Program-made: the position numbers and the translations under genes
In this document: positions 1 through 48,175 of the stretch, in pieces
Layout: each line of letters begins with the position of its first letter
Numbering within the stretch: the first letter of the stretch is position 1
Origin: Bacteroidota bacterium
GTDB taxonomy: Bacteria > Bacteroidota > Bacteroidia > Bacteroidales > WCHB1-69
NCBI GenBank assembly: GCA_019135895.1
Contig: JAGVVH010000482.1
Coordinates: 1-48,175 of the forward strand
DNA: 48,175 bases
Direction of reading: 5' to 3'
The notes under the pieces: model-generated
What the model was told of the DNA's origin: nothing
Database searches by the model: none
What the model saw: only the letters and a program-made list of their open reading frames with translations

Positions 1-160
1 TAAATGAATTGGGACGCTTGGTTTTGTTTTTATAGGCTTGGTTTTGTAGTTCTAGCCCTTTATTAAAGACCAGTCTACAACAGCCACAAACCTGATTGAA
101 ATATCTGATTTGGGCTCGGTTAGGTGATATCCTGGTCTTATAAGCCCTGAATATAATCAT
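1..160 (-). CDS. TnpB/OrfB-family (IS605/IS1341-type) RNA-guided nuclease, N-terminal part, cut by window edge
   Basis: The first 53 codons are visible and the gene continues beyond the left edge. The start MIIFRAYKTRISPNRAQ, followed by the CGCCRLVFNKGL segment, matches the helix-turn-helix N-terminal domain of OrfB_IS605/TnpB proteins, where a Y-[KR]-[FT]-R-[IL]-x-P-[TN] opening is followed by GxxRxVxN. TnpB is an RNA-guided DNA endonuclease that keeps IS200/IS605 elements in place. The ATG lies six bases after AAGGAC. No TnpA transposase is seen in the window, so this may be a stand-alone (IS1341-type) copy. The RuvC residues and any omega-RNA would lie outside the window. Confidence 0.72.
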   Translation of the reverse strand, partial: MIIFRAYKTRISPNRAQIRYFNQVCGCCRLVFNKGLELQNQAYKNKTKRPNSF

Positions 161-178
161 TAATGTGTCCTTATCAGA

Positions 179-274
179 TTATCTAAGAAGTCTCACACGA
201 ATCGTCCACGCACCTGTGGAGCAAACTCCTAAAGCAAAGCTGTCGGTTACCTGATAAACATGTACTTCAGTCAT
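179..274 (-). CDS. Small hypothetical protein (31 aa)
   Basis: A 31-codon ORF starting MTEVHVYQVTDSF. Its ATG follows a good ribosome binding site (AAAGAAGG) and overlaps the end of the upstream 38-codon ORF, which suggests coupled translation. It lies directly ahead of the TnpB-like gene. No family recognised. Confidence 0.4.
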   Translation of the reverse strand: MTEVHVYQVTDSFALGVCSTGAWTIRVRLLR

Positions 275-383
275 TTGTTCTGCCTTCTTTCAGAATGTCC
301 ATCGCTTCTGTGCAAAGGTACCTGAAGTTTGCTATTTCTTCCATACTGGTAAGAACTAGTTTCGTATCATCATCGATGTACAT
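267..383 (-). CDS. Small hypothetical protein (38 aa)
   Basis: A 38-codon ORF starting MYIDDDTKLVLTSMEE, acidic with a helical tail (ATEAMDILKEG-like spacing of charges). An in-frame stop lies just upstream, so the ATG is the only standard start. No clear ribosome binding site precedes it, so confidence is limited. Its stop overlaps the start of the next small ORF. Confidence 0.35.
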   Translation of the reverse strand: MYIDDDTKLVLTSMEEIANFRYLCTEAMDILKEGRTND

Positions 384-488
384 GATCAGTGATTATTTAT
401 CATGATCTACGAATAATGTAACTTTCTGGTCTCTTAGTGTTCTCATACCTAACAAAATCATAGGTTTATTCCCCTTCTGGGGAGTCAG

Positions 489-911
489 TTATTTGGTATT
501 GGCTCGTAATACGTGCCTATGCCAGCATGCTTGTTTAATGATTATGCTTATTGCGTTGAAGATCCCTTCACTTGAGAGATAGAGATCAACGCTGTTTATC
601 CAAGGATTCTCAAAAAGAGCTTCCTTGATAAGATTAATGGTGTATGTGCTATGCGTGGAAGCGTCGATCCCAAATTTGTGTGCACGAATGGGTTCGATTC
701 CCGAAAGCTTCTCTTCTGTCCACCCAGTAAACGCTGAACTATCATCATCTCTATAATATCCATAGTAGATGATATAGGTATCAGGCTCAAAAGGACTGTA
801 GATGTATTGTGTTTTTGGTTCTCTGAGTAGTTCTTCGAATAGATCATGATCTATAAGTTCTACTTCGAACTTAGAGACCATGCATGTGATTGTGTTGTTT
901 TCTGGAAGCAT
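489..911 (-). CDS. Hypothetical phage protein (140 aa), possible member of a local paralogous family
   Basis: The ATG is preceded by AAGAGGG at good spacing. The N-terminal half is beta-rich and acidic. The C-terminal half contains the segment INLIKEALFENPWINSV followed by a helix with spaced aromatic and alanine residues. A similar segment (amphipathic helix, [FY]P[WxL], gap, W/F, second helix with A) recurs in at least six other minus-strand proteins of this window (for example 8654-9175 and 13727-14077). Function unknown. A small CCCC-AGAA-GGGG hairpin lies just after the stop. Confidence 0.75.
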   Translation of the reverse strand: MLPENNTITCMVSKFEVELIDHDLFEELLREPKTQYIYSPFEPDTYIIYYGYYRDDDSSAFTGWTEEKLSGIEPIRAHKFGIDASTHSTYTINLIKEALFENPWINSVDLYLSSEGIFNAISIIIKQACWHRHVLRANTK

Positions 912-934
912 GTTGTTCCCTCTTGTTTATTTAG

Positions 935-1237
935 TTATAGTATATGTTTCTGTGGCAGTGTGTCGATTTCGATTACTTCTATTGATGTGCTTCTGCCATA
1001 GTCTCTGTGGCATGCGAAAATGAATGCATAGTTCACATGTCCATCTGGACATATGTTAGGCACTAATCTTCCCCCAGGGTAATATCGCTTCTTGCATTGT
1101 GTACATTCGAAGGTAGCTGTATGAGTTTCTACATCGTTAATATTTGTATTATAGAGAATTAGATCTATAGATATAATGATACTCTCATATGGAATCGTTG
1201 ACATTAATGAGCAAGAGCAAGACTGCCGAGGTTTCAT
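935..1237 (-). CDS. Small zinc-ribbon-like hypothetical protein (100 aa)
   Basis: The start chosen is MKPRQSCSCS at 1237, eight bases after GAAAGGAC; the frame is open 13 codons further upstream but has no better site. The middle shows CTQCKKRYYPGG, then NICPDGHVNYAF: a C-x2-C and C-x3-H pair that could bind zinc. Function unknown. It sits in the minus-strand run of small genes with short gaps. Confidence 0.65.
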   Translation of the reverse strand: MKPRQSCSCSLMSTIPYESIIISIDLILYNTNINDVETHTATFECTQCKKRYYPGGRLVPNICPDGHVNYAFIFACHRDYGRSTSIEVIEIDTLPQKHIL

Positions 1238-1251
1238 TGTATTCTGTCCTT

Positions 1252-1437
1252 TCATGCACCATAACCTTGGTGCCATTGTTTGTCTTCTGGCAGATTGTCC
1301 TTTTCGTCTTCGGGAATTATATGGATGAGTTCTACATCCATAGATTTTTGATAGACGGTTTTGCCTCCTTGGGGAATTCGTGCTTTTGTGAGAGCATCAG
1401 ATCTGCGTTCTTCTTCTGTATCTCCGTAGGCAATTAC
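1252..1437 (-). CDS. Small ORF without a standard start (about 61 aa), or tail of a frameshifted gene
   Basis: This open frame reads VIAYGDTEEERRSDALTKAR... to ...DKQWHQGYGA and has a protein-like charge pattern. There is no ATG, GTG or TTG start in frame. It lies in the +1 frame relative to the upstream gene (1442-1816), which ends in ATGTAGGGAAG after a run of seven A on the coding strand. Either translation starts at ATT (1434) after AGGGAAG, or one base differs in the A-run and the frame belongs to the upstream gene. It ends 15 bases before the next start. Confidence 0.4.
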   Translation of the reverse strand, partial: VIAYGDTEEERRSDALTKARIPQGGKTVYQKSMDVELIHIIPEDEKDNLPEDKQWHQGYGA

Positions 1438-1441
1438 TTCC

Positions 1442-1816
1442 CTACATTGGATTGTTGTTCTTTTTTTCTAGGGCCTGAGTAATAATAGCAGCTATATTTG
1501 GAGTAATTGGTCCATCTCCGAATACAGCCTCAATAAGATCGACCATTAATTGGCGATGCATATTGGCTGGTGTTGAAGTTTTAGGACCAACAAGTCCAAG
1601 CTCGGTCTTAATCTGAAGATCTGAAATACCTTGCCGTTGACGCTCCTGCATATATCGACAGATTTCCGCAATAGTAGCATTGGCGGCAAGAGCGGATGGA
1701 GAGTAATTCCGCTTTGCATTAGTTATGGCAGCATCTGACACTATAATTCTTACGGTCCTATGACCAGCGGGTGTGATACGTCCGTCTACGGTTCCTTCAT
1801 TATTTACCTTGTACAT
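1442..1816 (-). CDS. Hypothetical DNA-binding-like protein (124 aa), paralog of 2747-3115
   Basis: The ATG follows AAAGGGATG. The protein aligns with the product at 2747-3115 over its length: VRIIVSDAAITNA versus VQLVISNETLAKA near the N-terminus, and DLIEAVFGDGPITPNI versus QVIEAVIGEGEMTEQV near the C-terminus. The helical centre, with a KTELGLVGPKTSTPAN segment, resembles a helix-turn-helix (the paralog reads IKQVAHRLRVGKTT). This suggests a pair of related small regulators. DNA binding is inference. See the entry at 1252-1437 for a possible frameshift at its 3' end. Confidence 0.7.
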   Translation of the reverse strand: MYKVNNEGTVDGRITPAGHRTVRIIVSDAAITNAKRNYSPSALAANATIAEICRYMQERQRQGISDLQIKTELGLVGPKTSTPANMHRQLMVDLIEAVFGDGPITPNIAAIITQALEKKNNNPM

Positions 1817-1865
1817 CGTTTCATCCCTTTCATTATTGGATATGTCGATTCAAGTATGCACAAAT

Positions 1866-1888
1866 CGACACGTAATACATACGTGTCG
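1866..1888. promoter_or_regulatory. Perfect 9-bp inverted repeat (CGACACGTA / TACGTGTCG)
   Basis: Two perfect 9-base arms are separated by ATACA in the gap between two minus-strand genes (1442-1816 and 2025-2243), near the possible DNA-binding protein. It could be an operator or an RNA hairpin. There is no T-tract in the direction of transcription. Confidence 0.5.
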
Positions 1889-1911
1889 AAAGGATAAATG
1901 TATGGTGCTAG

Positions 1912-1948
1912 GTGCTTTTCTTATATGACATATGTCTAAGGAAAGCAC
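1912..1948. promoter_or_regulatory. 12-bp inverted repeat (hairpin)
   Basis: GTGCTTTTCTTA pairs with TAAGGAAAGCAC (one G-U) around a 13-base loop. It lies between the same two genes as the 1866 palindrome. A T-run does not follow on the minus strand, so it is not a classic terminator. Confidence 0.45.
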
Positions 1949-2024
1949 ACTTTGAATCACCACCCACAGGTAGCAAAGCTGCGCTATGGTAGGTGTATGT
2001 AGCCAATTTCTTTTGATTTAAGTT

Positions 2025-2243
2025 TTAGCTTTTCATGCTGATATACCGCTGATATGCGGACTCGGCGGTTCCAAGAAGCTCTACTGCATCAGTATAGTTT
2101 CTTGATGCAAGGCACCATTCTGCAGAAGATAGAGATTCTTGCCATGCGTCTGCCTGAGAGGGTGAAGTAATCGTATTGTTGCTATATAGCTGACAGACAA
2201 GATCTGCAGCTACATGATGCACTTGATTTAGATTCATCCTCAT
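2025..2243 (-). CDS. Small hypothetical helical protein (72 aa)
   Basis: The start MRMNLNQVHH overlaps the upstream stop as ATGA, so translation is probably coupled to 2240-2728. AAGGGAAA lies upstream. The sequence is helical (AWQESLSSAEWCLASRNYTDAVELLG), with a tetratricopeptide-like look in the second half. No family recognised. Confidence 0.65.
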   Translation of the reverse strand: MRMNLNQVHHVAADLVCQLYSNNTITSPSQADAWQESLSSAEWCLASRNYTDAVELLGTAESAYQRYISMKS

Positions 2244-2728
2244 CTTGATTTCCCTTTCTTGGGTTTTTCAGATTGATCATACCTACACGAGTTGACAAAT
2301 TGTTTTGAGAATTCGATTTTGGCTTCTTCTAGAATGGATGGGAGGTTATCTTGAATTTGTTTAAGAGCCGCCCATGTTAGGGCGGTTACCCATGAAGTAT
2401 ATGTAGGATCTGGATATCCTTCGGAGTCAGCATCTTTGAGCTCTGGAAACTCACGATATGCTTCCTCGATAATATCCTTGGTGAATTTGATGTAATATCC
2501 ACAACATGTAAAGCGTGGCATCCTAGGAAAGCCAGCTATTACGTTTTCGTCAATATATTCATTTATTAGAATATATCGTTTATACCCGGTTTCACGCCCC
2601 CTAACGAGTAATGGTATGTATATGACTTTGTTGCTCTGATCTGTGCGTTCGAATAGCTCTACTAGTTCTTGCATGTAAGCCGAGTCTTCGACTGTGCTAA
2701 TCATGTATGGTGGGTCTATGTTAACCAT
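2240..2728 (-). CDS. Hypothetical phage protein (162 aa)
   Basis: The ATG follows AAGGAGATG. The N-terminal half is beta-rich. The C-terminal half has DIIEEAYREFPEL, then TSWVTALTWAALKQ, the same helix-[FY]P-...-W-helix pattern seen in other small minus-strand proteins here. A basic tail (SEKPKKGKSR) closes it. Function unknown. Confidence 0.72.
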   Translation of the reverse strand: MVNIDPPYMISTVEDSAYMQELVELFERTDQSNKVIYIPLLVRGRETGYKRYILINEYIDENVIAGFPRMPRFTCCGYYIKFTKDIIEEAYREFPELKDADSEGYPDPTYTSWVTALTWAALKQIQDNLPSILEEAKIEFSKQFVNSCRYDQSEKPKKGKSR

Positions 2729-2746
2729 ACGGTCTCATCTCCTTAA

Positions 2747-3115
2747 CTAAAAATCTGATGTACTAGCTTGCGTTCTACTGAGCGTATTCTTTAGTAGCTC
2801 TGCTACCTGCTCAGTCATTTCACCTTCTCCGATTACGGCCTCGATAACTTGCTCAATGAGTTTAGATCTCATGGCATTTGACTCTTTTTGATTGGTAGTT
2901 TTACCAACCCTAAGTCGGTGTGCCACCTGCTTAATAGAGAGGCCATACTCGTCCATAAGCCGTTTTACAGCTGTAACAACTGCTGCGCTATCATGCTCTG
3001 GAATCTCCTCAATAGTGACGATCTTCATAGCTTTGGCTAATGTCTCGTTAGAGATGACTAATTGAACAAATCGCTTTCCTTTAGGAGCGGTGGGTTTAGT
3101 TAGTCGCTTTGCCAT
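2747..3115 (-). CDS. Hypothetical HTH-like protein (122 aa), paralog of 1442-1816
   Basis: The ATG follows AAAGGAGAATC. A basic N-terminus (KRLTKPTAPKGKRF) leads into a strand-helix unit and then YGLSIKQVAHRLRVGKTTNQ, which reads like a helix-turn-helix. The C-terminal IEQVIEAVIGEGEMTEQVAEL is shared with the paralog 1 kb downstream. A DNA-binding regulator is the best guess, from motif shape only. Confidence 0.68.
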   Translation of the reverse strand: MAKRLTKPTAPKGKRFVQLVISNETLAKAMKIVTIEEIPEHDSAAVVTAVKRLMDEYGLSIKQVAHRLRVGKTTNQKESNAMRSKLIEQVIEAVIGEGEMTEQVAELLKNTLSRTQASTSDF

Positions 3116-3148
3116 AGTGATTCTCCTTTGGTTTCATTGGGGTCTCTT

Positions 3149-3310
3149 TTAGGTTGAGTACAGCAGAATAACTTCTGCTGCTACAGCAAGAAGCCAGAAA
3201 CCGGCAACGGTTTCCTTCCAGTATGGAATGTTATCTGTTTGTTTAAAGCCAATGGCAATATTAGTAAATGCAATTGCCATGGCAAGGATAAAGACCATAG
3301 ATCCGATCAT
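3149..3310 (-). CDS. Small two-helix membrane protein (53 aa)
   Basis: The frame is open further upstream, but the site AAAGGAAAGGAACC places the start at MIGSMVFIL (3310). Two hydrophobic helices (about residues 2-20 and 32-50) flank a short polar loop (KQTDNIPYWKE), so both ends should face the same side. It could act on the host membrane. Function unknown. Confidence 0.65.
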   Translation of the reverse strand: MIGSMVFILAMAIAFTNIAIGFKQTDNIPYWKETVAGFWLLAVAAEVILLYST

Positions 3311-3373
3311 TTGTTGGTTCCTTTCCTTTATGTACTCCCCATGATCTTCTATCATTGGGAAGTAAAATAGAAA

Positions 3374-3401
3374 GAGCCCAAGCTTTAGTAGCCTTGGGCT
3401 C
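3374..3401 (-). promoter_or_regulatory. 9-bp hairpin with a conserved CTTTAGTAG loop, copy 1
   Basis: GAGCCCAAG pairs perfectly with CTTGGGCTC around CTTTAGTAGC. It lies between the stop of 3420-3926 and the next start. A second copy at 3952-3983 keeps the loop but has different outer stem bases that still pair. Confidence 0.6.
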
Positions 3402-3419
3402 TGACGCCAGCATGGTCAG

Positions 3420-3926
3420 TTACGAGGATACCCACTGCTTGCGGACGATTTCCTCGATGACTAGCTCGTCATGCTGTAGCTCGGAGCATTGCTGTTCGGC
3501 AAGTCTCCTTCGGGCCACAGCCTTGAGGTAATCCCACAACAGAGGATCCTTGTTCTTATGCATACGGAAGAGAGTTTCTCGCCAACTACCTTCGGTACTC
3601 TCTAGGTACCGAAGTGCCTCAGTGTAGAGTCCGTATGCATCTATGCCAAACTGCAGAATGAGGTCTACAGACTCGCTGTTGTGTTCGGGTGACTTGTACC
3701 TGTACACAAGATCCTGATAGGAACTGACAGAGCCTCTTGGTACATCAAGCTGATGAAAACCCAACGCTTCTATAACTGCATATAGCGTGTGTATTTCGGG
3801 GGACCCGCCGATATAAACGACATAGTCCCAATCTGAGTCTGCTTGATGGATCCCAAGCCTTCGAGATCCTGTCAGTTCGTACTCGAAGCCAAGATGGGAG
3901 AGCAGAGCAACTATTACTTTCCTCAT
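3420..3926 (-). CDS. Pol-beta-superfamily nucleotidyltransferase (168 aa)
   Basis: The start is MRKVIVALLSHLG at 3926, after AAAGGAAG. The motif GSRRLGIHQADSDWDYVV fits the nucleotidyltransferase signature G-S-x-x-x-G...S-D-x-D, and VDLIL supplies the third acidic strand. A helical C-terminus (WDYLKAVARRRLAEQQ) follows. Family members transfer a nucleotide to a protein, RNA or small molecule; the substrate is unknown. Phages often encode such enzymes among early genes. Confidence 0.78.
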   Translation of the reverse strand: MRKVIVALLSHLGFEYELTGSRRLGIHQADSDWDYVVYIGGSPEIHTLYAVIEALGFHQLDVPRGSVSSYQDLVYRYKSPEHNSESVDLILQFGIDAYGLYTEALRYLESTEGSWRETLFRMHKNKDPLLWDYLKAVARRRLAEQQCSELQHDELVIEEIVRKQWVSS

Positions 3927-3951
3927 TTTTCTTCCTTTCATGGAAGACAGA

Positions 3952-3983
3952 ATAAGCCCAATCTTTAGTAGCCTTGGGCTTAT
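3952..3983 (-). promoter_or_regulatory. 10-bp hairpin with a conserved CTTTAGTAG loop, copy 2
   Basis: ATAAGCCCAA pairs with TTGGGCTTAT around TCTTTAGTAGCC. On the plus strand it is followed by TTTTTT, so it resembles a terminator in that direction, although all nearby genes are on the minus strand. Compare the copy at 3374-3401. Confidence 0.6.
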
Positions 3984-3986
3984 TTT

Positions 3987-4195
3987 TTACTCACTAAGCT
4001 TGGCGAAGATGTTAAGCATACGCTCGACATCGTCAATCGTTACATAAAGTGCCCAGCCTGGATCTGGTTCCCTATAAAGGGATACCAGATACCTAAGCCC
4101 GTTAGGACACGTGACGTGTTGTACCAGATTTCAGCCTGGTCACGTGCCTTGTAGGCGGTCTCCTGAGCCCAGGTATCAGACTCACGAGGAGTCAT
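3987..4195 (-). pseudogene. Possible frameshifted small gene, duplicate of 4564-4702
   Basis: From an ATG at 4195 the frame reads MTPRESDTWAQETAYKARDQ and stops after 51 codons. The -1 frame carries RYLVSLYREPDPGWALYV... to LSE. That tail matches the tail at 4564-4702 (YLISLYREPDPDLELYV) with conservative changes, so it has been under protein selection. No classic slippery site is seen at the frame junction. It may be a decayed gene, a sequence error, or a gene with an unusual start. Confidence 0.4.
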
Positions 4196-4212
4196 ACCTA
4201 CCACCCCAGGAG

Positions 4213-4539
4213 CTACGAACTAGCCCATCCAGCGAAGACATAGATGGTTTCGCCCTGCTTCTTCTCCAGCGTGGGGATACAGAGGACTGGTCCCCACTTG
4301 GTCAGCTCTGGATTCTCGCTGTGCCGATCCGCCGTCTCGAAGGCTTTCTCCTCCGTGGGGGCAGTGGGGAACATGATGAAGCATTGCTTCCCCTTTTCGT
4401 CCAGGAGGTGATACTTTTCTGCGATGGTTCCGGTGTAGCCCTCATGTCCCCACCGGTACTGCGCCTCCCTTACAGCCTTCTCGAAGGCTTCCTGTGGGGT
4501 ACGACCCGCTGCCGATTCGACGAAATATTCTGCTGACAT
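4213..4539 (-). CDS. Hypothetical phage protein with a GYTGTIAEK motif (108 aa)
   Basis: The ATG follows AAAGGGAG. The segment RTPQEAFEKAVREAQYRWGHEGYTGTIAEK is, as I recall, typical of a widespread small phage protein family of unknown role (A-F-x-x-A-V-x-x-A, then G-Y-[ST]-G-T-I-A-E-K). The rest is a beta-rich core ending in VFAGWASS. Confidence 0.75.
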   Translation of the reverse strand: MSAEYFVESAAGRTPQEAFEKAVREAQYRWGHEGYTGTIAEKYHLLDEKGKQCFIMFPTAPTEEKAFETADRHSENPELTKWGPVLCIPTLEKKQGETIYVFAGWASS

Positions 4540-4563
4540 GTAGCACTCCCTTTCATGTGTACC

Positions 4564-4702
4564 TCAGGATGCGATGCTAAGCATATACTCAGCATCTTTA
4601 ATCATAACGTAGAGCTCCAGGTCTGGATCTGGTTCTCTATAAAGGGATATCAGATACCAAGTGCCCTCCGCTCACAATCGCGTGCACAATAGTCATATTC
4701 AT
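4564..4702 (-). pseudogene. Possible frameshifted small gene, duplicate of 3987-4195
   Basis: A strong site (AAGGAGGAGTAA) precedes ATG at 4702, but that frame stops after 18 codons. The +1 frame carries WYLISLYREPDPDLELYV... to LSIAS, homologous to the tail at 3987-4195. The two copies need opposite frame changes, so programmed shifting is unlikely. Confidence 0.38.
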
Positions 4703-4794
4703 TTACTCCTCCTTATAGGGGTTATATATCTTCTGAAGTGCGATGTCCCAGTCCGCTGCGCTTGCTTGGTAAGCTCATCAGTGCTTGGCAGACA

Positions 4795-4829
4795 GGAGGA
4801 TTGGATAGAAAATATCCACCCAATCCTCC
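4795..4829 (-). terminator. Hairpin just after the stop of 4838-5344
   Basis: GGAGGATTG pairs with CAATCCTCC, with extra inner pairs GATA/TATC. It starts nine bases after the stop codon. There is no T-run downstream on the minus strand, so it may be an RNA-stabilising hairpin instead of a terminator. Confidence 0.4.
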
Positions 4830-4837
4830 CGTTTCGC

Positions 4838-5344
4838 TTACCAGATAGGGGTATCATCCCCTCCCGTGCCTGCGGCTACGCTTCGATGAGTTGCAGCCTG
4901 ATCCCAATCAAAGTTGGGATCGAGCTGTAGGCACCAGGTCTCAAAGATATTGACTTCCTCCTCCGTAGCGTCGCGGCACCTCATAATGCCATTGACGCTC
5001 TCGACGGTCTTAAATTCAGACCCATCGAGAGTGCGAGATACAACAATCCACGAAATCGTGGACGTTGCCCCACGCTTACGCAGTGGGCTCTTATTCCCAC
5101 TTAGGATCTGGCGGATTGCCACTGGAGTGGCATCCACCATCTCGATGGCTCGAACGACCATTGCCGGACTCATAGAGAGTCCGTATCCAGCCATCATTGA
5201 GGAGTAAGCACTCCTCTGGTGGCTGGCCGTTACGACAATTGGGCCTACCTTAAGCCCATTTTGTCGCATGGTTCCAACGTACTGTTCAACCCCGTCCTTT
5301 ACGGACTGGGGTACGTTTTGGAGCCCGATCTTGATGATCTGCAT
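4838..5344 (-). CDS. Hypothetical protein (168 aa) downstream of the RNA polymerase
   Basis: The ATG follows AAAAGGAAC. The protein reads as mixed alpha/beta, with TMRQNGLKVGPIVVTASHQRS, a central helical part (AMVVRAIEMVDATPVAIRQIL) and a basic patch KSPLRKRGATS. No family recognised. It is the first gene after the polymerase terminator and is preceded by a strong hairpin at 5382-5414. Confidence 0.68.
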   Translation of the reverse strand: MQIIKIGLQNVPQSVKDGVEQYVGTMRQNGLKVGPIVVTASHQRSAYSSMMAGYGLSMSPAMVVRAIEMVDATPVAIRQILSGNKSPLRKRGATSTISWIVVSRTLDGSEFKTVESVNGIMRCRDATEEEVNIFETWCLQLDPNFDWDQAATHRSVAAGTGGDDTPIW

Positions 5345-5381
5345 AATATGTTCCTTTTCTTTTTCTCTTTACTTATTTCTG

Positions 5382-5414
5382 GATGACAACTATCACTAAG
5401 TGATTTTTGTCATC
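5382..5414 (-). promoter_or_regulatory. Strong leader hairpin upstream of 4838-5344, in a 300-bp gene-free stretch
   Basis: GATGACAA pairs with TTGTCATC, with an inner ATCAC/GTGAT helix and a TTA loop. The stretch 5345-5647 has no convincing gene. It also holds a GCTATGCGGCTTTGCCC motif (about 5483-5501) that recurs near 5630, near 9683 and, more loosely, near 1980, plus the polymerase terminator at 5576-5627. Confidence 0.55.
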
Positions 5415-5575
5415 TCAGTTGTGAATCTTCAAAACTTCTTACATTCTCCTTTCTTGGGGAGTCGCACTCTCCTCTCGCCTCGGGCAAAGCCGCATAGCGT
5501 TCTGGCACCGTAGCCTATCAGTTTATAGTGATAAGACACGGTAGACTCCGCATGCGCTTTCTCTCTGCCTAAAGC

Positions 5576-5627
5576 AAAAAAGGGGCGAGGACCAAGGCCG
5601 GATAGAAACGACCCTGGTCCTCACCCT
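5576..5627 (-). terminator. Intrinsic terminator of the RNA polymerase gene
   Basis: On the minus strand GGGTGAGGACCAGGG pairs with CCTTGGTCCTCGCCC (15 positions, with G-U pairs) and is followed directly by TTTTTT. It begins about 20 bases after the stop codon of 5648-8560. Confidence 0.92.
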
Positions 5628-5647
5628 GGGTAAAGCCGCACAGCCTA

Positions 5648-8560
5648 CTATTCTCTGTTGTCTGCCATTACTGACAGATACAGAGACAGAAGTTGTGTTG
5701 CGAGCTGCAGGTAGTACTCGTCCTTCTTGTGGCCAACGCCACAATAGAGAGAACGAGCATCACCCTTCTTGCCGGAGAGTACGAACTGTTCTTCCAGCCG
5801 ATGCCACAACTCTCTGGTTATGGCAGCGGACTTCGGGATAACTCCGCCCTCGTCGTCTGACTCGATACCGAACTCACCTTGGGGTTGGCGTATTAACGGA
5901 TACGAAGCCCCAATAATGAACTCGATATCTCCCCAGATGTGCAAGGTCTTACGACTAAGCACGTTGACGAGGGCTTTCATCAGCATCTTGATTCTGGCGG
6001 GAGTAGCAGTGTATCCCAATAAATCTACGCACATGAAGTGCGCGATAGTTGGGACACACCCCCTCTTGAATATAGACTCTATTGGGAATAGAGCCTGTAT
6101 TCCGTTGGGGAGCTCATCTACCACAGATGACACGGTATACTTCATGCCATCTGGGGTAGAGATCTTACTACCCACTTCGCACCGGAACTCCGTAGCTATA
6201 ACAGCACGACGTCCCGATACTTCGATTACTTCACCTGGGTGTATTCCATCCCAGGTGACGGGTTCATCATGAAGGGGCATATGTACATACCCGATAAGCT
6301 CACCGGGTTGTACAGTCTGCCCTTCTTGGATAAGGAGCACATCTGCACGACGTGTCCTCATCCTAACAGATCCCAACTGGCAGGCTAGGTCTTTTGTGAT
6401 GATGCATCCATCACTATCAAGACCTGGACCTACTCCGAGTCCGAACTTAGCACCTAGATCGAACCATAGGCGCTCGTGGAATGTATCCACGTCATAGCCT
6501 AGGTCCTCTAGGTCTTGGTCATCGAGACATCCAGCGATCTTGCAACCGCCCTTGATTAGTGCGGTAGCTATCGGGAGTCTCTGACCAATCAGTTCGGTCT
6601 TGGCCGAGCAGATCCACTTGTTACGTGGGTCTGCATCCTCGATGCTGGAACCGCTGAATATCGCTATCTTAGATGCGATCTTCTGCGGCCCAGCGATCAG
6701 TTGGGAGATGTTGCCATCTACCATTTCCTCTAGTAGAGGAATGGTATTGGCAACGATCACTGGTAGCTGTGTTAGAGCATATAGCTCACACACAGCAGAG
6801 AGATCCCAATGTTTCTCTAGAAGAGCATTTGCATGCTCTAGAGAAATACTGGGAACTTGGGAGCGTAATACTGCTCCTAGATTCGGAGAGGTATATGCTA
6901 CGCGATACCAGGAGAAATCCAATTCCTGTCGGAACTCACCCTCTCGGGTGATATCCTCTGAGATTTCCCCAAGTACCTGCCTGACGGTGCCCATGATGGG
7001 CGCAAGTCCCTGCCCACCAAGGGCCGATAGCCTCTCGGTGATCTTCTCACAGAGAAGGGCATCCCACTCTGTAATCGATGGTTGTTGTTTGGAGGTGAGT
7101 ACTTTTACCTCTCCTCCAATATGGAGGACCTGTGTTTCGGTCTCCAAGACATTGGTCCCTACTAGGTGGCCCAACGATAGGGCCAGGACATTCCTACGGG
7201 TCCCGGCACCTTTCTTCGTCATGGGCCACCATACGAGTAGAGCCAGTTCATTTTCATCTAGCTCATCTCGATGGAGTACTGACTGGCTACTTCCATCTTT
7301 AGCGATGATGGGTCGCCAGTCGGGGGGGATATCCCTTACATCCTGGATTATCCTACATCCAGAAAGAGGAATATCTCCCAGTGAATACACACGGGAGAAC
7401 GCTAAGAACATATCATTCTCCCTAGCGGCCTCAACGGCAGCGTCCTCAATGACCTCGTTGAGGTTATGAGATGGCTCGCCATGGGCCACTGGTTGGCCGT
7501 AGAATGGCTCGATAGGGAGCAAGTCCCCATCGATGCCATCCAATCTTAGATCTTTTGATACAAGGCCATACAGGCCCCGTATCTGGCTCTTGAGGCCACG
7601 GGTGTATAACCCCATGAACTCAATCGCCTTTTGTAAGGTAAGGTCGGGGTTATCCACCCCTCCTTGTTGGAGTACTTGCTCTAATGATGCGTGAACAAGT
7701 CCCACATCATTGAGATGTACTCCAGCAATAAGACCTACCATGGGAGGTAGGTCACGGCACCCCTTAGCTGAGAGGGGTGCCTGTATTATTGCCGGTAGCC
7801 TTGAGAACCAGAATTTCTGATCCTCTACGTCCAGCAATTTTGCCTCGTGCTGCATGTACTGCACGAGGCGCGTAAGCAAGCCAGTGAAGACTTTCTGGGC
7901 CACAAGACCCTGAATAGCCTCCACCTTACCCTCAACCGGACTAAATGAGTCTAGTGAGGGTAGATACTCCTTGACATGCCGCTCCTTAGCGGCTGAGACA
8001 TGGAATGAGGGGATCTTCATCCATGCGACCCATGCTAGGTCGCCGTCGAAGTCCCCTCCTAACATTGCCCACACATCGGCGTTTATGCGTATAACGCCAT
8101 CCGGGAGTCCTTGCTCCCATTTGACGTGTACACGTAACCCCGATGTGGGAGAAATCAACGGGTAGCGCATCAGGGTTGCTGGCCCCTCGGGTCCCATTGA
8201 TGGACTGACATAGATGATCGGTATCGCAAGGTACCGATTATCTGGACCGCCTACAGCTACGCCATAAGCGGTCTTGATCTTGGAATTTCGTGAGGTAACA
8301 GTAGTAACCTCACGAAGACACCTTTTATAAAGGTGCCGGAATTGCGGGGATGATACATATCGATGAAGATATGCACTATCCCCCGTGTTCAGGGCGCGGA
8401 GGAGCCCATACTCCTCCGTGCCTAGAAACACTTCGCCTGACTTATACAGCCCGTGCTGGGCTTTTTCGTCCAGTACAGGGCTATACAGAAGCTCGGATAG
8501 CTCTTGCCACGGACCCGCGAAGTCCATGGCAAACGTACCGTAGGAGAACCCATTTCTCAT
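5648..8560 (-). CDS. Single-chain two-barrel DNA-dependent RNA polymerase with apparently permuted barrels (970 aa)
   Basis: The ATG follows AAAGGAG. Residues about 130-175 resemble the beta' double-psi barrel: MRYPLISPTSGL, then NADVWAMLGGDFDGDLAWV, with metal-binding aspartates D170, D172 and D174. Residues about 735-840 resemble the beta double-psi barrel: EGQTVQPGELIGYV, then VGSKISTPDGMKYTVSS. There K799 and K807 are eight apart, like K1065 and K1073 of E. coli beta (GDKMAGRHGNKG). In known fused or single-chain enzymes (beta-beta' fusions, YonO, QDE-1) the beta-like barrel comes first; here the order is reversed. It probably transcribes a class of phage genes. No sigma-like or other RNA polymerase subunit is seen in the window. 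A terminator follows. Confidence 0.87.
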   Translation of the reverse strand: MRNGFSYGTFAMDFAGPWQELSELLYSPVLDEKAQHGLYKSGEVFLGTEEYGLLRALNTGDSAYLHRYVSSPQFRHLYKRCLREVTTVTSRNSKIKTAYGVAVGGPDNRYLAIPIIYVSPSMGPEGPATLMRYPLISPTSGLRVHVKWEQGLPDGVIRINADVWAMLGGDFDGDLAWVAWMKIPSFHVSAAKERHVKEYLPSLDSFSPVEGKVEAIQGLVAQKVFTGLLTRLVQYMQHEAKLLDVEDQKFWFSRLPAIIQAPLSAKGCRDLPPMVGLIAGVHLNDVGLVHASLEQVLQQGGVDNPDLTLQKAIEFMGLYTRGLKSQIRGLYGLVSKDLRLDGIDGDLLPIEPFYGQPVAHGEPSHNLNEVIEDAAVEAARENDMFLAFSRVYSLGDIPLSGCRIIQDVRDIPPDWRPIIAKDGSSQSVLHRDELDENELALLVWWPMTKKGAGTRRNVLALSLGHLVGTNVLETETQVLHIGGEVKVLTSKQQPSITEWDALLCEKITERLSALGGQGLAPIMGTVRQVLGEISEDITREGEFRQELDFSWYRVAYTSPNLGAVLRSQVPSISLEHANALLEKHWDLSAVCELYALTQLPVIVANTIPLLEEMVDGNISQLIAGPQKIASKIAIFSGSSIEDADPRNKWICSAKTELIGQRLPIATALIKGGCKIAGCLDDQDLEDLGYDVDTFHERLWFDLGAKFGLGVGPGLDSDGCIITKDLACQLGSVRMRTRRADVLLIQEGQTVQPGELIGYVHMPLHDEPVTWDGIHPGEVIEVSGRRAVIATEFRCEVGSKISTPDGMKYTVSSVVDELPNGIQALFPIESIFKRGCVPTIAHFMCVDLLGYTATPARIKMLMKALVNVLSRKTLHIWGDIEFIIGASYPLIRQPQGEFGIESDDEGGVIPKSAAITRELWHRLEEQFVLSGKKGDARSLYCGVGHKKDEYYLQLATQLLSLYLSVMADNRE

Positions 8561-8585
8561 AGGTTGGGTCTCCTTTCATTGGGAT

Positions 8586-8642
8586 CCGACTAGCGTCCTA
8601 GTCGGTTTTAGGAAAGCAAGGGAGGAGCAGGACGCCCCTCCC
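8586..8642 (-). promoter_or_regulatory. Two hairpins between 8654-9175 and the RNA polymerase gene
   Basis: Nearest the upstream stop, GGGAGGGGC pairs with GCTCCTCCC (one mismatch) around GTCCT, followed on the minus strand by TTGCTTTCC. This could be a weak terminator. The second hairpin is perfect: CCGACTAG/CTAGTCGG with a 4-base loop, just ahead of the polymerase ribosome binding site. Confidence 0.5.
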
Positions 8643-8653
8643 TTTTGGAGACT

Positions 8654-9175
8654 TTAGTCGATGGCCTCATAACGGATCTCGTAGGCCGCTAGATCCTGCT
8701 CGATCTTCTTGGCCTCGTCGATGACGAGGCTCATGCGAGTTGAGATCATGGTCTGGGAGGCGAATATCTGGTTATCCGCCTCGTCGTCCTCCATTCCGAC
8801 CTCGAAACCGAGGACGGTGTACTCATCCCAATAGTCCTGAATTAGGTCCCTCAATAGGGACCAACGAATGGCTTGCGTCCACTGCTCTGCAAGATCCCTG
8901 ACCCCGTGGCTTAGCCACGGCCAGCGGAGCATAGCGTTAAAGACGAGACGCTCTACGAATGGAGCATCTTCCTGAATGCACGTGATGACTGTCTCGTCAT
9001 TGTCATTGTCTGATACAATGAACATTGTGTCGGACACGTTGATGATGACCTCGTTTCCGAGCCACGAGGTCATGTCCGACATGTCAAAGTTCTGACTGAT
9101 GTAGTCTTGGAGATCCTCGATCACTTGAATATCGAAGCTGGTTACTACTACTGATTTCTTTATTGCTTTCTCCAT
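8654..9175 (-). CDS. Acidic hypothetical protein (173 aa)
   Basis: The ATG follows AAAGGAACC. A very acidic protein with beta strands in the first half (VIINVSDTMFIVSDNDNDE). It then has FVERLVFNAMLRWPWLSHGV, followed by EQWTQAIRWSLLRDL, the recurrent helix-PW-...-W-helix pattern of this region. It is the gene ahead of the RNA polymerase in the operon. Function unknown; a DNA-mimic-like charge is noted, but nothing more supports it. Confidence 0.7.
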   Translation of the reverse strand: MEKAIKKSVVVTSFDIQVIEDLQDYISQNFDMSDMTSWLGNEVIINVSDTMFIVSDNDNDETVITCIQEDAPFVERLVFNAMLRWPWLSHGVRDLAEQWTQAIRWSLLRDLIQDYWDEYTVLGFEVGMEDDEADNQIFASQTMISTRMSLVIDEAKKIEQDLAAYEIRYEAID

Positions 9176-9191
9176 ATCAGGTTCCTTTCTT

Positions 9192-9210
9192 CCCCCCTGT
9201 TATTGGGGGG
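9192..9210 (-). promoter_or_regulatory. C6/G6 hairpin in the leader of 8654-9175
   Basis: CCCCCC-TGTTATT-GGGGGG lies just upstream of the ribosome binding site of 8654-9175. Confidence 0.5.
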
Positions 9211-9233
9211 ACAAGACATACTGCCCTACGCAC

Positions 9234-9647
9234 CTACGCAGAAACCTGCTTGACGAAGATCTCTATTTCCTGATCGATCTGATCGATCTTGGTCTCTAAC
9301 TCACTTGTTGGCTCGTGTTCCTGAATGAGCCAATGAAGCTCGTCCTGAAGTTCAAGCCTACGGAATACAAGCTTGAATCCGTCTGCTATTTGCCAGGTTG
9401 CACATACCTTGATTAGGTCATATAGCCACGAGTAGTGCGTAAGTGCATGTCTTATCCAGTTCAGTGCGGTGGAGAATGCTGGTGCGTCTGGATGCTGATG
9501 CACCCAGAACCTCGGGATGATGATTGGTTCATCAAACATTGGATTCCAGTCAGTGGTATATCCGTGGTACTGGATACCACGATATACCTTTACCGAGACA
9601 GTAGTGTCTCGGTCTGACATCTCGAACCTTCCGTATACGAATTCCAT
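9234..9647 (-). CDS. Hypothetical protein (137 aa)
   Basis: The start chosen is MEFVYGRFEMSD at 9647, ten bases after AAAGGAC; a start at 9674 has no site. The first half is beta-rich. The middle, STALNWIRHALTHYSWLYDLI then TWQIADGFKLVF, follows the pattern shared with several other small proteins here. The C-terminus is a charged helix (SELETKIDQIDQEIEIF), probably coiled coil. It is the first gene of this minus-strand block, so its promoter should lie in the gene-free region to its right. Confidence 0.68.
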   Translation of the reverse strand: MEFVYGRFEMSDRDTTVSVKVYRGIQYHGYTTDWNPMFDEPIIIPRFWVHQHPDAPAFSTALNWIRHALTHYSWLYDLIKVCATWQIADGFKLVFRRLELQDELHWLIQEHEPTSELETKIDQIDQEIEIFVKQVSA

Positions 9648-9674
9648 TCTTCTCACGGTCCTTTCTTTTCTCAT

Positions 9675-10504
9675 TCGCCAAGGGCAAAGCCGCGTAGCTT
9701 AGTAGTACGAAGCCCCCCATGTGCTTATAAAAAAGCATATGGTATAGGTATTCGTACACACAAAGCTACTTAGCATTCACCCGGGGGGAAAATCCCATCT
9801 CACCAGTCACATAGACAAGTAGACACATAAGAACATAGACATACGTACAGTAAGAACCTAAAGAACCTAAAGTATATCAAGCTCATAACACGATCTTAGA
9901 CAGTAGCTAATACATCTACGTTCATGTACTAGCTTATACGATATCTCAATAAGAGCTAATATCAGTTTCAATAATAACCAAATAAGCTCTAAAATGACCA
10001 AATCAGAAATGACTATATAAGCTCTAAAATGACCAAATAGAATAGCTTATACACACATATTATGTGTATAAATATTGCTTGCATATACAACTATCTTAGT
10101 CATGTATGCAGGAGTACCAAGGTGTTGGTATGCATACATGGCTTGTGATAGTGTCATGCAAGTGTTGGGTAAGGGGTATGTTTATGCATGATATTGGGTT
10201 ATGAATGTTGGTATGTTGTATGGTGTTGTTCCCCTACTGTTGGGTGTGGAGGGTACACCAATTGCATACTAACTGTTCATATCCCACAGAAACATCATAG
10301 CTTCCTCTCTAAGCCACGTATCCTATGTCTCGGGTGTCTTGTAACCAACTACACCTGAAACACGCTTAGAAAAAAAGCTAGAGGCCAAAGAATAAATCTC
10401 TTAGTGTACCCATAGATCACAGATCCTAGCTTATGCTAGTTCATATGATCTTAGATACATGAAGATATACTCTTTAGCCTACCCCTGGATAGGCATATGG
10501 TACG
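9675..10504. other. Gene-free AT-rich region, first part
   Basis: No convincing ORF on either strand. Present are a GCTACGCGGCTTTGCCC motif near 9683 ahead of 9234-9647 and a doubled stretch containing AAGCTCTAAAATGACCAAAT (about 9987 and 10020). Many AT-rich tracts, and a GCCTA/TAGGC hairpin near 10476-10495, are also seen. It may hold promoters for the polymerase operon or an origin; neither is shown directly. Confidence 0.45.
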
Positions 10505-10730
10505 GTTTCGACCCTGTGCTGATACAATGTATCAACAATGTTGGTATATACTACTACTACGTAGTAGTATATACATATGAGCTTTAGGTTGAACTTAGCT
10601 ATGTAAGCTCAACCTCTATGATACAAGAAGTCAAGTTTCGACCCTATGCTGATACAACATCATCGACAACTAAGTGCCGATAAATGCTTTCAGGGCCAAA
10701 ACCTGTCCATACTACTACTACGTAGTAGTA
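10505..10730. repeat. Duplicated GTTTCGACCCT...+ TACTACTACGTAGTAGTA palindrome module
   Basis: GTTTCGACCCTGTGCTGATA (10505) and GTTTCGACCCTATGCTGATA (10635) are near-identical 20-mers. Each is followed, after 46 and 77 bases, by the same perfect 18-bp palindrome TACTACTACGTAGTAGTA (10552-10569 and 10713-10730). Between them is a hairpin GGTTGA-CTTA/TAAG-TCAACC. This could be an origin-type array or a tandem operator. There are no genes here. Confidence 0.65.
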
Positions 10731-10750
10731 TGTGAGAGATACCCCCCTAA

Positions 10751-10881
10751 CCCCCCAAAGGGGGGAATATCTAAACTTGAGTATATGTTCTCTGTAAGAA
10801 CATATAACCAAATCTAGGATAACCCCCTAAATCCCCCTAAAGGGGGACTTCCTATCCCCCCCCTGCCCCCCCCAAGGGGGG
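10751..10881. repeat. Cluster of C-run/G-run hairpins
   Basis: Three hairpins of the form C5-8, short spacer, G5-6 lie at 10751-10765, 10833-10846 and about 10866-10881, with further C-runs between them. The minus strand, which is the sense strand of the surrounding genes, carries G-runs of 5 to 9 that could form G-quadruplexes. Confidence 0.6.
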
Positions 10882-10918
10882 TCAAGGTTCGCTACATGGG
10901 AATCCATTTATCGCCCAC

Positions 10919-10961
10919 AAAAAAGTAAAGTGGAGACACCCCAAGATATGGAGTATCCCCA
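10919..10961 (-). terminator. Second tandem intrinsic terminator of the 11-18.6 kb block
   Basis: On the minus strand TGGGGATAC pairs with GTGTCTCCA (G-U allowed) and is followed by CTTTACTTTTTT. It resembles the terminator at 11053-11101, and the flanking sequence (ACATGGG..AATCCATT) is also repeated, so the cassette is a tandem duplication. Confidence 0.7.
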
Positions 10962-11052
10962 ACTTTATCTCCCCATGTGAAATAAGGAATGGACGCTCAA
11001 AAAATATATGAGCGTAACAATGGACTCCACATGGGTAATCCATTGTTCGCTC

Positions 11053-11101
11053 AAAAAAAGGGTAAGGGGAGACACCAGCAACTTTCTGCTGATGCCTCCC
11101 C
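11053..11101 (-). terminator. Intrinsic terminator after 11108-11272
   Basis: GGGGAGGCATCAGCA pairs with TGCTGGTGTCTCCCC over 15 positions (two G-U) and is followed by TTACCCTTTTTTT. It starts seven bases after the stop of the last gene of the block. Confidence 0.92.
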
Positions 11102-11107
11102 CAGTCA

Positions 11108-11272
11108 CTAGAGTACACGAAGTGCTATTGCCCGGATCAAGAGACCCGGTGAGAGCAACACGAGCAGGATAGCCACCGAGACGATCCCGATGGTAATGCC
11201 TCCGATCCCCTTGCCCCGGTTCGACCATACCGAGGCAGGCAACTGTACCTGGCTTGTTAGCTTTACTACCAT
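11108..11272 (-). CDS. Small membrane protein (54 aa)
   Basis: The start MVVKLTSQVQ at 11272 follows AAAGGAGGAGAC; longer frames lack a site. One strong hydrophobic helix (GGITIGIVSVAILLVLLSPG) is followed by a short basic tail. Its start overlaps the end of 11266-11634, so the two are coupled. Confidence 0.68.
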   Translation of the reverse strand: MVVKLTSQVQLPASVWSNRGKGIGGITIGIVSVAILLVLLSPGLLIRAIALRVL

Positions 11273-11634
11273 GTCTTCGTCTCCTCCTTTAGTTCCTCCG
11301 TCTTGCGGAGGTATAGCAAGAAGATGTACCTCTCTGGAATTAACCAAGAGAACACGCTAGCGGCCGGGATCGCCAAGATCCCTACGATCCCCAGGAGCCC
11401 AATCATGGCGTCCTGGAGGACACCATGAATATGGCTACCCTCCTTGGTAGCCATCATCCCTACGATGAGGACGAACCCGGCGGAGAGCTGCGTGATTGCA
11501 GCCGGGATCATCAGGACCCAGAAGACGATGTAGGCCAAGATAACTCTGGCCCACATGACGATCTCCTCTACGAGCCAGAGGAGATCCAAACATCCCTCGC
11601 GAAATCCATTCTTGAAGTCGAGCATGAACTTCAT
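11266..11634 (-). CDS. Membrane protein with about three helices (122 aa)
   Basis: The ATG follows AGAGGGG. Hydrophobic stretches lie at about residues 28-50, 52-62 and 75-100, followed by a charged C-terminus (LRKTEELKEETKTW). Together with the overlapping small membrane gene it forms a two-gene unit bounded by terminators on both sides. Function unknown; it may act on the host envelope. Confidence 0.68.
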   Translation of the reverse strand: MKFMLDFKNGFREGCLDLLWLVEEIVMWARVILAYIVFWVLMIPAAITQLSAGFVLIVGMMATKEGSHIHGVLQDAMIGLLGIVGILAIPAASVFSWLIPERYIFLLYLRKTEELKEETKTW

Positions 11635-11698
11635 TTCAAACCCCTCTCATCGTGAGACTCCCCAGTTAGACTCCCCATGGGGAACAGCTCCGCACTTG

Positions 11699-11755
11699 AA
11701 AAAAGAGAGAGCAGAGAGAGACACGGCTTGGTAGCTGCCGCATCCCTCTCTGCTC
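11699..11755 (-). terminator. Intrinsic terminator after the first SSB gene
   Basis: On the minus strand GAGCAGAGAG pairs with CTCTCTGCTC, extended inward by GATGCGGC/GCCGTGTC, and is followed by TCTCTTTTTTC. It lies about 30 bases after the stop of 11788-12255. Confidence 0.88.
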
Positions 11756-11787
11756 AACGGAAGAGAACTGTTCTGATCAACGGAGAA

Positions 11788-12255
11788 CTACTCGGATCGG
11801 ACCGCTTTCGTCTGACGAGTGGCCGGCTTCTTGGTAGCCGGCTCGGTCGTCGCAGCTGGCTTGGCCGGCGGAGCCTCGGGCTCTGGCTCGTCGTCGTCGT
11901 CGATCACGGAGCTCGGCCCGCTCTTGGGGCCGAACGTGACCGTGTCCGCGACGAGCGTCCAGCTCTTGCTGCGGTAAACCTCACCTCCCTCAAGCACCAG
12001 CTCCTTGACGTAGCTCTCCATCCTGCCGTTCACGATGGCGAACGAGCCCTTGCGGAGGTGGTTCTTGCATGCCTCTGCGACACCGCGCCAGGCCCGCACC
12101 GCGATCCAATCGGTGACCCTCTCACCGCTCTGGTTCCGGTAAGGCCGGTCCACAGCGACTGAGAACGTGCACATAGGGACACCGCCCGAGGTGACCTTCA
12201 GCTCGGGGTCTTGGCCCAAGTGCCCAGCAATTACCACGCTCATCATCGATGACAT
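11788..12255 (-). CDS. ssb: Single-stranded DNA-binding protein, copy 1 (155 aa)
   Basis: The start MSSMMSVVIAG at 12255 follows GAGAGGAG. The OB-fold is clear: VVIAGHLGQDPELKVT, MCTFSVAVDRPYR, TDWIAVRAWRGVAEAC, then LRKGSFAIVNGRMES and SWTLVADTVTFGPK. A Pro/Ala/Asp-rich tail follows but ends KAVRSE, not the acidic DDxIPF tip that recruits partner proteins in bacterial SSBs. It should coat single-stranded DNA during phage replication. A diverged second copy is at 14632-15048, and both share a structured leader. Confidence 0.9.
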   Translation of the reverse strand: MSSMMSVVIAGHLGQDPELKVTSGGVPMCTFSVAVDRPYRNQSGERVTDWIAVRAWRGVAEACKNHLRKGSFAIVNGRMESYVKELVLEGGEVYRSKSWTLVADTVTFGPKSGPSSVIDDDDEPEPEAPPAKPAATTEPATKKPATRQTKAVRSE

Positions 12256-12261
12256 GCTGCA

Positions 12262-12349
12262 TCTCCTCTCGGCCTGCGTTGGACAAGGCATCTAGGACGC
12301 CCAAGCCAACGTCAGGCGGTGGCGGTTCAGCCGTATCTCCATGTGGCGG
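12262..12349 (-). promoter_or_regulatory. Structured leader of ssb copy 1
   Basis: GCCTG-A-CGTTGG pairs with CCAACG-CAGGC (11 bp, one bulge). It encloses a second helix GGGCGT/ATGCCT, and the structure ends at the GAGAGGAG ribosome binding site. About 85 bases are nearly identical to the leader of ssb copy 2 (15058-15145), more alike than the coding parts. Control by SSB binding is inference. Confidence 0.65.
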
Positions 12350-12464
12350 TAGCTTGTTTTATTGCACTTGTCGCCCCATGAGAGATAGGTAATTCAAATA
12401 TGATACCTCCTCCTCACAGTAAATTCACATAACAAGTGAAAAACCACTTCGAGACGGATGGGAA

Positions 12465-12641
12465 CTACTCATCTAACCACTCGGGTTCCAACGTCATCTC
12501 ATAGAGTTCGTCCTCTGAGAAGCCATACCCACGTGCCTCCTCAATCATTTCTGAGAGGAGGTGCTCCTGCCAGCAGGAGTTGTGGCAGAAGTATCCCTCC
12601 CAGGGGATCACGGGCTTGCCACAATACTTGCACTTTCCCAT
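12465..12641 (-). CDS. Small zinc-ribbon protein (58 aa)
   Basis: The start MGKCKYCGKPVIPW at 12641 follows CGGGAG; the upstream ATG at 12668 has no site. C-x2-C (KCKYCGK) and C-x3-C (FCHNSC) suggest a zinc site, followed by an acidic helical tail ending PEWLDE. Function unknown. Confidence 0.65.
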   Translation of the reverse strand: MGKCKYCGKPVIPWEGYFCHNSCWQEHLLSEMIEEARGYGFSEDELYEMTLEPEWLDE

Positions 12642-12712
12642 TACTTTGCTTTGCTCCCGACTCCCCATGAGGGGTATAGTGGACCGTAATTATGGCCCAG
12701 GCTAATTGCTAT

Positions 12713-12740
12713 GGGCAGTTTAACGACATGCCCAGGTCGT
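12713..12740 (-). repeat. Intergenic H-type pseudoknot element, copy 1
   Basis: On the minus strand: stem 1 ACGAC/GTCGT, and stem 2 GGGCA (inside the stem 1 loop) with TGCCC, with loops CT and TAAAC. It begins about nine bases after the stop of 12750-13028. Confidence 0.72.
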
Positions 12741-12749
12741 GAAGATAGG

Positions 12750-13028
12750 TCACCTTTCTAGCGCAGCACTTAGTGCACCACGCCATACTTCGCTATTCAG
12801 GCGGGAGGGGAGTAAGACGAGATCAGGGTCAAACCTAATGGCCCTCTCGATCCCCTCCAGATAGCACACGTGCTCTCCTTCCACGCTCAGGTGGTCTTCG
12901 TCATAGCCGTACACCTGTAATACTACCTCTCCTTTCAACGCAACACAGAACCCGAAGAAACCAACTCCATCGACATATTCTTCTTCCTTCTCGTCCTCCC
13001 AACTCACTCGCTTAATTTCCACAAGCAT
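12750..13028 (-). CDS. Hypothetical protein (92 aa), possible local family member
   Basis: The start MLVEIKRVSWEDE at 13028 follows GGAAGGATTC. A beta-rich first half (FFGFCVALKGEVVLQVYGY) is followed by YLEGIERAIRFDPDLVLLP and then WRGALSAALER. The second part aligns in pattern with 13727-14077 (VLEGVEAMLKWFPGMV...WWQLAFD) and 18325-18609 (ALARVEKWLRRFPSVV...WNQMLFAAELL). Confidence 0.65.
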   Translation of the reverse strand: MLVEIKRVSWEDEKEEEYVDGVGFFGFCVALKGEVVLQVYGYDEDHLSVEGEHVCYLEGIERAIRFDPDLVLLPSRLNSEVWRGALSAALER

Positions 13029-13099
13029 GTTAGAATCCTTCCACGAACTCCCCATGAGGGGTATAGTGGACCGTAATTATGGTCCAGGCTAATTGCTAT

Positions 13100-13127
13100 G
13101 GGCAGTTTAACGACATGCCCAGGTCGT
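13100..13127 (-). repeat. Intergenic pseudoknot element, copy 2
   Basis: Same 28-base core as copy 1 (ACGAC/GTCGT; GGGCA/TGCCC), just after the stop of 13134-13457. The flanks (ATTAGCCTGGRCCATAATTACGG side) are also shared with copy 1, so the whole spacer was duplicated. Confidence 0.72.
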
Positions 13128-13133
13128 GGAGAG

Positions 13134-13457
13134 CTAGAATGGGTGGTCCAACCCCCAGCTCTCCACCCCCCTTCGGAATGGGTTGTACTCGTCAACAGAC
13201 GAGTAAAAGGCAACGGGCACCCTGTACCCGTGTAGCTCAGCCACTAGGGTGAGTTCCTCGCTCTCGTTATGACTTCGGTAGCACTTCCCCACGACTTCGA
13301 AGACGGAGACGGTAACGTCTCCTACCTCTTTGTCCCCTTCGCCCCCGTATCGCAACACAAGATCTTGTGCGATACGGAGCGCCTTCTTAAGGGAAGCCGT
13401 CTCAGCTTCCCTTAAGATTCCTCTGAACGCGAACACGACCACCTTGTACTTGTACAT
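13134..13457 (-). CDS. Hypothetical protein (107 aa)
   Basis: The start MYKYKVVVFAFRG at 13457 follows AAAGGAGTGCC. Strands alternate with a basic helix (SLKKALRIAQDLVLRYGG), then VTVSVFEVVGK and ELTLVAELHGYRV. The length and layout resemble the neighbouring small proteins. No family recognised. Confidence 0.65.
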   Translation of the reverse strand: MYKYKVVVFAFRGILREAETASLKKALRIAQDLVLRYGGEGDKEVGDVTVSVFEVVGKCYRSHNESEELTLVAELHGYRVPVAFYSSVDEYNPFRRGVESWGLDHPF

Positions 13458-13472
13458 GGTGGCACTCCTTTT

Positions 13473-13615
13473 ACTCCCCATAGGGAGTTGAAATGCACTC
13501 TCCATACGGAGAGTGTTTAGAGAGTAAAGAACTACCCTCTACCAAGCAGACTATTTCTAATCTGCTTGATGGAGGATTCTGCCACCCAGCAAGCTGTGTG
13601 TCTTCTGCCACCCAG
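13473..13615 (-). repeat. Composite intergenic hairpin element, copy 1
   Basis: Reading the minus strand: two CTGGGTGGCAG anchors (13605-13615, 13579-13589), hairpin CAAGCAGA/TCTGCTTG (13543-13568), an AGAGGGTAG... stem, hairpin CACTCTCC-GTAT-GGAGAGTG (13496-13515), then ACTCCC-TATG-GGGAGT next to the ribosome binding site of 13134-13457. The same order recurs upstream of other genes. Confidence 0.68.
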
Positions 13616-13645
13616 CAAGAGGATTAATTGCTCATAGCCACTCTG

Positions 13646-13673
13646 GGGCAGTTTTACAACTTGCTCAGGTTGC
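13646..13673 (-). repeat. Intergenic pseudoknot element, variant (GCAAC type), copy 3a
   Basis: Stem 1 is GCAAC/GTTGT, different in sequence from the main type but still pairing. Stem 2 is GAGCA with TGCCC (one mismatch). It lies directly beyond copy 3b. Confidence 0.6.
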
Positions 13674-13691
13674 TTGCCGGCTAAGTGCTAT

Positions 13692-13719
13692 GGGCAGTTT
13701 AACGACATGCCCAGGTCGT
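13692..13719 (-). repeat. Intergenic pseudoknot element, copy 3b
   Basis: Main type (ACGAC/GTCGT; GGGCA/TGCCC), seven bases after the stop of 13727-14077. Confidence 0.72.
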
Positions 13720-13726
13720 GAAGAGA

Positions 13727-14077
13727 TCACCCTTCTTTCAGGTGATCAACTTGCGTACATATCCTGATTATCTCATTCACCTTCCCTTCCCACCACACCT
13801 CGCCGTGACAGTAGCAGTCAAAAGCAAGCTGCCACCACTGCTCCCCTTCCACGTGGACCATGCCAGGGAACCACTTCAGCATTGCTTCCACCCCTTCGAG
13901 CACTCGCGAGCTGTACGAGGTCATCACGAGGGTGTTGTCCCCCTCGATGGTGCCGACTCGCGAGGAGTCCACGTGCAGCACGGTGACGTTCTTCTTGAGA
14001 TCGGGATCCCAAGAGCAGACCACCGCCCGCCGATCCCGGTCGAAGAGCACGGTAACGCCTTGCACTAGCTTGGTCAT
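13727..14077 (-). CDS. Hypothetical protein (116 aa), possible local family member
   Basis: The start MTKLVQGVTVLFD at 14077 follows AAAGGGTC. Beta strands come first (AVVCSWDPDLKKNVTVLHV), then VLEGVEAMLKWFPGMV and QWWQLAFDCYCHG, matching in pattern 12750-13028 and 18325-18609. Function unknown. Confidence 0.66.
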   Translation of the reverse strand: MTKLVQGVTVLFDRDRRAVVCSWDPDLKKNVTVLHVDSSRVGTIEGDNTLVMTSYSSRVLEGVEAMLKWFPGMVHVEGEQWWQLAFDCYCHGEVWWEGKVNEIIRICTQVDHLKEG

Positions 14078-14097
14078 GGTTAGATGACCCTTTCTTG

Positions 14098-14243
14098 ACT
14101 CCCCATGGGGGGAGTTACAATGCACTCTCCATACGGAGAGTGTTTTAGAGAGTAAAGAACTACTCTCTTCCAGGCAGACTAGACATAATAATCTGCCCGA
14201 AAGAAAGCTCTGCCACCCAGATTGTGTGTCTTCTGCCACCCAG
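14098..14243 (-). repeat. Composite intergenic hairpin element, copy 2
   Basis: Same order as copy 1: two CTGGGTGGCAG anchors, hairpin GGCAGA/TCTGCC (14173-14197; stem bases changed relative to copy 1 but still paired), hairpin CACTCTCC/GGAGAGTG, then the CCCCATGGGG palindrome next to the start of 13727-14077. Confidence 0.68.
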
Positions 14244-14264
14244 AGAAGGGGATAAGTGCTTATT

Positions 14265-14328
14265 GACTATGGTTTAACCCTGAATAAGGAATTCCGACTA
14301 GTAGCTTCCTTATACAGGAACCATAGTC
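14265..14328 (-). repeat. Long hairpin with conserved loop, copy 1
   Basis: Outer stem GACTATGGTT/AACCATAGTC, inner stem CCTG-ATAAGGA/TCCTTAT-CAGG, loop with TTCCGACTAGTAGC on the plus strand. It lies 11 bases after the stop of 14340-14501. A copy at 16577-16644 keeps the loop but has unrelated paired stems. Confidence 0.68.
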
Positions 14329-14339
14329 AACAGGCCTCA

Positions 14340-14501
14340 TTAAGGAGCATTCTGCTGCTCCTTGATGCCCTTGGCGATTGCCCGGCCCATTAGGTAGGCA
14401 TAGGCAATGGCCATGGGGGCCATGATCGCGATGAGGACCCCAGCGATCAGGTAGCTGATCATCTGGGCGATCCACATGGCGATAGAGGTCACCTTCTTCA
14501 A
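14340..14501 (-). CDS. Small membrane protein (53 aa), TTG start
   Basis: ATGAAAGGAAGTGATATT followed by TTG at 14501 fits the ribosome-binding arrangement used by its neighbours. The ATG at 14519 is part of that site and is a less likely start. One long hydrophobic segment (WIAQMISYLIAGVLIAIMAP, then AIAYAYLMG) could span the membrane once or twice. The tail is basic. Function unknown. Confidence 0.6.
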   Translation of the reverse strand: MKKVTSIAMWIAQMISYLIAGVLIAIMAPMAIAYAYLMGRAIAKGIKEQQNAP

Positions 14502-14519
14502 AATATCACTTCCTTTCAT

Positions 14520-14547
14520 GAGTAGTTTTACAACTTGCTCAGGTTGC
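14520..14547 (-). repeat. Intergenic pseudoknot element, variant (GCAAC type), copy 4a
   Basis: Stem 1 GCAAC/GTTGT; stem 2 GAGCA with TACTC (one mismatch). It sits just upstream of the ribosome binding site of 14340-14501. Confidence 0.55.
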
Positions 14548-14565
14548 TTGTCGGCTAAGTGCTTT

Positions 14566-14594
14566 GGGCAGTTTAACGACATGCCCAAGGTCGT
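14566..14594 (-). repeat. Intergenic pseudoknot element, copy 4b
   Basis: Main type with a 3-base first loop (CTT). It lies about 37 bases after the stop of 14632-15048. Confidence 0.7.
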
Positions 14595-14631
14595 GAGAGC
14601 TACCAATCGGGGTAGTCCAACCCCCAGCTCT

Positions 14632-15048
14632 CTATCCCTTTTCGGGACGGTTGGTAGTGCTCGACTCGGGAGGAGGCACCGGCTCAGGCTCGGCGGGGCA
14701 CGCGGTGGCGGTGCTCACGCCAGGACCCTTCGGCCCGAACGTGACCTCGTCCGCAACGAGCGTCCAGCTCTTGAACCGCCTCACTTCCCCTCCTTCAAGG
14801 ACCAGGTCCTTGACGTAGGATTCGAACCTACCGGCGACCACCACGAATGCCCCCTTCTTGAGGCACTTCTGGCAGGCCTCTGCGACACCGCGCCAGGCCC
14901 TCACCGAGAACCAGTCTGTTTCGTGTTCCCCGTAAGGCCGGTCCACAGCGACCGAGAACGTGCACATAGGGACACCGCCCGAGGTGATCTTGATCTCGGG
15001 GTCGTGGCCCAGATGTCCCGCTATTATCACCTGTTGCATCGATGCCAT
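14632..15048 (-). CDS. ssb: Single-stranded DNA-binding protein, copy 2 (138 aa)
   Basis: The ATG lies after GAGAGGAGATGGATGCAAG. The OB-fold matches copy 1 closely: VIIAGHLGHDPEIKIT, MCTFSVAVDRPYG, TDWFSVRAWRGVAEAC, LKKGAFVVVAGRFES, SWTLVADEVTFGPKG. The tail is short and proline/serine-rich (PAEPEPVPPPESSTTNRP) and lacks an acidic hydrophobic tip. Two SSBs in one phage operon suggest specialised roles or hetero-oligomers; this is inference. Confidence 0.9.
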   Translation of the reverse strand: MASMQQVIIAGHLGHDPEIKITSGGVPMCTFSVAVDRPYGEHETDWFSVRAWRGVAEACQKCLKKGAFVVVAGRFESYVKDLVLEGGEVRRFKSWTLVADEVTFGPKGPGVSTATACPAEPEPVPPPESSTTNRPEKG

Positions 15049-15057
15049 CTTGCATCC

Positions 15058-15145
15058 ATCTCCTCTCGGCCTGCGTTGGACAAGGCATCTAGGACGCCCA
15101 AGCCAACGTCAGGCGGTGGCAGTTCAGCCCTCTCTCCATGTGGCG
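15058..15145 (-). promoter_or_regulatory. Structured leader of ssb copy 2
   Basis: The same long hairpin as upstream of ssb copy 1 (pairing blocks at 15068-15079 and 15103-15114). Only a few bases differ over about 85, all outside the stems. Confidence 0.65.
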
Positions 15146-15192
15146 GTTACTCCGTGATAAACACCCTACGGAGAGCGTCGGCTAAGTGCTTT

Positions 15193-15221
15193 GGGCAGTT
15201 TAACGACATGCCCAAGGTCGT
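15193..15221 (-). repeat. Intergenic pseudoknot element, copy 5
   Basis: Main type with the 3-base CTT loop, in the spacer between 15324-15596 and ssb copy 2. A GCCCAGTA/TACTGGGC hairpin (15230-15259) lies next to it. Confidence 0.7.
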
Positions 15222-15277
15222 GGGGTTGTGCCCAGTAAGTGGTAATGCACCTACTGGGCAAGGGACTGGAATGAAAT

Positions 15278-15308
15278 TAGGGAGCTACTTTCCGAAGGTA
15301 GCCCCCTA
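15278..15308 (-). terminator. 11-bp hairpin after the stop of 15324-15596
   Basis: On the minus strand TAGGGGGCTAC pairs with GTAGCTCCCTA (G-U allowed). Only a weak T-content follows (ATTTCATTCC), so it may be a partial terminator or a stability hairpin. Confidence 0.45.
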
Positions 15309-15323
15309 AAATCGGTTGTGATC

Positions 15324-15596
15324 CTAGGACTGCTGCTGGAGGCTGGCCCACAGGGCCTGACCCTCCTTGGCGTCTCGGATCACGCCGATGACGAAGAAAT
15401 GTCCCTTACGGTACACGCACCGGAAAGCGACAATCTCCTCGTCCCCAGAGGGGAGGGCGGTCTTACTACGAACCACCATCTTCTGTCCCGAGTTAGGGCA
15501 GACGACGGTGATATCGTACAGAACCACGTCCGTCCCCTTGATGGTAACGGGGCGGACGTGGGTCACCTTCCCCCACACGAACATGAGGTTCGCCAT
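15324..15596 (-). CDS. Small beta-rich hypothetical protein (90 aa)
   Basis: The ATG follows AAAGGAGGTG, a near-perfect site. The protein is almost all strands (FVWGKVTHVRPVTIKG, VVLYDITVVCPNSG, KMVVRSKTALPSG, HFFVIGVIRDAKEG), which suggests a small barrel, perhaps OB-like. It is next to an SSB gene, so nucleic-acid binding is possible but unproven. Confidence 0.68.
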   Translation of the reverse strand: MANLMFVWGKVTHVRPVTIKGTDVVLYDITVVCPNSGQKMVVRSKTALPSGDEEIVAFRCVYRKGHFFVIGVIRDAKEGQALWASLQQQS

Positions 15597-15670
15597 GAAT
15601 TTTCACCTCCTTTCTGAACTCCCCATGGGAAGTCTAGTAGACCCGTATTAGGGTCCGGGCTAATAGCAAT

Positions 15671-15698
15671 GGGCAGTTTAACGACATGCCCAGGTCGT
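15671..15698 (-). repeat. Intergenic pseudoknot element, copy 6
   Basis: Main type, eight bases after the stop of 15707-16075. The spacer beyond it resembles those of copies 1 and 2. Confidence 0.72.
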
Positions 15699-15706
15699 GA
15701 GGTCTA

Positions 15707-16075
15707 CTACCAGGGGATCTTCACCTCCCCATCGCGCTCGTAAAGCCCCCACTGATACAAATACAGATGATGAGGGCCTGGACGCCTTAGCATGTGATAC
15801 GGTGGTAAGTCCTCCATCTCATCAGACATAGCCGATGCAATGCTGAATGCCCTCCAGCGCTTAATGCGCTCCTCCTCCTCCGAAGAAGAGAAGGAGGAGT
15901 AGTACTCAATGTCCATCCCGACGTTCATTTTATTGATTCCGGTTCTTATCAGGTAGACGTTCGGCCTGTGGGGTATCTCACCCCACGAGCTGTTGTTGTT
16001 GGACCAGCGGTACCACTTTCGCCGCTGGCCACCCCTTCTTCCCGTGTTGCTTAAAGAGACGTGCTTATATAGCAT
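15707..16075 (-). CDS. Hypothetical protein (122 aa)
   Basis: The start MLYKHVSLSNTGRRG at 16075 follows GGAGGACG; longer frames run through the repeat element and are not credible. A basic N-terminus (RRGGQRRKWYRW) is followed by an acidic middle (SSSEEEERIKRWRAF) and a tyrosine-rich end (HHLYLYQWGLYERDG). No family recognised. Confidence 0.6.
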   Translation of the reverse strand: MLYKHVSLSNTGRRGGQRRKWYRWSNNNSSWGEIPHRPNVYLIRTGINKMNVGMDIEYYSSFSSSEEEERIKRWRAFSIASAMSDEMEDLPPYHMLRRPGPHHLYLYQWGLYERDGEVKIPW

Positions 16076-16091
16076 TGTCGTCCTCCATCGT

Positions 16092-16208
16092 CTCCCCATA
16101 GGGGAGTTACATTTCACTCTCCATACGGAGAGTGTTTTAGAGAGCGCTACGCACCCTCTACCAAGCAGACTATTTCTAATCTGCTTGATGGAGGATTCTG
16201 CCACCCAG
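16092..16208 (-). repeat. Composite intergenic hairpin element, copy 3
   Basis: CTGGGTGGCAG anchor (16198-16208), CAAGCAGA/TCTGCTTG hairpin (16162-16187), CACTCTCC/GGAGAGTG hairpin (16115-16134) and CTCCCC-TATG-GGGAG next to the site of 15707-16075. Confidence 0.68.
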
Positions 16209-16209
16209 T

Positions 16210-16236
16210 GTGAGGTGACTAGCCAAGCCACCTCAC
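16210..16236 (-). terminator. Hairpin overlapping the 3' end of 16219-16440
   Basis: GTGAGGTG pairs perfectly with CACCTCAC and spans the stop codon. No T-run follows. Confidence 0.45.
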
Positions 16237-16440
16237 AACCCATTCTCTGACCCGCAGGGCTTCCCTACGGGCCAGAAAATCGGACTCATGGGGACCGAGA
16301 TCCCCAATGAGCCCGGTGGCGAGCACGTCGTCATACGGACCCTCTCCTAACCTGAATTGCAGGTTAGGGAAGATCTTGACGAGGTACTCGCCAACCTCCT
16401 GGCTGGGCACAAAGATAGTGCCCATAACCTTATCTCTCAT
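16219..16440 (-). CDS. Small hypothetical protein (73 aa)
   Basis: The start MRDKVMGTIFVPSQ at 16440 follows GTAGGTGAC. It contains EVGEYLVKIFPNLQFRLG, then an acidic turn and a basic helix (LARREALRVREWVVRW). The helix-FP piece is like that of the local family. Function unknown. Confidence 0.6.
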   Translation of the reverse strand: MRDKVMGTIFVPSQEVGEYLVKIFPNLQFRLGEGPYDDVLATGLIGDLGPHESDFLARREALRVREWVVRWLG

Positions 16441-16467
16441 TTTGTCACCTACTTTCCGAGATGAATT

Positions 16468-16559
16468 AGAGGAGTACGTCTCCTCTACCAAGCAGACTAT
16501 TTCTAATCTGCTTGATGGAGGATTCTGCCACCCAGATTGTGTGTCATTTGCCACCCAGC
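16468..16559 (-). repeat. Composite intergenic hairpin element, copy 4
   Basis: CTGGGTGGCAG and CTGGGTGGCAA anchors, CAAGCAGA/TCTGCTTG hairpin (16489-16514) and a perfect AGAGGAG-ACGTA-CTCCTCT hairpin in place of the weaker stem seen in copy 1. It lies upstream of 16219-16440. Confidence 0.66.
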
Positions 16560-16576
16560 AAATGGAGAATTGCACA

Positions 16577-16644
16577 TAGCCACAATAGGGTTTACACAGA
16601 AGAATTCCGACTCGTATCTTCTTCTGTATAAGCTACCGTGGCTA
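16577..16644 (-). repeat. Long hairpin with conserved loop, copy 2
   Basis: Outer stem TAGCCAC/GTGGCTA, inner stem ACAGAAGAA/TTCTTCTGT, loop containing TTCCGACTCGTATC. It lies six bases after the stop of 16651-16878. Stems differ from copy 1 (14265-14328) but the loop is conserved, which suggests a functional RNA. Confidence 0.68.
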
Positions 16645-16650
16645 ACTGCC

Positions 16651-16878
16651 TTAGTTGAGACAGGATCCCAATTGGGTCTTGGGCATATCTGCCTCTACTA
16701 CGGCCATAACGTACCTAGCCAGCAGTGCCTTAAGGTCCATCTTTTCATCAGACAGACCTGCCAGCACATCGAGCCTGCTTTGAGCAAGCTCAACCGCATA
16801 CCAGGTACGCATGCACCGGTGGCAGTATTCTCCATATCCGTAGGGGATAGGAGAACCACACTGCCTACAGTGCAGCAT
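16651..16878 (-). CDS. Small zinc-ribbon protein (75 aa)
   Basis: The ATG follows AAAGGAGGTTAG. The N-terminal HCRQCGSPIPYGYGEYCHRC has two C-x2-C pairs typical of a zinc ribbon. A helical part follows (LAQSRLDVLAGLSDEKMDLKAL, AVVEADMPK). Possible nucleic-acid or protein adaptor; no family named. Confidence 0.7.
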   Translation of the reverse strand: MLHCRQCGSPIPYGYGEYCHRCMRTWYAVELAQSRLDVLAGLSDEKMDLKALLARYVMAVVEADMPKTQLGSCLN

Positions 16879-16896
16879 TTACTAACCTCCTTTCTG

Positions 16897-16924
16897 GGGC
16901 AGTTTTACAACTTACTTAGGTTGC
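16897..16924 (-). repeat. Intergenic pseudoknot element, variant (GCAAC type), copy 7a
   Basis: Stem 1 GCAAC/GTTGT is kept; stem 2 (AAGTA with TGCCC) is poor. Probably a degraded copy. Confidence 0.45.
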
Positions 16925-16942
16925 ATGTCGGCTAATTGCTTT

Positions 16943-16970
16943 GGGTAGTTTAACGACATGCCCAGGTCGT
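16943..16970 (-). repeat. Intergenic pseudoknot element, copy 7b
   Basis: Main type; stem 2 is GGGCA/TACCC with one mismatch. It starts six bases after the stop of 16977-17387. Confidence 0.62.
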
Positions 16971-16976
16971 GGAGAT

Positions 16977-17387
16977 CTACTCGCCGTAGATGGCGGGGGC
17001 GGCCTTGCGGAAGGCCCTCGCCAGGGCGGTGACCGGGAAGCCCTTTACCTCCTCCGCCCATGAGGGCCTACGGTAGAACTTAGCATCTCCGCTGCCGAAG
17101 ATGCGGGCGTACAGGTCGTGCATGTGCCCGTTTGCACACAGTTGCATAACGGGCATGTAGCCCGCCGCCCGGCACGCCGGGTGGAAGGGCTCGTAGGTAG
17201 CGTCGGCCTCGTCCTCCAGGTAGAGGTACGGGTCCAGCCGTCGCGCTATCTCATCTGGCTCCAACGCCGCGTAATCGCACTTGGAGAGGTCGAGCAGGAG
17301 GTCTATGGAGAGGGCAAGGTAAGCCCTCGGGGAATAGCATACACGCTGCGCTCGCCGGCTGAGATCGCTTGCCACGTTCGGATCCAT
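16977..17387 (-). CDS. Hypothetical protein (136 aa)
   Basis: The start MDPNVASDLSRRAQR at 17387 follows AAAGGGAAC. The 100-codon open extension upstream covers another gene and a pseudoknot, so I reject it. The protein is helical and mixed-charge, with CYSPRAYLALSIDLLLDLSK and EPDEIARRLDPYLYLEDE, then CANGHMHDLYARIFGSGDAK. Function unknown. Confidence 0.65.
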   Translation of the reverse strand: MDPNVASDLSRRAQRVCYSPRAYLALSIDLLLDLSKCDYAALEPDEIARRLDPYLYLEDEADATYEPFHPACRAAGYMPVMQLCANGHMHDLYARIFGSGDAKFYRRPSWAEEVKGFPVTALARAFRKAAPAIYGE

Positions 17388-17455
17388 GATGTGTTCCCTT
17401 TGCATGCCCCATTGTGGGGGCAGTAAGATATCCCTTTCTATGAAAGGGGTTGAGT

Positions 17456-17484
17456 GGGCAGTTTCCAAGTCATGCCCAGGACTC
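17456..17484 (-). repeat. Intergenic pseudoknot element, diverged (GAGTC type), copy 8
   Basis: Stem 1 is GAGTC/GACTT (a different sequence, still fully paired with one G-U), stem 2 is GGGCA/TGCCC, loop 3 is GGAAAC. It follows the stop of 17498-17665 by 13 bases. This is strong evidence for the fold. Confidence 0.7.
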
Positions 17485-17497
17485 ACGTGCCCCGCTC

Positions 17498-17665
17498 CTA
17501 GACAACAGGAGCGAGGCAGAGCACCTGGAGCCCAGCTGCGACCAAGTAGGCCGCAACAATGGCCCCAAGCGCTCGCAAACGGTAACGCATGGGGACTCCG
17601 AAGAGCCCCCAATACACCACCGTCATTCCTACACACCAGTACAGGATCGCACTGGTATATGGCAT
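17498..17665 (-). CDS. Small membrane protein (55 aa)
   Basis: MPYTSAILYWCVGMTVVYWG at 17665 follows GGAAAGGAGGTG, a near-perfect site. Two hydrophobic helices (about residues 5-24 and 31-55) are joined by a basic loop (PMRYRLRA). A tiny membrane gene like those at 11108 and 14340. Confidence 0.7.
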   Translation of the reverse strand: MPYTSAILYWCVGMTVVYWGLFGVPMRYRLRALGAIVAAYLVAAGLQVLCLAPVV

Positions 17666-17702
17666 GAATTTCACCTCCTTTCCTCATTTAGGGTAGGGAA
17701 GA

Positions 17703-17766
17703 AGTTATCCCTCCTCTTGGCAGACTAAAGAAGATAATCTGCCAAAGGGAAGAATCTGCCACCCAG
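17703..17766 (-). repeat. Composite intergenic hairpin element, copy 5
   Basis: CTGGGTGGCAG anchor (17756-17766) and hairpin TTGGCAGA/TCTGCCAA (17717-17745; stem changed but paired). It lies upstream of 17498-17665. Confidence 0.62.
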
Positions 17767-17775
17767 CAGAGAGGG

Positions 17776-18054
17776 CTAGGCCAGATGCTTGTGGGTTCGG
17801 TAGTAGTTCGCAAGAACTTTGCACAGCCATTTGTACAGCCAAGGGAAGCGAGCAATCGGTGCAGCCCGCTTCTGGATGCGCACAGCAGCCAGAAGTTCTA
17901 CCTGGCTGGGCGCTGTCACGATGACGAAGTTGACACCATCGCGTTTGATGGTGAAGTCCTCTGCCTCCTGGACGTCAACCCAGGGGTAAAGGAAGTAGTA
18001 CAGCGCAAAGAGCTTTGGCACCTTCAGCGCAATCGTGAAGAGCACCGCTTTCAT
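17776..18054 (-). CDS. Hypothetical protein (92 aa), possibly membrane-associated
   Basis: The start MKAVLFTIALKVPKL at 18054 follows AAGGAGGTAAGG. The first 30 residues are hydrophobic (LFALYYFLYPWV), then a strand-rich part (FTIKRDGVNFVIVTAPSQVE) and a basic C-terminus (YKWLCKVLANYYRTHKH). Function unknown. Confidence 0.65.
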   Translation of the reverse strand: MKAVLFTIALKVPKLFALYYFLYPWVDVQEAEDFTIKRDGVNFVIVTAPSQVELLAAVRIQKRAAPIARFPWLYKWLCKVLANYYRTHKHLA

Positions 18055-18085
18055 TTCCTTACCTCCTTGATTTTGGTTCCTATTA

Positions 18086-18154
18086 AGGATGCTATGCATC
18101 CTCACCCAAGCAGGCTAATGAATAACCTGCTTGAGTGAAGAATCTGCCACCCAG
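18086..18154 (-). repeat. Composite intergenic hairpin element, copy 6
   Basis: CTGGGTGGCAG anchor (18144-18154), hairpin CAAGCAGG/CCTGCTTG (18107-18133; A-T pair replaced by G-C) and AGGATGC/GCATCCT. It lies upstream of 17776-18054. Confidence 0.66.
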
Positions 18155-18158
18155 CGGG

Positions 18159-18251
18159 TTATACTTCCTCCTCATCGTCGGGGAAGAGGATTCCCCAAAT
18201 GACAAGGAGGAAGCGATGGCGAAGTGCTAGTTGGTACAGCTTCCGCATCAT
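18159..18251 (-). CDS. Very small membrane-like peptide (30 aa)
   Basis: MMRKLYQLALRHRFLLVIWG at 18251 follows GAAAGGAGGTG at good spacing, so it is probably translated. A basic start, a short hydrophobic helix and an acidic end (PDDEEEV). The composite repeat begins right after its stop. Confidence 0.58.
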   Translation of the reverse strand: MMRKLYQLALRHRFLLVIWGILFPDDEEEV

Positions 18252-18289
18252 GCGATATACACCTCCTTTCGCATGTGGGTTAACTGCAC

Positions 18290-18317
18290 GAGCAGTTTAA
18301 CGTCATGCTCAGGACGT
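18290..18317 (-). repeat. Intergenic pseudoknot element, compensatory variant, copy 9
   Basis: Stem 1 ACGTC/GACGT and stem 2 GAGCA/TGCTC. Each stem carries a changed base pair relative to the main type while staying fully paired. It lies seven bases after the stop of 18325-18609. Confidence 0.75.
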
Positions 18318-18324
18318 GTGAGCG

Positions 18325-18609
18325 CTAGATGGATTCGCCCAAGAGCTCTGCGGCGAACAGCATCTGGTTCCAGTCGAACGGGCGTGTGGACGTGACCACG
18401 GAGGGGAAGCGGCGCAACCACTTCTCCACCCTGGCGAGCGCAGCACCGTCGCATGCTGTGATGTAGGTACCGCACTCCCCGACGTAGATCACGAACTGCG
18501 GGGTCTCGCGGTCATAGAGGACTAGGTCGCCGGGCTGGGCGCACTCGACCGAAAGGTCGAACTCGGCTTGGGAGAGAAGCTCGTAGTGCACGGGGTGTGT
18601 GTTTGTCAT
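18325..18609 (-). CDS. Hypothetical protein (94 aa), possible local family member
   Basis: The start MTNTHPVHYELLSQ at 18609; a TTG at 18621 is the alternative, and neither has a strong site. A beta-rich first half (PGDLVLYDRETPQFVIYVG), then ALARVEKWLRRFPSVV and WNQMLFAAELLG, in pattern like 12750-13028 and 13727-14077. It is the first gene of the minus-strand block, next to the divergent junction. Confidence 0.62.
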   Translation of the reverse strand: MTNTHPVHYELLSQAEFDLSVECAQPGDLVLYDRETPQFVIYVGECGTYITACDGAALARVEKWLRRFPSVVTSTRPFDWNQMLFAAELLGESI

Positions 18610-18678
18610 GGCGGGCGACAAACCTGCTTTCTGCTCCTATTTAGGAGCATATCTAGAGAGTGCTATGCACCCTCAATG

Positions 18679-18721
18679 CGTGAGGCGGGGGTAATATATA
18701 AAAACCTACCCCCTACTCACG
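18679..18721. promoter_or_regulatory. Strong hairpin at the head of the minus-strand block
   Basis: CGTGAG-GC-GGGGGTA pairs with TACCCCC-TA-CTCACG (13 bp with a 2-base internal loop). It sits between the first minus-strand gene and the AT-rich repeats. Confidence 0.55.
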
Positions 18722-18737
18722 AAATGAATAACTATTC

Positions 18738-18950
18738 GCGTACATATCAAGTAATATATTCATGTACATATCAAGTAATATATTCACACATATATCAGGT
18801 ACATATATTCACGGTCATATCAGGTACATATCAGGTATGATATTCACATATATATTGAGTAATATATTCACACATATGTCAGCATTTGTATTCATGTACA
18901 TATCAAGTAATATATTCACACATATATCAGCATTTATATTCACGGTTAGA
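18738..18950. repeat. AT-rich imperfect tandem repeats at the divergent junction
   Basis: About nine diverged units of 20-26 bases built on ACATATCAAGTAATATATTC. They fill the space between the leftward and rightward gene blocks, followed by G-runs (18969-19003). Candidate promoter region or replication origin. The open frames across it are repeat artefacts. From 18622 to 19076 there is no gene. Confidence 0.65.
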
Positions 18951-19076
18951 TAACTATGGTTATATCAAGGGGGGGTGGGTCATATATAAAAGGGCATGGG
19001 GGGTTGTTGTATGTATAGGTTGAGGGTGGTATAGTTTTGCGAGGTGGTTGGACATTGGTATACGGGAGATTGAGAG

Positions 19077-19754
19077 ATGGCAAGGGTTAGGTGTTGTGTA
19101 TTTGATTTTGATGGTACGATTTCGTTATTAAGGGGATGTTGGCGCAGTGTTATGTATCGGTACATGGTTAGTTGTGGTGCGGATGGTAGGGATGTTGAGC
19201 GGTACATAGATGAGAGTGCTGGTATGGCGACATTGGAACAGATGGGGTGGTTAGTTGGTGTAGTGGGAGGTGATGCGCGGGTACATCGTGATATGTATGT
19301 AGAGATGATGCGTGAAGAGGTTGGTATATTGTTACGTGGTACAGATGTAAGTAGTTGGTTGGTGCCTGGGGTTGTTAGGTTATTAGATGGTATGATAGGT
19401 GGTGGTATAGAGATGTGGGTTGCGAGTGGTACGGAGCACGTTGATTTGTGTAATGAGGTTGAGTTATTGGGGTTGGCTCATTATTTTGATGGGATAGAGG
19501 GTGCACGGGATGGAAGTTGTGTAAAGGATGATGTGGTAAGAGGTGTATTGGACAGGTATGAATGTGGTGAGGTTGTAGTTATTGGTGATGGTGTTATAGA
19601 GATGGGAGTATCTAGGCGGTATGGATGTTTAGGTATTGGGTTGGTAGATGGTGGTGGGGATGCGTTACGGTTATTGGGTGCTGGGGCGAACGTATTGGTC
19701 AAGGATTTTGAAGATGGCAAGGTACGAAGGTGGTTGTTGGGCTTGACAGATTGA
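19077..19754 (+). CDS. HAD-superfamily phosphatase/hydrolase (225 aa)
   Basis: The ATG follows GGGAGATTG. Motif I is VFDFDGTISLL (nucleophile D10, acid D12). Motif II is WVASGTE, K in SCVKDDVV fits motif III, and VVIGDGVIEMGVSRRYGC is motif IV. The insertion after motif I gives a helical cap as in phosphoglycolate phosphatase-like enzymes. The substrate is unknown; nucleotide or nucleic-acid 3'-phosphate are possibilities. The coding strand is unusually rich in G and T compared with later genes. Confidence 0.85.
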   Translation: MARVRCCVFDFDGTISLLRGCWRSVMYRYMVSCGADGRDVERYIDESAGMATLEQMGWLVGVVGGDARVHRDMYVEMMREEVGILLRGTDVSSWLVPGVVRLLDGMIGGGIEMWVASGTEHVDLCNEVELLGLAHYFDGIEGARDGSCVKDDVVRGVLDRYECGEVVVIGDGVIEMGVSRRYGCLGIGLVDGGGDALRLLGAGANVLVKDFEDGKVRRWLLGLTD

Positions 19755-19832
19755 TGGGTTGGTGGTATCTTGTGTGTATTCCTTTTTTGCATGTTCCCCC
19801 TATTTTTGGATGTTTTGTAAGGAGAATTGTCT

Positions 19833-20120
19833 ATGGGTTATCTTAGGGTAAGTCTTCATTCGGACCATGAGCGTTATCTTACTGAGAAGGAGCGAGAGAC
19901 ATTCAGGCGGTATTGTGACAAGGTGAAGGCGTATCACATTGGTGATGGTGATCGGTTTTTCTTATATCAGACGTTTGACGACATGGGTTATTTGACATAT
20001 TTGAAGAGATGGATGCGAACGGCTGAAAAGGATTTGAGAATATTATATGACAAGTGTGATTCATTAAGTGGCAAGCGGCCCAAGATGTATTTTGAGATAG
20101 AAGAGGTAAAGGCTAGATAA
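19833..20120 (+). CDS. Hypothetical protein (95 aa)
   Basis: The start MGYLRVSLHSDHERY at 19833 is eight bases after AAGGAG. A charged, mostly helical protein (LTEKERETFRRYCDKVKAYH, TYLKRWMRTAEKDLRILYDK). Function unknown. Confidence 0.68.
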   Translation: MGYLRVSLHSDHERYLTEKERETFRRYCDKVKAYHIGDGDRFFLYQTFDDMGYLTYLKRWMRTAEKDLRILYDKCDSLSGKRPKMYFEIEEVKAR

Positions 20121-20148
20121 TCCTTTATATAACTTGGAAGTGATGTGA

Positions 20149-20289
20149 TTGGGTAAAAGGGCGGATATTGTTGTTGGTGGTTATCCTATTCAATATTACC
20201 GCAAGTATAAGAACACGGTAACGAGGCAGAGGTTGGAGCGTAATTGTTGGGTCATAGACAAGCACAAAGAAGACAACAGAGATAAGTGA
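20149..20289 (+). CDS. Small basic protein (46 aa), TTG start
   Basis: TTG at 20149 follows GGAAGTGATG. The product is (M)GKRADIVVGGYPIQYYRKY and continues basic to the end (DKHKEDNRDK). Its stop touches the promoter-like element at 20291. Function unknown. Confidence 0.52.
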   Translation: MGKRADIVVGGYPIQYYRKYKNTVTRQRLERNCWVIDKHKEDNRDK

Positions 20290-20290
20290 T

Positions 20291-20304
20291 TTGTGTTATC
20301 TTTA
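20291..20304 (+). promoter_or_regulatory. Candidate phage promoter, copy 1 (TTGTGTTATCTTTA)
   Basis: One of four near-identical intergenic copies at operon heads on the plus strand. It lies 38 bases ahead of the 20342 gene. Confidence 0.55.
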
Positions 20305-20341
20305 TCCTTTGTGTCTTGGTGAAGGCACGGAGGGATAGGTC

Positions 20342-20578
20342 ATGTGGTATCACGTGTACGATTATTATTTCAAGAATGAGTTTGGGTATTCAGGTGATGA
20401 GAATCTTTGTAGGAAGTTAGCGTTATATGGTATCCGTGGTTTTTATCCAGTTGAGAGTTATGATTTGAAGGTGATACGTGAGCGTGGTGGCATAGCGGTT
20501 GAGGTATGTAAAAAGAGTTGGATAAAGCGGTGTGTATCGAAGCTACGTCGCATATTCCGTAAAGGTGGTGCTCGTTGA
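20342..20578 (+). CDS. Hypothetical protein (78 aa)
   Basis: The ATG follows GGAGGGATAGG. Aromatic N-terminus (WYHVYDYYFKNEFGYSGDEN) and strongly basic C-terminus (KKSWIKRCVSKLRRIFRKGG), possibly nucleic-acid or membrane binding. Its stop overlaps the next start. Confidence 0.66.
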   Translation: MWYHVYDYYFKNEFGYSGDENLCRKLALYGIRGFYPVESYDLKVIRERGGIAVEVCKKSWIKRCVSKLRRIFRKGGAR

Positions 20579-20748
20579 ATTTCCTAACAAACATTATTGT
20601 TCCATTCATCCTTGGTTGTGCATTTGGTGCATACGTGAAATCGATTGAGCAGCGTGACAGGCCGGCATTCACTTTAATTGGTGAAGACTGGGTTGATGAC
20701 AAAGAGGTTGAAAGAAAGTTTCATAAGGTTGTTGACATCAATGGTTAA
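20575..20748 (+). CDS. Small membrane-anchored protein (57 aa), TTG start
   Basis: TTG at 20575 overlaps the previous stop (TTGA), with AAAGGTGG upstream. An N-terminal hydrophobic helix (FLTNIIVPFILGCAFGAYV) is followed by a charged tail (SIEQRDRPAF, DDKEVERKFHKVV). Translation is probably coupled. Confidence 0.58.
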   Translation: MNFLTNIIVPFILGCAFGAYVKSIEQRDRPAFTLIGEDWVDDKEVERKFHKVVDING

Positions 20749-20766
20749 GTTGGGTAAGATGGTATT

Positions 20767-20891
20767 AAGTCTAAGCTACCCCAGACCCGTGGTTTAGACT
20801 TGCCGTTCATGTTTTTGGTGCTGCTCCATTTTGTTGGTTAAGAACCTAGGTTTGCTAACTTCATATGGAAGTGTAGATCTAGGTTCTTAAC
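20767..20891 (+). ncRNA. Structured non-coding stretch (two strong hairpins)
   Basis: AAGTCTAA/TTAGACTT (20767-20801) and GTTAAGAACCTAG/CTAGGTTCTTAAC with an inner ACTTC/GAAGT (20837-20891). TGCTCCA occurs three times in and around it. No ORF fits, and a terminator follows at 20948. It could be a small RNA or a processed leader; not a tRNA by shape. The gene-free stretch runs from 20749 to 21052. Confidence 0.42.
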
Positions 20892-20947
20892 TTAATCTGC
20901 TCCACGGTCAAGTTCACATTGGTGTGCTCCATAAGTCAGATAGGGAC

Positions 20948-20983
20948 AACGCTATCTTCATTTGAAGGTAGCGTTTTCTCTTT
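20948..20983 (+). terminator. Intrinsic terminator
   Basis: AACGCTATCTTC pairs with GAAGGTAGCGTT around ATTT, followed by TTCTCTTT. It is directly upstream of promoter-like copy 2, a logical end-then-start arrangement. Confidence 0.82.
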
Positions 20984-20991
20984 GTGGTGTA

Positions 20992-21005
20992 TTGTGTTAT
21001 CTTTA
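20992..21005 (+). promoter_or_regulatory. Candidate phage promoter, copy 2 (TTGTGTTATCTTTA)
   Basis: Identical in 14 bases to copy 1. It lies just after a terminator and 48 bases ahead of the 21053 gene. Confidence 0.6.
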
Positions 21006-21052
21006 CCTATAGGACCATAAGGGTTCTAACCTTTGAAAGAAGGTGATTGATT

Positions 21053-21496
21053 ATGGATATTGGAAGTCTTTTTAAAGGTGCTAGTAGGTTTATTATGCAC
21101 CAGGGCAAGATGGCGGGCCTTCGTTCTCCTGGTAAAGTTATCGTTGCACCAAGTGTATTGAAAGGCATGCCTAATGCTTACATGTATTATGGTGGTGCAG
21201 GCTATGCAGCTTATGGTGGTATCCAACGTAAACGTCGTGGTGGCGCATTCTTTAGTCCATTAGGATTGGGTATGGATTTTGCAATTGGTGCGGGAATCGG
21301 AAGGGGCGTTGGTTTGTTCCAACGTAGCAGAATGGCTACTAGTAATTTTGCAATTAGGAGTCCAAAGAAAGTGCCGGATGTTTTAAAGCGTATGCAAGGT
21401 GGTACGACGGCGGGTAAAACAGTTAGACCACCGGCCCCTCCCCCCCTCCACCCCATAACCAAACCGATCCAGGGCGCATTTTACAATAAGGCATAG
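21053..21496 (+). CDS. Glycine-rich basic protein (147 aa), possible internal virion or membrane-active protein
   Basis: The start MDIGSLFKGASRF at 21053 follows AAAGAAGGTG. Glycine/alanine-rich hydrophobic parts (YYGGAGYAAYGG, LGLGMDFAIGAGIGRGVG) mix with basic residues (QRKRRGG) and a proline-rich tail (VRPPAPPPLHP). A similar style is seen in 30680-31072 and 31078-31944. Role unknown. Confidence 0.65.
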   Translation: MDIGSLFKGASRFIMHQGKMAGLRSPGKVIVAPSVLKGMPNAYMYYGGAGYAAYGGIQRKRRGGAFFSPLGLGMDFAIGAGIGRGVGLFQRSRMATSNFAIRSPKKVPDVLKRMQGGTTAGKTVRPPAPPPLHPITKPIQGAFYNKA

Positions 21497-21532
21497 TATG
21501 TAATAATCTTTACTTTTGAGGAAGTGCCACAA

Positions 21533-21748
21533 ATGGAAGCTCTATCGTTTGATGCGACAACAAATACCAAAAGCACCAAGCCTCAACGAACGTGCAATGC
21601 ACCAGGTCCACCGCGAAACAAAAGATTTATGAGATATCTAGAGAAGAACTGTCCTAATATCTATGGCATTATCTATGCTATGGAAAGACGTAAAGAGCTT
21701 CTTTCTTCGTTAGATGTGACGATAGAGAAGATGAGAAATCGTAGTTAG
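21533..21748 (+). CDS. Hypothetical protein (71 aa)
   Basis: The ATG at 21533 is nine bases after GAGGAAG; a GTG at 21524 is too close. A polar N-terminus, then RFMRYLEKNCPNIYGIIYAM, which resembles the N-terminal TH-x-KK-ACPDIYDIIHDI of the amidase protein at 22346, suggesting a shared docking piece. Confidence 0.62.
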   Translation: MEALSFDATTNTKSTKPQRTCNAPGPPRNKRFMRYLEKNCPNIYGIIYAMERRKELLSSLDVTIEKMRNRS

Positions 21749-21766
21749 CTTCCACGGAGGATCATA

Positions 21767-22327
21767 ATGGATTCTTTGGATGGAGCGGGGCTCCAGGAGA
21801 CCGCTAACGCATTAAGTGTCGTGTCTCAGGATGTGTACGATTTTGGCATACTGATTACTGTTGGCTCGGTCTTTATCATCTTCATGCTCATATTTCTACT
21901 AACGATGACTTCCGCAGCCAGAAGAATGTTCGATCAGATGTATAAAACATTTGATGCTTTAGTTTGTTATCTCACCGATCCTAAGAAAGCAAATACCGAT
22001 CTAGTTGCTAGTAACTGTGCAACGAACGATAAGATAGAACTATTATCCGAAGAGCTTCCGGCGCTCATTGACGATTTTGCAATCTTCAAAGAAAGCATAG
22101 TAAAGATTGAGCATACACTACATGGTGTAGAGGAAGATATTCAAGATCTATATACTAAGTTTGGTTCTTTGAACCAGCATACTTGTCCAGCGAAGACTGA
22201 ATCGGGACAAAAAGCAATGCACGATTTTCTGCATTTATACACTCGTTATCCGAAGGGGTGGAACTGGCTTGAGCGTAAGCTCTCAACAGTGGAGGATGGG
22301 CCAGATGTAACCAATGGGCAAAGTTAA
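21767..22327 (+). CDS. Membrane-anchored coiled-coil protein (186 aa), possible lysis accessory
   Basis: The ATG follows CGGAGGATC. One strong membrane helix (about residues 27-48, ILITVGSVFIIFMLIFLL) is followed by a long helical part with heptad-like spacing (FAIFKESIVKIEHTLHGVEE). It ends in a polar tail. It lies directly upstream of the amidase gene, so a holin or spanin-like role is possible. Confidence 0.62.
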   Translation: MDSLDGAGLQETANALSVVSQDVYDFGILITVGSVFIIFMLIFLLTMTSAARRMFDQMYKTFDALVCYLTDPKKANTDLVASNCATNDKIELLSEELPALIDDFAIFKESIVKIEHTLHGVEEDIQDLYTKFGSLNQHTCPAKTESGQKAMHDFLHLYTRYPKGWNWLERKLSTVEDGPDVTNGQS

Positions 22328-22345
22328 GGCGGGAAGGAGATTATT

Positions 22346-24496
22346 ATGGGCCTTGTATTGCCAAAGAACTATATAGCCATTCCAAGCATATGGGTTGGCG
22401 GCAGGTACGAACCGCTGCCCAAATCATTCATGAACACCCATACACACATCAAAAAAGCGTGTCCAGATATTTATGATATCATCCACGATATCGCTAAAAA
22501 GACGGATAGCTCAGCATGGTTCTTTGTGCAAAGAGCAGAGTTTGAACAGGGAGCATTCACATATAAATGGGATGGATCTACCTCGCATTATGGTGGCGGA
22601 CGCAAGGGAGAGGTAGAGAAGTTACGTTGGTTTTGTGGAGTAGACAAAACGGACGCTGGCCCACGTGTTGATGGATGGGAGGGCGTTGCCAATCAGCTTA
22701 TGGGCGCGATCAGCAGGTTTCTATGGTGGTACAACGGAAACATGTATCGCATGGAGGGTGCGCCACCTATTCCAAAGGCCTTGTTAACGATCAGTACTAA
22801 CATTGCCATGGGATATGTGGCAGGCGCTAAACTACCGCCCAATAAGGATAATTACGTAATACCTGGAAATCATGCCACAGCGTCCGCACTTAGATACACC
22901 CCGCACGTTAATACGCTGAAACGTCTTGGTGATATTGGAAGGTTACTCGATCCATTAGCATTTGAAAGAGAAGAGAAGTTGGTCATTACTAATCCAGATC
23001 TTAACGATCTTCCTCCTCGTCCCATTGATGACAAAGAGAACCAGCAGGAGGGGATATTCGTGATTGCAAAACCAAAGATGGAACCAAGGGGATTTGTTCT
23101 TCCGTCCGGTCTGTCGAAACGGACCAAGACTACGCATATCGCTGTTCATCACACAGGTGCTGAGTTTGGTTCGGTATCGGGTATCGATTCATGGCACAGG
23201 CAACAGGGATGGGCATGTTTTGGATACCATGCATACATTGACAAGAAAGGCAAAATCCATCCAGGTCGCCCGTTCGATGTCATCGGATCCCAAGTCGGTG
23301 GCCATAATTCATATTCAATCGGTGTTTCACTCGAAGGCAATTTCGATAAAGAAGTTCCAAACACACAACAAATCCTCGCACTACAAGATCTTCTTACCTG
23401 GCTCTGTGAAGAGTTCGCAGTTGACTCTGCAAATATCAAGGGCCACAAAGATTTTTCAGGTCATGGTTCAAACTCATGTCCTGGAAAGAATCTGTACAAG
23501 CTGCTTCCTGAGATGCGCACAACAATTCACAATCGCCTCGTAAGCGCACGACAGGGGTCAAGTGGGACAGTAACGCCAATACAACCAGTTACGACGATTT
23601 CAGAGCCTTCTAAGCCAAAGTCTGGAACTATTGTTGTTCTTGACCTTGGTCATGGTGGGGCTACTGATAGTTCTCATACGACCTTGGATACGGGTGCTGT
23701 TGTCCAGCTTGGCAATGGTGAAGTTGTACGAGAGGTAGATTTGATAGATGAGATCGGTCTTAACGTGAGGGAACTACTTGAGCAAGACAGTGCGATTGGT
23801 GTTGCATTCACAAGACCACCCGGAATGAATAAGTCGGTATATATGCAGGTTGTTGACAGAGCTAAGTTTACCGTTAACATCAAACCAAAGGTTGCCATCT
23901 CCATCAATTTTGCACAAGATAAGAAAGACAAATCATCCAAGGGTGGATGTACGGGTATTTACTATAGCGAGGGAGCGCCCAAGGGTAAGAAGCTTGCAGG
24001 ATTTCTGACCTCTTCATTGGTTGAGCATATCAAGCATGGTTTCTTTTATGGTACCAAAGAACAACTGGTTAGTAATAATCCATATGATCGCAATTACTTT
24101 ACAACCGATAACAACTGGGCAGTAACTGATGCGGTTGCCATTTTGTATGTAGCTCGCTTAGATTCGCAAGCTGATCTAAATGTCATCGCATCCATGGGCG
24201 CAGAGAAATTCTGTTTAGAAGTAGCCAAGAGTATCTGTAGAGCTATCTATATGTATTTTGGAATTCTAGATAATGCTCCAGAATCTTGGAAGCCACTGGT
24301 TTCAGAAGAACCATACGAGCCAATCTTGAGTTGTAGTAATTGTTTCATGGAAGATATTGAGCCAGAATTACCAATAGAGTGGACGGACGAAGAGAAAGAT
24401 GCTAGTATTAAGCCTGTTGATAGATCGTTGTTCCAAATCATTATGGACGCTATAATGTCTATCCTAACAGGCTTAGGGAAGCGAGATGGTATCTAA
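22346..24496 (+). CDS. Double-amidase cell-wall hydrolase (716 aa)
   Basis: The ATG lies after GAAGGAG. Residues about 1-140 form an unassigned domain (SAWFFVQRAEFEQGAFTYKW may be lysozyme-like). Residues about 255-390 are an Amidase_2 (PGRP-like) domain: IAVHHTG (H268), GYHAYID, KGHKDF (H367) and SCPGK (C378) supply the zinc ligands. Residues about 425-620 look like Amidase_3: VVLDLGHGG (H436). The usual SIH ligand reads SIN (N521), so this domain may be inactive or altered. The C-terminus has a hydrophobic helix. It cuts peptidoglycan amide bonds, as endolysin or virion lysin. Confidence 0.86.
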   Translation: MGLVLPKNYIAIPSIWVGGRYEPLPKSFMNTHTHIKKACPDIYDIIHDIAKKTDSSAWFFVQRAEFEQGAFTYKWDGSTSHYGGGRKGEVEKLRWFCGVDKTDAGPRVDGWEGVANQLMGAISRFLWWYNGNMYRMEGAPPIPKALLTISTNIAMGYVAGAKLPPNKDNYVIPGNHATASALRYTPHVNTLKRLGDIGRLLDPLAFEREEKLVITNPDLNDLPPRPIDDKENQQEGIFVIAKPKMEPRGFVLPSGLSKRTKTTHIAVHHTGAEFGSVSGIDSWHRQQGWACFGYHAYIDKKGKIHPGRPFDVIGSQVGGHNSYSIGVSLEGNFDKEVPNTQQILALQDLLTWLCEEFAVDSANIKGHKDFSGHGSNSCPGKNLYKLLPEMRTTIHNRLVSARQGSSGTVTPIQPVTTISEPSKPKSGTIVVLDLGHGGATDSSHTTLDTGAVVQLGNGEVVREVDLIDEIGLNVRELLEQDSAIGVAFTRPPGMNKSVYMQVVDRAKFTVNIKPKVAISINFAQDKKDKSSKGGCTGIYYSEGAPKGKKLAGFLTSSLVEHIKHGFFYGTKEQLVSNNPYDRNYFTTDNNWAVTDAVAILYVARLDSQADLNVIASMGAEKFCLEVAKSICRAIYMYFGILDNAPESWKPLVSEEPYEPILSCSNCFMEDIEPELPIEWTDEEKDASIKPVDRSLFQIIMDAIMSILTGLGKRDGI

Positions 24497-25587
24497 TGAT
24501 CGTGTTCGTTTCATGCGGACAGGGAAGCACCAAATGGTTTAATGGTTTAGCCAAATGGATTACAGAGGAGACAAAGGTTCCCACAGAAGTATGGGGTTGG
24601 GAACCTTCTCCTTTGTACGAGCATGGCGACTTCAAACCAACGGATGCCATGGCGAATGACGCTATTCAATGGAACCAATGGCGTATAGAGAACGCTTTTA
24701 CTGATCATGAACCAAGAGTAGACCATCTAAAAACCGAAGCATTCAAGTACCTCAAACACTATGGCGTATCAATACAAATGGCCAAACAGAGAGGACTTGA
24801 AACTATTGTTATTGGAAGTAGTTCAAGATATGTTCCAAGATCTGCTGTTGTAGCTGCTAAAGCTGAGGGCATTCAGGTTACTGGTCTTACTGGCGGCATC
24901 TTTCCAATGATGGATGGTCCTGCTTCATTTATGATATCACAGGACGGAGAACATTGTGAGCAGACAAATGAGTTGTATACAGAGAGACATGATTGGCGGA
25001 ACCACGAAACGAACCATAAGCGCATTAATGCATATCGAGCCTGGTGGTTAGAGAATCGTAGAACGAAACATGAAAAAGCATCACAGGGAGTTGCCTTTAA
25101 ACCAGAGTTTGTCATAGACAATCCGTATGTCTGGTTTATTCAAATTCCCCAGGACGCAGCATGTTATACATGGTGGCTTAATCAGCAGGAAAAAGAACAA
25201 GCAATCGAAGATATCCATGATCTAGATGTATACGTGAAAGGGCATCCATATGGGAACCCGAGACAAACACAAAACTTCAGGCCATCGCGAGTTATTCCTT
25301 CCAAAGTAAACATACACGATGTCATGCCTTACTCCGGTGGAATTGGTTGCTATACAAGTGCAGTCGGCATTGAAGCATGGTTATATGATAAAGACGTGGC
25401 AGTATATGGAAGACCCTGGTATGCACAAAATGGGCTTGTTGCTTCTTCATTTAAAGAATTACAAGACGGATTCAAGTATGACGAAGAGGAACGTCTTCGA
25501 TTCCTTGACTACTTTATCTTTGAGTATTGCATGCAGAAGGTAGATGGAAATGCACAAGCGGTGGTTGATAGACTTCAGTGGAGATAG
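24496..25587 (+). CDS. GT-B-fold glycosyltransferase-like protein, KpsC/KpsS-related (363 aa)
   Basis: The start overlaps the previous stop (TAATG). The C-terminal part shows VYVKGHPYGNPRQ (H250), then GCYTSAVGIEAWLYDKDVAVYG with E293 and GRPWYAQNGL. This follows the pattern of capsule Kdo transferases of the KpsC/KpsS type (K-x-H-P, S-x-x-G-x-E-A, V-x-x-x-G-x-P-[FW]-Y). It probably transfers a sugar to a virion or host glycan; the acceptor is unknown. First gene of a five-gene cassette. Confidence 0.68.
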   Translation: MIVFVSCGQGSTKWFNGLAKWITEETKVPTEVWGWEPSPLYEHGDFKPTDAMANDAIQWNQWRIENAFTDHEPRVDHLKTEAFKYLKHYGVSIQMAKQRGLETIVIGSSSRYVPRSAVVAAKAEGIQVTGLTGGIFPMMDGPASFMISQDGEHCEQTNELYTERHDWRNHETNHKRINAYRAWWLENRRTKHEKASQGVAFKPEFVIDNPYVWFIQIPQDAACYTWWLNQQEKEQAIEDIHDLDVYVKGHPYGNPRQTQNFRPSRVIPSKVNIHDVMPYSGGIGCYTSAVGIEAWLYDKDVAVYGRPWYAQNGLVASSFKELQDGFKYDEEERLRFLDYFIFEYCMQKVDGNAQAVVDRLQWR

Positions 25588-25590
25588 TTT

Positions 25591-26433
25591 ATGGAGATTA
25601 CACCCAAAGTCTATGGGGCAACACCCTCGTTTAGTGATGCCATCTGTGTGCATATACCGGGAGCAATTGGTGATACAATTGTAGCCCTTTCAGAGATCCT
25701 TAATCTCGAACGCAAAGAGATTGTCTTTGTCATTAGTAGCAACAAGTGCAAGCAAGAACGATTAGACATGTGTTTTGCATTCCGCATGTGCAAAACAGTT
25801 CTAGATTTTAGTGATACGTCCTTAGCATCGTATCGTAAGGAATATCCACACGAATCGCTTAGTAAATATATTGAAGACCAGTACGGATGTGAGTTCATAG
25901 CATACGAACCAAGACACTGTATTAACATAGACAACTTGAGACATTTTTCAGAAAGCGACTTCTCATTTGGTGAAAGTCGCTTTTGTTTTGATTCAAAATA
26001 TGTACTTGCACAACCAGTCACAAGATGTTATAAACCAGCACGACACAAGAAGGACTTTCCTTTCTTTCGTGAGTTATCATGTCACATAGCAGAGGTTACC
26101 AAGCTTCCAATATATACTATAGGACATCAGAACGATGTGGAAGCTCTTAAATCTATACGCGGAGGCATAAAGAATAACTTAGCTGGTAGAACGACAATAC
26201 TTGAGGCAATGCATTTAGTTGCTAATGCTGAGTTAGTCATTAGCACAACAACATGGAGCGGATTGTTTGCGGCTGCAATGAATCGTAAAGTATGCATGTT
26301 ATTTAATAAACGAGAAACTCCTTTCTACTGGTATTTTGAAAAACTAGGAGGATATAGCCCAGGTATCATCAAAGAGATAACCAACGAGTTAGAAGCACGA
26401 AAATATTTTAACTCTATAATGAAGCGGAGATAA
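25591..26433 (+). CDS. GT9-like (heptosyltransferase-type) glycosyltransferase (280 aa)
   Basis: VHIPGAIGDTIVALSEIL at the start fits the GT9 N-terminal loop (P-G-x-[IL]-G-D). The C-terminal half has LVANAELVISTTTWSGLFAA and NRKVCMLFNKRETPFYWYF, the nucleotide-sugar side of the GT-B fold. The gap to the previous gene is only 3 bases. Sugar and acceptor are unknown. Confidence 0.7.
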   Translation: MEITPKVYGATPSFSDAICVHIPGAIGDTIVALSEILNLERKEIVFVISSNKCKQERLDMCFAFRMCKTVLDFSDTSLASYRKEYPHESLSKYIEDQYGCEFIAYEPRHCINIDNLRHFSESDFSFGESRFCFDSKYVLAQPVTRCYKPARHKKDFPFFRELSCHIAEVTKLPIYTIGHQNDVEALKSIRGGIKNNLAGRTTILEAMHLVANAELVISTTTWSGLFAAAMNRKVCMLFNKRETPFYWYFEKLGGYSPGIIKEITNELEARKYFNSIMKRR

Positions 26434-26438
26434 CGCCA

Positions 26439-27338
26439 ATGGAATCATTGAAAGCAATTGTGATGCCAGGGATTGGAGATATTGTTTACGCTTGGTATAA
26501 GCTACAACACTATCAGAAGTTAGGATACAAAGTTGATCTACTTATACCTGACAACAAACCTCAGAGGGGTCATCAGTTACGTGGGATGATTGGTGGAATA
26601 AACTCGATAGAATTTATTAAGGTTCCGCACTTAGATCGATTCCGTCTTATTGATCCTGTTTCACTCATTGAGCCCAATCCAACCTGTTTATTCGAAGGCA
26701 TTCCCCTTGCTCATACAAACTCATTTATCGAAGCCGGAATACACATGAATGACTTCATGAAAGAAGCTCCGGTTGATTATGATATCGATTTCAAGATCAA
26801 TCCAATGCAACTGAAAAAAGCCGAGGATATTACCAAGAGATTCGACAGAAATATATTCCTTTACACTTCTTCTGTGAGAACAAATAAGGTAGCTCAAAAC
26901 AGACCGGACCCAACCTTTTGGGTTCGTATTGTGAAACGATTCATAGGCGAGTATTGTATGGGCATGCATACGGCTGTACATTTAGTTGGTGCAATATATG
27001 ATAAGGATTTGATGGAGCTTGTATCGCAACAGCTTACAAGGTCCAAACTAAAGCATTATTCATATATTGACCAGGACTTGAGTTTTGTGTGCGGCCTACT
27101 TAAGCTTTGTGACGCTGCTTTAGTGCACGAGTCTGGATTCATTATTCTTGCGGATCTTTTGAAAACCCCATGTTTAGCTATGTATTTTGAGGGTTTCTAT
27201 GATCGCAAAGATGAAATGCTTCCATATACAGGCATTGTGTCGCCGGCTGCGTATGACGAGAAGCGAATGGTTGCCGTCATGCATTACGAAGAAATTAATG
27301 CTGTCAAATACAAGCTCAAGGAACTCAAAATTAAGTAG
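26439..27338 (+). CDS. GT9-like glycosyltransferase, second copy (299 aa)
   Basis: VMPGIGDIVYAWYKLQHY matches the GT9 loop again. The C-terminal LLKLCDAALVHESGFIILAD and TPCLAMYFEGFYDRKDEM match the donor-binding side. It is tightly linked to the previous gene. The two GT9-like enzymes are distinct in sequence, so they may add successive sugars. Confidence 0.68.
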   Translation: MESLKAIVMPGIGDIVYAWYKLQHYQKLGYKVDLLIPDNKPQRGHQLRGMIGGINSIEFIKVPHLDRFRLIDPVSLIEPNPTCLFEGIPLAHTNSFIEAGIHMNDFMKEAPVDYDIDFKINPMQLKKAEDITKRFDRNIFLYTSSVRTNKVAQNRPDPTFWVRIVKRFIGEYCMGMHTAVHLVGAIYDKDLMELVSQQLTRSKLKHYSYIDQDLSFVCGLLKLCDAALVHESGFIILADLLKTPCLAMYFEGFYDRKDEMLPYTGIVSPAAYDEKRMVAVMHYEEINAVKYKLKELKIK

Positions 27339-27349
27339 GAGTAGTAAAC

Positions 27350-27967
27350 ATGATTTCTAAGCTAGAATTTGATCATAAGGAGTTCTTGAAAGACATAGTC
27401 ATAGAAGAGGATGCTAATAAAGAATGGTATCTATCAGATGACTATTATGCTTGGTATTATACTTATGGTTTTACCATCAAACCAAAGAGCATCTTTGAGG
27501 TTGGCGTAAGATACGGTTACTCAATGGCTTGTATAATCAAGGGATCCGTTGACGCTGGCGTTGCACCAGAACTCGTGATCGGCATTGATAACGAGGAAGA
27601 TCATGGCGGATCGAATACGGCAGCACTGCAATCGCTCAATAGTTTATTCCCAGAGATCAATGTTCAGCTTATAACAAAGAACGTATATCGTGGATTACCT
27701 AAGATAGATCATAGGTTTGATCTGATCCACATTGACGCAGCACATCATGTATATCCAACAATACACCATCTTGACCAAGCCTATCGCATGCTGAATCCGG
27801 GCGGATATATTGTAATTGACGATATGGGGTCCAAAATCACATATGGGATTTCATCTGACACGTGTCATAAAGCTGTGCAAGACTTTCTATTATATAGGTT
27901 TAGAGAGTGCAAGCAATATACTTACATCAATAACTTTAGAGGTCATGTGATTTTGCAAGTCCCCTAA
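27350..27967 (+). CDS. Class I SAM-dependent methyltransferase (205 aa)
   Basis: Motif I is SIFEVGVRYGYSMAC, the acidic residue after strand 2 is in VIGIDNEEDHGG, and FDLIHIDAAHHVYPT followed by LNPGGYIVIDDMGS gives the later motifs, as in Methyltransf_24-type enzymes. AGTAGGAGTAGT precedes the ATG. It may methylate the sugar added by its neighbours. Confidence 0.82.
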   Translation: MISKLEFDHKEFLKDIVIEEDANKEWYLSDDYYAWYYTYGFTIKPKSIFEVGVRYGYSMACIIKGSVDAGVAPELVIGIDNEEDHGGSNTAALQSLNSLFPEINVQLITKNVYRGLPKIDHRFDLIHIDAAHHVYPTIHHLDQAYRMLNPGGYIVIDDMGSKITYGISSDTCHKAVQDFLLYRFRECKQYTYINNFRGHVILQVP

Positions 27968-27988
27968 AGTCAGATTTACCGGAACTTT

Positions 27989-28849
27989 ATGTTCCTTAAA
28001 TATGTACATGGGACGGCATCTATCATGTGCGAGTATTTGGAACCAGCAGAGGGAATTGATATAGAGCTTTATGATATGTCAAGCAAGAAATTTGGAAATT
28101 ATTTATGTAACTCATATGGGGAAGAAGCAGAATTTTGGTATTATGAACCAATGGGTGTTGGTTACGTAAGCCCACAACTACCATATGCGGAGTATTGTAG
28201 CTTGTATGATAGTGATTGGTACCACAATGAATGGATGGAAAGTATCAAGCATCCCATAACATCTGAACGCTTTGATTCTGATGTAAATGTAGCCAAGATC
28301 AGAATAAGTGAATATTCTCGTAGACTTGGTAGTTTGAAACATTTGGGGCCAGCATTAGATGTTGGGTGTAGTAACGGTGCATTTGTTCAAGAGATGTTGC
28401 ATCAAGGATATGAATGTGTTGGCGTTGACGTAGCTCCCGGTGCCGTGGCCGAAGCACAAACTCGCCCACTGCTTAGTAAGAATCTATATGTACATAATTT
28501 TGAAAGCCAGCCATGCAAAGAGCTAAAACACCAATACTATAATATAGTATTGTTCCACGATGTTTTTGAGCATCTATATTATCCAGGTCGTACCCTTAGA
28601 AATATTTGTGAATGTACCCCTCCGAGATTCACACTTATCGTAGATATGCCATGCTTGGATTCAGGGTTAGCAAATGGTATTGCTGGCTGGAAACATCTTT
28701 GGGGTCACACACATCCTTATCTATACACAGTTAGAGGATTAGTGAATATTGTCTCTGCCGTTATGCAATCTGTTAGAGTATTGCAAAGCTATTGCCCAAT
28801 CCCCGATAAGCGAGTAGTGATAATGGAGTGCCACAAAAGACCCTACTAA
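27989..28849 (+). CDS. Class I SAM-dependent methyltransferase with N-terminal extension (286 aa)
   Basis: The first 110 residues are a separate region (aromatic, SLYDSDWYHNEWMESIKHP). Then come ALDVGCSNGAFVQEM (motif I), CVGVDVAPGAVAEA, and VLFHDVFEHLYYPGRTLRNI, as in Methyltransf_23 enzymes that act on glycans or lipids. It is the last gene of the glycan cassette; a promoter-like element follows its stop. Confidence 0.82.
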   Translation: MFLKYVHGTASIMCEYLEPAEGIDIELYDMSSKKFGNYLCNSYGEEAEFWYYEPMGVGYVSPQLPYAEYCSLYDSDWYHNEWMESIKHPITSERFDSDVNVAKIRISEYSRRLGSLKHLGPALDVGCSNGAFVQEMLHQGYECVGVDVAPGAVAEAQTRPLLSKNLYVHNFESQPCKELKHQYYNIVLFHDVFEHLYYPGRTLRNICECTPPRFTLIVDMPCLDSGLANGIAGWKHLWGHTHPYLYTVRGLVNIVSAVMQSVRVLQSYCPIPDKRVVIMECHKRPY

Positions 28850-28851
28850 AA

Positions 28852-28865
28852 TTATGTTATCTATA
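28852..28865 (+). promoter_or_regulatory. Candidate phage promoter, copy 3 (TTATGTTATCTATA)
   Basis: Differs from copies 1 and 2 at two of 14 positions. It is in the short gap ahead of the 28886 gene. Confidence 0.55.
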
Positions 28866-28885
28866 ACTGTAGGGAGTTGATCAAT

Positions 28886-29233
28886 ATGGCTGAGCTACCA
28901 ATTGCTGCAGATCATATCCAAAAACTAGCGGCAGGCGCTTGGGTTGTTATCCAGATGATCAAGCCGGCTCTTGATGAGATCCCATCATTTAGAGCCTGGT
29001 ACGATGCTAGGGGCAAGCAATTCAAAAGCCTTATGTGGAGCATTCTTATTCTTGTTTTCACACTAGTTTGCAGTTTGTGGTACTATAAGTTACCATTGGA
29101 TGATGCGCTTACTGTTTCATACTATGTTGTATTTGGTGCCGCTGGTATCCATGTGACAATCGGACGCACTCTTGAAGCTACCGTAGCTAAGAGAGTCAGA
29201 GAAGAAGAATGCGGTGACGAGGAGGGATCATAA
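28886..29233 (+). CDS. Two-helix membrane protein, holin candidate (115 aa)
   Basis: The start MAELPIAADHIQK at 28886 is eight bases after AGGGAG. Two membrane helices at about residues 48-68 (SLMWSILILVFTLVCSLWYY) and 78-98, with a charged C-terminus (REEECGDEEGS), fit class II holins. It overlaps the next gene by TAATG. Confidence 0.62.
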   Translation: MAELPIAADHIQKLAAGAWVVIQMIKPALDEIPSFRAWYDARGKQFKSLMWSILILVFTLVCSLWYYKLPLDDALTVSYYVVFGAAGIHVTIGRTLEATVAKRVREEECGDEEGS

Positions 29234-29634
29234 TGGGAGACTGGTTTAAAAGCGTACTGGATTACGTACGTGCATGGCTCGTGTCTGTGTTCATCTCTAG
29301 CCGACAAGAGGCACTTGCTTATCTTGATCGTAAAGTGAAAGAAGCTGACGAGTATACTGATCGCAAAAAGGCAGAAGTAAAAACAGATGCTCTCAGAGAA
29401 CTTAGTGAAGGATTGGATGAAATTGACGACTATATCCAAAAACACTTCCCATTCTTGCCAGACAAAGCAATGAATGATCTTAAGGCAAGATTAGTCTCAA
29501 AAGCTTCTGAGTTCTATGACAAACTATCTGTGGTATCCGAAGAGAAAGAAGATGAAGTTCTTCAAGATGCTGGGAAGTTTGTAAAAGAGAAAATCAATGA
29601 AGTCTATGATTTCATTGAAGGAAAGGTAAAATAA
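29233..29634 (+). CDS. Helical coiled-coil protein (133 aa)
   Basis: Overlaps the previous stop (TAATG). A short hydrophobic N-terminus (VLDYVRAWLVSVFISS) is followed by almost continuous charged helix (KVKEADEYTDRKKAEVK, VSEEKEDEVLQDAGKFVKEK). It may be membrane-tethered and work with the preceding holin-like protein. Confidence 0.66.
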   Translation: MGDWFKSVLDYVRAWLVSVFISSRQEALAYLDRKVKEADEYTDRKKAEVKTDALRELSEGLDEIDDYIQKHFPFLPDKAMNDLKARLVSKASEFYDKLSVVSEEKEDEVLQDAGKFVKEKINEVYDFIEGKVK

Positions 29635-29638
29635 ATCA

Positions 29639-30535
29639 ATGAGCGATGAAAACGCACAAGAACTATCGCCAATCGGTAGCGAGCAGAGCCTGGAACAAGC
29701 AAACAGGCTCTGTTCGTTATTGGCTCAGTCTGCGAACGAACCATCAATCGCATACGAGATCATTCTAAATAACTCTGGCCTTCCAGAGGTAGACAGAAGT
29801 TATTATGAATATCTATACGATCTTATGCCTATTGATACTAACGATATTGGCGACAGAACCAAGGCAAACCGATTGATTATGGCAGCTATGAGTTCCCAGA
29901 ACTCATTGCTCATGAGTGGGCCAGCTAAGTGTATTGGGCCAGAAAAGTGTCCAGTATTTAGCAGATGTCCACTAACAGAGTGTGAAGCCAATGCGCTTTC
30001 TGGCGGGCCTTGTATTGTTGAGCTTGCAACTTGCGTATCTGCATTTAGGGGATTAATGGAATCGGTTGCTGAAGATATACATGAAGATATCTCAGCGTTC
30101 GATATTGTAAATGCGAAAAACCTTGCTGGCATTGATTTGGTGATTACAAGATGCCTAACCGATATTCACACAAATGGAATCTTCAGTAAGAAAGTTCAGG
30201 TATTAGATTCTGGTGCTAGAATTGAAGAACCGATCCCCAACCCAGCCATTGATACATTATCCAAGATGGTCAATGCGAGTGTGAAACTTCAATCCTCTGC
30301 TGGCTTTGGTGCTAAAGCCAGGGCGGAACTTAAACTACGTAATGCACAGCGCAAAGCGCAAGAGGGAGTGTCTGGCAACAGAGAGATGGACGGTGGGATA
30401 CGCGAACGACTTGATCGTATCAAGAAGTTGCAAGCATCAGATGAACAGGCCGGGCAGGTTGTACAAAGCCCGGATCACCAAGAACTATTACGTCGTTCTG
30501 TTCAAAACAGAGCCCAACCAAAAGACGAGGAGTAA
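29639..30535 (+). CDS. Cysteine-cluster protein, possible small terminase subunit (298 aa)
   Basis: A cysteine-rich core at residues about 99-137 reads KCIGPEKCPVFSRCPLTECE...GGPCIVELATC, likely to bind zinc or iron-sulfur. I recall CP-rich cores of this kind in phage proteins encoded near the large terminase. A helical middle and basic C-terminus (RAELKLRNAQRKAQEG) would suit DNA binding. Gene order (three small genes, then the large terminase) supports a packaging role, but this is inference. Confidence 0.55.
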   Translation: MSDENAQELSPIGSEQSLEQANRLCSLLAQSANEPSIAYEIILNNSGLPEVDRSYYEYLYDLMPIDTNDIGDRTKANRLIMAAMSSQNSLLMSGPAKCIGPEKCPVFSRCPLTECEANALSGGPCIVELATCVSAFRGLMESVAEDIHEDISAFDIVNAKNLAGIDLVITRCLTDIHTNGIFSKKVQVLDSGARIEEPIPNPAIDTLSKMVNASVKLQSSAGFGAKARAELKLRNAQRKAQEGVSGNREMDGGIRERLDRIKKLQASDEQAGQVVQSPDHQELLRRSVQNRAQPKDEE

Positions 30536-30539
30536 TAAA

Positions 30540-30671
30540 ATGGGAAAGAAAGATGCACCTGTAAAGACTATTGGTAGCCACGGCAAAACAACTAAGGTAT
30601 TTGTAGGTCCACCATCGCAACAGCAAATTCAGAAAGCGATTGGGGCTAAAGACGTTAAAACGAAGAAGTAG
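30540..30671 (+). CDS. Very small basic protein (43 aa)
   Basis: MGKKDAPVKTIGSHGKTTKV at 30540 follows GAGGAGTAAT. Lysine-rich with no hydrophobic core (ends KAIGAKDVKTKK). Possibly DNA-binding or packaged. Confidence 0.62.
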   Translation: MGKKDAPVKTIGSHGKTTKVFVGPPSQQQIQKAIGAKDVKTKK

Positions 30672-30679
30672 GTGAAATC

Positions 30680-31072
30680 ATGGCATTTGGTGGAGCCAAA
30701 GATGTTTTAAATATATTGCGTATGGGCATACGTCCAAGTCTTCGAGGTAATGTTGCAATGTCTAAAGCGTCATTGGCCATCAACGACGCTATATCACCAA
30801 TAAGCAAAAAAAGCGCACTTGCCACCATTGGTAAAGTAAGCGGTGTTCTTGGTGTGTCTGGAGCTATGGGATATGGTTATGGAGCCGCAACGGCTCCTTA
30901 CTCTGCACAAACTCCAACTGGTTTTATGGATAGACCCGGCACGATGCCACAAACAGAAAATATGACACTTGCCCTGAATAACCTGAATAAGGCTACATCT
31001 GGAACTGGCTATAGAAATATTGACGCGATGCAGCCCAGAGGGCACGGTTTTTACTCAGGTAGAATGAGGTAG
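30680..31072 (+). CDS. Glycine/alanine-rich hypothetical protein (130 aa)
   Basis: GTAGGTGAAATC precedes the ATG. ATIGKVSGVLGVSGAMGYGY is a small-residue hydrophobic stretch. The C-terminus is basic and disordered (QPRGHGFYSGRMR). Similar in style to 21053-21496. Possibly an internal virion protein. Confidence 0.62.
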   Translation: MAFGGAKDVLNILRMGIRPSLRGNVAMSKASLAINDAISPISKKSALATIGKVSGVLGVSGAMGYGYGAATAPYSAQTPTGFMDRPGTMPQTENMTLALNNLNKATSGTGYRNIDAMQPRGHGFYSGRMR

Positions 31073-31077
31073 GTACA

Positions 31078-31944
31078 ATGAGCGCATCTAATGTTACGGG
31101 TAGGCTTTATCCATGGTTGGTCCCTTTGATTGAGGATCTTGCTAATACGCCGGCATCTCAAGTAACCAACGAGCAAATGAACAATCTTTACAAGGTATAT
31201 CAGAAATTGCACAGACCTGGATATTTCGAACGAAGAAGACAAGCTAAAGTTAGTTTAGAAAATGTGAAGCCTATTCCTTATTCAGTAAACAGTGTATTAG
31301 AGACACACTTTAATGGTAATATTGACAATATAAATGCTGAGAATTTATATACTCTTGGTCAAAAACAAGAGCTAAGGGCAAGGGCAAGTAGCGCAGGCGG
31401 ACGTTCGGCTTATCGACAACCAACAGAAATGGTTCACAATGAATGGAAGCCTTGGGCTAAATTAAGTGGGCCGGAAGGCAATCAAAGATTAGTGGGCGGT
31501 CGCGTTCCGTCTTTGATGTCAAAAGAGCAAGTGAAGAATTTCAGTAGGAACGTTAAAGGTTGGGCATTAATGGATTTTGGGTTTCGCATGGCAAGCGGCG
31601 AGGGATTAGTTCATTCTGCAATAGGTAGTGCCGCGTTCACTGCTGTGTCGGTTGCTCTTCCAGGACCAACGGCTGCCTACATGCTAGGATCTATGGCTTT
31701 CAGTATTGGTAAAGGCAGCGCAGCAAATGCGTATTATAAATCACAAGAACGACAATCATATAATAATATGGCTGTCCAAAGATTTAGCCCCATTCCAACG
31801 CAAGATACTGCAGCTTCATTTGAAGCTAAAGCAGCATCTATAGAGAGGATTGCAGCAGCACAAGCTGATCGCTTCTCAAATTATTCGGTATCTAGGGTTG
31901 TACGTAGGCAAACGGGAAGTACATCAGAGGTGTGGTCAAGATGA
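31078..31944 (+). CDS. Hypothetical protein, possible internal virion protein (288 aa)
   Basis: Five bases after the previous gene, and overlapping the terminase start (ATGA). It has a basic first half (YFERRRQAKVSLENVK) and a small-residue hydrophobic middle (HSAIGSAAFTAVSVALPGPT). A polar helix with many alanines follows (SFEAKAASIERIAAAQADRF). No family recognised. Confidence 0.62.
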   Translation: MSASNVTGRLYPWLVPLIEDLANTPASQVTNEQMNNLYKVYQKLHRPGYFERRRQAKVSLENVKPIPYSVNSVLETHFNGNIDNINAENLYTLGQKQELRARASSAGGRSAYRQPTEMVHNEWKPWAKLSGPEGNQRLVGGRVPSLMSKEQVKNFSRNVKGWALMDFGFRMASGEGLVHSAIGSAAFTAVSVALPGPTAAYMLGSMAFSIGKGSAANAYYKSQERQSYNNMAVQRFSPIPTQDTAASFEAKAASIERIAAAQADRFSNYSVSRVVRRQTGSTSEVWSR

Positions 31945-33707
31945 AAACAATCGGTTTGAAGTGGATCCCAAAGACATACACTGACGAGTATCTTGTAAAG
32001 CTCAGTGAAGAGCATCAATCGTTTCCATACACAGAGATACCTCAGATACCGCCCATGCATCCCGAATGGGATGGGGGGCAAGACTCCTGGGATCTAGTTC
32101 ATATCAAAGCCCACCCCATCTTATGGGGCATGGCTCACCTTAATTCTCCATTCTCAACACGAAAGAAAGACGATGAGCCATGGGTACCAAGAGGTCTTCA
32201 AATTGAAATGGGCAATGTTGTTTATCCGACATTCTATGAACCTAACAAACGTGTAGCAATCCTTGCTGCTCGCCGTAGAGGTAAGACTGTTGGTGCTGCA
32301 GTGATTGTTCTTCACAGGGTAATGGAGACTCCTGGTACACGAGCTTTGATCATTACCCCGGCACCACGACAGCTTAAGAATTTCTTTGAAGATTATATTT
32401 GGAAATTCATTGATACTTCTCCAGAGCTTAAGGGCCAAGTAGAGAGAAGAACGGCATCGCCAAACTACAAAGTTACATTCAAGAATGGTAGTTCAATCAA
32501 CGGATTCTCTACGGGTGCACATGGACAGTCAGACAGAAGCAATACCCTTCGGTCAGAGGGTGCCGATATCGTTTACATAGATGAGATGGATTACATCATC
32601 CATACAGCATGGAAAGCGATTGATCCCATCATTGATGATCCGGACGTCAAACCCATAGTTTTGGCAACCACTACTCCTGCTGAAATGTCAGAGGGAGCAA
32701 GATTCTATCAGTGGTTCCACAACGAAGAACTATATAAATGTGCTCATGTTTGGTGGCCACTTACCAGAGACCCTGACATTAAGTATGAAGATATGATTCA
32801 AATTCGGAATAATGCCGATGATGAGTCTCAGTTTAAACGCGAGTACATGGCTATATGGGAAAGCACAAAAGATTCTGTATATAGCCAGGGTGACATCACA
32901 AGGGCTATGAGCAATTATAATTATGGTTCTCCAGAATACGTACACAATGGTAACGTAAAGATTATAGGTGTTGATTGGGATAAGTTTTCATCTGGATCTA
33001 CCATTGCCGTTGTTGAGTATGACGCAAAGAAGAAAATTACTAGACTTATTGATCGTGAAGACGTACCGCAAGGTGAGTATAGCCTTGATCTCGCCGTCAA
33101 GACTGTAGCCAGCATGGCTCGCAAGTATAGGCCGGCAGCTATTTATGTTGATCGTGGTTTTGGTGACTCTCAGATTGAACAACTTATGCTATATGATAAG
33201 AAACATCCCGAGCATGGTCTTAATTTCGAAAGAGTTCTTAAACCTGTTCACTTCAACGAGTCTGTTGAGATATTTGAACAACCAAGTGGTCAGTATATCA
33301 AGAAACACTTCAAACAGGTTATGGTAAATAGGCTAAGCATTTTGCTTCAGAGGGGAAGGTTCCGCTTTCCGTCTTCAGATGGCGAACTTCGAAATCAACT
33401 TAATACTTACAAGATTGTTAGCTTTACTGCTCGCGGTCCCCAGTTCACAAAGCATAATGATCACATGCATGATGCTACGGGCCTAGCAGTATACGGAGTA
33501 TGGGAACTTTTCTACGAACAAGACTATCGCGCGGGTACGTTAACTATGGTAGACTACATTCCGCCAGAGCGTAATATGCTTGGAGTAAACGCAGCATTAA
33601 ATGTTGGCATGGTGTCTAGGCGTAGACATTCACAACATAAAGAGCAAATCCCAGTTGGCGGCGGAAGAGATATGGGTCCCGCTAGTAGATCGAGGTCACA
33701 AATATAA
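31941..33707 (+). CDS. terL: Terminase large subunit (588 aa)
   Basis: The start MKTIGLKWIPK at 31941 follows AGAGGTG. The ATPase has Walker A AARRRGKT (109-116), Walker B ADIVYIDE (D214, E215) and an ATTTPAE coupling motif. The RNase H-fold nuclease has D345 (IIGVDWDKF), D404 (IYVDRGFGD) and D511 (HMHDATGLA). It is the motor and nuclease that fills the prohead with DNA. It is followed directly by 33707-35545, with overlapping stop and start. Confidence 0.93.
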   Translation: MKTIGLKWIPKTYTDEYLVKLSEEHQSFPYTEIPQIPPMHPEWDGGQDSWDLVHIKAHPILWGMAHLNSPFSTRKKDDEPWVPRGLQIEMGNVVYPTFYEPNKRVAILAARRRGKTVGAAVIVLHRVMETPGTRALIITPAPRQLKNFFEDYIWKFIDTSPELKGQVERRTASPNYKVTFKNGSSINGFSTGAHGQSDRSNTLRSEGADIVYIDEMDYIIHTAWKAIDPIIDDPDVKPIVLATTTPAEMSEGARFYQWFHNEELYKCAHVWWPLTRDPDIKYEDMIQIRNNADDESQFKREYMAIWESTKDSVYSQGDITRAMSNYNYGSPEYVHNGNVKIIGVDWDKFSSGSTIAVVEYDAKKKITRLIDREDVPQGEYSLDLAVKTVASMARKYRPAAIYVDRGFGDSQIEQLMLYDKKHPEHGLNFERVLKPVHFNESVEIFEQPSGQYIKKHFKQVMVNRLSILLQRGRFRFPSSDGELRNQLNTYKIVSFTARGPQFTKHNDHMHDATGLAVYGVWELFYEQDYRAGTLTMVDYIPPERNMLGVNAALNVGMVSRRRHSQHKEQIPVGGGRDMGPASRSRSQI

Positions 33708-35545
33708 TGCTTACCGATTTCCAGAAATCTTTGTTAAACGATAGGATTGGGATACAACATAAACCAGTCATTAATACAGATTCGTTTATACCAACGGCAT
33801 CATTAACAATACAAGAAGATGATGTTCGTTATAGATCAATCATGATCGACGACATAATTAAGGAAGCGAGATATAACGGTCTATATTTCAAAACCGCATC
33901 TGTAGAACTTAACAAACTTGCCAAAGATGAGGAAATTGTTTTATATGACGTACGAGGTTCCCGTGTCCATATACCTTGGGTTGATTTTAAATACGGCGTG
34001 TTAGTTAACCCACAAGCATATGTTATGCAGGCATATACCGGTTATGGTGATGATTATAAAAAACGAACACGCAATGACGGGGCAATAATCAAAGGATCCA
34101 TTGAAAAAGTTGCCTCCATGCTAGGAGTGGATACAAAGTCCATTAAAGATCACCCAGTCAGCAGAGGTCTTAGTGTCTTGGCAGCTGTGCGCGATAGTGG
34201 CGGAGATAGCAACGATTTACTTCAGGGACTGCGTAATATTGTAGATGAATATACCTCAGAAGAACTAGAACAGTGGGGGATCTCTAATGGAGAATGGGAC
34301 CTTTATAAAACAGTATCAGAGTTAAGTGATATGGTTCCGGTAGATGCTAGATCTTCACAGAGGCTCAACAAAGCATTGGCGTATCAACAATGGATTACAA
34401 GTGTAGCAAGTGGCGAAAGCGATGTCATTACGTATATTGCCGAACTTGCAGATAGAATGGATGTGGCCAATGGACGTATCACAGAATTAATAGATGTTGC
34501 CAGGGGGAAGGTATCATTATCCGTTGATCAATATGGTGAAGATCCGGTTGCAGAAGGATATAGAATTATTAGCTCAACATTCAGAGGAATTATTGAAAAG
34601 GGGAACCGATCTATTAGGGATAGTTTCTCACAAATGATATCTGGTTTAAGTAGGGCCGAACACAAACGAACCAGTTCCCCACAAAGCACATCGTATCTTG
34701 GTACGTATGGAGAAAACTTTTTTGAAGAATTATGGATACAGAAGTTCGGAGAGGAATCCAAGTTTCTGATACCGGGTTCTAATGTACAAACTAGTACCGA
34801 TAAAACACCAAAGATATCCATTCTTGCTTTGGATTCCGATAATCCATCTATTCATCCTGGCTTAATATCTGGATTGCATGTTCCATTGGGGCAGCAAATC
34901 GCAAGACAGCTTAGGGACAATGCTGAAATAACGGCTCCCACAGCAGTACGAGCACTAAGTGCTGGTGGATCAATTATTAGGTCTTCAATGGGGGCCATGC
35001 AAAATCTTATTATGGCAGCATGGTTTAGAGTGCCCATGTACCACAGAAACATAGAGATCAATAAACAAATACGTATTCTTGAACACGAGCTTGAAAGATC
35101 AGATAGTATAGAAGACCTAGAATTAGTCCAACCACTTGCTATTGCTAGAAATATTGTTGATATGGGTAATCAGTTGTATGGAGACGAGAGATCGGTAGAT
35201 CGATGTATTGTTTCTATAGTACAAAATATGAACAATCTCAGAGATATGAATCAGTTTATTGATCTTGCAGAAGGAGCCAATGTTGCTCGTGAAGTTCTGG
35301 GTCACATCGAGCAAAACGGTAACGAATACTCAAGAATAATTACTAGTCCGCGTGTTTCAGAGGAAGAGATGGAACTTTACTTAGCTGACTTAAAGCAAGC
35401 CGTTGAAGCACCTAAACTTTCCACTGAAGCACTTATTGCAATGGTTCCTCATATAGAAGAACCCGTAGACTGGGATGGCGATTCGGATCCAGATGCATAT
35501 TTTGCAGAAATCGTGAAAGATGGTGGTCCACGTGGTCAAGATTAG
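33707..35545 (+). CDS. Hypothetical protein between terminase and portal (612 aa)
   Basis: Overlaps the terminase stop (TAATG). Mostly helical, with many charged segments (ELADRMDVANGRITELIDVARG, ITAPTAVRALSAGGSIIRSS) and an acidic C-terminus (EEPVDWDGDSDPDAYFAEIV). Position suggests a head or packaging role. No motif recognised. Confidence 0.65.
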   Translation: MLTDFQKSLLNDRIGIQHKPVINTDSFIPTASLTIQEDDVRYRSIMIDDIIKEARYNGLYFKTASVELNKLAKDEEIVLYDVRGSRVHIPWVDFKYGVLVNPQAYVMQAYTGYGDDYKKRTRNDGAIIKGSIEKVASMLGVDTKSIKDHPVSRGLSVLAAVRDSGGDSNDLLQGLRNIVDEYTSEELEQWGISNGEWDLYKTVSELSDMVPVDARSSQRLNKALAYQQWITSVASGESDVITYIAELADRMDVANGRITELIDVARGKVSLSVDQYGEDPVAEGYRIISSTFRGIIEKGNRSIRDSFSQMISGLSRAEHKRTSSPQSTSYLGTYGENFFEELWIQKFGEESKFLIPGSNVQTSTDKTPKISILALDSDNPSIHPGLISGLHVPLGQQIARQLRDNAEITAPTAVRALSAGGSIIRSSMGAMQNLIMAAWFRVPMYHRNIEINKQIRILEHELERSDSIEDLELVQPLAIARNIVDMGNQLYGDERSVDRCIVSIVQNMNNLRDMNQFIDLAEGANVAREVLGHIEQNGNEYSRIITSPRVSEEEMELYLADLKQAVEAPKLSTEALIAMVPHIEEPVDWDGDSDPDAYFAEIVKDGGPRGQD

Positions 35546-35921
35546 TAATGATCCAATCATTAACTCAGTACAAGACTTCATGCAAAAAACGGTTGGTAGC
35601 AGACAACCATACATCTACAATGGTCACTTATCATGGTCTAGAGAACCTGGATCAGAAGAGATTGCAAAGATCAACTATGTGTTTTATACTATCCCATTAG
35701 TGATAATGATTGCTCCCCAAAAACCAAGATGGCGTTTCTGGTTACATAAAGCTTACTTGCGAGATATCGCAGAAATGAGTAGAACGGTTCAGATATTGAC
35801 CGACAATCGTATTCCGGTTCTTGTACTAGAAAAGAAAATACCAATAAGCGAAGAAAAGCTGAACGGCGTCTTAGCCCATATAGGTTCTTTCATTGATGAT
35901 GAGGTGCGTATCAATGTCTAG
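35520..35921 (+). CDS. Hypothetical protein (133 aa)
   Basis: Starts within the previous gene (26 bases of overlap) and ends within the portal start. The product has TIPLVIMIAPQKPRWRFWLH, a basic helix and IPVLVLEKKIPISEEKLN, so a small alpha/beta domain is likely. Its tight overlaps suggest translation coupled to the portal. Confidence 0.6.
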   Translation: MVVHVVKISNDPIINSVQDFMQKTVGSRQPYIYNGHLSWSREPGSEEIAKINYVFYTIPLVIMIAPQKPRWRFWLHKAYLRDIAEMSRTVQILTDNRIPVLVLEKKIPISEEKLNGVLAHIGSFIDDEVRINV

Positions 35922-37614
35922 GTACATCATTAACACAGGGTTCCCGGCAATGGATTTGTTAGCTAGTGGCGGCAAACGTACCGAAGCCCTAACTCGCTCA
36001 GGTCTTGTGGCAGTGAATAGAAAGAACTTCTATCCATTTAGAAGTTCTTCTATCACCCCCAATATCAATAGACCATATACTGACTTCTATACCATTTACC
36101 GCGCTATACGGGTGGATAGTTATATTCGTCAGGCTATTGATAAATTCTACGAAGGCATCCTTCGGGAAGGATGGACACTTAAGGGTAATACTCCAGAGTC
36201 TATTGATTATCTATATAAGAGGTTTCGGATTTTTAGATTTGCCACCAGGCATAAATATACAATCGATGAAATGATTAAAGAAGCAGCCAGAGATCTTGTA
36301 CAGTATGGGAATATATTTGTATTGCGTTCGCGCTATAGATCTGCGAACCCCATACCTGGATTAAAGTTATCTCCGATATTTGGTTACTCAAAACCAATCT
36401 CTGGTTACTGGATTATCCCCGCTCGTAGTGTAAGAATTGAAACAGACGATACAGGAAGACCCATCTCATATGATCAATATGATGGGGAACGCAAACTCCA
36501 TTCTTATCCTTCGTCTGATGTTATGCATTTCAAGTATTCCGCCGATGGGTTTGAACAGTTTGGCCATAGCGTTATTGAGCCGGTCATTGACGATGTACGT
36601 ATCTTGCGGGATATGGAAGGAAATATTGCTGAGCTTGTGGCTAAGTACTTATATCCAACATATCATGCACAAGTTGGAACATTAGATAAGAATGGAACAA
36701 TACGTCACCATGATGATTCGGAAGTGCAACACATCATGGGTCTTATCCAGAATATGGCTCCAGATGGAGTACTTGTAACCGGGCCTCACGTTGAACTGAA
36801 AGCTATAGGTGCAGAGTCACAAGCAATCAGAGCTAGTGAGTACTTAAAAGCTTCTACACTACGAGTCATTTCTGGTATTGGCACAGACGTTGTTTCAATG
36901 GGCCAATCACAATATTCCACAGCATCCAGTAGCGAGACGGTACAAGCTAGTCTTCACTCTAGGATCATTGCGTTCCAGGTTATTCTAGAATCGATGATGG
37001 AGATTATCGTATCCGAACTTCTTATGGAGGGCGGATTTGATATTATAGAAGATGCGAACCTAGAAGTTAAGTTTATGTTCAAGGCAGTAGAGAAAGAATC
37101 AAAATACAAAGAGCAGGCTAATCTGCTTGGCCAATTCCAAAATAATGTGATATCCATAGATGAAATTAGAGACGCCCTTGGTTTACCATATGCCACTGAC
37201 GAAGTTCTTGATCGTATGAAGTTTAGGCTTATGGATGAATCTATGATGGAACTCGAAAGCGAGTTAGCGCAAAAGAATCAGCCAGTTATGCCTGCTGGAC
37301 AACCTAATGCAAATGCTAAAAACAGTTCTTCAGAATCACTGTTAGATATCATGTCTAACATTCTTGAAGCTCTTTATAGTGTTCGCATTAATGGGTATAT
37401 TATTGAAAATAGAGAAGCAATAGGAAACATGATTCAAGCAGTTGAAAGAGATCTTAAAATACTAAGGGATCCCGTTCTGGAAAGATATTGGGCAAGATTC
37501 CTGGAGGGAGTCTCCACACTAGATGTGCAAATGAATACAGAGGAGGTTGATTCTATAGTCGCTGGTTGTGCTACAATCATTGAAATCATGGCTGCAGAAC
37601 TGCACAAGGCTTAA
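35914..37614 (+). CDS. Portal protein (566 aa)
   Basis: The start MSRYIINTGFPAM at 35914 follows GATGAGGTG. SYIRQAIDKFYEGILREGWT, then ARDLVQYGNIFVLRSRYR and DVMHFKYSADGFEQFGHSVI, are typical phage portal segments, and the long C-terminal helices would form the crown and barrel. The dodecameric portal is the DNA entry point at one capsid vertex. The length is at the upper end of the usual range. Confidence 0.85.
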   Translation: MSRYIINTGFPAMDLLASGGKRTEALTRSGLVAVNRKNFYPFRSSSITPNINRPYTDFYTIYRAIRVDSYIRQAIDKFYEGILREGWTLKGNTPESIDYLYKRFRIFRFATRHKYTIDEMIKEAARDLVQYGNIFVLRSRYRSANPIPGLKLSPIFGYSKPISGYWIIPARSVRIETDDTGRPISYDQYDGERKLHSYPSSDVMHFKYSADGFEQFGHSVIEPVIDDVRILRDMEGNIAELVAKYLYPTYHAQVGTLDKNGTIRHHDDSEVQHIMGLIQNMAPDGVLVTGPHVELKAIGAESQAIRASEYLKASTLRVISGIGTDVVSMGQSQYSTASSSETVQASLHSRIIAFQVILESMMEIIVSELLMEGGFDIIEDANLEVKFMFKAVEKESKYKEQANLLGQFQNNVISIDEIRDALGLPYATDEVLDRMKFRLMDESMMELESELAQKNQPVMPAGQPNANAKNSSSESLLDIMSNILEALYSVRINGYIIENREAIGNMIQAVERDLKILRDPVLERYWARFLEGVSTLDVQMNTEEVDSIVAGCATIIEIMAAELHKA

Positions 37615-37628
37615 TTGTGTTATCTATC
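37615..37628 (+). promoter_or_regulatory. Candidate phage promoter, copy 4 (TTGTGTTATCTATC)
   Basis: Starts at the base after the portal stop codon, 29 bases ahead of the protease gene. Twelve of 14 bases match copy 1. Confidence 0.55.
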
Positions 37629-37656
37629 AATATTGAGGGATACGTGAGGGATTAAC

Positions 37657-38502
37657 ATGGATAAGTGGACAGTTTACAAGGAACATTTCCACCTTGAACT
37701 CATGGGGTCAGACCATGTCTGCGACCGCATGAGAATTCTAGAATCAACCGTACCTCAAGTATTGTATCCTTTGACGAATACTATGCATGCCGAGACCATC
37801 ACTAGGAACTATACATACTATACTTCCAAAGCTCTTAGAGGCAAGTCGTCTAATAACTCGGGTGCATATTCGTTTACTACTCCATACAATACTCCCTGGG
37901 TAGAAGACCACATTACCAGTAATGGGATATTTGGATCTGGTAACCCAATCAAGGTTTATGGTCGGACAGTATCTGCCAAGTTTGTAAATAGTAAAAACGA
38001 AGAACTTGGTGTACTTAAAACAACGCCGGCTATTGTAGATGAACAAGCAATTATGGAGATCCTTGATGGTCGCTGGCGTACGGTATCTATGGGGTCTAGA
38101 GTAACAAAAGCTTCTTGTAGTGAATGTGGAGCCGATCTAATCAATGATCCATGCGATCACTGGCGTGGAGACATTGGCAAAGAGGGCAATCCCATTCACC
38201 ACGTAATGGAAGAAATTTTCAACCTAGAGGTCTCACGTGTGACCGTACCTTCGGATCCCGGAGCTATGTTTGTTGACAATCCACTTGCGAAAGAAAGTGC
38301 AAGGGTACAAGAAATTCCAACACAGCAATGCTATCTTTGCGCTGGCATGATCAACGAAGATAGATTGCGTGTACTTGAGGATGGAAGTTGGAAACCCCTT
38401 GAGCTTTCTAATCTAAGTGATAGAATACCTGACATTGTTGCGGACGTTATGATTGGACACGTCCGATACGCTGAGAGTATAATGAACGAACTCTGCGTAT
38501 AA
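37657..38502 (+). CDS. Putative prohead protease / capsid maturation protein (281 aa)
   Basis: The ATG lies after GTGAGGG. TPYNTPWVEDHITSNG with GRTVSAKF, then WRTVSMGSRVTKASCSECG, CDHWRGD and NLEVSRVTVPSDPGAM, follow the layout of herpes-type phage prohead proteases: P-x-x-x-x-H, V-S-x-G with Cys pairs, and E-V-S-x-V-x-x-P-x-x-x-A near the end. It lies between portal and scaffold, the normal place. The catalytic His and Ser are likely in EDH and VSMGS; this is inference. Confidence 0.72.
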   Translation: MDKWTVYKEHFHLELMGSDHVCDRMRILESTVPQVLYPLTNTMHAETITRNYTYYTSKALRGKSSNNSGAYSFTTPYNTPWVEDHITSNGIFGSGNPIKVYGRTVSAKFVNSKNEELGVLKTTPAIVDEQAIMEILDGRWRTVSMGSRVTKASCSECGADLINDPCDHWRGDIGKEGNPIHHVMEEIFNLEVSRVTVPSDPGAMFVDNPLAKESARVQEIPTQQCYLCAGMINEDRLRVLEDGSWKPLELSNLSDRIPDIVADVMIGHVRYAESIMNELCV

Positions 38503-38512
38503 GGAGCGTATA

Positions 38513-39313
38513 ATGCAAAACTGTATTCTATATATTCAAGACAAAACCACCATGAAGACGATTCCGCTTTTCACTGTTGAAAGCGATTCGGCTTCAAAGT
38601 TAGATATCGAGCAAGCTCGTGATTTTGTCGTGAAGTCTCCTTTCTATGCTGAAGCTGAGCGCAAGGAGATTCTCGAATCACTTAAGGGGATGACGAACGG
38701 GGACTCGTGGAAAGAATCAGGATTCCCTTATGGTCTCCCGGTTGATAGTGATAATTACCCTGTGCTTTATTACTTTGTGAAAACGGAGAACTTCAGCATG
38801 GACAATGAGGAAACCGCCGTTGAGGCAGAAGAAGTTCAAACTGAGCGTGAGGTTATTACCCAAGAGGAATCGCATGACGAAGAATCTTCGACCAACGATT
38901 CTTCTGAAGCCGAGGATGCTACTACAGATCCAGAGCCAGAGGAAGAAGAAGAGACTGAGTCTGTAGAACCTATTGGAGAGGAAGTCCAGCAGTTACTCGT
39001 AAGCCACCAGCAAGAAGCGGTGGAATTTGCTGCCATCGCGTTAGCCGCTCTAAGGAAACTAAATAATCCCCAAACATCCCTCACCGAGAGTATTGAGCGA
39101 TTCAAGACGAGAGGCTTGGCTTCGCTAAGCGACTCGATTCAAGATGAGCTAGATAAATGCTCTCTCCCTCAAGTTTCCGAAGAAGGCTTCGAAATGGTAG
39201 ATATCCCTGTAAATCGTGAGGCTATGGACTCTGGGGAAACCGAAGAGCCCAACGACAGTGTTGAGGAAGTCCAAGAAAATGAGGATGACCTCGCCGACAT
39301 CTTGAACTTTTAA
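38513..39313 (+). CDS. Acidic capsid scaffold-like protein (266 aa)
   Basis: The ATG follows AAGGAGCG. A folded N-terminal part is followed by a very acidic, low-complexity middle (DATTDPEPEEEEETESVEP), a helix (QEAVEFAAIALAALRKLNN) and another acidic tail. Composition and position (just before the head proteins) fit a scaffolding protein that is removed by the protease. Confidence 0.68.
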   Translation: MQNCILYIQDKTTMKTIPLFTVESDSASKLDIEQARDFVVKSPFYAEAERKEILESLKGMTNGDSWKESGFPYGLPVDSDNYPVLYYFVKTENFSMDNEETAVEAEEVQTEREVITQEESHDEESSTNDSSEAEDATTDPEPEEEEETESVEPIGEEVQQLLVSHQQEAVEFAAIALAALRKLNNPQTSLTESIERFKTRGLASLSDSIQDELDKCSLPQVSEEGFEMVDIPVNREAMDSGETEEPNDSVEEVQENEDDLADILNF

Positions 39314-39329
39314 TTAGGAGGATATTCAA

Positions 39330-40595
39330 ATGGCGTACCCAAGCATGGGATGGAGAGGCGTAGATGGGAGTACGGTTGCCCCACTAAGCGTTATCAATCC
39401 TAATCTCTTTGCGGTTTCGGAACCCTGGGATGTCGCCGAGGACCTTGCTGTTCTTGGGCGAGACGTTAATCGCCATGACTGGCTAATCGTTATCCCGAAG
39501 TTCACCATCGTGGCTGCGTTGGCTACAACTCGCAGCACGTCTGGTCGAACCAAGCTAACCATTGCTAATGGCGTCGGCACCAACAACCCCGTCGGGGTTG
39601 TGGCGGATAACGTAGCTCGCTTGGATCAGAACGGACCCAGAGGGGACATTCACAACCCCAACGTACTTCGTCACCACTATATCGAAACGCTGTACCTCAG
39701 TGCTGTTCAGGATGCTTTTGGTAACCTAGTCCGTGGCGATTATCTGGCCCCTGACACTCAGGGACGTCCGGTAAAATTCATCGAGCGTACCACGCACGTA
39801 ACTGCGGCTGCTGCGACAGGAACTTCTCTAACCGTAGATCTTGCCGAAGCAACGATCAATGGACTACCTCCAGTTGATGTAGAGGTACTTGAGGTTAATT
39901 CAGGTGCACCTTCTCTGTTCGCGTCCGCGAATGTAGGCACTCCTGCTTACTCAACCGGTGACGAGTGCTATCAAGTTGCGCTTTCTAGCACTACGAATGG
40001 CCGTCAGTATATTGTTAGCTATACGACCGGTCATGCGGAAGCGATGCGTGTTGGGCAGGTTACTGGAATCGAGACCCTAACCGACATGGCTTCTGACTGG
40101 ATCCGTTGGGTTGAGGCTGCTACATTCCCTGGTGCTTTCCAGTGGTATGCACAGCCCAGACTCTATACTGCGGTGTCCAACGAAGTCATTTCTCTTGACG
40201 ACGAAGGCTCAGAAGTTTCGCTAACGTATTCCAACCTAGATCCTCTATATCCGATTACGGTAGAGTACGCCAGCGATGGTGCTACCTACGTTGAGCAAGA
40301 GACCCTGTCAATTTCGGGTATCTGGAACAACGGTTGGCATGGTACTTATTATCAAGTTAATCTGCGCGATGGCACGATTACTCTTGATGATGATTACTTT
40401 GACACCACGGCGTGTACTGCGGCAACTCTACGTGTAAGCTATGCGTATCAATACCCATATGGTCTTGGTAGCTTGGGGCCAACTGGGATTCCAGGGCTAA
40501 CTGATGGTCGCACTTCTGGTGGCGGTGCTGGTGTACAAGCCGCTTACGATGTAAGCGGTAGTGCTGGACGCCTGAAGTGGGAAGTCATCTGCTAA
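39330..40595 (+). CDS. Head-associated protein, possibly decoration or vertex protein (421 aa)
   Basis: A strong site (TAGGAGGATATT) suggests high expression, like the capsid gene that follows. The protein is beta-rich: FTIVAALATTRSTSGRTKL, ATGTSLTVDLAEATINGLPP, YQVNLRDGTITLDDDYFD. It ends with a glycine-rich linker. The region differs from classic capsid folds, so I call it head-associated by position and expression signals. Confidence 0.6.
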   Translation: MAYPSMGWRGVDGSTVAPLSVINPNLFAVSEPWDVAEDLAVLGRDVNRHDWLIVIPKFTIVAALATTRSTSGRTKLTIANGVGTNNPVGVVADNVARLDQNGPRGDIHNPNVLRHHYIETLYLSAVQDAFGNLVRGDYLAPDTQGRPVKFIERTTHVTAAAATGTSLTVDLAEATINGLPPVDVEVLEVNSGAPSLFASANVGTPAYSTGDECYQVALSSTTNGRQYIVSYTTGHAEAMRVGQVTGIETLTDMASDWIRWVEAATFPGAFQWYAQPRLYTAVSNEVISLDDEGSEVSLTYSNLDPLYPITVEYASDGATYVEQETLSISGIWNNGWHGTYYQVNLRDGTITLDDDYFDTTACTAATLRVSYAYQYPYGLGSLGPTGIPGLTDGRTSGGGAGVQAAYDVSGSAGRLKWEVIC

Positions 40596-40614
40596 TATAG
40601 GAGGAGCTTAAACA

Positions 40615-41766
40615 ATGGCTGCGAACATTTATGAAATGCTAGAATCAAAGGCCGGGAGCCTTTCCCAGAACCTGGAGTCATTTGGCTACAAGGGTTCTGC
40701 CGGTCGCGATAACTACAGGAAAGCCGTTGAGGGTGTTCGCCGGCTCCTCGCCAATGAGGTCCAGAGTCCCTCGAACGTTGGTTTCCTGAAGGCCACTGAG
40801 GCGTTAAATACGCCCGACGCCAGTATCGTTCTGCGTCATGCTATTTCCGAGATCTTGCTAATGCCAGTAGAACCAGCCTATATTGGTCTGAATCTACTTG
40901 CGAAACGCATTAGCTCTCCAGATGTTGTAACCTGGAAGATTCCTGCGTTCGGTGCTGTTAGAGCGCAGCGACTCTCTTCAGGGCAGAACTATCCCGAAGT
41001 TCCGCCTAGCTTCCATGAATACCAGATGAGCATTGAGCTCGAAAAACATGGTGTCATGGTAGCAATCACGGATGAAATGATCCGCGATAGCAAGTGGGCT
41101 CTTATGGGCATGCTACTTGAAGCTGGCCGCAATGCCCTTTATCGTCTAGCTGAGCAGGAGATCTTTGAGCTTCTTGAAGATAACGCTCATATCGTATTCG
41201 ATAATGCTGGTGCTGCCACCGATACGACTGGTATTGGTGCTGCTGGCACGGCAAACAATACCCTTAGCCTATTCGATATCTTTACGATGATGGCTGCGAT
41301 TCTTGATAATGAATATACTCCCGAGTATATCGTTACCAATACGCTTGGTTGGGTAATGTTTGCTCGTCACATGGCTCTATGGGATATGGCTCGTTATGCT
41401 GGTAATGTACAGGGTATTCCCCTACTTCCGGCTAATCAGAGCAACTTTGCTTCCAACTTACCATTCGGCCTAACGCCTGTGCTCACTCCTTTCGTCACTC
41501 ATTCTGGTCGCACTACCCCAGGAACTACCCCTTATACCACTACGGTATTTGTTGGGGATAGCTCCAATCAGATTCTATTTATTGAAACTGATGGTGGGCC
41601 TTCGCTAGAAGAGTGGCGTGATCCTTCCCGAGATATCGAGAATGCTAAACTCCGCTACTATTGGGGAACTGGTATTCTTGACCAAGCTCGCGGTTGGACC
41701 TGTGCCAAGAGTGTAGCTATTGATTTCGAGTTTGGTCCTCTGCAACTGGTCAAGACCATCAGCTAG
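40615..41766 (+). CDS. Major capsid protein, HK97-like (383 aa)
   Basis: The site TAGGAGGAGC is strong and a terminator follows. A helical N-terminal arm is followed by APA-like and E-loop parts (VTWKIPAFGAVRAQRLSSG, YPEVPPSFHEYQMSIELEKH), then the spine helix (RDSKWALMGMLLEAGRNALY) and a P-domain end (TNTLGWVMFARHMALWDM). These follow the order of HK97-fold capsid proteins. Hundreds of copies form the shell. Confidence 0.82.
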   Translation: MAANIYEMLESKAGSLSQNLESFGYKGSAGRDNYRKAVEGVRRLLANEVQSPSNVGFLKATEALNTPDASIVLRHAISEILLMPVEPAYIGLNLLAKRISSPDVVTWKIPAFGAVRAQRLSSGQNYPEVPPSFHEYQMSIELEKHGVMVAITDEMIRDSKWALMGMLLEAGRNALYRLAEQEIFELLEDNAHIVFDNAGAATDTTGIGAAGTANNTLSLFDIFTMMAAILDNEYTPEYIVTNTLGWVMFARHMALWDMARYAGNVQGIPLLPANQSNFASNLPFGLTPVLTPFVTHSGRTTPGTTPYTTTVFVGDSSNQILFIETDGGPSLEEWRDPSRDIENAKLRYYWGTGILDQARGWTCAKSVAIDFEFGPLQLVKTIS

Positions 41767-41809
41767 GATCATGCCTAATCAATATGCTGATTTGGTATAG
41801 AACGGTGGA

Positions 41810-41840
41810 GGGGGCGTCCTTTTCGAAGGGCGTCCCCTTT
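41810..41840 (+). terminator. Terminator after the major capsid gene
   Basis: GGGGGCGTCC pairs with GGGCGTCCCC (two G-U pairs) around TTTTCGAA, followed by TTT. It would limit read-through after the highly expressed capsid gene. Confidence 0.72.
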
Positions 41841-41870
41841 CACTGAATGTGATGGCGGAGGCGTATTAAA

Positions 41871-43382
41871 ATGCTAAATACACAACCCAAAGTTGTCGCT
41901 ACTTCACCACAAAACCAAGAGACAGAAGTAGTTCTCAATTCAGCCATCACAATTAGATTCAATACAGACATGCAATCCAGTACATTGACATCTGCTAATA
42001 TTATTGTTGTTCGCGACGATACAAAAGAACAGCTTACTATTGATACTGTATCGTATGCATCGCGCATATGGACAGTCACGCTTGCTGATGATCTACCAAA
42101 TGATACTAGAATTGTTGTAACTATCAGTGAAGACGTAGAAGATTTGATTGGTAGAGACCTCGTTGTTCCGTATGTGTTTTCGTTTGAAACTGCTTCTGAA
42201 TCAGAGCTTGGTACACCGGTTGTGGTGGAACCATCTCATGGTTCGGTTGTAACAGTATGGCCTACTATAGCTGTAATTGTAGATGGCGCTGTTTCATACG
42301 AATATCAGGTTTCAAAGAACCCAACAATGATTCCTCTTGAAGCGGGTCCTTCATACGATGCGAATACCACTTATTATTGGAGAGGAAGAGGTATTGATTC
42401 TGAGGGTAATGTATCTGCCTGGTCGGAAATCGCACAGTTCTGGTTTGGATCAACAAGTTATCCAACATCAGAAAGTGCAGAGTTCATGCCCCAGGAAAGA
42501 CTTTTCGCTATCTATGATATTACACCCGAGCCGGAGTTCAACATCTCTAGCACAAGCTTTGCTGAGATTGGTGTTGAGTTCACGACACAACCAGACCCAT
42601 CTCTTGTTACAACCACAAACTTTATTCTAAGACGTACACATATTACTGGCATGGTGGCTGGGACTGATCATTCAGATGATCTTTCATATACAGTAAGCAT
42701 TGATCCGCTAAATTCATATCGGGTCCTACTAACCGTGTCTAGTTCACTTTCAGATAATACAGAGATTGAACTTAAGATTAGACGACTTGTTGCTGACGTC
42801 GATGGTAATATTCTGGGACAAGACCAGAAGATTAGATGGAGCACACGACTAAGCCCATTATATGTAACACCACAAGCCCTAAGAGCAATGACTGGCAGTT
42901 TATTCGAAGACATGCATATGTGTATACATAAACCTGATGAGTATTTCTACCGTCACATCGTAGCCCAAAGCGCAAAAGCGAACTACCTTTCAATCATGGA
43001 AGATAGTTCAACATCAACACCAACAGTTTCTGATGTCTATGACTGGGACGGAGATCTTACATATACGTTTTTAAGATGGGCTCAACTATCGTCTCTACTA
43101 AGCGTACTAGATGCGTTGTATCTAGAGCTTATTCCATTAACTGGTGTTAATGAAAGACTTGGTGATCTATCTGTGTCCCATAGTATCAACCTTGAGATGC
43201 TAAGAGATTTCATGGATAGACTATCAGAGGAAATTGCAGATATAGAATCATCAACATTTACATCTTCATCTGCGTATGGTATAAAAGGAGCGTACTATAT
43301 ACCAGAGTATACCGGAGACTATTCATTTACTCCCAAGCCAAATATCGGAAGAGTACATGAATATCCACTTGGTGGCAGATAA
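41871..43382 (+). CDS. Virion protein with Ig-like domains (503 aa)
   Basis: The ATG follows GGCGGAGGCG. Residues about 5-105 form a bacterial Ig-like (Big_5-type) domain: VVATSPQNQETEVVLNSAIT, then IRFNTDMQSSTLTSANIIVV. A fibronectin-like part (TYYWRGRGIDSEGNVSAWSE) and a second Big_5-like part (VEFTTQPDPSLVTTTNFILR) follow. A helical C-terminus closes it. Such domains sit on the surface of heads or tails and may bind host sugars. Confidence 0.7.
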   Translation: MLNTQPKVVATSPQNQETEVVLNSAITIRFNTDMQSSTLTSANIIVVRDDTKEQLTIDTVSYASRIWTVTLADDLPNDTRIVVTISEDVEDLIGRDLVVPYVFSFETASESELGTPVVVEPSHGSVVTVWPTIAVIVDGAVSYEYQVSKNPTMIPLEAGPSYDANTTYYWRGRGIDSEGNVSAWSEIAQFWFGSTSYPTSESAEFMPQERLFAIYDITPEPEFNISSTSFAEIGVEFTTQPDPSLVTTTNFILRRTHITGMVAGTDHSDDLSYTVSIDPLNSYRVLLTVSSSLSDNTEIELKIRRLVADVDGNILGQDQKIRWSTRLSPLYVTPQALRAMTGSLFEDMHMCIHKPDEYFYRHIVAQSAKANYLSIMEDSSTSTPTVSDVYDWDGDLTYTFLRWAQLSSLLSVLDALYLELIPLTGVNERLGDLSVSHSINLEMLRDFMDRLSEEIADIESSTFTSSSAYGIKGAYYIPEYTGDYSFTPKPNIGRVHEYPLGGR

Positions 43383-43404
43383 TCATTGTTAATGGAGCTA
43401 TATA

Positions 43405-44133
43405 ATGCTCATACTAACAAGAGGCTATGGTGAGTCTGGGGATACTGGCCTAATAGTTACAGCGGGCTTCGATCTTTCCATGGTCGGAATTCGTCCGTCT
43501 CTTCCTCGTAATCGAATGGCATACATTGATAACGATGTGCCTAGATCCCACCTTGAGGAACATCTTGATAGGATTCTTGGTAAGTACGGTCACTATGTAT
43601 TGTACATTAGAACTGATCCCAAATTTACATGTCGAACATGTTGGGATCATGCTACAATGAGCCCCGGTGACGCATCTTGTCCCGAGTGTTTGGGTACTGG
43701 TCACAAACTAGTATATGAGAAACATCTCATGAGAAAGAGTGCTCCATATTCTCGTGGTATAGCCGGAGACGAAAAAGCTCCATTTGGCATTATTGATACT
43801 GGTCTTGGTCAGTTTGTATGTAAGTATCAAGTATTTCCGCAAGTGGGAGACTTGATATGCGAAGCAGAATGGGACGTAGATAGACCTTACGTACTAACAG
43901 CAGGTGTACCGATAAAAGTATCGGATCTATATAGAATCACAAACACAACATTACTACGGTGGGAAGATGGCCGAGCGCTTTTATTCTGGTGTCAGACAGA
44001 AAACGTAAACATGGAAATGCAAAAGATTGAACAATCTATTATTCAGAACGCTAGCTTTAGCAATAGAGATACAGACGATGTTAACCTATCATTTACCGTG
44101 AATAGCAGAGTCCCTGCTGGGAAAATAATCTAA
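43405..44133 (+). CDS. Zinc-binding virion or connector protein (242 aa)
   Basis: FTCRTCWDHATMSPGDASCPECLGTG gives two C-x2-C pairs, a rubredoxin/DnaJ-like zinc knuckle. The rest is beta-rich (FVCKYQVFPQVGDLICEAEW). Similar small knuckle proteins occur among phage neck genes. It overlaps the next gene (TAATG). Confidence 0.66.
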   Translation: MLILTRGYGESGDTGLIVTAGFDLSMVGIRPSLPRNRMAYIDNDVPRSHLEEHLDRILGKYGHYVLYIRTDPKFTCRTCWDHATMSPGDASCPECLGTGHKLVYEKHLMRKSAPYSRGIAGDEKAPFGIIDTGLGQFVCKYQVFPQVGDLICEAEWDVDRPYVLTAGVPIKVSDLYRITNTTLLRWEDGRALLFWCQTENVNMEMQKIEQSIIQNASFSNRDTDDVNLSFTVNSRVPAGKII

Positions 44134-44687
44134 TGATGGCCATTAGTGAAATATATCCAGCAACAGGCATGGAAGGCCAGTATGTAACGATCAAGGGACT
44201 TGGCCTTAGTAATTCGCCACTTGTAACTGATGGTGTTGTTTTCTCTAATAATGTAAAGGTTGTTCCGGCCAATGTAGTGTATTGGTCTGATGATCTTATT
44301 AGGCTAATGATCCCCATGGGCGCTATTACTGGGGATGTATATGTTATATCAGAGGGTATTGCAACGAACTCTTTATTCTTTGAAATAATCTCTGATACAA
44401 TAGAAATCGAAGTTACAACAGAGTTACCAACGGCTATTGCACGTACAGTACAGGTGTTGTGTTATAATCTAAAAGAAGCCGTGAAAGGTTACATTGGACT
44501 GACCGTTTATGAACTTGAGAACATACGAGATGCGATTACTCGTGTACTTGAAACGACACAGGGATTCACCGAAGCTAGGTTTGATATGGAGTTCTATCCA
44601 ATGCAAGGATTATTGCTTGTGGATCTTTATATTACTCCATATGGGTATATTGAAACAATTCATGTTCCCATAACGATCAAACCGTAG
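44133..44687 (+). CDS. IPT/TIG-domain virion protein (184 aa)
   Basis: The first 85 residues are an IPT/TIG Ig-like domain: ISEIYPATGMEGQYVTIKGL, then VVYWSDDLIRLMIPMGAITG. The second half is a separate alpha/beta part (FTEARFDMEFYPMQGLLLVD). Likely a tail or neck component. Confidence 0.7.
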   Translation: MMAISEIYPATGMEGQYVTIKGLGLSNSPLVTDGVVFSNNVKVVPANVVYWSDDLIRLMIPMGAITGDVYVISEGIATNSLFFEIISDTIEIEVTTELPTAIARTVQVLCYNLKEAVKGYIGLTVYELENIRDAITRVLETTQGFTEARFDMEFYPMQGLLLVDLYITPYGYIETIHVPITIKP

Positions 44688-44695
44688 GGGTTAAC

Positions 44696-46258
44696 ATGTC
44701 TGCTCCCATTAATGGTGATATAGCGATTATTGGTAACGCAATCATGGGTTCAAAAAGCCCAAGAAGATTTTCCAACCACGCAAACATGGCAGACCATTAT
44801 GGAGCGACATTTCGTGAGCTCTTTCGTATCCCCATCAATGCTTCAGACGGCAAGATAGGTTCGGTAAGTAAAATTATTTTAACCTACAAGCCGCTTAATG
44901 CTATGGTGACCGCGTTAAGGTATAAGACAAGAGTAATCACAGAATCGTATTATCCAGATGGAACGGGATCGCTCATTAGTACATCGAACACAACATACAA
45001 GAGTTATACAACTGAAATTATTCGTGGCGTAGTTTCATTACACTACAAAGACACAGATGGCACATGGCAAGAATGTACATTTGTAGAAGACTCAGAAACG
45101 ATTGACCAAGGAGATCATAAATTCAAGTTTGATTATGATACCAACGTTATTACATGTAGTGATATTTATCATAATGGTGTTAGATTTACATGTTTGGCAA
45201 GTCACGGTCCACAAGAACTTTTAAGAACAATCAGCTTAGTACAAGACCCAGATGACGTATTTAACCGCACCTTCATTGTAAGAAATGCTGAGGGCGCTCA
45301 CATCATTGCTGGCATCAATGGAAATGATTATGTTGATGTGATTATCGAATACGTACCAGATCTTTCAACATGTTTATTCCCCGTTACAGTTGACGCCAAC
45401 ACGACGAATATTTACTTACCATCAAACGTATATGATGGCGATGTAAAGATTTGGAATTTAAACTATGATGGAGATAGGATTGAATATACAGAAGTTGAAG
45501 ATGCAATATCAATGAATCCACAATGGGAAACAGCAGACGTACTTCTAATCGAGGCTACAATCACAACGCCAACAACATGGATAGTACAGTATCGTCCAAT
45601 TGCTGATACAGCTAGTATTATTCACCGTTGTGCCGAAGAAATGATGAATGGTACCACTGCTGTATTCTACAAGGCGAACGGATATCCTGGTAGTTTTTCA
45701 ATACCAGTATCTTCGGCAGTAATAGCCGGAAGTGATTTAGCTGCTAACACAACTATTGATTTTGTTACGGATCACAGTGGAGCATGGCTTAACGATCTCA
45801 AGATAAGGGTTACGCCACATGCTCTAGAGCTTATGTTACCACCGAGTCTTGGTATGCCACGTATTCAAAAGATTTATCTTTCTGAACGAGCAGCCCTTCA
45901 GGCCAACGCTAACAAATATGCTCGTAACATGTCTGAGTTGTGCAAAATGCTTCAGGATCTTTCGCTTGGTATTATTCGTGTAGAATCCAATCCGATCCCT
46001 AATGCACGAGCAACGTCTTTGGAGATTTCAACAGACTGGATCTCATGCACTGGGTCTCGTGATGATTATACATCTTTATACCAATACTACTCAGACGAAA
46101 ATAGATGGTATGACTTTGAAAGAGTATACGACTCGCTTGCTGACTTGTATCCTGTTATACTTCCACTTGGTTGTCATACCAACTACATACGTAAATCACC
46201 CTCGGATATTGTTTCATTTGAAGCAGTGTTATCAGAGGGTAACGATGACTATATATAG
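44696..46258 (+). CDS. Hypothetical virion protein (520 aa)
   Basis: The ATG follows TAGGGGTT. A long beta-rich protein (SLHYKDTDGTWQECTFVED, FPVTVDANTTNIYLPSNVYD) with one helical patch (LSERAALQANANKYARNMSE). No family recognised; by position a tail, baseplate or neck protein. Confidence 0.65.
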   Translation: MSAPINGDIAIIGNAIMGSKSPRRFSNHANMADHYGATFRELFRIPINASDGKIGSVSKIILTYKPLNAMVTALRYKTRVITESYYPDGTGSLISTSNTTYKSYTTEIIRGVVSLHYKDTDGTWQECTFVEDSETIDQGDHKFKFDYDTNVITCSDIYHNGVRFTCLASHGPQELLRTISLVQDPDDVFNRTFIVRNAEGAHIIAGINGNDYVDVIIEYVPDLSTCLFPVTVDANTTNIYLPSNVYDGDVKIWNLNYDGDRIEYTEVEDAISMNPQWETADVLLIEATITTPTTWIVQYRPIADTASIIHRCAEEMMNGTTAVFYKANGYPGSFSIPVSSAVIAGSDLAANTTIDFVTDHSGAWLNDLKIRVTPHALELMLPPSLGMPRIQKIYLSERAALQANANKYARNMSELCKMLQDLSLGIIRVESNPIPNARATSLEISTDWISCTGSRDDYTSLYQYYSDENRWYDFERVYDSLADLYPVILPLGCHTNYIRKSPSDIVSFEAVLSEGNDDYI

Positions 46259-46267
46259 GAACATCAC

Positions 46268-46804
46268 ATGAGATGGAACGCAGTCGGTCCTATTAGTCCA
46301 GAGAGCGGAGGAGCAAAAGCTTTTTATCCTTTTGCTGGTAAATGTATTTACACGTATATAGATGAGGAAGATAGTCATAATTTGAAATTGGTTCAGCCAA
46401 ACGATAAACCAAATGATAATTGGGATCGTAAAGGTTACTACATATCCAGTGTCTTTGAACTTCCTCAAAAGGTTCCATTCAATACTTTGGTTCCTTCGAT
46501 AAGTTATCCAATCAAGATTGGTGTGTATACAGAATTGATGGCTGCTGGATGTTCGGTAGATGTTTATTACCGAACAATTAGTAGTCAGATGTTAAGTCAG
46601 ATCACATCATCGTCTTGGACATATCTTGATGAGATTGCGGAAAGCGAAGAGATGGTTGAGGAAGAGTTGACTGGATTGCTTAGCCCATTATGCATTCAGT
46701 TAAAGCTAGAACTAACAGGCGTTGCTACGTATTCTTCTGGTCAGTATACAATCACGGCAACCCCAATAGTTCAGGCTATACAGATTAGGTATATTTTTCA
46801 CTAG
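46268..46804 (+). CDS. Hypothetical virion protein (178 aa)
   Basis: The ATG follows TAGGAAC. Beta-rich (KCIYTYIDEEDSHNLKLV, FELPQKVPFNTLVPSI), ending in QAIQIRYIFH, a jelly-roll-like carbohydrate-binding look. Adjacent and co-oriented with other virion genes. Function unknown. Confidence 0.62.
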   Translation: MRWNAVGPISPESGGAKAFYPFAGKCIYTYIDEEDSHNLKLVQPNDKPNDNWDRKGYYISSVFELPQKVPFNTLVPSISYPIKIGVYTELMAAGCSVDVYYRTISSQMLSQITSSSWTYLDEIAESEEMVEEELTGLLSPLCIQLKLELTGVATYSSGQYTITATPIVQAIQIRYIFH

Positions 46805-46813
46805 GCGGATGAT

Positions 46814-48175
46814 ATGGGCGGACTAGTTCAACAACCGGTATCCGATAATAAAGTATCATACATGATGATCTTTAAGGTCGCTAAAGATACGCAGACTGAG
46901 CTGTATCTTGCTTCTGGCGAAAATCAGACTGATGGATTTGACGTATATGATTCCGGTACCGCTATAGTCGTAGACTCAGATAAAAATGAGCAGACAATAG
47001 ATTTAACTGATACAACCGATGCTACCGACTTACTTCCGTACATGGTTTTAAGTGGAACGTATTATGTTAAGGCCAGAGTAGTTATGGAGCCATCGGTTAG
47101 TGTTTATCCGCCAATATATATCATCACTGATGAGCCAACAAATGTAGAAAACATCTCAGAGAACAATTCAGATGGAGTTCTAATTCCAACACTGGGTAAC
47201 GACATAGAGGTACTTAGCTACGTAGACCAGGTGGGTCGTTATCTTTCACAGAACTATGGGGACACATTTACTCCTAACTTTGTATTAGAAACTCCACCAC
47301 CAAGAACACCAATTAACGCTCTGAACTCAACAGAGATAGAAAGTGCTCAGATATGTTGGATGTTAGACATTGCATCATTCAGTCAATGTTGGTCATACGA
47401 TGATAGCAACATATCATATAACGAAGATTTTGTTATAGACTGGACATATAAAGAACACATGCAAACATGGAGTGTCTTCCATGATGGCGAAGATTTCTCT
47501 ACTATGTTATCAAGATATAGTGATGGTACTGGTGGGTTTAGGGATTCGTCTAGGGTAGTAGTGAATATAATTTCCAGTAGCAGTTATGTGCATTTAGATT
47601 TAACAGGTAGATATACGCCAATTGATCTTTCAGATTTCTTTGATTTAGATACTTGTGTGCAGATCAATGTGATATCATATATGCCACCGGGTCTAGAGAA
47701 TGTACAGTATTCTTTGACCTCAGAAAATCCAAGCAATATTATTGAACTAGGAGGGTTTGAAATGGAGTCAGTGGCTTTCACCGTAGAGCCCGGTACGCTA
47801 GGTATCACATCTGGTATGCCGGTAGTAGTTGATCCCACAGATGCTACTAAAGGTGTATCAGTAGATAATCTTGCTAGCATCACGACCAAACTGCTTGGGA
47901 TAGCTTCTGAGCATGAGGTTGGTTATCTAGGTAGTAGTGGTGTGGTGGTTGTTGCACAAGGTCCTGTTTCTGGTGTGCCCATTACGTTGCTTCCATATAC
48001 GGCGTATTATGCCGATGCGTCCGTAGATGGGTATACAACCGTGGATCCTGGTGATGGAGATGAGGACGATCTTTATCTAGGCATCCCAATTGCCCCAGGT
48101 GAGTTTTACGTAGACCTATTTGATGTTCGCGAAACATCTGGGTTGGCAGCAAGAGTTATTACTGTTCCTCGTTTT
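46814..48175 (+). CDS. Large virion protein, cut by the right edge (at least 454 aa)
   Basis: ATG at 46814 follows GGCGGATG, and the frame stays open for 454 codons to the window end. The protein is beta-rich. Near the end, VEPGTLGITSGMPVVVDPTD and ASEHEVGYLGSSGVVVVAQG resemble the strand-rich repeats of phage fibre or decoration proteins (I-T-x-G-x-P-V-x-V-D). The missing C-terminus prevents a firm call. Confidence 0.68.
   Translation, partial: MGGLVQQPVSDNKVSYMMIFKVAKDTQTELYLASGENQTDGFDVYDSGTAIVVDSDKNEQTIDLTDTTDATDLLPYMVLSGTYYVKARVVMEPSVSVYPPIYIITDEPTNVENISENNSDGVLIPTLGNDIEVLSYVDQVGRYLSQNYGDTFTPNFVLETPPPRTPINALNSTEIESAQICWMLDIASFSQCWSYDDSNISYNEDFVIDWTYKEHMQTWSVFHDGEDFSTMLSRYSDGTGGFRDSSRVVVNIISSSSYVHLDLTGRYTPIDLSDFFDLDTCVQINVISYMPPGLENVQYSLTSENPSNIIELGGFEMESVAFTVEPGTLGITSGMPVVVDPTDATKGVSVDNLASITTKLLGIASEHEVGYLGSSGVVVVAQGPVSGVPITLLPYTAYYADASVDGYTTVDPGDGDEDDLYLGIPIAPGEFYVDLFDVRETSGLAARVITVPRF

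What the first reader, a model, noticed from the sequence alone, without database searches (positions are those of the whole stretch)
5648..8560. Phage RNA polymerase with its two catalytic barrels in reversed order
The DFDGD motif (D170/D172/D174), the hallmark of the beta' barrel, is only 170 residues from the N-terminus. The beta-type barrel, with two lysines exactly eight apart (K799, K807, as in GDKMAGRHGNKG of beta), is near the C-terminus. In beta-beta' fusions, YonO and QDE-1 the lysine barrel comes first. The protein starts after a clear ribosome binding site and ends before a strong terminator, so the order is not an artefact of a wrong start. A circularly permuted single-chain RNA polymerase would be a new architecture for the two-barrel superfamily as far as I know.
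Basis: partly seen in the sequence, partly recalled or inferred. Interest (0 to 1): 0.93.

Follow-up and report, generated by a model that had tools for sequence, protein, structure and literature searches.

The report
Phage RNA polymerase with swapped barrels
A bacterial virus from a metagenome carries one 970-residue protein that is likely an RNA-making enzyme whose two halves of the active centre would stand in the opposite order to that in the related enzymes compared here, which would be a new layout for one of the oldest enzyme families.

Summary
The protein is an orphan: the only match among 5.8 billion proteins is a near-identical cluster representative (2 substitutions). The window is a fragment of a large phage related to Bacillus phage KLEB27-3 and Moorella phage MTATph1. 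Relatives of such phages encode polymerase-like proteins of about 2,250 residues in which two conserved lysines precede DxDGD (30 of 30). A profile of their lysine region hits only that family and this protein among 19,310 frames; its match here, 744-791, lies just before K799/K807, after DFDGD. The reverse search of the 5.09-Mb assembly finds this stretch alone. So homologous segments stand in reversed order; a permuted single-chain two-barrel polymerase is the best reading (0.6). Not settled: both structure predictions failed, cellular-beta profiles put the lysines in register without significance, and the matched stretch looks like a sandwich-barrel domain that beta' also has. New: the adjoining contig (exact 114-bp end overlap) carries a DCDGD gene directly before a beta-type lysine-barrel gene, so this phage likely has a second, split RNA polymerase.

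The parts
5648..8560 (-). CDS of the 970-aa protein (P0001), stop included
   Evidence: open frame 975 codons
8569..8576 (-). Shine-Dalgarno-like AAAGGAGA, nine bases before the ATG
   Evidence: read from the sequence
7991..8179 (-). Residues 128-190: predicted A (beta'-type) barrel around the catalytic loop, with RYP at 132-134
   Evidence: profile of 49 phage A regions matches 128-198 at 31.9 bits, but the profile rows were picked by the motif; masked -1.0; Pfam RdRP E=0.097 and 0.011, below cut-off; phrog_2987 E=0.051 at 127-178
8039..8053 (-). DFDGD, residues 170-174
6011..6445 (-). Residues 706-850: predicted B (beta-type, lysine) barrel
   Evidence: alignment to the relatives' lysine region; fold not confirmed
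6188..6331 (-). Residues 744-791: stretch matching the relatives' lysine-region profile; sandwich-barrel-like in the model
   Evidence: 17.0 bits, 0 of 2000 shuffles; HHalign probability 95.3; only family plus this protein among 19,310 frames
6140..6166 (-). K799 to K807, proposed catalytic lysines
   Evidence: in register with cellular beta GDK...K at the profile's best place in the protein, 4.2 bits, 1 of 2000 shuffles reaches; four of 379 ORFs score higher
5583..5626 (-). Intrinsic-terminator-like hairpin, 18-bp stem and T run
1..114 (.). End overlap: identical to the inverted first 114 bases of contig C359, which carries the split second RNA polymerase

Best explanation
Window 5648-8560 (minus strand) encodes a 970-residue phage protein with the RNA-polymerase motif DFDGD at residues 170-174 and, after it, a stretch at 744-791 that matches the lysine region standing before DxDGD in polymerase-like proteins of related phages; it is likely a single-chain two-barrel RNA polymerase whose barrels come in reversed (A then B) order. 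Predicted working: D170, D172 and D174 of the A barrel would hold the catalytic magnesium ions, K799 and K807 of the B barrel would contact the incoming nucleotide and the RNA end, and the two barrels would pack face to face as in other two-barrel polymerases. The more than 500 residues between them would hold the elements that follow A (bridge helix, trigger loop) and then the domain that precedes B; no profile confirmed either. The enzyme would transcribe genes of the phage. The phage also carries, on the adjoining contig, a DCDGD gene directly followed by a beta-type lysine-barrel gene, so it likely uses two RNA polymerases, as P23-45 and the giant phages do with virion and non-virion enzymes. 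Fusion of such an A-then-B gene pair could give a reversed single chain; that origin is inference.
For: Search of the protein against 100 virus records: two of the 69 records chosen as capsid or portal relatives (or MTATph1/KLEB27-3, 71 in all) match, G103 at 720-789 (E=7e-5) and G108 at 744-788 (E=7e-4), each inside a ~2,260-aa ORF. In 30 of 30 homologues of that ORF a K-x6-K-x-T lies 472-642 residues BEFORE DxDGD; in the 19 aligned, both lysines are invariant. Profile of that region: 17.0 bits at 744-791, 0 of 2000 shuffles; best of 379 ORFs of both contigs; only family plus this protein in 19,310 frames that include 12 rpoC and 25 rpoB; HHalign probability 95.3. Reverse search of the 5.09-Mb assembly with P0004: one match at E<=10, residues 745-789, 42%. 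Cellular beta profile has its best place in the protein at 786-834 with K799/K807 on the two lysines. No K-x7-K before DFDGD.
Against: Both AlphaFold2 runs failed for the barrels. Cellular beta profiles are in register but weak: 4.2 bits with 1 of 2000 shuffles reaching it and four of 379 ORFs above it; bacterial-only core -0.8 bits, 47 of 2000. The relatives' lysine region is itself not recognised as cellular beta by HHalign (1.7); I call it B by position and lysines. MAFFT puts the relatives' GEK lysine on K807 in two alignments and on K799 in another. Profiles of the relatives' A region and of the regions before B, after A and between do not match. The matched stretch resembles a lipoyl/biotinyl-type sandwich, a fold that beta' also carries (recalled), and the beta' C-terminal profile matches it weakly (12.9). 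KLEB27-3 and MTATph1 themselves gave no match.
Confidence: 0.6

Rival explanations
1. The protein is only a beta'-like chain: an A barrel near its N-terminus and, at 741-791, a sandwich-barrel domain of the beta' C-terminal kind; K799/K807 are chance, and the lysine barrel comes from a separate subunit, for example the 389-aa gene on contig C359 of the same phage.
For: HHalign gives the stretch a weak match to the beta' C-terminal region (probability 12.9, E=0.0022); the model of 741-780 is lipoyl/biotinyl-like; a beta-type gene exists in the same phage; cellular beta profiles are not significant on the protein.
Against: The match to the pre-DxDGD lysine region of the relatives is far better (95.3), and that profile hits none of 12 rpoC genes; an HMM of beta' after the A barrel finds nothing in the protein; the C359 gene stands next to its own DCDGD gene.
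Confidence: 0.2
2. A two-barrel protein of reversed order that is not a transcriptase: a primase-like, RNA-templated or inactive enzyme.
For: The superfamily includes RNA-templated enzymes and PolD (PMC7824862 and PMC4996933, passages); the best Pfam trace is RdRP, below cut-off.
Against: The nearest relatives by the B segment are phage proteins resembling virion RNA polymerases; DFDGD is intact.
Confidence: 0.1
3. DFDGD is a chance or other metal-binding motif and the protein is not a two-barrel polymerase.
For: Outside the motif the A side has no significant profile match, and no curated family is reached.
Against: The same chain carries a stretch specific to the polymerase-like family of related phages, and RYP stands at the usual distance before DFDGD.
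Confidence: 0.06
4. The usual order after all: an unrecognised lysine barrel lies before DFDGD.
For: Lysine barrels can be divergent.
Against: Only 169 residues precede DFDGD and the A barrel itself needs about 40 of them; no K-x7-K there; the lysine-region profile gives only the C-terminal match.
Confidence: 0.04

Closest known systems
Polymerase-like proteins of about 2,250 residues in related Firmicutes phages (P0004-P0033; Bacillus phage KLEB27-3 gp034 is a more distant one)
   Same: The stretch 744-791 is specifically similar to their lysine region; the phages share distant capsid and portal proteins with the window.
   Different: They are over twice as long, and the lysine region precedes DxDGD (30 of 30); the A-region profile does not match this protein.
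Single-chain two-barrel RNA polymerases: YonO, QDE-1, phi14:2 gp66, P23-45 gp64 and gp96 (PMC5467207, PMC10770324; passages and one section read)
   Same: Both catalytic motifs in one chain; about 100 kDa like YonO.
   Different: In the structures compared in PMC10770324 the connector runs from DPBB-B to DPBB-A, i.e. B first; YonO's order is recalled.
Split RNA polymerase on contig C359 of the same phage (206-aa DCDGD gene, 389-aa GDKLATRHDHKG gene)
   Same: Gene order A then B; VIALNPDIAYIMGADCDGD resembles VIRINADVWAMLGGDFDGD.
   Different: Two genes; similarity to the 970-aa protein is at the edge of chance.
Multisubunit RNA polymerases of giant phages (phiKZ type; PMC7824862, passages)
   Same: Two-barrel chemistry; often two enzymes per phage.
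   Different: Barrels in separate genes.
Archaeal PolD DP2 (PMC4996933; passages read)
   Same: Two double-psi barrels in one chain.
   Different: DPBB-1 is the B-like and DPBB-2 the aspartate-bearing one, the usual order; it makes DNA.

Membership tests
Two-barrel RNA polymerase superfamily | DxDxD/DFDGD loop in barrel A | tested here: met
   DFDGD at 170-174; motif level only, the flanks add little
Two-barrel RNA polymerase superfamily | Barrel B with two conserved basic residues | tested here: inconclusive
   stretch before K799/K807 matches the relatives' lysine region; the lysines are in register with cellular beta but below significance
Two-barrel RNA polymerase superfamily | Two double-psi beta-barrel folds facing each other | tested here: inconclusive
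   AlphaFold2 mean pLDDT 34 and 41
Two-barrel RNA polymerase superfamily | RNA synthesis | not testable with these tools
   needs purified protein
Known single-chain two-barrel enzymes (YonO, QDE-1, gp66, P23-45 type) | Both motif regions in one polypeptide | tested here: met
   one 970-aa ORF, at motif and profile level
Known single-chain two-barrel enzymes (YonO, QDE-1, gp66, P23-45 type) | B before A | tested here: not met
   lysine-region match at 744-791 after DFDGD 170-174
~2,250-aa polymerase-like proteins of related phages (P0004-P0033) | Lysine-region homology | tested here: met
~2,250-aa polymerase-like proteins of related phages (P0004-P0033) | Length over 2,200 and lysine region before DxDGD | tested here: not met
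   970 aa; order reversed
Multisubunit giant-phage RNA polymerases | A and B barrels in separate genes | tested here: inconclusive
   both motif regions in one ORF, but a beta'-only reading is not excluded; the C359 pair does have them in separate genes

The most novel reading that the evidence does not exclude
A naturally permuted single-chain RNA polymerase, A barrel first and B barrel last, is one of two RNA polymerases of a large phage whose other enzyme is a compact split pair (206-aa aspartate-barrel gene directly before a 389-aa lysine-barrel gene). The reversed chain arose by fusing genes that stood in A-then-B order, so the barrel order shared by the enzymes compared so far is not required for catalysis.
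Probability: 0.45. Interest if true: 0.9.

Novelty: new variant of a known kind. Interest (0 to 1): 0.74.

Why it matters
In the single-chain two-barrel polymerases described in the passages I read (P23-45, QDE-1, phi14:2 gp66, and PolD for DNA) the lysine barrel comes before the aspartate barrel. A natural enzyme with the opposite order would show that the active centre tolerates permutation, bear on how the two barrels were first joined in the ancestor of RNA polymerases, and give a small natural test case. The same phage with a split A-then-B gene pair would offer the likely raw material of such a fusion. A paper on a reversed order was looked for and not found in six searches of one open-access library that lacks most subscription papers.

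Tried and rejected
Direct homologue searches gave nothing beyond the near-identical P0002: 5.8 billion proteins by whole chain (7996 candidates scored) and by residues 90-240 (641 candidates); phages, plasmids, viral contigs (13), 98 related genomes (18), PDB sequences, NCBIfam, PADLOC. Pfam and PHROGs gave only sub-threshold traces (9, 15, 61).

After a filter (frame of 350 or more codons, [RK]-x-P-like motif upstream) 49 stayed (85): 26 complete ORFs and 23 cut ones; none of the 26 has the motif in the first 250 residues with 450 or more after it (137). Some of the 49 (L077, L017) look like chance hits and stayed in the profile. The scan for GGDFDGDLA found four contigs (49), one of them L098, the weak G155 hit.

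Alignments with whole relatives scattered the fragment and were not used for folding. The genome-contig scan found three loci of the relatives' family, the viral scan seven. Tetranucleotide likeness hinted that C359 belongs with the window; the exact end overlap is the better evidence. Contigs C266, C408 and C358 were judged another phage by composition of 8-17 kb stretches.

Full report
1. What is there. The ORF at 5648-8560 lies on the minus strand and encodes 970 residues from an ATG. AAAGGAGA stands nine bases upstream, and an 18-bp hairpin with a T run follows the stop. The open frame extends only five codons above the ATG. DFDGD is at 170-174. Of two K-x7-K pairs, at 241 and 799, only 799/807 (GSKISTPDGMK) resembles the beta motif, and neither lies before DFDGD.

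2. Where it comes from. The window is a whole contig, C392, of a 5.09-Mb assembly in 579 contigs; same-genus genomes have 1.9-2.6 Mb, so the bin holds extra material. It carries terminase, portal, major-head and amidase genes. Terminase, portal and capsid are 24-32% identical to those of Moorella phage MTATph1 (177 kb), Bacillus phage vB_BauM_KLEB27-3 (217 kb) and Acinetobacter phage ME3 (235 kb). The window is therefore likely a fragment of a much larger genome.

3. An orphan protein. The only match in 5.8 billion proteins is P0002, the representative of a cluster of 11 member sequences, which differs at H145N and A165S. Nothing was found in phages, plasmids, viral contigs or 98 related genomes.

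4. The relatives' polymerase-like protein. KLEB27-3 gp034, annotated 'structural protein', has RYP and then ADYDGD at 1933 in 2434 residues (Pfam RNA_pol_Rpb1_2 E=0.015, below cut-off). Capsid and portal alignments brought in 158 related viral loci, some from the same contigs. The protein was searched against 100 records in two calls of 50: 69 related records, MTATph1, KLEB27-3 and 29 GGDFDGD contigs. In the first of 50 matched at E<=10: G103 (720-789, E=7e-5) and G108 (744-788, E=7e-4), each inside an ORF of about 2,260 residues. In the second 3 of 50 matched, all on the DFDGD side and all from contigs picked by that motif, so they prove little. MTATph1 and KLEB27-3 did not match. G103 appears to be the 194,705-bp contig of Oceanobacillus profundus DSM 18246 (same length and coordinates).

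5. Order in the relatives. Thirty homologues of the G103 protein were found. In 30 of 30 a K-x6-K-x-T lies 472-642 residues before DxDGD; gp034 has such a pattern too but aligns poorly there. In the 19 aligned, K1319, G1324, E1325, K1326 and the ADSDGD at 1842-1847 are invariant. I call the lysine region B by its position and lysines; HHalign did not recognise it as cellular beta (probability 1.7), while the relatives' A region matched beta' weakly (11.4).

6. The C-terminal match is specific. An HMM of the relatives' lysine region (gp034 left out) scores 17.0-17.3 bits at 744-791; none of 2000 shuffles reaches it, the best at 5.6. It is the best of 379 ORFs of the two contigs, next 3.9. Over 19,310 frames of 370 sequences (4.3 Mb, partly redundant, with 12 rpoC and 25 rpoB genes) it hits only the relatives and this protein. 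HHalign gives probability 95.3, E=2.3e-8, for 744-787. In reverse, P0004 against the whole assembly finds one place at E<=10, residues 745-789 of this protein (42%, E=0.0018). So a segment that lies before the aspartate motif in the relatives lies after it here. The same test on the relatives' A region, and on the regions before B, after A and between, gave no match.

7. The lysines themselves. A profile of cellular and phage beta sequences (28 aligned, the C359 gene among them) has its best place in the protein at 786-834, with K799 and K807 on the two catalytic lysines, but at 4.2 bits: 1 of 2000 shuffles reaches it and four of 379 ORFs score higher, one of them the C359 gene itself. A bacterial-only core profile gives the same register at -0.8 bits, 47 of 2000 shuffles. 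MAFFT aligns the relatives' GEK lysine with K807 in two alignments and with K799 in another. The register is plausible, not proven.

8. The rival. AlphaFold2 with seven relatives modelled only 741-780 with fair confidence, as a lipoyl/biotinyl-like sandwich. PMC7824862 (passages) says that beta barrels of cells and giant phages carry an inserted sandwich-barrel-hybrid domain, which fits a B barrel, and that YonO-like enzymes lack it. Beta' also has such domains (recalled), and the beta' C-terminal profile matches weakly by HHalign (12.9). A beta'-only protein is thus the main rival. Against it: the far better match to the pre-aspartate region, no rpoC among the HMM hits, and no hit of the beta' post-A HMM in the protein.

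9. A second polymerase next door. Bases 1-114 of the window equal the first 114 bases of contig C359, inverted; at E<=0.001 the first 240 bases match nothing else in the assembly except four 30-36-base repeats, also on C359. The right end overlaps nothing. C359 (38.6 kb) carries RecA, a DNA polymerase III alpha-like protein and a ribonucleotide reductase and, in a row, a 206-aa gene with ALNPDIAYIMGADCDGD and a 389-aa gene with GDKLATRHDHKG, whose ATG follows the first gene's stop after one base. The latter is Rpb2_6 (E=7.4e-12) and resembles beta of giant phages. The former has no match in Pfam, PHROGs or the phage records, so its A-barrel reading rests on the motif and its neighbour. Comparison with the 970-aa protein is at the edge of chance: A reaches 3 of 300 shuffles against residues 1-300 and 5 of 300 against the whole, B 2 of 300 against 651-970 and 26 of 300 against the whole. 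The gene order A then B there suggests how a reversed fusion could arise (inference).

10. Comparison with the known. In the enzymes compared in PMC10770324 (passages and one section read) the connector runs from DPBB-B to DPBB-A; PolD has the same order (PMC4996933, passages). YonO is a single chain of about 100 kDa (PMC5467207, abstract start and passages); its barrel order is recalled. All other papers were seen as search listings only. No paper on a reversed order was found in six searches.

11. Verdict. Observation confirmed. A reversed-order single-chain polymerase is the best reading at 0.6: the segment order is supported by independent searches in both directions; the fold and the catalytic role of K799/K807 are not shown.

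Noticed in passing
window 24496-28849, plus: Genes that by eye resemble glycosyltransferases and methyltransferases lie between the amidase and the terminase, inside the structural module. No family search was run on them.
   Followed up: no
window 9500-18800: Seven families of direct repeats of 60 bases or more; four or five intergenic copies share GGGCAGTTTAACGACATGCCC, a possible promoter or operator element. Two single-strand-binding-protein genes (11788-12291 and 14632-15048, minus) look like a duplication.
   Followed up: partly
contigs C266, C408 and C358 of the same assembly (L312, L313, L311): Further phage-type RNA polymerase pieces (Rpb2_6 and Rpb1_2 matches) with GC near 0.30 and a composition unlike the window: probably another giant phage in the same bin.
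   Followed up: partly
L010 35003-42307 (KLEB27-3 gp034); L307, L308, L314-L320, L345-L347: An unnamed family of ~2,250-aa proteins in Oceanobacillus, Virgibacillus, Paenibacillus and Bacillus phages or plasmids, called 'hypothetical' or 'structural', has the marks of single-chain RNA polymerases and an exonuclease-like N-terminus (by eye): likely virion RNA polymerases.
   Followed up: partly
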